A stretch of DNA of 64,000 nucleotides from NCBI RefSeq assembly GCF_032854445.1, contig NC_088295.1:44503385-44567384 (forward strand), in the 5' to 3' direction. This DNA is from Liolophura sinensis. Lineage: Eukaryota > Mollusca > Polyplacophora > Chitonida > Chitonidae. This document shows, one piece after another, positions 1-64,000 of the stretch; within the stretch, counting starts at the first letter, position 1; each line of letters opens with the position of its first letter. Both the position numbers and the translations under genes were made by a program. A model generated the notes under the pieces. The model was not told where the DNA came from. It searched no databases and worked only from the letters and a program-made list of their open reading frames with translations.

Positions 1-251
1 AAACACGAACTACATATGATATTGCTTATCACATTATATTTATTTTTGTTTTGTAACTCGCATAGTCTTCGCATTCAACCTCATATAAGAAGAAAGAATG
101 CAAAAACTTGAAATACAAAGTTCCACTTAACGAATCAATAAATCAATCAATCCGATGGCTTGTAAGACAAATCGTTAGTCTGTTGATTAATCACACATTC
201 GATAAATAGCTCAATTAACTGGTAACTTGATCTATGAATGCTCATTCGCAG

Positions 252-3200
252 GTGGCTGGACAGTATGCAGCCTCCTGCTATGGGTCGTGCAGGGATTCCA
301 ATTCAGTTCGGCCTACCATCTGGTGGGAATCACAGTCTCACGTTACATAATGGTGACCAGTCCCCTGTGTGCCGAGCGTTACCTCACCGCCCCCAGGGTA
401 GCCCTCTCCCTCGTTGTCATCTGGACCGTCTCAAACTTTGTCTCCGCGGGACTCTACATAGCCTTCACACCACAAGGTAAAACTAAGAGTGCATGTAGTA
501 ACATGCCATTTATAATGGCTTCTTTGCAATAGCTTCTGTGTTCTTAAAATGAAAATAAATGGCATGAAAAGTGTAAGAGTATACTATGGGCAAGTTGATC
601 AGACGTGATGTTATACTTCATCTTTGCATTAGCCTCTATGTGTACTTTAAATGAAAACGAATGAAATCAAATGTATAACACAGTACCACGCACCAGCTGT
701 TCAAACCTGTATTTAGCCATCGTTGTTAATTTAACTTTTGTGCACTTTCACATTCACAATGACGTCACCTAACTTCCAGTGAAATAAAATTCCATCTTCT
801 GACTTTAAAGTACGCAGATAGACGTTTATAATGTTTAAAAGAATATGAACAGCCGTACTATTATGATACAATACGTCCGTGTCCAACGAATTCATCCTTC
901 ATTAACACTTCTCCACTCTTAGCGAAGCTGTGGCTCGTGAACAATGCAAACTTATCTTCTAGTGGACAATACAGACTTATCTTCTCGTGAACAATACAAA
1001 CTTATCTTCTTGTGGACAATACAAACTTATCTTCTTATGGACAATACAAACTTATCTTCTTGTGGACAATACAAACTTATCTTCTTGTGGACAATACAAA
1101 CTTATCTTCTTGTGGACAATACAAACTTATCTTCTTGTGGACAATACAAACTTATCTTCTCGTAGACAATACAATCTTATCTTCTCGTGGACAGTATGCA
1201 CTTATCTTCCCGTGGACAATACAAAGTTATCTTCTCGTGAGCAAAATAAACTGATCTTCTCCTGGACAACGTAAAATTATCTTAAATTTTAAAACAATGA
1301 AATGAAAAAATAGAACAGAAATCTCCACCAAAGTAAATAAGTATGGCTTCATATGAATTCTAGTTGGAATTCTCACCGTCATCTTACAGAATATTGGTCG
1401 GTCCTACTTAACCAGGAGCGCCATCTGGCGGAAAGATCAATAATGATCACTTAATCTTAAAAGAAGAACCCTAAGGTCGAGAAAAGTCAAAAGGCTAGTT
1501 TAACTTGGTTGTAAAGGTTATTTTTTTTTATCAAGAAACAGTACACGTTGGGCTTGCAAGTATAGAGACACAGTTTCTTAGAGATTGCTATACATCAATG
1601 AAAAAAAAATTGCAATGGAAAGGTAAACAACAGATCTGACCGTCTCAACAAATGATTACTGCATCAATCTAATAATACCATCTATGCATATGTATTTTCT
1701 GCTGTCAGTGACGTCATTACGTATGTTTTGCAGATAACTACCCCAGTGTTTGCCGTTACGAGCTGATCTACACCATGTGGCATATCTATGGCACCATGAT
1801 TTACGCTGTGGTTCTGCCCTTTCTCATTATGATGGGCCTTTACTTTCGGATAGCCAGTATAGCAAAGAAACAGGTCAATTTTCATTTCTTCACATGTTGA
1901 TGTCCACAGTATCATACTTTTTATTCTTCCACAACAAGTGTACAACAAAAGTAGTTCATAGAATGTCATTCATGATAATTGTTTGAATCACACATGTTTT
2001 AACCTAAAACCACACACGACATGGGTCTTTGAGTGGGTTGTTTCAACGGTAATTGGTCCATGTGTTATTTCCTTATAGTATTGTTATTTTATTAATTTAA
2101 TTACAGGCCAAGCTCATTACTGCACTGGAAAACATTCAAACAGCCAGGGAAGTGAATACCAGAAAGTCTAGTACACTCAGGGAAAGCAAGTCCACGAGGA
2201 TGATAGCAACTTTGCTGGGTTGTTTCTTTCTCGGATGGATGCCCTTTATATTGTATGTGATCGTAAAGCTTGGATGTTCCACCTGTGTCATCAGCAAGTA
2301 CATCCGGTATGTTGTTATGAATATTAATAGCTTGGAAATGAAGTCACATTCCTCACTTTTTTAACCCATCAAAACGCCAAATACTAGAGGAAGTCAAATT
2401 GAGTGAAATCTAATTTATTCCTCGCCCAGAATCGTACATAGTTATATGTTGCCGCATGACCATGCCACAAATACTTCCTGAACGCTCCTTGCTTTTTACC
2501 AACCAGGATCATCAACATCCCACCTTGGGACAATGTCTGATCTCATATATAATACAAATTAATAGATCAGCAACATATGCTGGATTTAAAAAACAAACCC
2601 CAATTCATACTACAGCTGTCTTGCAATCATGCCACTCTTTACAGCGTGAATCACCAATGTTAATACTCTGACCAACCAACCAACCGACAAAACCAGACAT
2701 ACTATATATCGAGCCACTTATAGAATTACTTGTCGTAGCTAAAATCTTCCAAGAAAAGTGCCTGGCGGTGAATAGGACATGTTATCCTCGACCTTAATAC
2801 CCGAAATCATTCTTAGCTAAACTGTCTTTCTTCATCCTTTATTGTACTGTTGTCAGACTATGTGGGTGAACTCACATTACCGCATATGTAGTCAGCTATA
2901 AAATTAGAAGGTTTTATAACTTATATACCCTTTCGTCCAAAGTACTGTAGATAATATAATTCCAGATGGCCGTGTAATATTTATTGGCGGATCAACCTCA
3001 CTTTATACATGTTTACCATCGCCCATGTATTTCATTGGCTCGGTGGTGAATGGAACCTAAAGGTCAACTCCCAAGTACTATATGCTGGTAAACAGCTCAT
3101 AAATCTAATGTGACATGATTTGTGGGAAAAGCCCATCTCTAAGCATCAGCCAACTGGTCAGACCAAGGCTGTTTAAATAGGAGTCTTCGAGAAAAACTGT

Positions 3201-4404
3201 TAGATCTGTTGACAGAGCTATGGTCGAATCATATATCAAGTTTTCTGCAAAACAGATGATTGTGAACCATTTGAATTTATGTCCTGTTTGATAGCGAGAT
3301 ATCAAGAAAAATATAAACAGAACACAACGTGCAGTTTTCCTGAATATACCCAATTCCTATATGTTTAACTATTTACATGTATATCAGATGTCACTGTATT
3401 CAACAGACAGGGCAAAAATCAAAATGACCAGAAAGTATAAGAATCGAAAATTTACAAGAAAAGCTTATTTTATTTATTTATTCTTTGTGAGTAAAGTCAT
3501 CATCTGTAACATGACATTCAACTAGTTTGTTAACAATCAAGTACCGGTATCATAAGTTAGTGTTATATTTGATAATATATATGGTACATATGCACGTCGC
3601 CGTGCAGTCAGTACAAAGATAAGAGTTAGTTCGTTATGTTATTCCAACAGCTGTTCAAATGCTCCAGAACTTCTGAACAAATGCCCACCGTGTATTGTTA
3701 TATTTAACCTTCACTTATAAACTTGACGTATAGACTCCCTTCGCCATAACGCATGGGGACGTCTTGTACTCTATATTGGTAGGCCTGTTCCTATCTATAA
3801 TTGTATCAACAATTCCATTATACATGATAACAATGGTATCACCGTACACGCACATGCAAGATGTGCTTACTTGATTGTAATTTTAGCAATATTTGATGTG
3901 TATATTCATAGACCTTAAAGCTAAAAACGTTAAAGTTTTGAGTTACCATTTGCCAGCTCCTGTCTCTCTATAACAGCGAGTTTGCACGGAATATCGGCTG
4001 CAAAATTAAATTAATTATTTTTTTTTCGACAAAAGTCTGTTCATTTGGCCTACTATAGGACAAGTTGAGTGCTCAGTTCATTATCTGAAACACAAGTCTT
4101 TTTTACGGCACACCATCTGTCGCTCACTTGAGATACAAACTCAAGTTCGATAATACATCGAAACATTCATATCCTAGCTGGTAACACTTTACACATCTTG
4201 TTTGAGTGCATACCACTCTTGATGCAGTATACAGGCCCTTAGCGACCCTTGCCAAACATTCAAAATGTCATCGTCGATTAGATTTAGGCTCTAAATATAG
4301 CAATACCTGCAAACTATACCATTTTGTCTCCATGGGACAGGACTATTTTCTAGCAAATTGTCGCGCAAGCTTTTTAAATAGCATCGCGCTGAACACATTA
4401 AAAT

Positions 4405-4436
<32 letters not shown>

Positions 4437-6631
4437 CGGCCATGTATAGTGGTTGGTCGGGTGTCAGTATATATATATATATACTGACACCCGACCAACC
4501 ACTATACATGGCCGATCTTCTTACTGATCTATTTATCTAATGTAATACCCAAGTGCTCGGGGTATAAAAACCATCGACCTTTGGCAAGTTACTGATAAAC
4601 TCTGCTAAGTGTGATATAAGGATTTGCGTGCATGGTCTCCAAAGAGCGTTAGACTGTGCCAACAGCCGTATATGCGCCGACGACTGCTTCTTGTCACCAA
4701 ATAAGGCCCGAAGAATAACGAGACGGGCGAATCGTGTTGAGTGACAAATAATCGAAAAAGTAGTAAGATGGCTGATTTTAAAATCTTAGGCCTGACCCTA
4801 GGAATTGAACTAGGAATTGAACCATGGCCACGCAAAGACCGTTTTTCAAGTTACCAAAGCTGACTCAGAGATAGAAGTTCCTGTTAATCCACCACTTTGC
4901 ATGTATGCAACAATACTCACGGACTGTCTATATGCTGATCACGTTCATATGTTTACACGAAAAGTTAGAATGAAACCGTAGCTGAGGTAAATTGACAATA
5001 GGCCGTGTTTCAGCATTTTCACCATATGCGTGTCGCCATTGATCCAACTATCAAACTGCTCTGATTTTATACTCTCTGCTGTAAGTCGTTTATAATATGC
5101 CACTATACAAACCATTCTACAGTCTGGATAGAGTATGCCGACCGCTGATTCCCAAGACGACCATGAACAGTTGAGTTAGAGGAATCTAGAAAATTCGTTA
5201 ATTTTCGTTAATGGGGTCGCTAACAACTCTTGTGTTTTCAAACGATACAGGAGAGACAACCATCTCAGTCATCTCAGTAATTAAGTTATAGTTGGTTAGC
5301 TCGCTAGCGCAGGGTAATGACTCAGGAGTCTCTCACCAATGCGGTCGCTGTGAGTTCAAGTCCAGCTCATGCTGGCTTCCTCTCCGGCCGTACGCGGGAA
5401 GGTCTGCCAGCAACCTGCGGATGGTCGTGGGTTTTTCTCGCACCATAATGCTGGCCGCCGTCGTATGAGTGAAATATTCTTGAGTCCGGCGTAAAACATC
5501 AATCAAATAAATAAATTAAGTTATAGTGGCTCAGTTGCTTAGCGCGCTAGCGTAGCGTGATGATCCAGGAGTACGACGTAAAACTCTGATCAAATAAATA
5601 AATACATAAATAAATAAATTAAGTTTTCTAATTCATAATGTTAAACTCCAAAAGCCTTGTTTCAACACCAAGAACTCATTGCCTCGGATGACTTGATAAT
5701 TATTCAGAAACAAGTGGCATGCTCGACAATGGGTGTGGATCGTTTTACAAGCGGTGCATCAACATGTGGTTATGACAAACTGCATCTAGTAACACAGCCA
5801 CTACTGTCTCCGCGTATCGACTATGTTCTTTGTATTACAGAATTTCCTGGCAACTCTAAAATCATCCTGCTGTTAGATTATATACTAGAAGATCTATTAA
5901 GGTTATATTATCCTAAAATCTGTAAATAATTTAGATCTGTAAATAATTTAACTCGATAGAAGCTTCAGTAACTGGTGTCACTTTCCTTCAAAACATGCCG
6001 GATTCCGCCCATTCCCCAGCAAGCCACTTAATTTTTAAAATATTATGACGTCACCCAAGGAAATGAGTTCTTGCCGTTGAAACTGTGCTTATGCAGTTTA
6101 ACATTATGAATTGGAAAAGGCGTTCTAATTTCATTTTCTTTGCATGGATATGTTTTTTCCACTTTTGGATGTGTAGAACTCGTGTTCTTACGTGCCACTG
6201 ACTAAAAGCAATTTTTGTAGCCGGTGTGCCTACTTTTACAGACAGCTAAATATAGCTTACTCGCTAAAAGAAATAGACTATAGTCATAAACATGCTACGC
6301 GAAACAAATCAATGAATGACTGATCATAGCCTATCGCCACGTCACCAATATTTCAGCCAGATATAGACCTAGTTTGTACACTTCATAGTCTGGTCCGAAA
6401 CTACGATTTAGTATTTCTTTAATACTTTAGTTTTACTTATTTCTCTCTTTCAGGGCAACATCAAGACTGTTCCTTCACATGAACTCGGCTGTGAACATTT
6501 TCATTTACGCGGGTCGTTTGAGCGAGTTCCGGTCCGCCTTGAGAAAGGACCTGTCCAAAATCAGGCTTTGGCCGGCGACAATGGGACCATGTGTTCGTGT
6601 CAGCCCCGAGGTGGAGACCAGGTCAGGATAA
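252..6631 (+). CDS. Class A (rhodopsin-like) G-protein-coupled receptor, 3' part
   Basis: Four coding exons join in phase: 252-476, 1734-1873, 2107-2306 and 6454-6631 (TAA at 6629-6631), each with AG acceptor and GT donor. Exon 1 carries TM3 and TM4, exon 2 TM5 (with a preceding Cys in extracellular loop 2, matching the Cys at the TM3 start), exon 3 intracellular loop 3 and TM6 with a WMP motif, exon 4 TM7, helix 8 (FRSALRKDL) and a short tail. TM1-TM2 and the start codon lie upstream of the window. Three class A signature positions differ: the DRY site reads SRY, the Cys of CWxP is Gly (GWMP), and NPxxY reads NIFIY. Intron 3 is about 4.1 kb. It is presumably a plasma-membrane receptor; I cannot assign ligand or subfamily. 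Receptor class is secure, orthology is not. Confidence 0.
941..1282. repeat. 25-bp minisatellite in GPCR intron 1
   Basis: About 13 copies of a 25-bp unit with core TATCTTCTTGTGGACAATAC, one unit starting every 25 bases from 941 to 1241, then a decayed end. Central units (about 1041-1160) are identical and outer ones diverge, the usual pattern of unequal exchange. Because 25 is not a multiple of 3, the array is open in all three + frames, giving false ORFs. Confidence 0.
4408..4435. repeat. (TA)n microsatellite
   Basis: Uninterrupted TA dinucleotides in GPCR intron 3, directly abutting the left arm of the 80-bp palindrome. Confidence 0.
4435..4514. repeat. 80-bp perfect inverted repeat with (TA)n core
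   Basis: Positions 4435-4474 are the exact reverse complement of 4475-4514. The unique arm of about 31 bp starts ATCGGCCATGTATAG and ends GGGTGTCAG; the centre is (TA)n. The strand could fold into one 40-bp hairpin. It may be a fold-back or MITE-like element inserted at TA, or an assembly artefact. Confidence 0.
5286..5519 (+). mobile_element. tRNA-derived SINE (family A), near full length
   Basis: The head resembles a tRNA: an A-box-like GGTTAGCTCGCTAGCGCAG and a B-box-like GAGTTCAAGTCC. A body of about 150 bp follows, then a tail GGCGTAAAACATCAATCAAA with TAAA repeats. The same sequence recurs on the minus strand at 7457, 21387, 55615 and 60453. It probably integrated at AATTAAGTT. Confidence 0.
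5524..5617 (+). mobile_element. Internally deleted SINE family A copy, tandem to the previous one
   Basis: The tRNA-like head (GTGGCTCAGTTGCTTAGCGC) is joined straight to the 3' tail (GTACGACGTAAAACTCTGAT plus TAAA repeats), so about 150 bp of body is missing. AATTAAGTT occurs before the first copy, between the two, and after this one. Confidence 0.
6303..6365. repeat. Fragment of a SINE-like core (family C)
   Basis: Contains ATCGCCACGTCACCAATATTTCAGCCA, cut here to its key words CGCCACGTC and ATTTCAGCCA. Related words occur at 26745-26840 and 35869-35950, following short AATGAATGA or AATTAATGA runs. Diverged. Confidence 0.
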
Positions 6632-7456
6632 TATAGTCATTATAGTCATGTACAAAAAAACATGAAATGTGCCAAGATAATGAAACCTTATACAGACATT
6701 TTCATTTAGCATGGAACATTTTCCACAGAACTTATGTCCAAAATGGATATATGGCGACAAACCGAAGCTAGGAAATGGTGTGAAAAATGTAATTATTTAG
6801 GCCCTATTGTCAAATGTCAAATAAGAGGCCGAGAGCGAGCTACATTTATGATAGATGTCTGCGCAACCCCAAAGTTCTATAAGTCTGACTGAGTCTAATG
6901 AAATCCATGTGAAAAGTTTGTTTAAAGTACCAAATCTACCAATTACTGTCAAGTTGGTTTGTTTGTTCATTAAAAAAAAATGCAAATTGCTGCTTTAAAA
7001 AGGCATGATATATATATAGCCCTATAACTTAATACTTGTTTCAAGGAATTCTGGATGTAATGACGTGACGACTTACATCCATAATGCGTCTTATGGTCTT
7101 TGTTTAGGGGTTGAAGTGATGAGTACAAAGTGTACTTTTCCATTCTTTGTTTGAGTGCTGTTTAACGCTAAACTCAAGAATTTGTTCAGTTTTAGAACAG
7201 AGGCCACGCCCCGGGATTACGAAGCAACCTTAGACTTAAGTCAAAATTTTGTATCACGTTAAAATTGTTATTTCTTATGTAACAAAGCCAAAATATTGCT
7301 TGACAACGTAAATTCTGGGTAATTATTGTAAAACAAATTTCAGCTAAAACACCGGAAAGGAACATACCAACTTTAATGACTGAAATTTTGACTTAAGTCT
7401 AAGATCGCTTCGTGATCCCAGAGCCAGGTTTTCTGGTAGAGGAGGTGTCCCCATAT

Positions 7457-7680
7457 ATTTATTTTTTTCTTTATTTGATTGGTGTTTTACGCCGCACTCA
7501 AGAATATTTCATGCATCAAGTTGGAAAGAAACTCACGACCATCTGCAGGTTACTTGCAGACCTTCCCACGTACGGCGGGAGAGGAAGCCAGGGCGAGCTG
7601 GACTTGAACTCACATCAACCGCATTGGTGAGAGGCTCCTGGGTCTTAGCGCCGCGCTGGCACGCTAACCCCCTCGTCCAC
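7457..7680 (-). mobile_element. SINE family A, near full length
   Basis: Minus-strand copy reading tail to head: TTTGATTGGTGTTTTACG, then the body, then the reverse complement of the tRNA-like head. Imperfect target-site duplications GTGTCCCCATATA (7444-7456) and GTGTCCCTATGTA (7681-7693) flank it. Confidence 0.
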
Positions 7681-8305
7681 GTGTCCCTATGTATTAGTGC
7701 AAATCGTTTTACTGTGAACCACATACAAAAAGGGCGAATGCTATAATGCATTGAAATATTAAACTTGAGTAATATGTATTATGCTTTCATTTGGAAAATA
7801 TTCGAATTCATATCAATAGTGATCCCACAAGATGTTCTCTTGGCATGAAGAATTAAATGAATGCAACAGTCTCAAAATTTCATTCTCATACAGATAATGG
7901 CTTGAAGGACAACGCACGGATATCACATCTCGTGTTTGTTTGTCTACACAGAGAACTGGTATGATTCATAGGCCTGATTAATTCCTATAATAAATTGCCT
8001 TATCTTACATTGTCTTATCTTGCATTGTCTTACCTTACGCTGTGGCACACAGAAAACGTTATTTTGCATTTGTCCTATTGCCCAACGAGTAAAATGAAAC
8101 AGTGTCAGCTATTTACATGTTAAGGCGGACATCGCAGATAAAGGATCCGTCCGAATATGATATATTCTCAAAAAAAAAATCTGCTAAATTTAACCGAAGG
8201 TGTTTTGTCTGAGTGATACTAGAATGTATCTGTTATTGCAGAAGATTTTTGTGTTCAGTGTAGCGTACGTATTTTATTTATTGAACGTACAAAATTGTAT
8301 ATTGA

Positions 8306-8632
8306 ACAGTCCTTATGGCTCAGGTGGCAGCGCGTCCGCTCCGAGGGCGGTAGATCCTGGGTCGGGTCACACCTAAGACATTGAAAGAGGAAATTAGCGT
8401 GCAGCATTAAGGGGATAGTGCAACGGCTGGTTGACCCGTATCAGTATAATGGCTTGGGTGGGGCGGCTTATTTCCCTTTAGTATGTCGCCTCAGTGAAGC
8501 AGCACTTAGATAAAAGAGCGATGGAAATCCGTCAAGCAGCACGGAGTCACATTACAAGCACTCTACTCCTTCGTCGTCATATGACTAAATAATTCTTAAG
8601 TACGAAGTTAAACCCCAAGCACTCACTCACTA
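8306..8632 (+). mobile_element. tRNA-derived SINE (family B), full length
   Basis: Starts TATGGCTCAGGTGGCAGCGC, with a degenerate B box after GGTAGATCCTGGGTCGG, and ends TTAAACCCCAAGCACTCACT with a short CACT-repeat tail. The same element lies inverted at 58868-59205. Its last 25-34 bases are what is found alone at 25700, 32424 and 38480. Confidence 0.
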
Positions 8633-9666
8633 AAGATTATATTAGACTAGATCTGAGATCTGTTTTATTTTACCCAGAAGCTAAGCTGGGAACAGGGCCA
8701 AACGGTCTCAGAGCTACGGGTAGTATTAGACTAACGGGATATTATGTTGAATATATATGACAAATGATTAGATTATTATATAACAGCATCACTCAGACGA
8801 CAGATTTTCAAATTAACAGATTATGTTTTTTGAGTGTACCGGTCGGTTATTTCCGATGAAACATACTGATATCGTGCTGAGTTATATACAACCATATATA
8901 TAGATTTCCGATATATACATACAGCACGTATTTGTAGCTTTGTAGACATATACGCATCAACCAGTGTATAATGCAAATTAAGTTCATTGCTTGAAAATGA
9001 CTTGGACATGTGGGGTATGTATACATATATGTATATTCCATTGTCTCGTCTGAGTTTGCGATTCGGTTATAACCGTTGAAGATGACATTTGACTGCATGC
9101 ACTACAGATCTAGATGTTGAAACAGGTATTCCTTTCCCAATCGACAACCATAGTAAATGGCCGCTAATTCCATGTCAATAATTGCTGGGCCGGTTTCTAT
9201 AACGACGTTCAGCACAAAACACCAAAGAACAAAGTATAAAAGTAAGGAATTAGAACGGATTTAAGCAAGGAGATGTTTTAATGATGTCGATGCAAGGAAT
9301 TGTTCTCTTCCAGACTTATGTTGCGTTTGCTGATATAAATCATAAAATCAACAGATCTTTTGGTCACAAACAATGACACTTGGCAAAAATTTTCATGTAC
9401 GGTGTGTCGACATATTCCCGGGATATAATCTGCCAATATATATTTTTTCTGCATAAGTTTTATTTGATTGGCGGAGGTTGACATTTGGCGTGTGCCGATA
9501 GGACTGATTTATGGCAAAACCGTATGGTCATCAACGAAATGTGTACATATCAGGGTATTCTATAACTAAAATTACACGAAAGAGAGAAGAAAATTTTTTA
9601 CAAATCTTCCAGAAGATAGCAAACTCTGAAACTGCCTGGAGAATTCTGGTCCTGTTCTTCTCTGGA

Positions 9667-9827
9667 CCAAGCATTGATGTTTTGTGTCGCACTCAGAATA
9701 TTTCACTTATGCGAGGGTTGCCAGTATTATGGTGAGAGGGAACTCAGCAGAGCTAATCTTGAACTCAAAGTGATAGCATTAGTGGGAAGCCCCTGAGTGG
9801 CTGCGTTCACCCCTTGGCCACGGAAAT
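9667..9827 (-). mobile_element. Decayed SINE family A copy
   Basis: Recognisable words CGCACTCAGAATATTTCACTT, GCCAGTATTATGGTGAGAGG (each also in fresher copies) and a run ending GGCCACGG, with several internal deletions. Old copy; boundaries approximate. Confidence 0.
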
Positions 9828-11317
9828 GCCGACTTCTATAATATATATACGTACGGTTGGAAATTGGTTGTATTGCTGAAAAATAAAACAATATATATAC
9901 TCGAAACATCCTGCTGCCCTGATGCAACAATTTGACGTTGACAAATGTATATATGTTTCCGAATAGCTGTATGCCTCATATATTAAAAAGGTATGTTTGC
10001 TCCCTAAATCGTCATGGATTAACATAATCGTAAACTCTGTTTTTGCCAGGGACCAGAAGCCTGGAGGTGTACCATATATAGATATACATGCCGGTGAAAA
10101 GATTTCGATTTTCACCTAGCTCATCTATAGATACTCATAAACGTGATCAATTAAATATTCTGAAAAACACTACAGTGAAATATATTTCAGTGAAAGTAAT
10201 AGTATGGCTGCGATAAACCGGTTCCTAAATACTTTGGTGTTTTTCATGCAGAATATTTAATTGCTCAAGTCCGGATGTTTACTCTAGGTGTAGGGCCTAC
10301 ATATAGCAGCGATCACAAGTGCGAATTTTATCACACCACAGCACTTTAGATTTTGCTGTCGAAAAAAAATGGCGTAGACAAAAAGTGAATTATATTTAAA
10401 TCAAGATAAATATTGTGGCTGTGATATGCCGGTCAAGATACCATTTTTGTTGACATCAAAATCTGAAGACCTGCATGTCATTTGATTAAATTCGAAGTGA
10501 ATCCATATATATCATGCAACCTCGATCGTAGGTAATGATGTCGGAAACAGAGCAACGTTGAACCTTTCCCGCCTACAGTAAATTCGGACCCAGTGCATTT
10601 ATAGTCTTAATTGTTCATTCCTGTCTTTGTGATGACGATTTGTGGGCAAACTAATGACGTAGAGCTCCTGTATTACAAGAGAACACTGACCTGGTTTCGC
10701 AAAACTTTCTTGAGCAACTCAAGTTCTATACGTATAGTTATAGACTTCAGTTGTTTTGAGAACACTTCACGTCATACACCGTACTTAAGTGACAAAACTT
10801 ATGTTGTTGCGTGAAACCATGCCCTGTATCACACCGACTTTGAAAGATATATCAACGGAATTATTTACATATACATCTCTGTGGCAGCATTGCGACAACT
10901 GCAGCATCGATCTTTGGCAAATCACTGATGACGAACAATCGTATGCATTTGTACGTATAGTCTTGCATGCACATGCATACGCAAACAGCCTCACAAGCGG
11001 CCCAGAACGCTAATGTCCCCAAAGCCAGAGGTACAACGGAAGTGGGGAGACTAAAAAGTGCCCTTCAAAACTTGAATTGAACTAGGATATCGTGGTTTGG
11101 AGTCGCACACTGCCAACAAATCACGTCTTACACACGTAATGGATTAGTTTCTATATAGATAACTTAAGTATTCTTAACACACAACAAACACAGTTTCATT
11201 CCTTCACATTTTGTATAACATTTCCGTTTATTTTGAGAGCAATCTAACCTTGTGTAAACTCCTGAACCGTGTAACAGACATGCATGGATATGTATCCGTC
11301 ATGAACGTGGTCCAAAT

Positions 11318-11319
<2 letters not shown>

Positions 11320-11351
<32 letters not shown>
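11320..11351. repeat. (AT)n microsatellite
   Basis: About 16 AT dinucleotides in the convergent intergenic region. Confidence 0.
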
Positions 11352-11357
<6 letters not shown>

Positions 11358-13988
11358 CAACTCTTTTTATAAATCCAACACAAAATAGCTTATAAAATGT
11401 TTTAACTGCTATTTTCCGTGCATGCGAACTAAAATACATCGAAAAAATACAAAATATTTGTTTAAATGTGTTCTCAGCTAGAGTCTAAGTATAACACAAC
11501 CCTGAAAGTAAGTAAACTTCATAGATAACTAAGACATTGCAGAATGAGTAAAACGACAATTCATGTCTCCTTCTATATAAGACACATGAAAATTGTAAAA
11601 TTCAAACAGTGTAAAAACTTAATAAAGGGAAATGTTCGCACACTCTTGACTTTGTTACCATTCTTACTGCCACGCAATCACCGAAGACGACATGCTTCAA
11701 CATAGCTTGTACTCAAATCACATCACAGCAAACATGTGTATGTGAAGACATTTACGCAGTAATGACAAACAGGATACCTTCCTATATCAGTACAAACTAA
11801 GAAACTTAAGATACAAGTGCCTAGGATGAAAGGCCATAGGCGAATACGAGTGGATGGTGTGGATAACCCAGTCTGGCTAATCAGGCCAGTATCTCGCCCA
11901 AGTGGTTCCGCAGTTTCGGCCTTGATGCACCTTTTATCTGAATGACACGAAAGTATGACATGCCTTAATTTCTCATTAAAGGTGCTTATAATCAGCTTTT
12001 AACTTTCAACATTCTCAATTATTAAAAACTGAGCAGAGAACTGCCCAATGCACATACTAAGCACATTTTACAGCCACAATGTAAAATGTTGAATGTATAC
12101 ATTGGACAAAATTTGATTTTTTTTTTTTTTATGTACATTCAAATGAAAATAGCAATGTTTTTCGAGCCAGCAATAACTCGATGATCTTCATGCCAGAAGA
12201 CAATATACTTGAGAAATTACAAGGCTTTGATTTCTGTTAAAAACACACAAGGCTTTCTTTGTTCAGCACCAAATGCAGCACTGCCTGATTCTAAAAATTC
12301 GATGATGAAAACAAAAGTTTAATTGACAATCCATATGTAAAGAAAATTAAATAGCAAATCTTTACTAATTATGAAAAGCCAGGTATCCCATCTCAGCCTT
12401 ACACAACTCAGTCTTATATACTCACGTATACATAAGGTATGCATAACCTCCAAAAACAACAACAACCTTTTGATTAGTGGTAAATATTCTAAATCCCAGG
12501 AACAGCTATATAAAATATAGTGTAAACCTGCAGACATATTGAACACCGGGACAAATTAATTCAACAGGGGAAAAAGCACTTAAACAACATTCTAAAACTA
12601 TAGCGCATGCAAAAATAGCTCATTTTCATTTGTTTAACCAACAGAGTTGTTCTGTTCTAACAAACCAAAGATCAAGAAATTACATAATTTGAATGTATAC
12701 AAAATGACATACAAGTATATTAAAAAATATATAAACTGAGATAAACAGACCTAATTTAAACTAAAGACATATGCTTTGATCAAATACCTTTTGGTCTCAA
12801 TACCCTGTAGTTTGAAGGTCGTTGCTAAGAATAAACATGCCATTTTAGACAAGCTGAAATGAAATAAGGAAAAAAAAGAAGAAGAAAAAAACACTGCGAA
12901 CAAAAGATTTAACATTCTCAAACATACACATCTTACATAATGTAAAACAATGACAAGAATCATGATTCTGACCCTTCACCCAGCATAGAGTGCAACTGAG
13001 GTCAAAAATGATGGAGATGGAAACTGTTGACTCAAGCAAACAGTATATCAATAATAATATGGATATATGACACCTTCACCATAAAACCTTTCAGTTTTCT
13101 TTGTATTTTATGAAAAGTTCTTTAACTGGCACACACATTTCCTAAAATTTGAAAGACTAAGTTACAAAGACATTTTGCTGTCATTTCGTGAAAGTAGCGA
13201 AGCAATTTTGCGGGAAGACTGTGACTGGTTCTTCAATGAAAATTTCAGCCCACCTTTACCGTCCGGACATTTTTTGATGAGATTTTTCATAATCTCAAAT
13301 GTAACCTAGCATACAAGGTGTGCAAACTATAATCTTCATCATAAGTATTGCACAGTCCCATTTATTTTCTTCTCAATACAATTTCAGATTTGTTTTCTAC
13401 GCCCATCTGCCCATATAATAGCCCATTAACTGCAAGACATGGCAGAAACAGTCACTGTGATATATGGAGGGGCACATACAGACATTTATCTACTCCTACC
13501 AGAAGCATTTAGCAATTCACATCACAATGGATAAACAATAAATTTACAAATATCTTTGGCAAAACTCCAATATAAGCAAGCTTTGTGTAAAAATATATGA
13601 CTGCTGGTCCAATCAGTGAAAAATATGGTTCACAATAAACACATAAATTCATCACAGAGGCGGCTTCAGATGTACATATGATAATGGTGATGTGTATCTG
13701 TAAACCTAGAATAGCACAAGGTTTGTCTCTGGTGTACAGGACAGCATATGCAGAGATTCTCCACGAAGATGAAATAAAAGTATCACCAAGATAAAATGAC
13801 ACAATGTAACAAGTAGAGACAGGAAGTGTACATGTACCTAAATTGACTGAATGCGTTTGTAAAATGGACAAACATAGCACTAGAAGTGTATACACTATTA
13901 AAGTGATAAAAGATGCGAGAAGAGTTGAGAATTTTTACATTCATGAAAAAGTGTTGACGATTGCTGTACTAGAATTCCCTGCAACCTG

Positions 13989-13989
<1 letters not shown>

Positions 13990-14029
<40 letters not shown>
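13990..14029. repeat. (AT)20 microsatellite
   Basis: About 40 bp of uninterrupted AT; it produces false Tyr-Ile ORFs. Confidence 0.
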
Positions 14030-14033
<4 letters not shown>

Positions 14034-15422
14034 GAATACTTCTGGCTTTGTTCAGAGATTCATCCTCCTGAAATATAAACAATTTTATAGTGAATGTCTG
14101 AGATCTTAGCTTCTATTTATACAGAGCACCAAAAGCTGTGGAGAAGGTCAATAAAACTGTCATATGTCCTTCTGAAGAGAAGGTATTAGTTGAGAATACG
14201 GTAAACGAACAACACACATACAAACAGAACTTTAGTGTCCTTCACTTAAAGTAATAGGAAGCTAAAATGTGAAGTAAGGTTCATTATACAGACAACTGAA
14301 AACTATGTGCAACTATACTTTCATTTATTTTTTCAGATTTTCGTAAGAATGTTGAAAGGTATTCAAATATTTTAATACTAGGGTGGGCTTTGCGAGCCAT
14401 ACTGACAATATCTAGGAACTCTGATGTCACATCACTGTTTTTTTTTCCTGATGTTCACCAAAAGGAAGAAATTTTTGGCAATATTTTATCAGTAATCTTT
14501 CATTCATGGGTAAACAGAGTCAGTCCAACATTCAGTGTCGTGATTAAAGTTGGAAAAATTTCCTGTGACGTCAGAGTTCCTAAACTCCTAAAAATAGTGT
14601 GGTTGATAAAGCCCACCTTAGAATTCAAATGTTTGCAAGCCTTTAACCCTCTTCACAAAAATACAGAAAAATAAATGAAAGTATACTGATTCATAGTTTT
14701 AAGTCTTCTACTTAGTGATACCTACCTACTTTTTAGAGATCTTTTCCTTTAAAAGCTCTAAACAACTTTTATAATCTATGGTCTTGAGTTCACATGTATT
14801 TGGTCAGCCAAACTAATTACTACATGTAAAATAGGTAGCAGTCTGACAACTGATCATATATACTGAACTTCCTGGTCCACAATAACAGATCATGCTAACA
14901 AAACAAAAGTCTGCTTGGCTCCAATTTAGGGTAGCATAAAAAAAAAAAAACAATACCCTGGACCTTTCAGTCATTTCTGTACTGGTACTCAGAAATGATA
15001 AGTTTTTTTCATGTTTTGTCCCCTTAGACAAATTAACCTTTTAACCAAATTAACAGCAGGATATTAACCTGTCTAATATGCATGCTGACCTGGCAGTTTC
15101 GTGTTAATGCTAGTCCTAAGACCTTGGTCAGTAAGTTATACTTCATCCTTATCACACAATGTGGTCATACTTAGTAGTTAAGTCATCTCTTAGCAAAGAT
15201 GACTTGGTTTTTCTGTATGATTTCAACCCTTAATTAAGCCTACCTCTCCAGAAACAGAAGCCTAGGTCCTTAAAACTTCTACAGATTTTTCAGTCCAAAT
15301 AAGGCCTGATAAAATGACATGAATAGATTCAGCTAGCTGGTGACGAAAACATTTGTCAGTTTATCATGGGAGTGGTATTCTAATCGTCCTGAATAAAGAA
15401 ACTACAAAACAGCAGTGTGAGT

Positions 15423-16782
15423 TTAGCGAGCGGAATTCAGCAGTGGATGTTGGCTGTTCACAGTGTCATAGTTTGAGTCATACGTGGAGTCAATGCTATC
15501 TTGACTGTCCGCCTTTCCTTCCATTAGCTTGGATGTCGTGTCCGTGTTGCCAATGTTCGAGGCCTCGGATCCTGCAGGCAGATCACCTTCCTCATCGGCC
15601 CAGTGCACGTTTTTAGAGTCAGATTCATCTGGGCTATGCACAGAAGAGCTATCACATGTTGGAAAGACAGGGGGTGTGGACATAGTCAATGCTAACGGGG
15701 CACTTGTTATGTTTCCACCGTTCTCACTCCAAACCGGTTTGCAGTGCGCAGACTGCAAATGGTTCAAGTTACTGTAATCTGTTGTGGGTGGCATGTCTGA
15801 TGTGGACATAGGCATAGCGTCCGAGCTGGTTGTGTGTTGAGGGAGTGAGGTCTCTGGGTGGAACATTGGCCCATTTACCTGAGTGTACATTGACTGAGGT
15901 TGACGCAGAACAGAGGCATAACTGGTATAGAAAGGTGTGGTCTGTTGACCACCAGTACCCATGGTACAGCTACCGTAGTCAGGGGGGTCCGGCACCTGAT
16001 TAAAAAACACAGGCTGAGCATCGTTTGTGGCAATAATAGCTGGGGAATCAGAGTTACATGTACTCTGATCGAGGCTGCTGTAACGCTGGTATGAGGAGTT
16101 GGGCTGAGAGTCTGTACCCACAATGTGATGTCTGAGAGGATCCTGTCTTGGGGCAAAGTCTCCAGCTTTGTCATGCTGAACTGCTGATGACTGTGCGGCC
16201 AATGAACTGTTTGGGCAAGATTTGAGTACTGAGGTATCTTTATGAGGAACACAGAGTGATAACACACTGCCATGGCTAGTCTGGGGTCTGGGATAGTAGT
16301 CTCCTGTCATAAGATTCATGGGGGTCACGGAGACTCGACTCGGCCCTGTATCAGCCATTGTCACCCCAACAGTTGGGGTGTGGAATGGCTGTGTGTCACT
16401 GGCACTGGTAAAGTTCATATGTGTCATGGATCCGCCACGTTTGGTTGGACTGAGATGGTCTGTGTGAGATAAGGAGCGCTTGACACTATTACTTTTCACT
16501 CGCTGCAGCATTGGCGACTGGTAGAACATTGGGTCTCTGATGCCGTCTTTGACATTATGCAGACTGTTGATGCGGAGATCCTTGGTGGGGGAGTCCACAA
16601 TACTTTCATTGCTGAAAGCGCTCGTAATGTTGGACAGAAAATGGCGGAATCTTGCTGGGGAAGATATGGCACTTGGCACAACGGAAGTAGCTACATCCAC
16701 CAGTTTCTTATCCACTTTAACGTTTTCAGGAATAGTCTCCATTGTGTTGACCATCTGGCTACCGATGTCTCCTGGGTCCAAA
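15423..16782 (-). other. Last bestrophin exon: low-complexity cytosolic tail
   Basis: This 1360-nt exon encodes residue 368 onward (about 452 residues), rich in Ser, Thr, Pro, His and Gln and with no domain I recognise. Bestrophin tails are divergent and cytosolic and are linked to gating and phosphoregulation. Near its end, residues 758-762 read KNVHW followed by ADEEGD, which fits the RVxF-type protein phosphatase 1 docking pattern. Shorter ORFs in the other frames here are shadows. Confidence 0.
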
Positions 16783-19700
16783 CTACAAATCAAATCACAA
16801 CGACTCAGTTTTCTGTTCACTCTTGTTTGAAATGTAAGTCATATATAGATAGTATGTTTGAGTGTCTGTGTTGTAAATATGTACAATGTATTTGACATAG
16901 AATTTTGTCCATGACTAAGTCACTTATTTCATGTGATTCTACAAGTTCTATTAATCTTACACATATATCTGAGGTCGTTTGGTGAGTACATGTAAGACTA
17001 TCATGCTGATAAATGTAAATGTCAGCACCAAAAGTAATGTGTTTTCGCCTTACTTGCCTCTAAAAATGTACTGTTTTCAGTAAATTCTTACAGCAATTAC
17101 AGTAATTTAAATATTGTGCACTGATAAGAGTGTTTGCCTGTTTAAAAAGGTCGGCTAATTTATATTTAAATGGATGTTTCAAAAACTGATCACAAAACTA
17201 AGTTCACTTATTCTATAACCATGTAAATGAGGCCTATGAATGAATGACCTGATCAACCTTACAGTTGGGAAATTTTACTGCAAAATGTCAGCGTAAGATG
17301 AATAAATTACATGAATTTATTATTGAAACTATCAAAAGTAGCAGAATTAAAACAGTTAAACCAGGAGTCCTACAAAAGCTTCTGTAGCAAGTATAACTGC
17401 AATTTATAGAAAAGATTTATGAAGAGGCCAAGCAGTGATTTTTGCTGACCTGAAAAAAAAAACAAGGCGTTTTGCATTGTTTCAACTCCATTTTCTTCTG
17501 TTGGTGATCTTACAGATGAGCATACCTGAAGTCTGCAGTAGATCCCATGAAGGGTTCACTCTTGTGACAGATGGTGGATTTGGTGTACGGTAACTCTGGT
17601 TCCAGATCATCCCAGTACAGGTCCTTCTCCAGGATGGGCAGATCACCGTAAAGTTCATCTGCACCCAACATAGCCACCTGTCAGACAAAATAATTGTGCA
17701 TAATATCAAGCCTCATCACAGATGAGGAAATATCTCAGATCAGAGGTTTCTATTTATCCCCATATCCTATCTTGTCACACCCAAAACACTATATTTTCTG
17801 TGTTGCCCATGTTTAACAGAAACAGAATGACTATAATTAATATAACAGTCACATAAAATTTCACAAACATCTTAAAAATTTCTCAAACCTGGACTAAAAT
17901 ATTCAGCTTCAGTGTTTAAAAAAGATACAAAAAACAATAAATGTTTGTAGCATAAATGCTATTTACTCATTACTTTTCACAGTTCTGTTTCCATAGAAAC
18001 TCCTTTACACCATCAGTAGATAAATACATCATGCATGTATGTATGTATGTATGTCACACAACATGGTTAACCTTAATAAAATTCTTGAAGACCCACGAGC
18101 ATTCTGAAATACACGTAACCATGATCATCTATCCATTTTATCTGCTGCCATATAAGTTGCCATATTTACAATCTGCTTATTTCACAACTCGGATATATTC
18201 TTAAGTATGGTGTAAAACGCTAATCAAATATATAAATAACACTGATCAAATAAATAAATAAATACTAACTCTTGATAAAATCCAAATTGTCTTTATCAAA
18301 AAGAAAGTTCAAACAATTCCTTGAGTCTTACATCTTAGTTTGTAGTCTTTTTCTGACAGTAGTTATGGGGACAACCTTACCTGATAGTTTCTGTCAATGA
18401 TCCAGTTTGTCTCAAAATCATCCTCATCCTCACCAAAAGGGTTGATCAAAACTTCTGCTACCTACAAATGATCAAGGACATAGGAAAAAAAAAATAGGTG
18501 AATAGAAAAATAGGCCTATCTATTAACAATCATTTGTTTAAAGCCAAGCTGGTATTCTGGGCATTTCAGCACCTATATAAACTTGCATTCACAACAAATG
18601 AGCTTGCTCAACATTGAATAGGACTATCATTAAAGTCAAACTGTTCCTGAATATTTGACCAATTAAATCATGACTCAAGCTTGTCAAGCTTCCTTAATTA
18701 GATGTCTCAAAGTTATCAATAAGCTGTTTATCTAATTAAAGATATTGAATATTACTAGCTATCTGGCAGCTTTGTTTATCTAATTAAAGATATTGGACAT
18801 TACTAGCTATCTGCCAGCTTTGTGTATCCAATTAAAGATATTGAAAATTACTAGCTATCTGCCAGCTTTGTGTAACTAATTAAAGATATTGGACATTACT
18901 AGCTATCTGCCAGTTTTGTGTATCTAATTAAAGATACTGGACATTACTAGCTATCTGCCAGCTTTGTTTATCTAATTAAAGATATTGGACATTACTAGCT
19001 ATCTGCCAGCTTTGTTTATCTAATTAAAGATACTGGACATTACTAGCTATCTGCCAGCTTTGTTTATCTAATTAAAGATACTGGACATTACTAGCTATCT
19101 GCCAGCTTTGTTTATCTAATTAAAGATACTGGACATTACTAGCTATCTGCCAGCTTTGTGTATCTAATTAAAGATATTGAAAATTACTAGCTATCTGCCA
19201 GCTTTGTGTATCTAATTAAAGATATTGAAAATTACTAGCTATCTGCCAGCTTTGTGTATCTAATTAAAGATATTGGACATTACTAGCTATCTGCCAGCTT
19301 TGTGTATCTAATTAAAGATATTGGACATTACTAGCTATCTGCCAGCTTTGTGTATCTAATTAAAGATACTGGACATTACTAGCTATCTGCCAGCTTTGTG
19401 TATCTAATTAAAGATATTGAAAATTACTAGCTATCTGCCAGCTTTGTGTATCTAATTAAAGATATTGGACATTGCTAGCTATCTGCCAGCTTTGTTTATC
19501 TAACTAAAGATATTGGATATTACTTGCTATCTGTCAGCTTTGTTGAATGGTATACACGAACATCCAGGTTGACTGTAGCAGAATACGCAGGATATTACTG
19601 TGTACCTCCTGTGTTGTTGAATGGTGGAAATGAGCTTCCATGTTGACTGTAGCAGACCTGAGCATTACTAGGTATCCCCAGTTTTGTTGATACAATGTAG

Positions 19701-22700
19701 TGTAAATAAACATCCCTACTGACTGTACCAGACCTGAATATTACTACACTTTCGTTGAACAGCGTATAAAATGAACATCCATATTGACCATGGTAGACCT
19801 ACCTTAAGCCAACCCAGGTAGAAGAAGAACTGCATGAGTGTGAATAGAGGCACATAGAGGTCTGTCCGTCTGGGGTGATTTCCATCAGGTACTTGCTCAA
19901 TGTACTGACGGCCCATTAGGCAGGCGAAGAAAAACCCGTACACAGCCAATGTAGTCACCTGTAATTGTGAATAACATACATGTAACATGTACAAGTCAGT
20001 TTCAGGATTAAAGGATACATAAAAAGGTGCTAGTAATACAAAAGGAAAAGTATGCTTTTAAGGAAAATGATGCAAGATATGCTCGAAAAAAAATTCAGAA
20101 TTTTTTTTTTCCATATTTGAGGCATAGTTCATATTTGTTAATAACTCCTCTTCTTTAATATGCATATTTTCCATCAATGGTCGGGAATATTTGGAAATGA
20201 CGTCATTGGTAAACATAATGGGAATGTAGGACCAGCCCAGCGCCCTCATTCTGGCTCTTCCCTCCCCACCCTCCCCCCAACAAAGTTGTTTTTAAAACCG
20301 CCACCTTTGACATCACCACAGCAGACTACTTAATTTCCAGAATGACGCTGGAGCCTTAGCAAAACTGTAGTTTAAAGCCATTTTTACACTCCAAGAAGAA
20401 AGCAGTGAAGCTGTTCTGTACTTTTATGCCATGCAACTATCTAAACTCCATCTGAAGAAATAAAAACGTTTCATGTATCCCTTAATATACATACATTTAC
20501 ATGTGGCAACAACAGCCATCAGTCATGGCTCTGACAAACTTCCAGACTTTTGTAAAGAGCTCTACCGAGGCCAATAAGGGCTAGATTTGAACATGGCCTG
20601 AAAAGCTTCTAGGTACTAATTAAGGCAGATTTCTATAAGTCATTAAAAACACTTTTAAATTTAATATTTCTTGACTCAAATATAAAATTTGAAAATACAA
20701 GAACCATCAGCATCATGGGTCAAAATTTACTTGAACCTTTCTAATTTCAGACCTATAAAACCAAGATCTGTTCAACGTATACAGGTTTAATATATATGTG
20801 ATGGTTTACAGAAAATGCCACTCACCTGTGTATAAACGAGTGGAATGCTAATCCAATCAAAGGAATACAGCATGCCTAAGGCTGCTTTGAAACCTGCGAC
20901 TTCCTAAAAACAGAAAAAACATTTTTGTTTTTTTGAATTTTGGAACCACAAGATACACCAGACTTATCAGAGTGAAAAACAGGAATATATCACAAACAGG
21001 GACATAACTCTGTAAAGTCCTAAACATTGGGGTCCATTTTCAATAAGGCTCTGGGCTAATGGTAGAAACACAAGAATCTTAAATTTAAAAACCCTGTTAG
21101 AAACTACAAATACTAAGGCCATATACATTAAAAACTTTAAGACATAAGTACTGGTTATTATTTAAAACTTTCAAAACTTTAGTTTATCTTCTCAAGAACA
21201 ATTTACAAATAGTAATGCCAATAATATCAAAATCAGGTTAAGGTAGGAGTGGTTATCTCCTCTTGATCCAGAGCTATTTTCTGAATGAGACCAAATAGAA
21301 GGCAAAGGGGGTCTAAACCAAGAGGAGATAACTACTTTTTCTCTGATAGGCCTGTGGAGAAAAATCATAAACTAAGGTACAAATGATTTATTTATTTATT
21401 TGATTGGTGTTTTATGACGTACTCAAGAATATTTCACTTTTACGACTGCAGCCAGCATTATGGTGGGTGGAAACCGGGAAGAGCCCGGGGGAAACCCACG
21501 ACCATCTGCAGGATGCTTCAGACCTTCCCACATGTGGCCGGAGAGGAAGCCAGCATGAGCTTGACTTGAACTCGCAGCGACCGCATTGGTGAGAGACTCC
21601 TGGGTCATTACACTGGGCTAGCACGCTAACCAACTGAGCCACGGAGGCCCCAGGTACAAATGAAGACTGTAAATGAGTATTCTTCTACTCAATGAAATAG
21701 GGGAATATTATTTACATGGTTTAAACTATGTATGACTTGAAGTTTATAATCAACATAACTAGTAATTCCCTACATAAAAACTGCTAAAGGTATTGAACAT
21801 ACATTATTGTTAAGCAAATAATTACAGCATTAAAACAATTCAAAAAGCAGAAAAAAATTTTGTACGGAAATATTTTCTAGGTTTAAAACTAATCTTTGAA
21901 TTTATAACATGCTAGAGGATCCTTTTATTTTGTAATGTGATCAATGAATTTTCTAAGGGAGGCATATGGGTGGAGGGAGTTGTGTTCAAAATGGCTCAAA
22001 GAGTTATTGCCCCTGATCACCTAAGTAATTAACCATTGCATTAGCCATCTATCTGACATACCACCTGGCTTACACATGAGTGAGCAAGAGTTGGATTTGA
22101 AACGGCATTCTCAATGGCAAGGTGCTGTGCAGCAGCACTCTTCTTTGGCTGAATGATCCAACATCTTTGCTGTCTTTTAATGGAATACCTTTACTCTATG
22201 ATTATTTTTTTATCAAAGTGGCATATTAATGGAGTACTCACATCTAACAAAGTCTTGAGGTGAATCTCATCTCTAATGCGTCCCTCCTCCATACACTGAG
22301 CCAAAAGCGTCGAGAACCACATGGTTGGCACCCAGAACTTGTTGTGCTCAGTGGGCATATCCCTCAGTTTCCTCTTCTCATGGGATGTCATCAGACCTAG
22401 GATGTGATAAGGTGCACAATCTCCCTACAGGTGTGCTCAAGTGTGCTGAACAGGTGAGGTGATTACACCTCACCTGTCACACATATACACACACTGTTAC
22501 ACCCTGAGAGAGAGATGCACCATGTCACATCCGGTAAAACCCTGCCCTTAAAGCCCAGTGGAGAACTTGACCAATCCTGGATCCGCAGGAGGGAGAGAGT
22601 GGGGGGTCTACTGTACCACCATCTATAACGTATGGCACCCACCACTTCATCTAGCTACTGGCCTCGACCTTTACACAGCGGAGTTGTTTACGCACCATTT

Positions 22701-25700
22701 CTGGTCAGGGGGGAGAGAATTTCAAGGTGGTTGGTTCTGCTTTTGTGGGTGATGCTTTTTCTGCAGATGGGGATACAGGTAAAAGAGGGAGATAGTAAAA
22801 AGTGCCGATGACGTCCATGTACCGGTTTCTACATTACATTTTCTGTTATCAATGCCTGCTTACACATGAATAGAATAAAGTTAACAGCTTTTCTGCTCAG
22901 CCAATGGCATAATGACAACTGTAGACATATCAGTGCAATATCCACTACACATATAATTAGTTTCCTCTGGATATCCCTTAACATTCAATCCCTGCATGTT
23001 AACCCACACACTAGTCAGCTAGGGGCCATTCACGTACTATGTTCACAAATAGGCAAACAATACTCTTAATGCCCTTCCCAGACCAGCCCTTCAGTAACCA
23101 GACAAAAAATGAGATTCATTGATAGTATAAAAACAGCAGTATTTCGGCACCTTCAACCCTCCCTGCTCCGTCCCCACCCCTGGAGTAAGTAATACTTGAA
23201 TAGCCCCTGTGAAACTACTGTAAGTGAGAGACAATATGACAACAACAGTTTTGTTCAAATGTACACATGGTAAAAATTAAACAACAAATTATTTTATTTC
23301 GCTTTATAAATAAGTGTGTTTTTTGTTCAATTTTTCTTTTAAAACAAACTAAATTTTCCTATTATATTTGAAAAGTTAGGTGGTGACCTGCCAGTGTGCT
23401 AGTCTTATATTGCAATGACTTGCAGCTGATATGTCTACGGCGATAAACTTAATTTTTGAAACATTTTCAGCAATGTACTTGTACATTAAGCACAGTAAGC
23501 AGTACAGTTAAAACCTATTTAAATTAAGCATAAATGGAACAAAATGAAATGAAAATTTTGTGCCATATTGTTATGCAGAAAGCAAACTTAAGGCACCGAT
23601 AACAGTTACATGTAAGTTGAACTGGCAACAAGAGATTTGGGGGCTTCAGTGAAATATGCACTTTGAAATTTGGATAAGTTTAGGTATAAAAAGATTCGAA
23701 AAAATGTTATAAAGATAAGTTTTGCATTAATAACTTTTTTCTAATAAATTCACACATCTGAAGCACAACAAGTCCAATGTTACACAAGCATCGAGTGTAA
23801 ATTTAGGGAGTAGGTTCACAGCATTATGTGATGATTAATTTCCAAGAAATTTCAAAATATGATTTTTGCTTCACTTAAATTTTCTGACTTCCCGCTCTGA
23901 GTGCTTAGAACCTGATCCCTGTCACTTGACATGGTCTTTGGTGCATAATATACAGGAATGAAGTGACAAACAAAAGTATGTACATTTCAACACAAATCAC
24001 TATGAAATTGGCAAACACCCATCTCATTTTTATGACATTATTTCAAGCACTTTTAATTATTTCCTTAATACACATACTCAATCATTTTTGTAACCTTTTT
24101 CATATGTGATCTTTGAACAAGTCAGATAAGCTAAGAGCTGAACATTCACATTTATGTTAAAATAATATCATGTAATATAACAGTTGATAGATGATACACT
24201 TCGATCAAATAAAATGACACACAGTCTAATTTAGAAAGCTAAATAATACTTAATAATGCATAAAACTGAGAGGGATGTTTACTTGAGTGCATCGTGTTGT
24301 TGATGTAACCACCTATATAAAAAGCAGCAAAAGAAGTTACTGCACTTTAACGATGATTCTGACAAAGCCAAACAGAATGTAGATCAAAAAAAAAACATGA
24401 TTTGAAATTTTGAATAATAGTGTTTGATCAGTATCGTGTTGGAACGATGGGGATGGGAGATTAAAACTGGCAAAAAAAATGAAAAAAAAAAATAAAGAGT
24501 TTCCAGGTCAGAAAAAAAAAATAGTTGTAAAATTATATTATGTTACCTCTTGAACGCTGTTATAGGGCATGGAGGGCTATTTGGGCAAATTTTAGACAGT
24601 ATGCGGTTTCAGAGTGTGAAACGTCGCATCCTCTCCCAAAGGGTAAATAACAGGCATCTCAAAAATTCACGTTATTTAAAAGAAGATGCATTTAATGTTT
24701 AGCTTCGGATCAATGTTTGAAAATGGGTGAACGAACTCAAATTGGAAATCAGTACTGCATATAAAAAATTCCACTGGAATCAGAGTACAATTTTCCAAAC
24801 AAACCATAAGATAAAAGTTGAATTAAACATATGTCAATTCTTTTCCCTGAATGCAGAAGTAGTCAAAATTGACATGCCTCTTGATTTCCAATTAAAGCTA
24901 ATTCACTTCATCTGAACACTTATCACTAGCTTGAATGATATAAACTAATTGTACATTTAACAGTGTTTCATATTAAAATGAAGTTTTCAAGAAGGAGAAA
25001 CTGAATTTGTCATTATTTAATAATTCAAATATAACATAAATATTTGTTGCCTCTAAAATTCAGAAACCCTGATCTTCATTGTTAATATTTATAACACAAC
25101 AATGACATTCCTTTTAATGGCAGTCTCCAATAACTTCCAAATGAGGGCAAAATAATACTCCCATTTATCTTTTAGAAATACAGGTATTAATTTTGGAGAC
25201 AACCTTTAAAATGAATATCATAGAAAACAATTTGATGTTAAAACTGATGATACTAATAATAAACTGTAACCATGCATTCCCCCTAGTTTCACCTTGAAAA
25301 TGAGCAAAAAAGCTTATCATTAGTACTTGATCTGTAGACAGGAACATCAGACATTAAGATCTTTAGGAAATTAAATAAAACAATCAAACAGCCTCACAAG
25401 TGAAGTCATTAACAAAAATGTAGATGTCAATGCCCTCAATCATAACTAAAGCAGTAGTACAACCCAACTCATGTCGGCATGTTGGCTGTAAGCAGATGTA
25501 CATCCTCATAAAAACAAGAAAGCTTAGTGCTTCAAAAACTATTAAAGGCAATTTGTATTTCATAGGACAATAGTATAAGCTCTGAAATATTTGCTTCAGT
25601 TACCAGTTAGGTTTAAGCATAAGATACCGCAAGACAATGCCAGCTTGACACATGGAACATGATATTTTATTATGCACTGCTATTCATTTCACATTTGAGT

Positions 25701-28074
25701 GAGTGAGTGCTTGGGGTTTAACGCCGTACATTTCACATTTGAGCAAGGTCAGTTTAAACTGTTTTACAGTTCACTGCATACGCATATGCAAATGATATCA
25801 TTTCTTTAAAGGTTTCAGCACTGATCTGAAATTAGGTTTTCCTTACACTAGTCAAATGGCACAGTTTCTCATAGGCACAATTTTGCTATTTCTTCTGACA
25901 CTAGATTAAAGGCTGCGGAGGATGGCAGTTGCCAATATTTGCTGGGTTCAGAAAATCATATATCTTGCACTGATGTCAACTGTGGTCTCTTTTTTTCAAT
26001 ATTCCATGCACCAGTACAGTGTTGGTTTACCCGGTATGTTCTTACAGATGAAAGATGAATATAAAATCAAACCAGATTCCATTCACACAAAACATGCATG
26101 TTGCCAGATTTGGTCAAAATGACCCCGGGGGCAAAGCAGTTGTACATCACTCAAAATTTGAGTAAAATAAAGAAATCTATTAAAGAATGTTATAATAAAT
26201 TCAATGGGCTTTTTGGTTGAGACTGAAATTCAAAACATAACGCTTTGTAAAATGTTTGCAATGTTCATGTGCTAAAAATTTAAGAGCCTTCTGCAGTTGA
26301 AAGATTAGTATGCCACTCAAAGTGTACTGTGTTAGTACTTGGTATAAAAGTTAACTTTTTTTTTTAAACTGTAAAACAAAAAAAGACTGGCCCAATTCTG
26401 TGAAACAAGTAAGACATAGGTTGTAATGTTGGAAAAATCCATGTTGTTGGTGACTCAAAAAATGTTGATTAAATAAAAAATCTGCTCTCCTAAAAAAATA
26501 TTTCAAAAGTTGATAAACCTTTTTTACTGGGAAAATCCACAATCCTACTGGTGCAGCAGTCATCAAAAGAGACTCTGGGCACGACTGACCTAAATGAGCA
26601 GAAACCAACAAAAAAATGATGTATTACTGCTGGCAATGAAGAAATCAAAGTTTGAGTGTCGGCTATATTCAGGCATTGATTTCACTTAGAATGCTTATAA
26701 CACCAAGGTTACCATACCACTTCATATCTTTACTGTCGTCATAGCAATGAATGAATGAATGAATGAATGATTCAGGCTTTATGCCATATCAGCAATTTTG
26801 CAGCCATATCACGGCGAGGACAGGTTTAAATCACAGTTAAGGACTTAGCTATCAAAGTGAGTTACCTCTGCTTCAGAATTCATCATGAATCAGTTTACCT
26901 TGGGATACAAGAACCTTGTGAAATCAACCCCTTGGAGATGAGATACATTACCACACCAAAATAAAGGCTCACTTCAAAGTCATGTGAGGCAAGGAAAGAT
27001 TATCCTTAAAAAAAAAACATAAGTTTAAACATCTGGAATGAAACATACTTTTCATGTGAGTTATTAATACCCACAACAAATAAATCTGAATTTTTTTCGA
27101 CAGATCAGTATCTAAATACATGTGTAGCCTTTTGCTTGAATATTTGTATATACTAGAAAACCTAAATTGCTACACACAGAGAGTATGCTTATATCCATCA
27201 CATGAAACTGAAAAAAGCCTTCTAATTTTGCATCAGTTTCATCAAGCAACCCAGTGTGCAGAGTTGCTCTTCTTGGAATTATTTTTCTGAATGACTTAAG
27301 TGAGGTGCAATATAACAGAATTTTCACTCAGTGTGTAGAAATTAGCTTTAATTTTTGTTATTTTCATTGGGATGGTGATGAATTCAACATGTTGTTACTG
27401 TCACCTCTTGATATCCAGGTTATTCAAAGTTTGGCAAAATGTCATGAAAATTCATTGTCATATGTTCCATGATAATTAGCAATGTCAAGCAGCACCTGGG
27501 TTGATAAAGATGAAGCAATTAACAGTTAAGAAAGAAAAAAATTCACTCTCTCTCTGCTCTACAAGTTCAAATTACAGGTCTGGACTGTCAAGGTATACTG
27601 TGAAACTGGTTTGGCGACAATGCATTGTATTAGCCATCATGCATGATTTCATAAGCTTCATATATCCTCTTACTGTCAACAATACCATAACAGCACTGTG
27701 TGTTGATCCAAAAATGTGTATCACAAAACATATGGCAATACAGACCTGTTGAACTGCAAGAGAATGAGCTAAAAAAAATCTATAACTTCATAAATATGAA
27801 TTTTCCCCTGGAAAGTAAGTTACCTGCATCAACAAGGTGTTGTGAGGTTGGGAAGCGTTTCTTCACACAGATGCTGATGGATTGCATGACCAAGATGTGA
27901 GAGAGATTGAGCCAACGCATTAACGTGCGCCGGATAAGGCGCCCTCTCTCATCAGAACCGTGTACTAAAGTGCCTACATAGCCCATTAATCTGCAACACA
28001 CAGGAAAGTACAGGAGTAAATATTAGTGAGCTGAAGGTTTTTATTCATCAATATGAAGGCAAAAACTTCAAATA

Positions 28075-28105
<31 letters not shown>

Positions 28106-29226
28106 TTGGTCTGTTTTTGAAAAATTATTTTGCTGTAAGTTCAGCAATATATTGTGAACCTCATCTTTATGTTCTTCTTGAACTGAACTGCTGGGACTTT
28201 GAGCTTAAAAATTACAGGCTCAAGGGAGATAACTCTGTCTTACCTGTCTGGCCACGGAATAGAGAGGTATTGATTCCACCATCGGCCCACCACAATTGCA
28301 ACATAAAACCCAAGCACAAACGTCAACGGAATCAGGTCAAGGAAGCTCTCAAAATAAACCACAATCTTCTCAAAAATTCTGAAATGTACCAAACAAAATC
28401 ACAAATGACAGAATAATCAGGTACTGTATGTAATCTGATGTGTTAACCTTCTCATGTTTGAACAATCCTTGGTAAGCACAAACAAATAAGGCCTTGCAAG
28501 AAAGAGACTCAATACATATAAATATATAAAAGAATAAAATCCTCAAAAAATTACATAACCTAGGGATGACTGCACTACAAAATAATGCAGTAAATTTTCA
28601 AATGAGCTTTCAGTGGGTTTCCACACATTAGATGATGGATCCTCTTCACTCATTTACATGTTCTCATTGAGTTTCTATACAACATATAGGAATGATAATA
28701 TAAGCTTGAAAATGGCCCAAAAAATTAATTGGTTTCCTTTATGATAAAACCTGCCTTTAATCTTTCAACGTACTATAATTCCTCTAATTTTTGGTACCTT
28801 GTCTGACACCTTTGGTTCTTTTAGCCAATATACATGTAACTGTAACCAGAATACACTGTTTCTTTTTTTCACACCATTAGTGTATGTAATAAACAACATG
28901 TCCATATCTTTACTTTCCAAAAAAATGGGATGGAAATATAACACTTTGCTTTCAGCACTATTTATACCTGTCTCAAAAATGAGAACAATTACAGTTTTTG
29001 AAATGTGAAGATGTTAGCAAGTTTATGATAACAATGCCAGTTCTCACCTTTTCTGGTCTTCTGATAGCGCACACCTGTAGATGATGCTGAGTGTGTAATA
29101 GAGAGACAGGAATATCAGCATCTCCTTGTAGACTAGCTTGTAGACACTGCCCTTCCAGTAGAAGAGGAGTTTGGAGAATCCGCATAAACGGGAGTTTGAC
29201 ACCTTCAGGGTGTAGGTAATCGTCAT
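15423..29226 (-). CDS. BEST: Bestrophin family calcium-activated chloride channel, complete coding region
   Basis: Nine minus-strand coding exons join in phase: 29048-29226, 28244-28378, 27824-27990, 22242-22396, 20826-20903, 19803-19958, 18381-18461, 17526-17677 and 15423-16782, giving 820 residues. The start MTITYT is the invariant bestrophin N terminus. Pore-neck residues I76, F80 and F84 sit in [11 protein letters not shown], and aperture residue I205 in GRIRDEI, at the same numbers as human BEST1. The Ca2+ clasp is [11 protein letters not shown] (297-306), followed by ETNWIIDRN. After residue 368 comes a long Ser/Thr/Pro-rich tail encoded by one exon. Bestrophins are pentameric anion channels opened by Ca2+. 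The metazoan paralogue is not resolved. An acceptor at 29245-29246, 18 nt before the ATG, shows that at least one 5' noncoding exon lies further right. Confidence 0.
16970..17090 (+). repeat. Dispersed repeat D, copy 1
   Basis: Shares TGAGGTC, GTCAGCACCAAAAGT and TTACTTGCCTCTAAAAATG in the same order with copies at 31550, 47457 and 57121. Lies in the last bestrophin intron. Confidence 0.
18724..19546. repeat. 48-bp tandem array, 17 copies, in a bestrophin intron
   Basis: The word GCCAGCTTTG or a one-base variant recurs every 48 bases from 18765 to 19533, 17 times. The unit also holds TAATTAAAGATATTGGACAT and ACTAGCTATCTG. Copies fall into sub-variants (GATATTGGAC, GATACTGGAC, GATATTGAAAA) that recur along the array, suggesting multi-unit duplications. 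It fills most of the intron between the exons at 18381-18461 and 19803-19958. Confidence 0.
19535..19800. repeat. Degenerate ~70-bp tandem repeat next to the 48-bp array
   Basis: Three to four diverged units of about 70 bp, each with TTGTTGAA or similar, a GAACATCCATGTTGACTG-like block, GTAGCAGACCTGA and ATTACTAGGTATCCCCAG. The last block matches ATTACTAGCTATCTGCCAG of the 48-bp unit. Ends right at the exon at 19803. Confidence 0.
21387..21651 (-). mobile_element. SINE family A, full length with intact target-site duplication
   Basis: Best copy in the window, tail to head, ending with the complement of a tRNA-like head (AACCAACTGAGCCACGGAGG). Exact 12-bp duplications AGGTACAAATGA flank it at 375-386 and 652-663 (+21,000). 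The length of about 265 bp and the clean flanks suggest a fairly recent insertion. In a bestrophin intron. Confidence 0.
22450..22477. repeat. Perfect 12-bp stem, 4-nt loop hairpin
   Basis: ACAGGTGAGGTG, ATTA, CACCTCACCTGT. It lies 54 bp upstream (minus strand) of the fourth bestrophin coding exon and holds two CAGGTG E-box words, one on each strand. Function unknown. Confidence 0.
25700..25728 (-). mobile_element. 29-bp SINE-B 3'-end insert with 15-bp target-site duplication
   Basis: The insert matches only the terminal bases of SINE B (GTGCTTGGGGTTTAACGCCG). Exact duplications CATTTCACATTTGAG stand at 25685-25699 and 25729-25743. Bestrophin intron. Confidence 0.
26745..26840. repeat. SINE-like core (family C) with (AATG)n edge
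   Basis: Seven ATGA repeats followed by TTCAGGCTTTATGCC, GCAATTTTGCAGCCATATCA and CGGCGAGGAC. The words parallel the SINE B tail region (CAATTTTTCAGCAATATGAC at 44010). Confidence 0.
28071..28098. repeat. (TA)n followed by poly-T
   Basis: About 14 TA dinucleotides then 11 T, in the bestrophin intron between the exons at 27824-27990 and 28244-28378. Confidence 0.
28244..28378 (-). other. Bestrophin pore-neck exon
   Basis: Encodes residues 60-105 with [20 protein letters not shown] and IPWPD, the most conserved stretch of bestrophins. The hydrophobic neck residues I76, F80 and F84 of the Ca2+-gated channel are intact, so an anion-channel role is well supported. Confidence 0.
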
Positions 29227-29418
29227 CTCGCCTCCTGACACCCACTGGGGAAAAGCACAATATTTAAGGGGACTTCTTTATAAAGAATGGCTGAATCCTT
29301 GGAGAGAATTCAATCTGGAAAAAAAAAGAAAGAGAAAAGTAAATATCAAGGAATCAATAAAATATTTAAATATATAAATACGAATAAAAAAACATATTCT
29401 CTTTTAATTTTCAGCTAC

Positions 29419-29419
29419 A

Positions 29420-29461
<42 letters not shown>
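29419..29461. repeat. (TA)n microsatellite
   Basis: About 20 TA dinucleotides just upstream (minus strand) of the bestrophin start exon. Confidence 0.
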
Positions 29462-29463
<2 letters not shown>

Positions 29464-31549
29464 TTTTCCCTCTTTTAGCACTCAATATCTAAGCTTGGCA
29501 GTTAGTATATAGTAGACTTACACAGACTTTGTTTAATGTGAGCTAAAACAAGGATTTGACTTCAAAGAACACCTGTTTTAATGCACTGTAACAAAGATGC
29601 CACTTAGATATATGAAGGTGCCTTGAATTATAGACAAGGTAATAACAATAGTACTGAAGAAGGGACTGACTATGTTCTCCGTGCTAACATATTTCACTCC
29701 ACCACTAAAAGCTACACTATGTATAATTGTCAAACCTAAGCATACTGAATTCAACAACAAAGAAAAGAAAAAAAAAATGAAACAAAGAAAATAAGCTTTG
29801 CCACTTTGCCATTTGGTAGAGAATATAACGCAAAACACATCACAGCAGTATTCTTGCACTAAATCTTAGTTAAGGTCACAAAAGCTTTTCACACTGTAGG
29901 CCTACATACATGAGATACAAGAGTAACTGTATACATGCATATATATATGTAAATATATGGTACACGTATAGACATCTAATCAGACACATGCGGTTATTCT
30001 CCTCTGCCTTAATTCTATGATACCTACACTGAACTTTCCAGTAACTGCATACTTTGGTTCATACACTTAAGGACTGCCATATCCGCACGATATACCTTGT
30101 GAACCCTAAAGATGCATGAATGAGCATGATCTAGCATCAATCATACTGGTAGACACTGTCTATACAATGAGTCACGCATCAATTACTGCTGCTATAAATG
30201 CACATTAGCATTGTCTGACCACAAAATGACACTTGAAGCTGGTTTCAGAACCGGGGAGGTTTTACACCTGACTTCAGTCCTGGTCAGCAACATACATCTA
30301 TCCTTGCACCACTTAAAACTGCACTTCTGCTTCGCTCTGATAAAAGTCAAGCTATATAATGTGCCGTGTGTACTAACCAGTCTAACACATCATCATCATA
30401 TAACAGAAGCCTTCAAAAGAGGAACCTCATTATGGTTATGTAGTATCTCTGCTGTGGTCCTGGCTGGGTCAGCTGACAAGCAGCTGATATCCTGAGTGTA
30501 ATAGGCACCCAGCACAGACCTGTTAATTGCCCTGTCAATACTAACTGCTGACCAAGGCTATACTGCCCAACCAATATTAACCTCTATTCCATAGAAGGCG
30601 AGTTGTATAGAGACCAGGTGCTTTGGCACTGGCCAGAGCCTTGATCAATAAGGCCAGCCTTGTAAACACAGACTCTCTGACTGCAACCGATATATAACAG
30701 CACCACTGGCCTAGGATCAGAGCCCAGCTGCAAGTCTGCAAGCCCTGACACAAGCATGTTTACCAACGCCTGAATTTGAACACTGCCATAGAGTTCAAAT
30801 ACTGGTATGTGTGCAGAGGATATAGCAGGGATACTTGCCTGGATAAATATTGTTCTAGAAGGAGGTGGAAAGTGATTTTCCCTTCCACAAAAAAAAAACA
30901 AAACAATAAAAAATAATAAAAAAAAAACAAGCAATCCAAGAATTTATATTCAATGCTAAATACATGTATGCAATATGTTGATCAAACAGGTTTGCAACCT
31001 TCACCCAAGGGGTCCCTAAAATGAATTTGCACATAACATTTGATCAAAATTAGACAATAGGCCTATTTGAAGCAGTCATTCTATGAAAACCAACAAAAAT
31101 CAGAATCAAGAAAATCACTGGATATCAGTATGTAACTTGATCAGAAGTTACAAGAGTTAAACTGCACACAAAATTTGATCAAAACTGAACAGAACTTGGA
31201 CAAGTTGACATGAAAACCAAAATGTGACAGATGGATTTTATCAAATTAATACGATAAACCTTGATTTTGTTGTTTTTTTTTTCTTTTCAGGATAAAACAA
31301 GAAATAAGGAATACATGGCTATTAACCATTTTACAAAAGCCACCAGTTAAGACATTTGTTAATTATGACCTGTATATAACAAGCACTGTACATGTAGTTT
31401 AATAATGTTATCCTTGTAACAACTGTTTGGAACACCCTTCTCTTTGAGTTATCTGTGGGGGACAATATGGTAAATGAACCAAAATTTCGAACATGACAAA
31501 AGGTATACAATTTGCCTGAAACTGAATCTTACTGATCTGTGAAAAGTGT

Positions 31550-31700
31550 TTTGAGGTCTGTTTGGAAGGCAGGGTGACATCCTGCTGACAAAATGGTAAG
31601 TTTCAGCACCAAAAGTGCCATTTATGACATTTACTTGCCTCTTAGAATGCACTTTTCTAGGTGAAATTTTAGGCCAATTAGCGTAACATGAAGGAAAAAG
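31550..31700 (+). repeat. Dispersed repeat D, copy 2
   Basis: Contains TTTTGAGGTCTGTTTGGAAG, GCAGGGTGACATCCTGCTGA, GTTTCAGCACCAAAAGTGCC, ACTTGCCTCTTAGAATGCAC and AATTTTAGGCCAATTAGCG. Best-preserved copy; ends not defined. Confidence 0.
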
Positions 31701-32423
31701 AAAAGATCTTTGGTATGGTATACCTATGTAAAATCCTGTTTTGGCACATGTGTTCACATGTGCTGTGAGATCAAAACATAAATGGGTTATACAATTTACA
31801 GCAGTTTGGAGGCACATAAATGTATAGATACATATACATGTAAATGTATACTTACACAAAATTTCACTCTTAAGATGATTTCACCAACCTGACAGCTTTT
31901 AAACCTTACGGCGTGACTTAAGACTCCTGATGTCTAATGCAACTCGCTGAATGAACTAATACAAAAGAAGAGCTCTGTACCTTTTATACAATGCTGATTT
32001 GCCACAGTGTAGCCCCACATGGTCAATGTTCTACAAAAGCACGTGTGCTGACGTCAGAACAGATTTTTAATGTATATCCTTTATTAATCGGGATTTCCCC
32101 ACACTGCTCTACTTCACCTCCTGCCACGGTATAACCAGAATGACTGTAGATTACAAGAACTTACCACTGAGGTGACCCAGGGTCAAACCGAATGCACTGA
32201 CTGACCGTTTCATGCACGCAAGGCTGGCGGAGGAATATAAACCATGCAGGCGCATATCTTACATCCACACCCATGCTTTTCTACCCTCACATTCTGGAAT
32301 GTTCTGGAATTTTCTCTTGCATCATCATAGTGAAACACTTTGTCTGAACCAGTTGTATGTACCTATACTGATCAATATGGAAAAGCCCATTCTCTGTGCC
32401 ACTCCTAGCTCTTCGCAGAAAGA

Positions 32424-32457
32424 GTGAGTGAGCGAGTGCTTGGGGACTAACGTCGTA
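32424..32457 (-). mobile_element. 34-bp SINE-B 3'-end insert with 15-bp target-site duplication
   Basis: The insert consists of the SINE B terminus (GAGTGCTTGGGGACTAACGT). Flanks CTCTTCGCAGAAAGA (32409-32423) and CTCTTTGCAGAAAGA (32458-32472) match 14 of 15. Confidence 0.
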
Positions 32458-34289
32458 CTCTTTGCAGAAAGAATTCTTAGTCATGACAGGAACTAACCAT
32501 TCCCAAAATTGAGGTACTTCCACAATTCCTACATGACTATATGAAGTACACAATGTACGTATTTCACCTTCAAATTAATTTTAGCTGTTTTCAAGTGACA
32601 TTTTGCTTGATTCCGAGTGATATATGCGGTACACAGACCTTTGTTTCAGTGATAGAGAGCTGATATAGATTTTAGTACATATTTCTCCTTTACTGCTCGG
32701 AAATTTAAGCTTATAAAAATGGGCAATCTTCATTGAAGCAGACAAAATCCAATGCAAACTAAATTTGACAACATGACGTACAAAAATAGAGTTTAGATGA
32801 TCAGCATGATGGGATATTCAAGTTTAAATTCCAGCGTATTTAAAAACTGTTTAAGCTTATGAACGTTGTTAAAATGTGTGATGTACACTTGCCTGCATAT
32901 GTAAAACACTGTATACACTGTCCACATCAGTGATTCATTTATTTCACTGGCGATATTCAACACCTACATGTGCAGGGATATGTACAGGTCAGGTTAATGT
33001 ACATTGCAATATCCACAGAGCCATCATATGTGTTGGGCACCCATGCTAATCAAACTGTGTTAAAAGCCAGAAAGTAATTTAAATGAAAACATGGTTTACA
33101 GGCCAATAAAAATTTGGTTATGATACTGAATGTACTTCATCCACAGACATAAAGGCTCTCAGAGGCTATCACAGAGATTTACACTTTATGAAAAATACCA
33201 AAATTTTACGATTGGTTAGAAAGACATTCTTAAAGATTAAGACCAGAACCCTGTATTTTTTTTTGGTGGTTAAGCATACAGCCCAGCCAGCAATGGTTAA
33301 TACGAAGAGTAGACCATTCAGAACCTGGAGAAAAGCACTGTATCTTACTACTTTATTAATGTACCTGACAACAAATCCTCTAACTTCTAGTCTTTGCCAA
33401 TTTTAATAATTTACATTTGTATAGTGCATGCACTTATGGTTGGGTGGAAACATTTATCTTACATGATATTGTGGTAAAAAGTGCATGCGTGGGCAGAACA
33501 CACCTTAATTCCTGCTAATATGGTATTGTAGTAGGTGCATATGGTGTTGCTATACCCAGCTCTGTAAAGCCAAGCATTATTTTGATACAAAACACTCTGA
33601 CCTTTGACCTCCTATCCCAGCTGGTGAAGGGTCACAGAGTTCTACATACTCAGCGTTTGTATATTGTATTATCAAATACAAACACGGATCATTAACCATA
33701 TATTTAGCACATCCTTACTTGAATTAGGTCAATTGTTTCAAAGATGCAAGTTTGTATTAAATGGTCTCTACAGTATCAACAACCATCAGACAAAAAGAAA
33801 AAAGTTCTGAAACAAACGATATATATAGCTTTGCATTAACCATAGCTTATGCACAATTAACATTCACATGGCTGCTGGATGATGCTGCTACATGTGCTTC
33901 AGATCACAGAATGATAAAAAAAATGGCTTATGTAAGAAATGTGTAAACCGCTTGCATGATCATCTAGCACAGCCAATGTAATGCAGTATATATACTCAGT
34001 GCTTCGGCAAATCGAAAAATGAGTCTTTTATTTCAAATGAAGTAGGATATTGCCTGTTAATTAACAAGGCAATTGGATAAAAATCCTGTATCCGTTGAAA
34101 TTTAGCAGACATAAGCTCTACCCATTAAGCTCTATCTCGCCTTCAGCTGTCATAACAAAGGGAATGGCTCTGCTACGATGCAGATCACCGTTGACCCCAT
34201 GTAGCACGCATCACTTCACTGCATAGCGACAACCGACATACACACAAGCGCAAGCTCAGTTAATTGTGGTCCAGAAGGCCAGTACTTAC

Positions 34290-34660
34290 AACTTAAACCA
34301 CACTTGGTATACGCCGTCCAACACCTCGTGCCTCGGTCATTTTTATAAGATCTGTGATAGTACATCGACGACCAGTTTGTTCCGCACAGTTCCTGTTTAG
34401 GAGTTCATATCAGTGGCGCGAGGCTGTGTTGTACTGTTGATGATCGAACCACTGACAACAAAGACTGCGTTCTTGAGGCAACCGCTTTTGGACAGTTCGG
34501 ATCGGTTCTAGCCAGTTCACCGCTGAGAAAATCCAGTTCAATCTGGTTTCTATTCCGTCTCCGTTTATTTGAAACGCCGCCCAACCTTTGATTAAAACTG
34601 CCTCCCATATATTTACTGGCTGCAAGTGCATTGTAGTATATGCTACATGAGTCACGAGCC
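34290..34660 (-). promoter_or_regulatory. Candidate bestrophin first noncoding exon and promoter
   Basis: On the minus strand a strong donor GTAAGTACT begins at 34289, and the sequence before it is less AT-rich and has more CpG than its surroundings. A TAAATATATGGG TATA-like word lies near 34605-34620. This could be the 5' UTR exon that splices to the acceptor at 29245. A rival donor (GTAAGTTC) occurs near 32160. Nothing in the sequence proves either. Confidence 0.
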
Positions 34661-35868
34661 AGCTTTTAGCCGAATTTGATGCAGGTGGAAGAGTAATTAA
34701 TCGGTGGTGGACTTGAATTTAACACCTGAACTCAGTGATAAAACCTCTGCAAGCTCAAAGACTATACAACACCGGTTAACACAGAAAATCTACAATTTGA
34801 TGTTGTGAAAATTTCAAACATCAAGATGACGCATGCGAATCCCAAGCCAAGCTTCATTTTTTCTTATTCGAATATTACGTTATTATTAATCGCGATCGTG
34901 TATTATTTTAAATGAAACTATTTCAACATATCATGTTGAAACTTATATCCCCTCCAAACATAGTCATACAATGAATAACTTCCTGTGTTGTGTGCACGTG
35001 CGTGTAGTCTATAAGCGATGGGAAGTGAACCCACAGGCCTACATGCCTGCGTGTGGAAAGAGAAAAGAAGAGCATTCAAATTAGTGATTAATAAAGACTA
35101 TTATTTTATATGTACCTATCATAGGTTTATTCCTTGCAATTAATTAGAAGTTATATTCGGCTGACATATTCTAAAGACTATCATAATCATGTCGGATATA
35201 GGTCTACGCTCTGTTACATTCAGCGTTTTCTTGCCTAATTTAATACATGTGAACCGTGCAAAAAATGTTTGGCTGTACTCTTGTAAATAAAATTATCAAG
35301 AGTATGTAAAGCTATAACATCATGATATACAAAGATAGCTATGTAAATTCATGTAGGCCCTATAATGATGCGGCATGGAATTCTGAGATACATTGCGATG
35401 CGCATATGGTACGCCTAATCGTAGCATTAAAAATAAATAAATAAATGGGACAATGAATCCGTAATTCTCCCAAATCGTCTACAGTATATAGCCCTAACAA
35501 AACAACCCAGTGTCGCTCCGATCACAAAAAGAAAACTTTCCTAAATATCACGTGTTTCCTCGATCCAATGGTCAACATTAAGTGCATGCTTCGGTATACA
35601 GCGGCAACGAATGATGAGAAGTGATGTAGGATTTATACTTAACACAACAGTTTATAACTATTAACAAACCACATTATCAAATTAACAGTATTTAAAGCAT
35701 TTTGTATAAAATGTGTACCTTCCCAACAAATTCTTTGGAATTTCTTTACGATACAATAATCAGATGAACAAAGTCTATTTTCTTGCATGAACAATGCATG
35801 TAAAATGTAACAGTTTGTCAACATATTCAAAAGTGTACATGTTTTCGTGTGTGAACACCGGATAACTT

Positions 35869-35950
35869 TGAATGAATTAATTAATGATTATGGTTTAACG
35901 CCACGTCGGTAATATGTCAGCCATATCGTGACGAAAACATGTTTATACCA
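35869..35950. repeat. SINE-like core (family C)
   Basis: AATTAATTAATGATTATGG then TTTAACGCCACGTCGGTAAT, GTCAGCCATATCGTGACG. Related to 6303 and 26745. Confidence 0.
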
Positions 35951-38084
35951 GGATACACTGAATGGCTTTCGATATGACGGAAACATTCAAAATAAACAAA
36001 AAGTTCAACATGGTTAAAAGCAATTCAAAGAATCATCGCCAGCTGAAATCGCCAGCAATGCGACAATTCCCGAAACGGTACCTCGTTAAAACCACTTGAT
36101 CCCTGCGAGACATTGCATGCGTATAAGAATTATAGCCAGTGACATGGTGAATAGCGTGCAGCTTATTGTGGGCCTGCAAATCTCATTCATCTTGCCAGAG
36201 GAGGCGAACATGCTTAAGAATATTAAAGCGAAAATCTGTATACGGTATTTTAGTTGCGGATATATTTCTTTTTATTCAGGGCGGGTTTAGCTTCCCTGTC
36301 TACGACTGTGTTTCCATGGATACCAATATGATTCGGTATTCAACATAATATAATGTCTACTTCCTTTAATAAGTTTCCTATGTAAGCTAACATTTCAAGT
36401 ATCAGTAGATTTTTAAATTTATTATCATCTATTGCCAAAAGCCAAGAGAGCGGGTCACTGTATATCATTGCCCTCTAGGAGTTCCGATCCCCAGTGTTGA
36501 CCGCCTGTAGGCTGAAATATATCTGCGCAATAGGCACTCTATCAAGGCCAGATTCCCATGACTGGAGGCGTGAACCACGACAGTTTATATTCCAAATACC
36601 AGCAGAAGAAGCCTATACTTAAACAATGCACAAAACAAATGATAGAAAATAATGATCTACGTATGCAAGTTGATTGATAAAATAGTTCAGGTGAACTCAA
36701 TGTTTTTGGCCGAACATATTCCTATATCAGATATAGTGAAAATGAAAATCTGGTTACTAGGGCAACCACGGAAATGGACAAATGTATAGACCCTATACGT
36801 AACTCACAACAAATCGTCATCCCCTGAATGTATCTAAATGTATCCGGCGGAAATTACAAGTTGCAGCTCAGACATGCACGAAATCATTAATATATTACCT
36901 TTTTTGAATAGGTTTATAGACATCTCGTAACCATGGCAACCGTGAAAATGAACGAGTATGAGTCACAACACATCATCACCCCGTCTATGTTAGTCTAGCA
37001 CAACCTGGCCCGTGTAACTATTAGATAATGTTGGATAACGTTCAGCCAAATTATATATTTATATACGTATGCATCATGAACGATTGGAGCCCGCACACAG
37101 ACGACTCACCTGTAATCGGGCGTATATCGGATTAAATGCCACACATTTATGTGCGGTTGTCGGGCTATATATAGGCCTATGTCGCCATTTTAGCACTGAA
37201 ACAACTGTATCAAAATGTTATAAGGTAAATTATCCCAAGTCAAATTTAGTATTGCTCGGCTTAGTATCGCTTGGATATTCACAACTGTTACAATGTCTAT
37301 AATGAGACTGTATGAGATTTATATGAGTCAAACCGCTATAAAATTTAACAATAACAGGATTTCAAAAATAGCCATATAAATAATATGAGGCCTTTGGAAC
37401 TGAAGCTTTTCAATCTTGTGTACGTTGATTTCTATATAAATGTTCAGTGTATCTTTATCTTCATGGTGGCATTTGTAAATTTCCGTTCGTGGTATTGCCA
37501 CAGAGGGCGTTCGAATACATGGCAAATGGCTACAAAGTTTACGAATGGCTTAATGCTAACTGAGCAGATGGAATGTTGATATACTATACCCACACACTAT
37601 ATCAACCCGTTTAAAACTGTTTCAGCTGGACATATACATGCGATAATTGGCAAAAGACACAAGTGAAAGTAAGACGAATTAACAATGCAATGATTACGTA
37701 TAAATGTCCCCGATGAAAGAAAGCTGGGTTCACTGTACGGTCATTCTGCTCTGTTTACACACACATTATATGCGTTCAATGCGTAGGTGAAGCCAGCCCG
37801 GCTAAACATCGGTCACCGTGCAGCTGCCAACCCTGTCATTTGGCAGGCAATGCATAACCGTCAGAGCATTCAATTCTGAAGGCCACGGGCCTCGATATGA
37901 TGGGAGTAGTTTTGTCCAACCACAGAGAAATGGCAACTTGGATGTTTAAAATGAACACTGAATGGCTGATTAGTAATTTCACGCATATCCTATATGAAAC
38001 GACACAGTTTAGTTTAGTGCAAGTGCATATATATATTTGGTTATTTAAATAAAAAACACATAAATAAAATATTTTTATATAAAT

Positions 38085-39440
38085 TTAATTGTTGCTTAAA
38101 GCCATGCTTAAGAATTTTGCACTTAAGTCATGGCTGTCAGATTCATGGGTGGATAAAATCGAAGTGCCCAGGTAAAACAACTGCCCTTAACCAGGGTAGG
38201 TGACAGCTCATCACAACATCTGACCTCATCGACGAAGACCTGACAGATGCAGTGAGCGTTGCAGTTTAAATGTCACAGCCACCAAGGTCCATTTTCGAGG
38301 AGTTTTCAGAACATCAGAATCAAATTTTATTCCTTCAATAGTTTGAGTAAGACGTTTGGGGAAGAGAATCATCTCCAGCAAAATCAGCTTAAATTTCTCT
38401 TACCATAGCTGACCCCCATTAGCAAAATGATTAGTTTTGTACATTTTGGTCAAAGATTCGATTAGATTAGATCAGTTGAGTGAGCGAGTGCTTGGGGTTT
38501 AACGTTAGATCAGTTGAAAATACTCATCTCTGGATATTAAAGGAAAATTCACACCATGACTATCTGATTGGCGTTAAATGCCAGTTTTTGTTCTTGTATG
38601 GTAGTGGTAAGGTTTTGTACGATGACCTGTACAAATACGCTGTCATGATGATAGTACATAGATTGCAGCCCTAACATGCAAACTCATGGCGTTAATGTTG
38701 AAATTTTAAATTGAACCAAAAATAAATATTATTCATCAATTTAATTGCTGTTTAATGCCATCCTCAAGAATTTTAAACTTAAAACTATAGTATCCACGTC
38801 TATGGGAGGAGGAAGAAATCCTGTGTAAAACAATCACTTTGGAGGAAATAACTTTACCACATTGTAACATTGTGGCAGGCAAGTGGTCTACAGGAACCTT
38901 CATGCAAGACCACATCAAGAGAGCACTATCGATCACTGAATGCCACAAAAGCTTCAGAATAAAGAAAGCAAGGGAATCCAGAAAACCCCTTGTCCGACAA
39001 TTGGACTGAACTCACATCTTGTTCTGCTCCCAAACTATGTATGAAAATGAACTGAGAGATTGCTGCTACATCCAAGCAAATTATAGAGAATTTAGTTTCT
39101 TCGTGACAAAGCTAATGCATTAGGTCCCAGTTGGAGTTACACATTATAATCGGTCACTCAAGCATGAGGTCCTATAGTGGATGAAACCAGATTCAAGAAA
39201 CCAGCATTAGGACACCAATGTACTTTTCCAAGTAGGTAACAATCAACTTTTCCAGGAGAAACGTACTAATTTGACTTGATTGTCGTTTAATACTGAACCC
39301 AAAAATTTTTTACTGACGGCTGTCAGTTTTAAGCGTGGAGGAAACCTGAATGACCAAGGAAAACTACTGACATCAACTTTGGCAGATAGCCTACTGACAA
39401 GCTTTCCCACGTGACATACACATTTGCAAACCATATTGGC
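38085..39440. repeat. Cluster of three diverged SINE-like copies
   Basis: Copies start near 38085, 38745 and 39265, each with a TTAATTGCTGTTTAATGCC-like block, then TCAAGAATTTT or CCAAAAATTTT and an ACTTAA or TTTTAAG block. They resemble the SINE A tail (GTTTTACGCCGTACTCAAGA) but the bodies differ, so they may be a separate or very old family. Confidence 0.
38480..38504 (-). mobile_element. 25-bp SINE-B 3'-end insert with 13-bp target-site duplication
   Basis: The insert is GAGTGCTTGGGGTTTAACG preceded by GTGAGC. Exact duplications TTAGATCAGTTGA lie at 38467-38479 and 38505-38517. Confidence 0.
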
Positions 39441-39828
39441 GGAAGACAAATAGTCTTTATTGAATGAAACACTGCACAAATGGTTATGCGAATGTCAACT
39501 AAGAAATCATAAATTGTGAAATCAGCATTTCCACAGATTCCATGCCCAATGCCGGGATTGAGCCTGCACTTCATGTGTCCCAGGAACTGAAACACACAAG
39601 TCTTTCAAGATTTCCAAGCCATTTCTCACTGTGGCAATACCCTTATTGTATTTCTGTTCTCCTGCACAAATGACCAAAATTAAGACAACAAACTCAAAGT
39701 ATGTGAATCAAAAACTCAAACACTGTGTTTCATTCTGATAGTGACAGCTGTGTGTGGATTTTACTTGTCAATGATAAAGCACAGACAATGCCATCAACCT
39801 GGTCCTGGAAACTGGTTGAGCTCTGACA

Positions 39829-40130
39829 AAAATGAAATACCCATGACACATGGAACAGTATACAGAAAATGGTAGAGCCATGACAAAATACCATGACACA
39901 TGGAATATTGCACGGAAACTGATAGAAGCTCGACAAAATACCATGATACATGGAACATTATACGGAAACTCATGGCGACCTGACAAAATACCATGATACA
40001 CTGGAACATTGTATGAAAACTTGTACAGCCCTGACAAAATACTGCAAAATGTTACAAGGAACACTGTTTGGAAAATGACAGGTCCCAGACAAAATACAAG
40101 TGTTACATGGAACACTGTACAGAAAGACCA
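39829..40130. repeat. ~51-55-bp minisatellite, about six copies
   Basis: GACAAAATAC recurs at about 39882, 39932, 39982, 40033 and 40088, each followed by CATGATACATGGAACATT or a variant and GGAAACT. Diverged units; gives false ORFs on the minus strand. Confidence 0.
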
Positions 40131-43010
40131 TTACATTACCGTTTAACAGTATCATTAGGTAGAGGTAAACAATAAAACAGTTCATGAACAACACCAGAAA
40201 ACGAGAAAGGAGATATTAGAAGGGAACACTGAACATTTTTTTTGGAGCAGATACATTTTATGTAATATCCAAAGTTTACAGACAAATTCACTTTAGGCAA
40301 CAAATACTAAATAGGATCATTATATCGAGCTGTCATAAAATGTGTTTTACATCGTTCTGGATGAAACGCACACCAAAGAACACAATACCTATGTGGTACT
40401 GGTATTTATGGCATCCATATCACTAGAATAACTGAAGCAGTTCAGTTTGTATGACCAATTAGTTGCGTTGAATACTGACAATGAAAGGGAGGTGACTGTT
40501 TTACACCTTACCTTAGCAACATCAACCTGGGATGTCTCCAATGTGGTCACACAGGCCTTGATACTTATGTTCTCAGTCAATTAAATAGCTCTTGCTGTAG
40601 CCAGCTTCCCCCATTTACACCCATGTACGGATCTTCCTTATAATAGTTTACTGCAGCGAATTATTGACACTTTGGGTAAATTTCAGACCTTAATCTTCCA
40701 TTTATTCACATTGCTTGAAATTAATATTTGTGAGAAAGTGTGGACCACACCGAACATGTTGGATGTGTCAATCATAGGGAAGCCAACAAAAAAAAAAACA
40801 TATCCGAGAGCTTAAGAAGATACTGTCAAAATCTCAACTCTTCAATAACATCAAAACCAAGTACCTAGCACCCAACTGGTACAGATCTTGACAATAATAA
40901 AAGCAGATCCAAATTTCTAAGGGACATTCATGGCATTGGTAACTGGTTCACAAAGACTCAATATGAACTAGTGTCATACAAGTGGGTTGAGACCTGTAAT
41001 ATTACAGTTTTAAAAAAGGAGCCACCCTAATATCAAACCTGCTCTACATTTCCAGAATAAAGGATGCCACATATACACAGACATTTATATCTCTTCACTG
41101 AAGGACAATGTGGCCCATAACAAAGGCCATGGTGAACAGATTAATCTGCTCCACTTTTCTGTCACCCAAGTGAAGCTTCAGTTCCATATTCATAAAAGAC
41201 ATAAAAAGAAAAACTGAACAATAATGAATGAAATTAGCACTAACTACAACACTTCAATGAAAGAAATTACCTACACAGTGATTTGGCTAAGCTAACCAGA
41301 ATCCAGACCAGGTTTTCTAGTATAAATAACACATGTAACTACAGCTGATGGTATGGTATGAAAAGGCACAGTCTCGCTCTCTCTCTAAAAATCAACCTAC
41401 AAACTAGTGATTTTCAATTTCCATGAAGTCTGCATGTTTCATTGAAGATTCTTGCTAAAAGCTGTATATTACTTCACTTAAGGATGGTACCTTCCAAAAA
41501 ATAATAAATAGTGTTAGGATGTTTCATGAAATGGTGCGGAAGTAACAATTTGTTGTAATTTTGTACATGGAGCTGTATCTATGAATAATTATTTTTCAAA
41601 TATTTATTTTAATTTCTAAACATGAATTGCAGGCAATCAAAATTCTTTTTCTACTTGGCTTTTTATGTAAGCGATATTCTAATGAAGGGCATACAACTAA
41701 TAACATGGGGATAATATACAGTTCTTTGAAGGCAGCCAGTGAAGGTCAAGTTAAGAAAAAGGTTACCCATTTGATATGCTATAGCACTTGTATCTACATG
41801 TGTTACAGATTGCTGATGTGGGGTCATTCTGAAGTTTTCAACCACCGACTGACATTATCAATGGCTGAGTAATGAATAAAATCCTTACACGTGAAAGTCA
41901 AAATCAAAATCTGAAGTAAAATGACCAATTCAACTGTTATATAAATTATTATACAATTACCTAATTCTCTGATTTTAAATCAATATTATATATAAAAATA
42001 ATGAAATCTCTCTAGACAAATGGATGCATTCTCGTGAGATAAAACTTGGGTTTTCTTCAGATAATTCAGATGCTTGTAATTGTGCTACTGTTTCTCTTGA
42101 GATAAACACCCTGGAATATGTAGGACAGTTTATAAGCACATTGCTGCATTACTCTGACAAGTTGTGTTCCTTCCCACTGAGGTCTTGATATAACTAGCTG
42201 TGTACGGCTCTTCAGCCTGTCAGGTAATGACGCCACACTACTTAACTCAGCAGGATGGATTGGTCACAAGGGCATAGAAAATGTCCTGTTTGACTGATCA
42301 CTGACTACATTCAGCCTAAATAAGTAGGTTAGTTAGTGACTTAGTGCATGTCCTGTTCTGGTACATCAACCTACCTGAGGTAAAGTGAGGAAGATGTATA
42401 AACACACATGTGAGATCTCAAAAGATGTTTTTGAGTTTTATCACTTGTAAACTAAATTCACACAATTTTTTCTCATAGTTTTCAAAACAAAGGAGGAATT
42501 CATCCAAAAAGAGGGACAAATCTCATGCCTGAATGAATGGCCTGTACTACAGATAAAGAGATGGCATATAAGTTAAGCAGGCTACCTGTCGGTGACATTT
42601 TTAAAAGAGATCAAGAAAACATGAGAGAGTGTACAACCTGTCAGAATGAACTAGAGAATCTGGTGCCACACAGAGACAGTAGTTAACCAGACCTCAAAAA
42701 AAAAAAAAAAAAATTCCTGAATCAATCTTCATTCCTTGCACATAAGTCAGATACCACAAGAGTGAGGTACAAAGACTGAAATATGTCTGAGCTGTGAGAA
42801 TGAAATGAACATTCTTCAAGATATCAAGGGTAAGAACTTTTCCCCCCCACCACCATCACCATCAGCTGTAGTTTACATAACACATGGCATTCATACAGTC
42901 ATACAAAGATCTATCTTCTACATGTACTGTCTGTAGATGGGACAAAGCTGTCATGTGTCTTGTTTTTTTCCAAATTTTTCCACATTAGCAGCCTTGACTG
43001 GGAGAAGAAA

Positions 43011-43018
43011 TATGTACA
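43011..43018 (-). promoter_or_regulatory. Pumilio-type element in the CNOT2 3' UTR
   Basis: Minus-strand TGTACATA fits the UGUANAUA consensus and begins 52 nt after the CNOT2 stop codon. A single 8-mer is weak evidence in AT-rich DNA. Confidence 0.
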
Positions 43019-43069
43019 GAAATAACAGTACAGTGGATATTCACAGGTGAACCCAGGATGTGGGCAGGG

Positions 43070-46000
43070 CTAGTGAGCGATGACAGGCTGATTGGGGTTG
43101 TGATGAAGACTCGGCGGAAGGTGAGGCCGATCTTCTAGCTTGTCATACTCCAAGTAAAAATCTTTTGCCACTTTCTTCCAGGTGTGTGCATCGAAAAAGT
43201 AGTATGTTCCTCGCTCGTAGGAATTTGTTTTCATGATTGGTTCGACCCCTTGTGCTCGCGTTATCCATATCCTTTCCTCTTTGTGGTACCTCCAGTCCCT
43301 GTTATACCTGCACAACAAAAGTTAATTTTCAGGAAATGTGATTTTTTTTTTTCTTTCAAACTTTTAATATACACATGAGACATCTCATGAGACATATAAC
43401 TCTGGTTTATACTAGCATATATCATGGCATGAGTTTGTAGTGTAACATGCCACAGATTCTCCACACTGTAAGGCTGTCAAAAATGAGTTTGAAAACACCT
43501 CCTTAACCTGCATTAAATGCGGGTCACTCCTTCGCCATAGGACAAAATCACTTGTCCTGAGCAGAAAAAAAGAAAACATGGTAGGCTTTTCTTTGCTGTC
43601 CATCTCTCTCCACCTCGTAAACACCAAAGGTGCCATGTGGCTTTGTGTTCTTCACTAAGCAGTATATTTTGCCCACAAAATTTTAAAATCCTTGTTAAAT
43701 TGGTGAATGGTTTATTTACAGTCTGTACATGTGTAATTGTCAAGAGCAGAGTATCACCTATTTTTCCCCATTCAGTGGAATATCACAGACATGACTGCTG
43801 AGGAGTACTGTAGTGGTTTCACGTAATACATCAGGCGTCTCAGCTTTTATTCCCTTATCTGGTTGAGCTGTGAAACACTTTGTACCTGGCAGATTTGCTA
43901 AAATATATACACATTGTGCCTAATGTTTTACATCATTGATCTTCTACTGCAGTATTTGAGATTTTAGGTTTCTATGTGTGTACGCTTGGGGTTTAACGTC
44001 GTACTTGACAATTTTTCAGCAATATGACGAGGAGGAAACATTAGGTGTGTGTACATAGATTGTGACTTTTTGTGACAGGGTACCGAAGTGCTGCGGCCAC
44101 TGAAGTATCATACCGAAGACACCAGATACGACACCCTCGCCCAGTCACATTATACTGACACTTGGCCAACCAGTCATGTTTCCTTACTATAACCTGCCAC
44201 TGCTGAGCGCCAAGTGAAGCAGCAGCAAGTACCATTTTTAAAGTTTTTGGAATGTCCCAACCCGGGTTTGAACTTGAGATCCCCCGACTTTAAGGCGCAC
44301 TTTTAGGTTTCTAGGTGGAGAAATTCAAGAGTATCTGTATAAACCACTACTCTTCACCTATAAATCTTGTATTTATTCTCAGTGGTAAGCTATAGATGAT
44401 GACTTACAACTCAGCAGCTACAGCCAGCTGTAACACATCTCCTCCATACATATAAAACAGGAAGAACAGCAAGTCTTCCCCATATCGGTTCAGCTTAATT
44501 GGCGCAAGCTGTGAACATAAAAAATATCATGTAAACTGACCAGCACATCTAACTCAAACTAACTCAACAGCTTAAGCACGATTTCACTTGCATCATTCAT
44601 ACACTGGACATTCATGTGGATTTGTAAATATTTATGTATTTGAAGTTTCCTCATACTACTGATATCCTGCAATACTTAAAATTACCATTTTAAAAACTAT
44701 CTTAAAAAATGCATGGCCAAAAGAATAAACATAAACATGTATAAAAACACACTTGTTTTGTTTGAGTGTAATCAAAATGATGATTTATTGTTTATATTTT
44801 AAATCTACACACCACAATAATACAAGCACAGATAAATCTAAAATAAGCAGATATAAACACACATACAAAAATAAAACATTTTGACAACATCCAGTATACA
44901 TTTATACATCTCATTCTTAATATATTAACAATAACAATACATGTGATATTAAATAACTGCTGCCTTCAGACACTTCAGAACTTTATAAAGTAACCAGAAT
45001 AATACCAATATTGCACTGAAACTTGTTAACTACCTGCTATTATGAGGCAGTTACTAATGACAAACCATTCCTTACTGCATATATCCTGATGTCATGTGCC
45101 ACATTAAAATTTCTACACATGCTAATAATGGAATGCGAGGCAAGAACAATAAGTATTGTGGTAATTTTCTTTTTATCTATCTGGCTTTAAAATGTAAATG
45201 AATATCTGTTATTTTTTTATTTTGATTCAAGTATTAATCGGCAAGGTAATTAATGGGCTGGACATTTTCACACATCAACCATATTAAATATACATGAATG
45301 GCAACAGTAAATCAGCGCACACAGCACTTATTTACTACTGTTCTAACGACACAACTACAGAAGATGATACACACATTATACAGTTTACTAGCATGCATTA
45401 AGAGTTTAACATGTGCTGTCCTAGCCTCCAGCACTGGATAGCAGGCATTGACTATACAAACAATTACAAATAAACAACGGCTTATTGATACGTAGTTTAA
45501 TAAAAACAACAATGTAAACATAATTTGGCTATCACATGTACATGTAGATTAATATGCACAATTACAATCCTCGCATGAACAGCTGCCCCATTCAATCAAT
45601 ACATCCAGCATGGGCATACACATGTACTAACACAACAATATATAAATACACCATTATCACTCCATCTAACTAATCTATCTAAGAACATAGCAGGGCTGGG
45701 GGATCATCAACAGTGAACTGTCTATTTTGTAAACCAATCTTTTTTTTTGATCTGACACTTTGGAATAGTACACCATGATATAACAAACAAACTGTCATTT
45801 ATAATATTGGTGAAAAACTGGGCCACTTTCATTGCAAGAAATTTCACATCTGAAAAAATAGGTCAACCTAGGCCATCTTCAACAAATTTGACAATGGTGG
45901 CTAGCTATCTGAGGGCGAGCTTATCAGAAGGTCCAAATAACAAAAGAATGCATCTTTTCTTCTGTGGTGCTGTTGTGCACGTGTAAGCCATATATGTTTT

Positions 46001-47296
46001 ATGAGCACATGTACACCAATAATCGTGACGTAATAAAGCAAAGAACCACTGAGTTCACAGCTCTGGACTGTCTTGATACAGGTGGAAAGGAATTTTACAA
46101 GGTCCCCATTGAAAAAAGTGTAAGTTTGCCATTTAGGGTGTTAGAAAATCTGTTTTGGTCCTAAAACAAGGCTAAATAGTCTTAATTTGTAAACCTTAAT
46201 TTCCCTGCTGTATGATCCAACAGCCTGGCTTATGAGGAGCGAATGTACAATGCATGCAGGTGTTAAAAGGGAGAGTAAGAGTTTTTATACGTACTATATC
46301 ACCTACCTTTTCCCGGATAAACATATTGGTCAAATACTCAGAAGGTACATGAAAATCTGAAAGAAAGGTAGCACATGTAATCCGTGGACAGGTAAGGATC
46401 AGTTCAAATTTAGAGGCAAATCTGCTCCAAAGCTGATTCTGTGAGTCTCACTCGCATGTGCCATGTGGTAATTTGGACTGTCTACCAGACTTCCACTATT
46501 TGTGAGATGCCCAATCCATTAAATGCAGCTAATTTTAACCAGTATATAAATTTTTTTCAAACTACTGATGAATTCATATCTTAATGTCTCTGACAAAATG
46601 ATCAGATGTCAGTTCAAATTTATTTTGTTCAGTTCGGTGCATTTCCTGACAAAAATGGCTATTCTAGGCGTACAATTCTAGATTCAACCATTCGGGGAGG
46701 TTTATCAACAATATGCAAAGTGTGTCATCATTGCTGTAAAATTCTCCAACACTTCCGACCCATACTTTCATAATACTGGTTTGAAAATTGCACATTTTTG
46801 ACACTATAACTGGTTTTACTGTTCATCTGCAATTACATTTAATGTATGCAATTTGAAACTGAATCTTACCAATATCTTGTGGCCGACAAGGTGAATCTGC
46901 CCATGGTGACTGAAATGTGCTGTACAAATTTCTGAAAACAAGATAAGTTAATATAATCAAGAATTTGTTTATTTATACCGTTTCGTGTCATTCAGCACCT
47001 GGGAAGGCTCAACTGATCTAAAAAGAGAGAATTCTGTGTCTCTTTATGTACAAAAGGTACAATGTACTCAAGAATGTTTATCCTATGTCATCCTTTATAA
47101 ATTGGCTGAAGAATTTTTTCTGTCAAGATGTTTTCTTACTCTGGACAGTTGAGGTTCAGCCCAAGTGTTGTCAGATCAATCCCTGGTGAGAGCGCTACCA
47201 AGTTAGGTTCTGTCTCTGCTGCCCGGATAAATGTCAACAGCCCGACTATCCCAAACTGATCCATTACCATGCCCGATGGTATATTTGATACCCTCC
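43070..47296 (-). other. CNOT2 conserved C-terminal region (NOT box exons)
   Basis: Five exons (47140-47296, 46870-46931, 46307-46356, 44408-44508, 43070-43307) encode about residues 335-536. This is the part that dimerises with CNOT3 and anchors on CNOT1 in known structures. No gap, stop or frameshift is seen. The last residues (after RPHLPPSLHHNP) are the only part that diverges from the vertebrate protein. Confidence 0.
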
Positions 47297-50200
47297 CTAC
47301 AAAAGAGGAAATCAAGAACATTTCATTTATTTACATGGATGAGATTCTGCTATAATAAGATCATGAGTTGAAATTAAGGTACATAACTTAAAAATTCACC
47401 CCACAATAAGTTATGTTTTGCCTCATTATTAGAGTTCTATTGATGTCATACAGGTGTTTTGAGATTGTTGTTATATTAGAAGGTAGGGTGATATCTTAAC
47501 TGAAAAGTGTAAGCTTTGGCACTAGATGTAACATTTTTATGATGTATTTTACATCTAAAAATGCACTATTATGGGGAAAAAGTTTCAGTCGTTTTAGTAC
47601 CGTAACTACAAAGTGTTACTGGCTAATAGGAACAATGTTCTTGGAGACCTACAGGTCCATCTTGATATTAGCTGGTCTTCCTAATAAATAGGAAAACATG
47701 ATCAAACTACCATTTATTTCCTTCTAAATCTATGGCATCCAGTAGAGGCCACATTTTTAGATGATAAATTTTCTTAAATGCAAATCCAGCCACTGGTAAA
47801 TGAATTACATGTTGATAAATTCAACCGGTCCTTGTTTAACTCTACTGGTCCAACCAAAATTCCGCTAGCCTTGAAACTGTGGAGTATTGTTAATATCAAA
47901 CCCTCTAAGACAAATAATTTCCATCTCATCTGAGACATTTAAATGTGAACATAAGCTAAAACATATTAAATACTTTCTTAAATATCTGCAATTTTCTGAA
48001 AACTTTACAGAGCTTATTTTGTTTCCTAGATGAATATCTTTTCACCTATCATTCCACTTGAAGACCTAATATACGGGGAAAAGACCTACCATCAGGATGT
48101 GTTTGTATCCCTCGCTTTTGTTGGCTGTTCGTGATTTTGTCACTTGAAAACTTTGTCCCTTCTTTACTAACTGCCTGTTCATATGACCCTCCAGCTGTTG
48201 TTGTGGGCTGACAATAAACGAAAAAAAAAACAGTGTGAAGCTGACAAAATGACAAAAATTAATCAGGAGTCAGAACCTGAAGATATGGCCTTCCATGGGA
48301 ATAACAGACAATGCCACAAGGCTTGCTGTTGGTGATCAAAATACACAGGATGATCAGTACTGAAATGTAAACCCAATATGCCACAAAAAAGGTAACACTT
48401 ATTTTATTTTGTGTTTATCGGCACTAAAAAAAGTGAAAAACTGAAAATCCACTGTTTTTTTTGTCCAATCTAGATAGTTTTTATGTTTATATCAGTTTTA
48501 CAAGGTTTTCTGATCATGTATGTCTTAAACAGGAAAACCATGCTGGGACAGTCCATATTTCCCACAAATTGGATGATTTACAAGTTTTATTTTTATTTTC
48601 CACCCTCACATAACATTGGAAAAAGATTTATTCTGCTCGTAGAACAACAATATAAACTGGTGTGCCCTAAAGGTAAATTCTAAAGCTGTGTGACTTGTTT
48701 ACACAGTTTTTTATGGTGGTAGAGGCAGAAAGTTTTGTAAATTTTCATAAATTTATGAGTCAAGCAGCTGTCGTCACAATGCCAAACAGCTGGACAGACA
48801 GACGAACACTATATACCACAATAATGTGGCCTGAATACAGGTGTGTTTATGAATACACCTCAAACCAACAGATTAATGTGGAAAGAGTGCAATGAGCCAG
48901 TTAGACAAGTAAATGGTTTGTCTTCATGGCAGAGACTCCAGAAACAGTGACAGAACATTCTGCCAATTCACATACCGTTTTTCTTGCCGAATCACTGGAT
49001 GAGGAGACTGGAGGATCTGCAAAGACAAATTAACAAGATTTAATACAGATGGAATCAAAGTATATACTTGGTAGAAAAAAAATACATATAATAAACTGAG
49101 AGTTAATCATGTTTCATATTATCTGGGGAAACGTCATTGTACGTACAGTTACTTTTGCTTTACATTTCAGAGAAATACGCTGGATTAAAAACCTGCCACT
49201 ATTTAAAGAAAAAAAAAAAAGAGACAAAAAAATATTCAATAGCTGCAAACTGGTTACTAAATGTGTAAATGTTAAGCAGCCAAATCTAAATGACTTTGAC
49301 TACTGTATGTGTGGACATCCAGAGGATCTGTTCACAGTGCAGTCTACTCACTTTGAGCACCTGGCAATGCTGGGAAGTCTTCTTGTTGTATTTGAAACTC
49401 TGGTGTTGAATCCACCACCTGCTTGCTAACCATGTTAACTGTAAAGAGAAGTTCCGAGAGTGATTATCTGCACAACAACGAGGAGAGGTCGCACAAAGCT
49501 GAGCCAGGACATTAGAAAACAGGCAAATTCAGTGAATTTATATCCCAAGTAAAAATACTCAGAAGTTATGAACGGATCATATTGGTATTCAAACTCTGAT
49601 CAAAATCAGATGACATATGAAACATTTGTTGCACAGAAAACAAAGACAAATCAGAATTAAGGAAATACTTTAATCTGGGGATTCAGAAAATGTAGCTGTA
49701 CACAAAAATTCACAAAGATCAAACAACATTTGGAGGAGTTATTGCTTCAAAACTAAAGCCTGACAGACAGACAGGCTCAAATTAATTATCTCTAGCTGTT
49801 TGCAAAAGCATAGCATAAATAGCCTGGTTGAGAATACTGATGAAGAAGACTTAAGATTAAAAACAATAATAGTAAATAGATCGTGAAAGATGATGGCTAT
49901 AGCAATGGTCATACTGGCAAAGAAATATAAACTGTTTCCATGTGCTGAAGAGCAAACAGAAGCTGTACATGACCTTACAAGCATAAAGGAATCATGCATC
50001 ACATCACAAGCATAAAGGAATCATACAGGAAACTAGTTTTGAATAAACCAAGTCCAAAAGTTGACCCAAGATAATAAATCAAAAAAAATTTGCTTTGCGT
50101 TTACTTTTAATATACTGTAATTCTTTGCCTTTCCTGTATTTTGGAGAGTTCAACGTGAATTTGACAGTTATAATGTTAGTTATATTGAACACATTTGGTT

Positions 50201-53200
50201 ACCCAAAACCAAGTTAATCAGGTGCATGGAGTGCATTGGGAAAGCGGGTTATATTTCTGGAAAAGGCTTGTAGAATTACAGTACAAAGTAAATTTACATT
50301 TCTCACCGTAATTCCTGGCTGTGGCTATGGGATTTGAGGGCACAGATCTGTTGCCTAACGTAGGAAACTCTGATAAATCTAAGCTAGGTTGTGAGTCATC
50401 AGTCAGTGAGAAGAAATCTAAGTGCTCTGAAAGAAAATAAACAAAATCAAATACGATGTAAGTTTGGGACTCATGCTTGGCTTTTGTTTTCCAGCCCTTA
50501 TAAGTACATGTACTGTTTGGTTAAGATTAAGTGTCCAGAAGAAAAATCATGGGTTAAACAAAAGTGCATGAAACATCAGACAGCATTTACTACATGAGTC
50601 AATTTTGAACATAAAATTTCAAACAACAAAGAAGATAGCATTTTCAAGCAAATAAATTTTTAAATCTTATTATTATTTTTCTTAAGACTTTTCACAGACT
50701 TAAAAACTACAAAGAATTTCCTTTGGTTCAGGCTCAAGAATTAAGCTGATATGCTTCCTAAGGTATTTGACACAAACTTTTAACTACAATACTGCAGAAT
50801 GTACAAAGCTACATTTGTTACTGAGACTCCGAGTGGAAAATTTTTTTATGAATATTTGTGGAGTAACTTTACCTTCAAATCTTATTCTTTTATATTGTTT
50901 TTTTCTGATCAAAACTTCTGCTGGCCTCCTCAAGTAAGTATGTTAATAAGGCAGTTTTCAAATATAACTTTTCAACGCAACAAAAACGAAATGAATATTA
51001 CTGAACTGAACTGACCAGGCTCAGCCTGGGTAATGTATTAGACAAAAAGATTTGTCTCCCCTTTCTCGCAAATCATCAGGATCGATCTAGTCTCATAAAA
51101 TCTCGTAACATCTCCTACTCATACAAAGAGAGTATGCCTTTCAACTCTAGTTCACTGCTGGTTGACTTGCGCCAAGATTGGTTCTCCTCCCAGAGTGTTT
51201 GCCGGATGACATGCTGATAACGTGAGACAAGATTCTATGAGACTGGGATGGGTCCTATTTTTCTGCAGGAATGGTTATTTATTGAGGGAACAGAAGATAA
51301 GTACTCACTGTGCCCCCGGCCCGGACCTAGATTAAAGCCGCTCATACTCGTTACTGCAGCACCAGAACTGGGGACAGACGGACAGGGAATATCACGAGAC
51401 AAAGAAACACTTTACACATCAATACACATTCTCATATCATTGTTAAGCCAGTTACAAACATTCTCAAATTTTTGAAGTATTATCAGGTCCTAATCAAGGT
51501 TAATTCAATACCTGGACTCTGTCTCTCTTAGTACTGATGAAAACTTGAGGCACCATCTCTGACAAAACTTGACCAATTAGCCCTTTTAGGCTAAACACCC
51601 AGCTCATGCTGGCTTTCACTCTGGACGCACATGGAAAGTTCTGCCAGTAAACTATGGATGGTTGTGGGTCCCCCCCCCCCCCCACCCACCTCGCGAGCTC
51701 TATTCGATTTCCTCCCACTGCCGTCTTATAAGTGAAATATTCTTGAGTTTGGCGTCAAACACCAATCAAAACAATAAATAAATAAATTTAAGCTTACCGC
51801 TTGTGATTATAAAAGGGTATCTACCCTGAACCGCCCAGCTTAAGGCCTGCTTGTGGAACGAAATCTGCCAACTATTCCAAACACAAACTGCCTCGTATCT
51901 TGTACATTTCCAAACATCCTATCATAACCCATTACAAAACGCTGAACGATTTTCTTTCACATACAGCATTTCTGGTCAGTTTTATATGATATCAAGAAGA
52001 ACAATAAACCTCAATAAAAATAAAATAATCAATAAAAATCAACTGAGCTCCCAACATAACCTCCGTTGTTTGTCCCATACTCAATGTTAATGATAACTAA
52101 ATCTATAAATAAGAATAGACATTTGTATAATGGCAGCCTTACTTGGATAACTGTGATGATAATGATGTTCTCTTCTGAAGATTTGACATGGCCTGACCCA
52201 CTTGGTTCTGATTTAACAAATTTCGCTGGTGACCTATAGCCTGTATTAAGTTTCTGAAACAAATTGGTCAACCCATGAATCAAAACAGCATTTGGTAAAA
52301 TGTCTTTAGGAACAGATGTGTATCAATGTTAATTTAAAGAGGATGATGTCAGGGCAGAGATGTTGAAAGATTCCTGACCATTCATAGGACTTGTAAATGT
52401 TTAATTTTTTGTACAAAAAATGATGTCGGATATTTGATAGGCAAGGACATAAGTATGGTACATCCCATTGTGTAAACAATAGAGCTGTTAACTAGTTATC
52501 AACAGGACTGTCCATTCCCTTTACTCTATAAAAAGATACAGAATGAACAGCAGAAACAATCAAATATGCTTGCTCTGTAAAATCTTGAACTATTTAAACT
52601 TTAGAACGAGTTATGAAATCATTTAAAATGCCCAAGTGCAGTTACCTATTTGGTGAGGGTTGTTGCTGCTGAAGATTGACAGGAAAGTTCATACTAGGGT
52701 TCATACTGGTTGGCGTGATGTTCCTCTGAAACTGAGCCCCTGATAGCGCCCTCTGGGGCAAGGCAATGTTACCCATTGAATTATCCATAGCTGCAATGAC
52801 ATAACATAAAGACATATTAATACTATGGTGATTTATGAAGACCAGAGCACTGACTGTTTGACTCCAAACCATACTAGTGGGAAATAAAAGTGGATCTAGG
52901 TGAAACAAAGTCATTTCGTGCTGTGCCAGGTGGGATCTAAGATTATTTTAATGATGTAATAGTTGTAAGTTTTATGGGTGGAATAAACTGCCATATACAT
53001 GTAACAGTGTTACATGTCATCAGAGCAGCCACTGTGTCAGCAGATTTTGTTATGTGCTTACTGCTGAATGAAAAAACATTTCACTCCAAAAAGTGCATTT
53101 TCAGAGGCAAATAGCGACAATTACAGGACGTGTAGAATATCATCCCGAAAACTGAACAGAGAATCACTGACCATATCCACTTAACAATACAAAAGAATGA

Positions 53201-56200
53201 ATACAATAAGGGCTCAGGGCCACCTTAGTTCAGGGACAAGTTTGGGCTCCCAAATTAACCAAGCTGTATTAATAATAAAAAGTAAATGGAATAAAAAATA
53301 TGACAGTTTAATATAAATGTTTAGTTTTTTTTTTGGCATTTACAGACGTAAAAGGTCTCAAAAAGCAACATTTCGCTTTGCATTTTATAACATTTCTTTC
53401 TGCGAGGTCAGAGTGTCACCTTTAAAGTCACCCCAGTGACAGTACCAAAGCAAGTGATAACATTGGTCAAGAATTAGCAGCACCAACACAGGCAGTCCAA
53501 CTTCTTGGAACCCGTTTCACAAAGCGCACATAGCGCTACGTTAACTGCCAATACTGGTTGTCATGGAAGTTACATGTACGTTACGTGCACTTTGTCAAAC
53601 GGGGCCCTTGGTCCACAAGGGTTTCAGTACTTGTACATAACACATTGAGAACTTACATGCTGGGGGTTGATTATAGAAGTTTCCCGAGAAGGCTGATGAC
53701 AACTGTGATGGCGATTGTGATGGCATCAACTGCAATGAAAAGATTATTTATTTATTACTATTATTTTATCATTTATTATTACATTATTTCTTTATGTCTT
53801 ATTTTCAAAATATTTTTGCCAGTTACAAACAAAAATTTTAAAAAAGGAGTATTTTAGTATAAACTCCACACATGCTGTCATGTACAGAGTTCACGGATAA
53901 ATCTAGATCTTAGATCTCTTTTATTCTTTCCACCTTAGCTTTTGGAAACAAAGACCTGTACTCTTTTATTCATTAACCTGAAATCAGTCTTTTCGAGTGG
54001 GCTGTCCTCAACATAGCTGCGCACTACAAAAACAGGTTTCCTATAGTCCTAATGTAATTCTAGCTTTGTATCAAATAGTTAAGCTGATAGTAAAGACTAT
54101 AAGATCACATTTATCACAAGTGTACCGGGCGCGTTGCCAGAAAGCCAGATTTCGTTAACTGCTTTTTCAGATTAAAGCCCACTCACTTAATTTTGGGAAG
54201 AGTAGCCGAGTCCCACCTTATCAATAGTCCAAAATAGCATTTTGTGGGGTTCAAATGCTGTTTTAGTGGTTGCGTCGGTTACAGGTGATAACTGTGACCT
54301 AATGGTCTTCATACATTATTCCCTCATAATGAGGTGATAAGAACACAGAATAACTCTACGATTCATTGATTACATCTTGGGCATTTTGAGGACAACGCAG
54401 ACTAAAGGTCCCGAGTTCCAGGTTTGCGAGCGCAATGATTCAAAGTGGTTAAAGTGGAACACAGGCAACTGGTCTCAGAGCTAGGATAAACATATCAAAT
54501 GGCCCAGTGTTTTACATTTTCTTTATGTTATGAAATTCTTTGCGACAAAAACATTCAAAACTGGAGTGACTCTCATTAGAATCCTCACCTCTTTATCTGG
54601 TCTGAACATTGTGGGGTGATTGCTGAAAAACATACTTGTCTCATTATCATCGTCCTGGTCACCGAAAAAACCCTGAAAGTACAAAGAGATTTCAACTTAT
54701 GACACTACGCATGTTTTGAGATGCATGTAAAACCTATTTACAACAAAGTGTCGTCCCATGTGGGCGGAGAGATTTACAGTATAAAAAACTATTTAAACGG
54801 GATTAGATTAATCTTCAACACTTTTGTGTTTCAGGGCCAAAACTGTAAAACCAATAATATTCTGCTGTTAGTTTTAACTTAAAGTGAATACTAAAAAATA
54901 CTGCCACATATTCACGAGTAGGCCTACCAAGCTGTAAAAGTGCTGTCATTTTGTATTGAGATGTCATTCTGTTGTTGTAAAGGCAGAACTCAAGAAAGAG
55001 CCTATTACAAAGTATGTATCAAAATGTGTGACATTGTTAGAAACCTTAAAATAACACTCACATCTATTTAGACATCCCTTCATATAAATGCTGTGCATCA
55101 CAGCCATGACAACTACCAAGTACAGTACAGTGACTATGAAGAGGTTCAGAGTTAAGTTACAGCAGAAATTATTGTCTGTAGTTAGAACTTTACCGATTTT
55201 CTTGCCTTCTGTTGCTGCAGACCCATCATTCCAAGCTTATTGTCAACCATTCCTAACTGGTTTTTCCTGGCTCCTGGCGATAATTCAGTGGGGTTCTTGC
55301 GGTTCAACCCAAATCTGTGACAAAACAGACGCAAATAACATCTCAATGACTTTGACGATAATTCTCCTGCGGGACTCTTGCACGTTCAAAACCAATCTGA
55401 GACAACATACAAAAATAGACAACATCTGCTACTATACTCTAACAACGATAATTCTGTGGGGTTCTCAGCATTCATTCTAAATCTGTGACAAGACATAAGT
55501 AAACAACATCTGAATGACTTAAACAACAATAATTCCATGGGACTGTTGCATGTTCAATCCAAATCTGTTGCAAGACACAAGTGCACAACATCTCGACCAC
55601 TCTTAGGAATGATATAATATTTATTTATCTAACTGGTGTTTTACGCCGTACTCAAGAATATTTCACTTATACGACGGTGGCCAGCATTATGGTTGGAGGA
55701 AACCAAGCAGAGCCCAGCGAAATGTTAGGAATGATAAGACTTGTGAATGTAACACTCCAGAGGAAACTACCAAAAACATAAGTACATCGGATCCTATTCT
55801 TGTGCCATTCCCTACATACAACTACTGAGGCTGCAGATGTCAATAATACTGGTAGATATAACACACTGCACACATGTATGAAATGCTGCAAACAGCCTTT
55901 TCTACTACAAGAGGCAAATTACATGTACAATTAAAATTACGATAGTTATATCTTTAATATAATTATACCTTAGTCATATGTTGCCAGATACAATGGCTAA
56001 AAAATCTGAACTCCAATGAAGGAAATTTGTTCTTCAACATATTTCTTCACATGGTAAAATAACCAACTGAACATCAGCATCCCTGTGATTCAGTTTTTCA
56101 TCAAAATGACTTGTCTGATATTATATTACAGCATGGAGGCAAACTCATCTCCAAACACCCTGCATCTTTAAAATGCTCAGCTTGTGTTTAGCAATGAAAT

Positions 56201-59200
56201 AAGAGGTTACAAGCTAAAATTAAAATCCACAAATGTATCAGGTTTAATCAAATACATATAAAAACATGCAAAAGTATGCAAAGCACAAGTCTGGTGCACT
56301 GAAAAAAGCTGGCCAGACATGACTGGAACTGCCTACAATAAGGGCATATGTGTGCACTATGGATGTATGCAGGTACATGTAGCATGACTAATGCCTTTGT
56401 GAACTTTGTGAAAAGCATTCAGCCTTAACAGAACTACGCAATCGTACTTATATATACTAGTATATACGTCACATGAACTCTGATATACTACTAAAATACA
56501 ACCTAAAAAAAGGACAGGAGAATATGACCATACCACGTTCCATGGTGTCCCCGATCTCAACATTACCTGTCTTAGTCCATGTTATGTCGAAACATTTATG
56601 TTTTTATTTAGAGGACAGCATGTCAAGGTATCATAAATTAATCAATGTTAACTAAATATCCAACACCTTAAACTATTCAAGTCAATTTTCCCAACCTCTT
56701 AAGTGGACATATTGTCTGGAAAATAAATCACTTGTGCCTACTTCCAGTGACAACTATTTGCTGTATAAAAACTTTTCTGTAGTAAATTAACAATACACAC
56801 ACATATATACACATATATATACACATATATATACACACATACATACACACATACAGTAAATGCATACCCTAAATCCTCCACAAATTCCACATCAGACACA
56901 GTGCATGTTTTGGCATATTAGAGAAATGTCATCTGATTTGAACAGATTATTTTATAATATCAGTGAAGATCATATGTGCCCTTACCATATTATATATTTT
57001 AGTCATCAAAACCATAGGAATTAAATTTGAATCACTCATCTTAAGTTATACTTTACAAGTAGAATTTGTTGAGTATTTAGAGCATGGTAAATATCCTCAA
57101 ATTTCACTCATGATCAAATACTGGAAGGTAGTACATGGTACCCTTATATAACATGGTACGTTTCAGCCCCAGAAGTAATATTTTGCAACACTTATTTACT
57201 TTTCAAAATGCTTTTTTTCTGGGAAAAATTTAGGTCATTTACCATGTATGTCCTAGCAGAACTGAGACAGAACTTTTACTTTTATAAAAGTTCACCTAAT
57301 CTACAGAGTAACTGGAATTAAATGTCTCCATGTCAATGGCATATCAACTACACGTTAACACGGAACTTAAATACTACTTCCCAACCCACTTACACAAAGC
57401 TTTGTAAATCATTTGTCATGTAACTGTCCTCATAAATCATGTTACCCTATGCCATGATAACCAACACATAAACAGAGCTGATGTCATTTACGAAAAAAGC
57501 ACCTACATTGTAGATTAGGGATCAGACTTAACAAGTTTTGTTAAACTGACCACAGGTAATATATTGATGCAATGACCCAATAAATACATATACCATATCA
57601 AGTTTACAGCTGGGTTTTTCAGGGTTAATTGAACTTTACTGGTTACTTCGAAGTTTCGTTTAAAAGTTACAAAACATTCTCATTCTGTTGCTTGAGTAAT
57701 TTGGGCTGATCTAATTTTAAGCACACCATTCAATGCCATAACTAAGATGTCATCTATTCTAAAGCCTTCATCTGAAAAAGATCTGATGTTCACAATGTCC
57801 ATCAACTATTTTAAATAGGTCCATACATAAAATCAATCAAAAATTTCAAAACAAATTTAATTACGCTGAATTTTGGGCCAGAATTTGCAAGAACAATAAA
57901 CATGAAACTCTGGGATGTCTAGTTATTTTTTACTGTACAAACACAATTTTATTACATTTTGTCCATCACTCATCCATCTCTACTATTCATTTCTTATCAG
58001 ACAGAGACTACACCAACTGCAAATATTTATCTGAATACTACAAACAGTAACAAACACAGAACTTTGGGGGAAGAGGTCTAAGTGTTTTTTGAAAGCTTTT
58101 AAAATGATGAACATAAAGGCATAAGATCCTCAGGAACACTGTAACCTGCCATCGTCTCTACTTTGTACTTAAATGAGTAAAAGGTCTAAATACACATTTA
58201 AATTTATACACATACAGTATCAAAACAGCGGCCAACCTCTCCCACCCCACCCCCCTCTAGAAATATGAAAATAAGTAAGTTTTGGTATCTTTTGGCTTAA
58301 TACAATAATAAAAATTTGACGCACATTCATGTACAATATAGTGTTTGAAATTCCAACAACGACAAAACTTGTGTGGGTATACAACATAACAACCAAGTCC
58401 ATCAGCCAAAATGGACTATGGAGGAAAAACCACAAGAAAAGCTGATGAATACAACTGAACAAAAACATCACATTAATAACTCAACATGAAAACAACAGTG
58501 CTTTTTTCAGTTTAGAGTACATAGCCTACATAGAGATAATGTATAATACAATACAGCAAGTTCAGATGTTTGCTTGGTCATGTATTTCCATTGTAGTCTC
58601 TGTAAATTACATCAACATCTGACAGGGTTGCATTCACATGCTGTTATAATGAAGCTTTGTCATCAGCAGGCTGATAAATGTGTCTGACTCAGGGTGACAT
58701 GCTATTACATGTGAAAGGCTAAAACACCACCTCATTCAGTAGATATACAGTACATGTATCAATATAGGAAAAGTAGTTCAAAATGAGCAACAGGAGGAAT
58801 TTGGGGAGAAGCAAGTGAATGGGTTTGATACTGATAGGTTTCGTCAGAAGTGAGGCTCGAATTCACTCTGCTTGGGGTTTAATGTCGTACTTAACAATTT
58901 TTCAGTCATATGATGACGAAGGAGTCCTTGGAGTGCATATAATGTGCCCCCTTGTTGCGGGACGGATTTCCATCGCTCTTTCACCTAGCGCTGCTTCACT
59001 GAGATGACTTACGGAAGGCAAGTAAGCCACCCCACCATTATACTGATATGGGTCAAACAGTCGTTGCACTATCCCTTTTGTACTGACCGCCAAGCGAGGA
59101 AGTTACAACTTCCTCTTTTAAAGCTTTTAAGTGTAACCGGCCCAGGACTGACCCAGGATCTACCGCCGCTGAAGAGCTCTACCAACTGTGCTATCGGCCC

Positions 59201-61131
59201 CGGTGCTAAAATGCTTGTGATATGATTTTTTTTTTCTTCTTTTACATATTCACTGATCACTTCAATAAATGCTTATTTCCTAAGTGATCTGTGTGTGTTC
59301 ATTTTTCCCTTATACTCGCATGAATAAGTGTACATCTACCCAACTGGTCACCTTTTACTGCTACCAGAAAGCTATTATAATGTTATGAAAATAAACCAGT
59401 TTAATGTCTGTTTACATTTTATTTTTCCTCCAAAGTAGATCCCTAAATTTTGGGGGCTCATTTTATTATTCTTTTATCCTTTTGTGATATATATTAACAG
59501 CTATTTCATTATGGCCTTGAACTGTACTTGATAGAACAGTAGTACAGTTTCAAAAATCTACAGATATGAACATGTGTAATTTACAAGCCTGGATGCCATA
59601 CATGATACAATAGTAAAGGGAGGTAATGCAAACACATATGTGAGACAGTGACTTTGTTGGGAGGTCTGGCTGAGCTATATAGTAAGTACTGCATCAGAAC
59701 AAAGCAGGGATAAGAACAATGAAACTGCGACAACTGTCTACTTACTGGGCATTCCAAGTAGAAAACTGATCTGCCCCAAACCTTTACTCAAACAGAGAGA
59801 AACCATCATTAGTTAACACATGTCATCTTACTGGAGCAGTTTACCACCACTCTTCACACTCAGGCAATAGATACAGACGTCCTATTTAACATATACAAAC
59901 ACAAAGCGTAATACAATAGTTACTTCCTTGTCAAACTTAAAAATAAAGGTAACTCTTCAATATTTATTCATTAATCATACTGAATCTTGTTCCTTATTTA
60001 TACAAAGAGTAAAATTTAAGTTTTTGTTTGGAGGAAAGGGGAAGAAGAGGGGGGTAGGGATTAACAATTTATTGAGGAAGTAAATCTTTATTGCACATGA
60101 TACAACTTGTCATATTGACTCACTCAATTTGACTAATGCAATAAAAATACATCGCAACACAGGATATGAAATGCAACCTGCTCTCTTTACATTCAACAAG
60201 TAGTAGAGTTTGAGGAGTCGATTTTATAAATTGCACTATGTGGACATGGCTTTTTGGTTCAAGAAAGAAATTTTCTTACTGTTTGATTCAAATACCAAAA
60301 ATGAATGGAAAATCTGATCATATGTGGAATGCTATAGACTGCTTCACTGGTTTTTGAGCAGTAACAGTTTGTGTGTTTATAAATTTACGGCATTGGTAAT
60401 GACAATTTTAAACTGATTGTGGTCATATCGCCATGGCCTTCTTAGTATATTTATTTATTTGATTGGTGTTTTACGCTGTACTCAAGAATATATTTTACTT
60501 ACACGACAGCAGCCATCATTATGGTGAGCCCTGTTAGTGTATTTAGGGTAGAGTTAGAGTGCACATCAAATGCGAGGTAAAAGACAAAAGATATGATGCT
60601 CTTAGTCTAACCGTTCATATTATTCTCAAGCAGAGCCCACCAGTATTTGGCCTTTAAAAAAGCACTAGGTTGCCTATTTTTTAAGTTTTCAAACTGACCT
60701 ACATTGAACTAAACACAATTATTTTGGTTATGAGGCTGATGGGGGACATAAAGAATTTGCCTTTACAGGAAAGCTGTTTTAATGAGCTAAAAATCAGATA
60801 CTAAAAATGAGCTAAAAATCAGATACACACTATACATGTAGCGTTTTTATCAGGGCAAGGGGAAAACGGGAAGCATGGGTGGTGGATTGTACTTTACAAG
60901 TGTTAGCTATACTCTAGATGATACCGCAAATTTCTATACAATTATGATGATTATAAGGCTACAGTATTTCAACTTTGCACAAAGCATACGTTCAAGACCA
61001 GAGTGGTCCAAAATATAAATTTTTCTGGTACTTGTACCATGAAGAGGTAATAACATGCAGCTAACAGAATGGAATGTCACTACTTACTGTCCCATTCCTG
61101 ACATTGCGTCTAGTCTGTAGCGAAAGGCCAT
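43070..61131 (-). CDS. CNOT2: CCR4-NOT transcription complex subunit 2, complete coding region
   Basis: Sixteen minus-strand coding exons join in phase: 61088-61131 (ATG), 55194-55314, 54589-54672, 53657-53729, 52646-52790, 52143-52253, 51309-51367, 50307-50426, 49352-49438, 48976-49016, 48090-48207, 47140-47296, 46870-46931, 46307-46356, 44408-44508 and 43070-43307. The product is 536 residues, close to the 540 of human CNOT2. The N-terminal half is Ser/Asn/Gln-rich and disordered, with LDLSEFPTLGNR and EDFPALPG motifs. From about residue 335 it matches the family closely: QFGIVGLLTFIRAAE, LTTLGLNLN, DFHVPSEYL, then the NOT box with GEDLLFFLFYMYGGD, RDWRYHKEERIW and YERGTYYFFD. CNOT2 pairs with CNOT3 on the CNOT1 scaffold of the deadenylase. 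Identification is very secure; the donor of exon 2 (GTAAAG at 55193) is chosen over a GC donor 12 nt earlier, and both keep frame. Confidence 0.
43975..44300 (-). mobile_element. SINE family B relative, full length with target-site duplication
   Basis: 3' end CGCTTGGGGTTTAACGTCGT as in family B, but a different body; a B-box-like GTTCAAACCC (minus strand) lies near 44263-44272. Exact 13-bp duplications TTTTAGGTTTCTA flank it at 43962-43974 and 44301-44313. In the last CNOT2 intron. Confidence 0.
47457..47615 (+). repeat. Dispersed repeat D, copy 3
   Basis: GAAGGTAGGGTGATATCTTA, ACATCTAAAAATGCACTATT and GGGGAAAAAGTTTCAGTCG align in order with copies 2 and 4. CNOT2 intron. Confidence 0.
51597..51789 (+). 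mobile_element. SINE family A, 5'-truncated, with a 14-C run
   Basis: Starts in the body (CAGCTCATGCTGGCTTTC) and ends GGCGTCAAACACCAATCAAA plus TAAA repeats. C14 at 670-683 (+51,000) replaces a usual GGGTTTCCCCC-type word. CNOT2 intron. Confidence 0.
53075..53120 (-). repeat. Dispersed repeat D, partial inverted copy
   Basis: AAAAGTGCATTTTCAGAGGC is the complement of the GCCTCTAAAAATGCACTTTT block of repeat D. Confidence 0.
55279..55602. repeat. Four-copy 82-86-bp tandem repeat that includes CNOT2 exon 2 sequence
   Basis: Units begin at 55279, 55357, 55447 and 55528 with GATAATTC or AATAATTC. Unit 1 covers the first 36 nt of coding exon 2 plus its acceptor; units 2-4 lie in the upstream intron and each retains a minus-strand CAG acceptor (55397, 55483 and 55565). 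Unit 3 still reads F-R-M-N-A-E-N-P-T-E-L-S against F-G-L-N-R-K-N-P-T-E-L-S in the exon. Downstream stops show that the copies are not usable as simple exon extensions. Confidence 0.
55615..55724 (-). mobile_element. SINE family A, 5'-truncated, intact target-site duplication
   Basis: 110 bp of tail and body (GTGTTTTACGCCGTACTCAA, CCAGCATTATGG). Exact 12-bp duplications TTAGGAATGATA at 55603-55614 and 55725-55736. The left duplication lies next to the end of the exon-2-derived tandem repeat. Confidence 0.
57121..57260 (+). repeat. Dispersed repeat D, copy 4
   Basis: CTGGAAGGTAG, GTTTCAGCCCCAGAAGTAAT, TTACTTTTCAAAATGC and CTGGGAAAAATTTAGGTCAT in the shared order. Confidence 0.
58868..59205 (-). 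mobile_element. SINE family B, full length
   Basis: Reads GCTTGGGGTTTAATGTCGTA, CATATGATGACGAAGGAGTC, ATTATACTGATATGGGTCAA to the complement of a tRNA-like head (CCAACTGTGCTATCGGCCCC). Inverted homologue of 8306-8632. No clear target-site duplication. Confidence 0.
60453..60533 (-). mobile_element. SINE family A, strongly 5'-truncated
   Basis: About 80 bp of tail (TTGATTGGTGTTTTACGCTG, ATTATGGTGAG) between TTAGTATATTT and TTAGTGTATTT, a probable 11-bp duplication with one mismatch. Confidence 0.
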
Positions 61132-61187
61132 GAGAAGCACAAAAGCCCCGTTTTAATTTTTTAAAGGTGCCCCTTTTGAAATTTGTT
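61088..61187 (-). other. CNOT2 exon with start codon
   Basis: Acceptor TTTCAG ends at 61188 and donor GTAAGT starts at 61087. The ATG at 61129-61131 opens MAFRYRLDAMSGMG, leaving CA to join exon 2 as Gln. A second in-frame ATG (MSGMG) is ten codons on and could also serve. Exon 5' part is 56 nt of UTR. Confidence 0.
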
Positions 61188-62337
61188 CTGAAACAGAAAA
61201 CAAAAAGGCATGTCAAGTCAATATTTTAAACTTAGGAATGTTGAAATATCTTGCTTGTTGTCTTCTTTTAGTAATACAATTCATTAATATTCTAGACATG
61301 AAATGATGAATAACATCTTGGTACTATAGGTAACAATAAAATTTGATTATTTTCTCATTATTTATCAAAAATAACTTCACATTTATTGCTAAAAAACCCA
61401 CATATATACAGATATTTGATGATTTCATTGGGCACATGGCTTGGCTGTTTCCACACAACTACTACTCATAAATCGATCAGTTCATTTCAGGTCAGTATAA
61501 AATATGATTCTGATGAGGTTTGTTTTCTAAACACAGCAAAAACATAAAGGCTGACTCAGTGAGAATGAGTTATACTTTTGCCTATGGCACCAATACCTGG
61601 CTAAGAAGCTTAAAATAGTACTCTGATGACATTAACCATAATAGCACAGTTTCAATAGTGCCAAAGTAAAAAATAAGAATCTCCCAGTGATTTCATGCTC
61701 ACACTGATTTGTTACCAAACAGAATCTTTCGCTTCCTCATCGTGACTTTTCGATAGCTATGAACACTAAGTGCTGTGCACCAGTCGCCAAGCTTTCATAC
61801 CTCATACCTTATCTAGTTTAACATATTATCTAAATATGTAAATTCACCACTGTTTTGTGAATGACTACTGTCAGCAAATTCATCATGCCAACAACAACAA
61901 AACTATACTCTCGGGCAAATTTCATTCTGTTGTTGTTTCACTCATAATCTTACCTTTTCAAAATCTAGCACCTGATAACACTGTTAACCCAAGGTTTTAT
62001 TTGCAAAAGACCAACCACGGAAGCCACACGAAAAGCTTTAATCTTTCATTTCTACGAATCCATATCGGCATCGTAATGTCTTTTTATCCTCAAAATGGCT
62101 TCTCTTCCCGCGACCTTGACCCCTATGAGGTTATCAAGGGAGCTCCGATTTTTGCACACAATCAATGTTTCGTATATCTTTTTCATATCCAAATAAAAAC
62201 GGTGTAGCATTAAAATAATTACATTTTCAATTAAAGCTGTCATTTATTAACTTCACAACTTACTAAGACTTATCTTAATTAATGTTAATCCAGTGTAGGT
62301 TGTGCACCAATCTTTCGCTTGGAGGTAAAATACTCAC

Positions 62338-62420
62338 AAGGGAGAAGTCATTTTGCGTGTGCCATGCTTTGAAACGTCTGAAAATCGTCTGCCGCGCTGT
62401 TGTTTAGTCAGCGAGAACAT
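62338..62420 (-). other. CNOT2 5' UTR exon with a five-codon upstream ORF
   Basis: A donor GTGAGTA starts at 62337 (minus). The exon before it holds ATG GCA CAC GCA AAA TGA (62348-62365), a short uORF. The 5' end of the exon is not visible and is placed only by the local CpG-richer sequence. Confidence 0.
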
Positions 62421-62470
62421 CGCTTCCTTGATATTTCTTTAAAATAATGAAGACTTATAGAGGCGTATTT
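62390..62470. promoter_or_regulatory. Probable shared bidirectional promoter, CNOT2 / TFIP11
   Basis: The CNOT2 5' UTR donor (62337, minus) and the best TFIP11 5' UTR donor (62521, plus, GTAAGT) are about 180 bp apart, so both start sites must lie in this short stretch if both exons are real. It has more CpG than its surroundings and no TATA box in a clear position. Head-to-head housekeeping pairs often share such promoters. Confidence 0.
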
Positions 62471-62520
62471 TACGTATCATTCTAATCCTCGGATACTGTC
62501 GTATCTAAGCAGTTACTTGT
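62450..62520 (+). other. Candidate TFIP11 5' UTR exon
   Basis: A consensus donor ACTTGT-GTAAGT ends the exon at 62520; it would splice to the TTAATCAG acceptor at 63391. Start is approximate. Confidence 0.
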
Positions 62521-63401
62521 GTAAGTTTTGAATCCGATAACAGTAACCAGATGTAGATACACTTGGTATTTAGTGAGTTGTAAATGTTTTAAGAGCAAGG
62601 TTTATTTCAATTCCATCATGAGTTATACTGATCTCTTACTAGAGATATGTTTAATACTTTGTTGGTCACTTAAGGTATAATCAATCACTTAGTTTGGACA
62701 TGGAGATAGAATGCTTGGTGTGAACAAAAAGCTGTAATCAAATAACGCGAAGTATTGGTTACTCAACTTGTGGTGTACTCTAAGCGATTTTTTTTTTACG
62801 ACATTCACATATATTCTTTAATTTTATATACATATAATCATATGGTATGAGTTGTCTGAGGAGTACTCATCTGCTTAGAACTGACATACTAACCTAGTGC
62901 CAGTCCATCGAGATGAACTTGGTGTGCTAATTTAAAATATTGGCATTCACTGTATCACTGAGTCTATTCCTGTCTGTCAAAAAACTGCATACCATGTTTC
63001 CAAACTCTAACTTGATGGAACTGATTTCAGTGAGGTTTGTGTGGCTGGGGCTTAAACTTACATGTATTAAAAACTGAATGTAAGCTCTTAAATGCAAGGC
63101 ACTCTGACTAGAACAAACTGACTAGACTAGAACAAAAGCTGTCAGATAGTATGTTAGTACAGCAATTCTATGGATTAATAGGGTAAGTTGACAATGGTAC
63201 GGTGTAAAGGGGGCCAAAGTTAATTAGGTACAAACTGACTTGAAACTATCACCTCAATCATTGTTGGAAGAAGCATTTTATAAGAATACTTCACAGCAAG
63301 TGTATTCTCAAATTCTCTTTTTGTTTCCTCTTTTTATTCACATGCTATCATTTTTTTTTATAGAAGTTATTGTTTTTGTTTTCTTAATCAGATTGTTCAA
63401 G

Positions 63402-63510
63402 ATGTCATCTCCAGAGGTTGATCAGTTCGAAATTAGTGAGAGAGACCTTGAAGATGCACTCAACCCAGGATCCTACCGCCCACGCATTTCGAAAAACAAG
63501 GCGACATACG
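63402..63510 (+). CDS. TFIP11: Tuftelin-interacting protein 11, first coding exon
   Basis: The exon runs from 63392 (acceptor TTTTCTTAATCAG) to 63510 (donor GTAAAC), with ATG at 63402; 36 codons plus one base lie here. The reading MSSPEVDQFEISERDLEDAL then NPGSYR and KNKATYG matches the N-terminal TFIP11 region (FEIT..DL...FNP...ATYG). TFIP11 binds the DHX15 helicase through its G-patch and promotes spliceosome disassembly in the nucleus. Vertebrate proteins have acidic residues before the FEI motif that are nearly absent here. The G-patch and the rest lie beyond the window; the exon is short, so identification rests on one conserved motif. Confidence 0.
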
Positions 63511-64000
63511 GTAAACTTAATCAGCCATGAATGGGTGCTGATGATTATCTTGGCTTGAAACATACATGATATTGTTACATTAGTGCTGGATTTAAAAAAA
63601 ACAACATGAGTGTATCTGATTGTTTGCATGGAATGTAGATTACAATAATTCCTCAACTTCTTCACATGTTTGCAAGGTGTTTATTCCAGTGTATTCTGAA
63701 GGCATTATTTTGTATAAATTGTTAAATTATACTTTTTGTGAAGCTTTTGTGAATTATACTTTTTTTGTGAAAATGGCCAATCTAACTGTTGTAGTTGTAT
63801 ATTCAAAATGAAGTTATAAGTTTGCATAAATTGTTCTGAAGGTTTCTCTTTCATATGTGAAAAGATTGAAGAATTATGATATCTTCATATGTGCAAAACT
63901 AGTTAATTTGTCAAGCAATTGTTTGTAGAAGTCATAGTTGTCCTCTGGCATTTTGAACTAGTTTTTCCTTCAATAAATATAACCACTCTTATATTCATAG

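Follow-up and report, generated by a model that had tools for sequence, protein, structure and literature searches.

The window, by which we mean the whole 64-kb stretch of Liolophura sinensis DNA analysed here, contains three short inserts (stubs) of 29, 34 and 25 bp, each made up solely of the 3' end of one short interspersed element, SINE B, and each flanked by a target-site duplication (TSD). Long SINE B copies are present in the same window. The features are listed below, with 5' ends given relative to the CGTT of the SINE B tail; class I is described further on.

8310..8632 (ends approximate), plus strand: long SINE B copy, with the predicted tail hairpin at about 8572-8607
25685..25699: first TSD copy of stub 1, 15 bp
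25700..25728, minus strand: stub 1, class I, a 29-bp piece of the SINE B 3' terminus that starts 5 nt before CGTT
25729..25743: second TSD copy of stub 1, 15 bp, exact match
32409..32423: first TSD copy of stub 2, 15 bp
32424..32457, minus strand: stub 2, class I, a 34-bp piece of the SINE B 3' terminus that starts 5 nt before CGTT
32458..32472: second TSD copy of stub 2, 15 bp with a single mismatch
38467..38479: first TSD copy of stub 3, 13 bp
38480..38504, minus strand: stub 3, class I and the shortest of the three, a 25-bp piece of the SINE B 3' terminus that starts at CGTT itself
38505..38517: second TSD copy of stub 3, 13 bp, exact match
43975..44300, minus strand: long copy of SINE B type, diverged, carrying a GTACACACA tail and flanked by direct repeats of 13 bp at 43962-43974 and 44301-44313
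58866..59204 (ends approximate), minus strand: long SINE B copy

A preliminary description of this DNA had reported three SINE 3'-end inserts, each with its own TSD, and we were able to confirm both their positions and the TSD lengths of 15, 15 (one mismatch) and 13 bp. Its further statement, that two of them begin at the same SINE position and the third further in, is borne out by the minus-strand starts (TACGGCG, TACGACG and CGTTAAA for stubs 1, 2 and 3, respectively), the offset of stub 3 being 4 or 5 bases according to how one ambiguous A is assigned. When the window was scanned blind for direct repeats (at least 12 bp exact, or at least 15 bp with one mismatch; spacer of no more than 120 bp; six repeat-rich stretches excluded by hand), nine pairs were recovered, the three stubs among them, and five first-order Markov control sequences yielded 0, 1, 2, 0 and 0 pairs. 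Stub 2 escaped automatic TSD detection, as two bases of its core deviate and the extension ran too far.

SINE B itself is about 340 nt long, plus a tail. The consensus, built from 79 copies, starts with GACCGGCCCGGATAGCACAGTTGGTAGAGCG and ends in TTCGTCGTCATATGACTGAAAAATTGTTGAGTACGACGTTAAACCCCAAGC(ACTC)n, and the family consists of many dispersed copies of this one consensus with TSDs of variable length. As would suit a candidate tRNA-derived SINE with an internal pol III promoter, the sequence GGATAGCACAGTTGGTAGAGCG in the head resembles, by eye, an A box; ARAGORN found no tRNA genes in the window. A second family, SINE A, has a related tail, CGCCGTCGTATAAGTGAAATATTCTTGAGTACGGCGTAAAACACCAATC followed by an A/T-rich repeat, and a tail of this kind with a simple-repeat end is common to the two families. 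Only SINE-type copies carrying the tail motifs were seen within 264 kb, and the SINE tails had no matches in scans of viral (two) and bacterial (one) sequence collections. Similar tails presumably occur in molluscan SINEs.

The distribution of 5' ends was determined in an unselected sample of tail loci. The tail 17-mer GTGCTTGGGGTTTAACG has 6333 exact matches in the 609-Mb assembly (repeat counts throughout are lower bounds), and its reversed-pattern control has none. From 100 matches listed, seven in one satellite array and one duplicate were removed, leaving 92 loci, all located within the initial 9 Mb of a single contig (C1) of one genome and, through the use of exact 17-mers, biased towards young copies. 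A TSD (score of at least 8) was present at 65 of these 92 loci; in swapped-flank controls on an earlier locus set, a score of at least 9 was reached in 3 of 300. Seven of the 65 TSD-bearing copies begin 6, 7, 7, 8, 9, 11 and 13 nt upstream of CGTT (class I), one of them, L194, with a weak TSD containing two mismatches and another, L070, with additional bases at the junction. A further seven begin at 33, 34, 34, 35, 35, 35 and 35 nt (class II). Class I is thus a zone of roughly 0-13 nt, broader than class II, and the inserts measure 25-41 bp in class I and 52-68 bp in class II. At L038, which has a TSD and extends 36 nt upstream of CGTT, the SINE head is joined to CGTT, which is an internal deletion and no truncation. 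All other TSD-bearing copies are longer, with 5' ends at 184-265 nt (8 copies) or 295-342 nt (42 copies), and none of the 65 ends at 14-32 or 37-183 nt.

The emptiness of the 37-183 nt range applies to TSD-bearing copies only, because six loci without a TSD (L040, L196, L189, L009, L078 and L087) have SINE extents of just 17-149 nt, figures that are lower bounds in that extension halts at indels. In the first pass, 27 of the 92 loci lacked a TSD. A wider search at all 5' boundaries brought 12 of these to a score of at least 9 (13 of 273 in swapped controls), 11 of them at 251 nt or more, several being internally deleted, and L062 at 174 nt; the 15 loci still without a usable TSD include the six just named. 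The concentration of short ends was also assessed by simulation, in which seven ends within 3 nt arose in none of 20000 runs under either a uniform or an exponential model (20 truncated copies from the first part of the sample), and for the 12 shortest copies alone the clustering has a p of 0.0004 (exponential) or 0.0002 (uniform). The 5' ends of long copies cluster too: 22 are close to where the consensus starts, and a second group of 14 distinct copies has its ends at consensus positions 38-56, in the head, where ACCGGCCCGG is predicted to pair with the CGGGACCGGU stretch.

Genome-wide counts were made with single-position patterns, which require the consensus downstream of a chosen end and non-consensus bases upstream of it. 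An end at -35 gave 67 matches and an end at -43 gave one. For an end at -18, in the loop, there were 64 matches, of which few if any are true ends: by eye, nearly all are one-base A-run indels in untruncated copies, with about five not so classified. A wider pattern covering ends from 0 to +8 gave 179 matches; among the 100 listed, about 10 are possible shorter stubs by eye, and the others are mostly run-length indels, internal deletions and array units. A few inserts shorter than about 25 bp therefore probably exist, the candidates being those picked by eye from this wider pattern. A pure detection floor at 25 bp was rejected on the +4 pattern, whose sole match is a mutated untruncated copy and which has no true ends. 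Could the stubs then be a product of chance, or a smooth truncation curve viewed through a small window? The 64 kb contain only three of them and copies below about 25 bp are hard to detect, but the simulations (0 of 20000 runs with seven ends within 3 nt) and the genome-wide contrast of 67 matches at -35 with one at -43 make this explanation barely credible. For SINE B, smooth truncation was rejected on the simulations, the end distribution of the 92 loci and these pattern counts.

The loci behind the counts were inspected for TSDs. Fifty of the 67 class II-pattern loci were examined, two more being already in the tail sample, and 34 of the 50 have a TSD; for the first 40 the figure is 28, compared with 5 of 652 in the swapped-flank control. 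Nine of the 16 TSD-less loci belong, by eye, to a related subfamily that is untruncated at this point, L124 is a SINE B copy with a small deletion, L089, L106, L128 and L200 have weak or diverged TSDs, and L110 and L203 make up the remainder. As the pattern demands the whole stem, it is blind to ends inside it. Class II carries both GTTGAG and GTTAAG variants and therefore has no single master. The class I pattern has 160 matches, from which 40 were taken in list order after leaving out array units, one duplicate and two loci already sampled; a TSD was found at 17 of the 40 (swapped-flank control, 23 of 778). Sixteen of these 17 begin at 0-11, and the other, L146, has lost its loop and begins where class II does. 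L142 and L165 lie where TSD and insert are repeated together in tandem, which leaves 15 unambiguous loci among the 17. Of the 23 class I-pattern loci without a TSD, five have no SINE B match upstream, and the other 18 are SINE copies in which an indel falls at the hairpin or close to it. The preliminary description had suggested that such inserts might be widespread, that their lengths would not form a smooth distribution and that other short copies should also carry duplications. All three expectations hold for SINE B: short TSD-bearing copies recur at 14 of the 92 sampled tail loci, the 5' ends of the 65 TSD-bearing copies are clustered with the two empty intervals given above, and TSDs accompany the class II-pattern and class I-pattern loci in the proportions just stated.

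Stubs and long copies are alike in how they sit in the genome. Across 61 copies, both have TSDs of the same length, mostly 11-16, and both use a common T|TC or T|CTC insertion site, which continues the ACTC tail, so that the target end can pair with the tail. The stubs thus show the marks of target-primed reverse transcription, namely a TSD and the same target signature as long copies. Microhomology at the 5' junction is 2, 0, 0, 3, 0, 1 and 1 in class I and 1, 1, 0, 2, 0, 0 and 0 in class II. We conclude that the short SINE B tail copies are genuine retroposed insertions. The opposing idea, that they arose at the DNA level, either from longer SINE copies that later lost their bodies or from tail pieces spread as satellite units or by repair, draws on the occurrence of tail pieces in tandem arrays, on the two tandemly repeated loci (L142 and L165) among the 17 TSD-positive class I-pattern loci, and on the frequency of hairpin indels among class I-pattern loci. 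However, every later deletion would need to have ended precisely where the 5' TSD meets the insert, and the flanks vary between loci; we regard a DNA-level origin as very improbable.

The two classes of end can be placed on a predicted secondary structure. In SINE B the tail is predicted to form a hairpin from -34 to +1, in which CGUCGU (-34 to -29) pairs with ACGACG (-4 to +1) and the inner helix is weak; a smaller hairpin considered first was dropped. In the alignment, SINE A has its hairpin at the same position (CGCCGU/ACGGCG), with both partners of one base pair replaced. With weak z-scores from folding (SINE B, -0.80 and -0.25; SINE A, -1.68 and -2.00), we consider it plausible that the SINE B hairpin is a folded structure in the RNA. 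Class I ends map to the 3' half of the predicted hairpin, and class II ends fall within 1-2 nt of its predicted 5' base.

We put at about even chances the reading that the stubs arose by target-primed insertion of SINE B RNA and that synthesis of the first strand came to an end on the predicted tail hairpin. A putative partner LINE enzyme would dock on this hairpin, prime on the ACTC repeats and have to leave the hairpin before copying on. Where the hairpin was neither unwound nor released, the regular subsequent steps would join a short cDNA to the target, and an enzyme that got past the hairpin would usually copy at least 180 nt more, mostly into the tRNA-like head. Four longer copies (L038, L139, L133 and L060) have the head or body fused at the stub breakpoints, which suggests events that took place while a longer RNA was being copied. 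Several observations weigh against a hairpin stop: class II ends beyond the hairpin, where unwinding would be over; the folding z-scores of this predicted structure are weak; SINE A, discussed below, has no TSD at the 20 class I-pattern loci examined; and 27 of the 92 tail loci had none in the first pass. The preliminary description had named a preferred reverse-transcription stop as one possible cause; that idea is retained as the best reading, but a single stop for the window stubs was rejected, because class I spans about 0-13 nt. The stubs represent one of two short classes.

It is also conceivable, in line with the very short templates or processed RNA that the preliminary description offered as alternatives, that the template was already short before copying began. 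SINE RNA may have been cleaved at the hairpin base and at times inside the hairpin; alternatively, everything but a protein-bound hairpin and tail may have been degraded. The remnant of about 60 nt would then have been copied to its end and inserted. Such a template would account for the narrowness of class II (33-35 nt among the unselected loci), whose ends lie just outside the stem, and for the 1-4 extra nucleotides found at the 5' junction of 6 of 28 TSD-bearing class II loci, which is what run-off from the end of an RNA would leave; furthermore, a 43-nt R2 core RNA is described as sufficient for target-primed reverse transcription (PMC10499050). The spread of class I ends over 0-13 nt speaks against a pre-cut RNA, and the fused copies L038, L139, L133 and L060 would require a longer RNA or a template switch. 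As an account of the stubs in general we find a pre-cut template rather unlikely, and it is above all for class II that it is possible. An insert made in this way would record the footprint of a reverse transcriptase particle or a processed small RNA. Hairpin stop and pre-cut template may both be acting.

The stubs might instead stem from a tiny mobile unit of their own, or be copies of the putative partner LINE, truncated at the 5' end and having this tail as their 3' end; in neither case would they be products of SINE B RNA. The presence of the tail in two SINE families is in keeping with this, as is the role of LINEs as the usual source of SINE tails (PMC3747384). Against this, no copy among the 92 loci runs past -35 into a body other than that of SINE B, at least two SINE sequence variants occur within class II, and a 60-nt unit without the SINE head would be expected to lack the presumed internal promoter. 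Such an origin thus appears improbable.

The hairpin stop that we favour for SINE B does not extend in any simple way to SINE A. Among 20 SINE A loci matching the class I pattern, taken from the first part of 207 matches with two near-duplicates skipped, none has a TSD (control, 6 of 375), compared with 17 of 40 for SINE B (Fisher p = 0.0005). An extension of class I stubs to SINE A is therefore not supported, despite the similar predicted hairpin. The result counts against a simple hairpin rule, and a different partner, age or hairpin could be its cause.

Stringent-type LINE/SINE pairs, for example UnaL2/UnaSINE1, ZfL2, SART1 and others, offer the closest parallel, in that their stem-loop is recognised (PMC3747384; PMC5135761). 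As in SINE B, where the stem-loop is predicted, families of elements share a 3' stem-loop with a short simple repeat behind it, and insertion is target-primed with TSDs. They differ in that the accessible portions of these papers describe recognition of the stem-loop and not inserts ending on it, and in that the SINE B partner is putative. Ordinary 5'-truncated SINE and LINE copies likewise combine 5' truncation with TSDs. However, truncated HaSE1 copies are given as 75-356 bp long in PMC3272025, whereas the short SINE B ends form two narrow classes with inserts of 25-68 bp; LINE copies of 100-1000 bp are given in PMC3747384. The 43-nt core of the R2 3'UTR (the 'R2 tag') is likewise a short structured 3' RNA that is reverse transcribed at the target, but it is an engineered template used in vitro (PMC10499050), while the SINE B stubs are natural insertions. 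Tailless retropseudogenes, too, are short retroposed pieces of small or tRNA-related SINE RNAs, but they are described as having no 3' tail (PMC3747384); the stubs keep theirs, ending in ACTC repeats, and were rejected as members of that group. Related work covers bivalve SINEs (PMC10294476), the TSDs of Bov-B/Sauria elements (PMC13295347) and a limpet Nin-SINE satellite (PMC11121367). A literature search with incomplete journal coverage and partial texts found no account of inserts ending at a tail hairpin. Outside retrotransposition, the proposed hairpin stop in SINE B copying resembles abortive initiation by RNA polymerases.

For the genome as a whole, class II is estimated at about 370 copies from the pattern count or 528 (216-1040) from 7 of 84 sampled loci, and class I at about 464-580 from the pattern or 377 (124-845) from 5 of 84. 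Both classes together come to 905 (482-1496) from 12 of 84, the final sample having 14 of 92, and the genome is thus estimated to hold roughly 500-1500 short inserts. A broader proposal, which we advance only tentatively, is that abortive retrotransposition is a regular outcome in which a LINE enzyme that fails to escape the hairpin integrates 25-68 bp of hairpin and tail with TSDs; there would be many hundreds of such inserts per genome, too short for ordinary repeat masking, and their ends would map the docking site at near-nucleotide resolution. If this is true, SINE counts miss a class of insertions that duplicates target DNA, and these insertions are possible markers. Furthermore, if the ends mark enzyme release, the question of a reverse transcriptase stop versus a pre-cut template becomes directly testable, and natural insertions would give a genome-wide readout of how target-primed reverse transcription recognises its template and escapes from it, a step otherwise studied mainly in vitro.

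The tail hairpin, a stem-loop predicted at -34 to +1 relative to CGTT, is common to SINE B and a related SINE subfamily, copies of which lie at fetched loci L102, L105, L111, L113, L114, L115, L127, L201 and L202 and at 43975-44300 of the window. In several of these copies, ACTC is replaced by CATA, CATT or ACACA repeats. In both SINE B and SINE A, GGCCT-type insertions are placed between GTA and TAC of the tail (L143, L163 and L016:8283, the last being a SINE A copy). The hairpin loop is short by approximately 17-23 nt in eight SINE B copies (L134, L138, L141, L152, L153, L155, L162 and L167). Several further loop-shortened SINE B copies were judged by eye among matches to the class I-type pattern, which itself favours copies with hairpin-loop losses, and their numbers there are no measure of frequency.

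A second cluster of 5' ends (14 distinct copies) falls in the tRNA-like head, at SINE B consensus positions 38-56.

Elsewhere in the window, 15-bp direct repeats with one mismatch (42029-42106) enclose a 48-bp segment that resembles neither SINE A nor SINE B and is possibly another short insertion. Separately, a perfectly self-complementary 82-bp stretch (4435-4516) adjoins an AT repeat.

Tandem arrays containing the SINE tail were noted at three places in the 609-Mb assembly, with periods of approximately 102, 43 and 66 bp or multiples of these:

Contig C1, 7896476-7897412, SINE-tail array (locus L088)
Contig C4, 9340128-9340465, SINE-tail array
Contig C6, 311990-312752, SINE-tail array

At L142 and L165, the repeat unit of the tandem array is a target-site duplication plus a class I stub (a 3'-end-only SINE B insert), and these arrays look as if they were started by unequal exchange between the two duplication copies of one stub.
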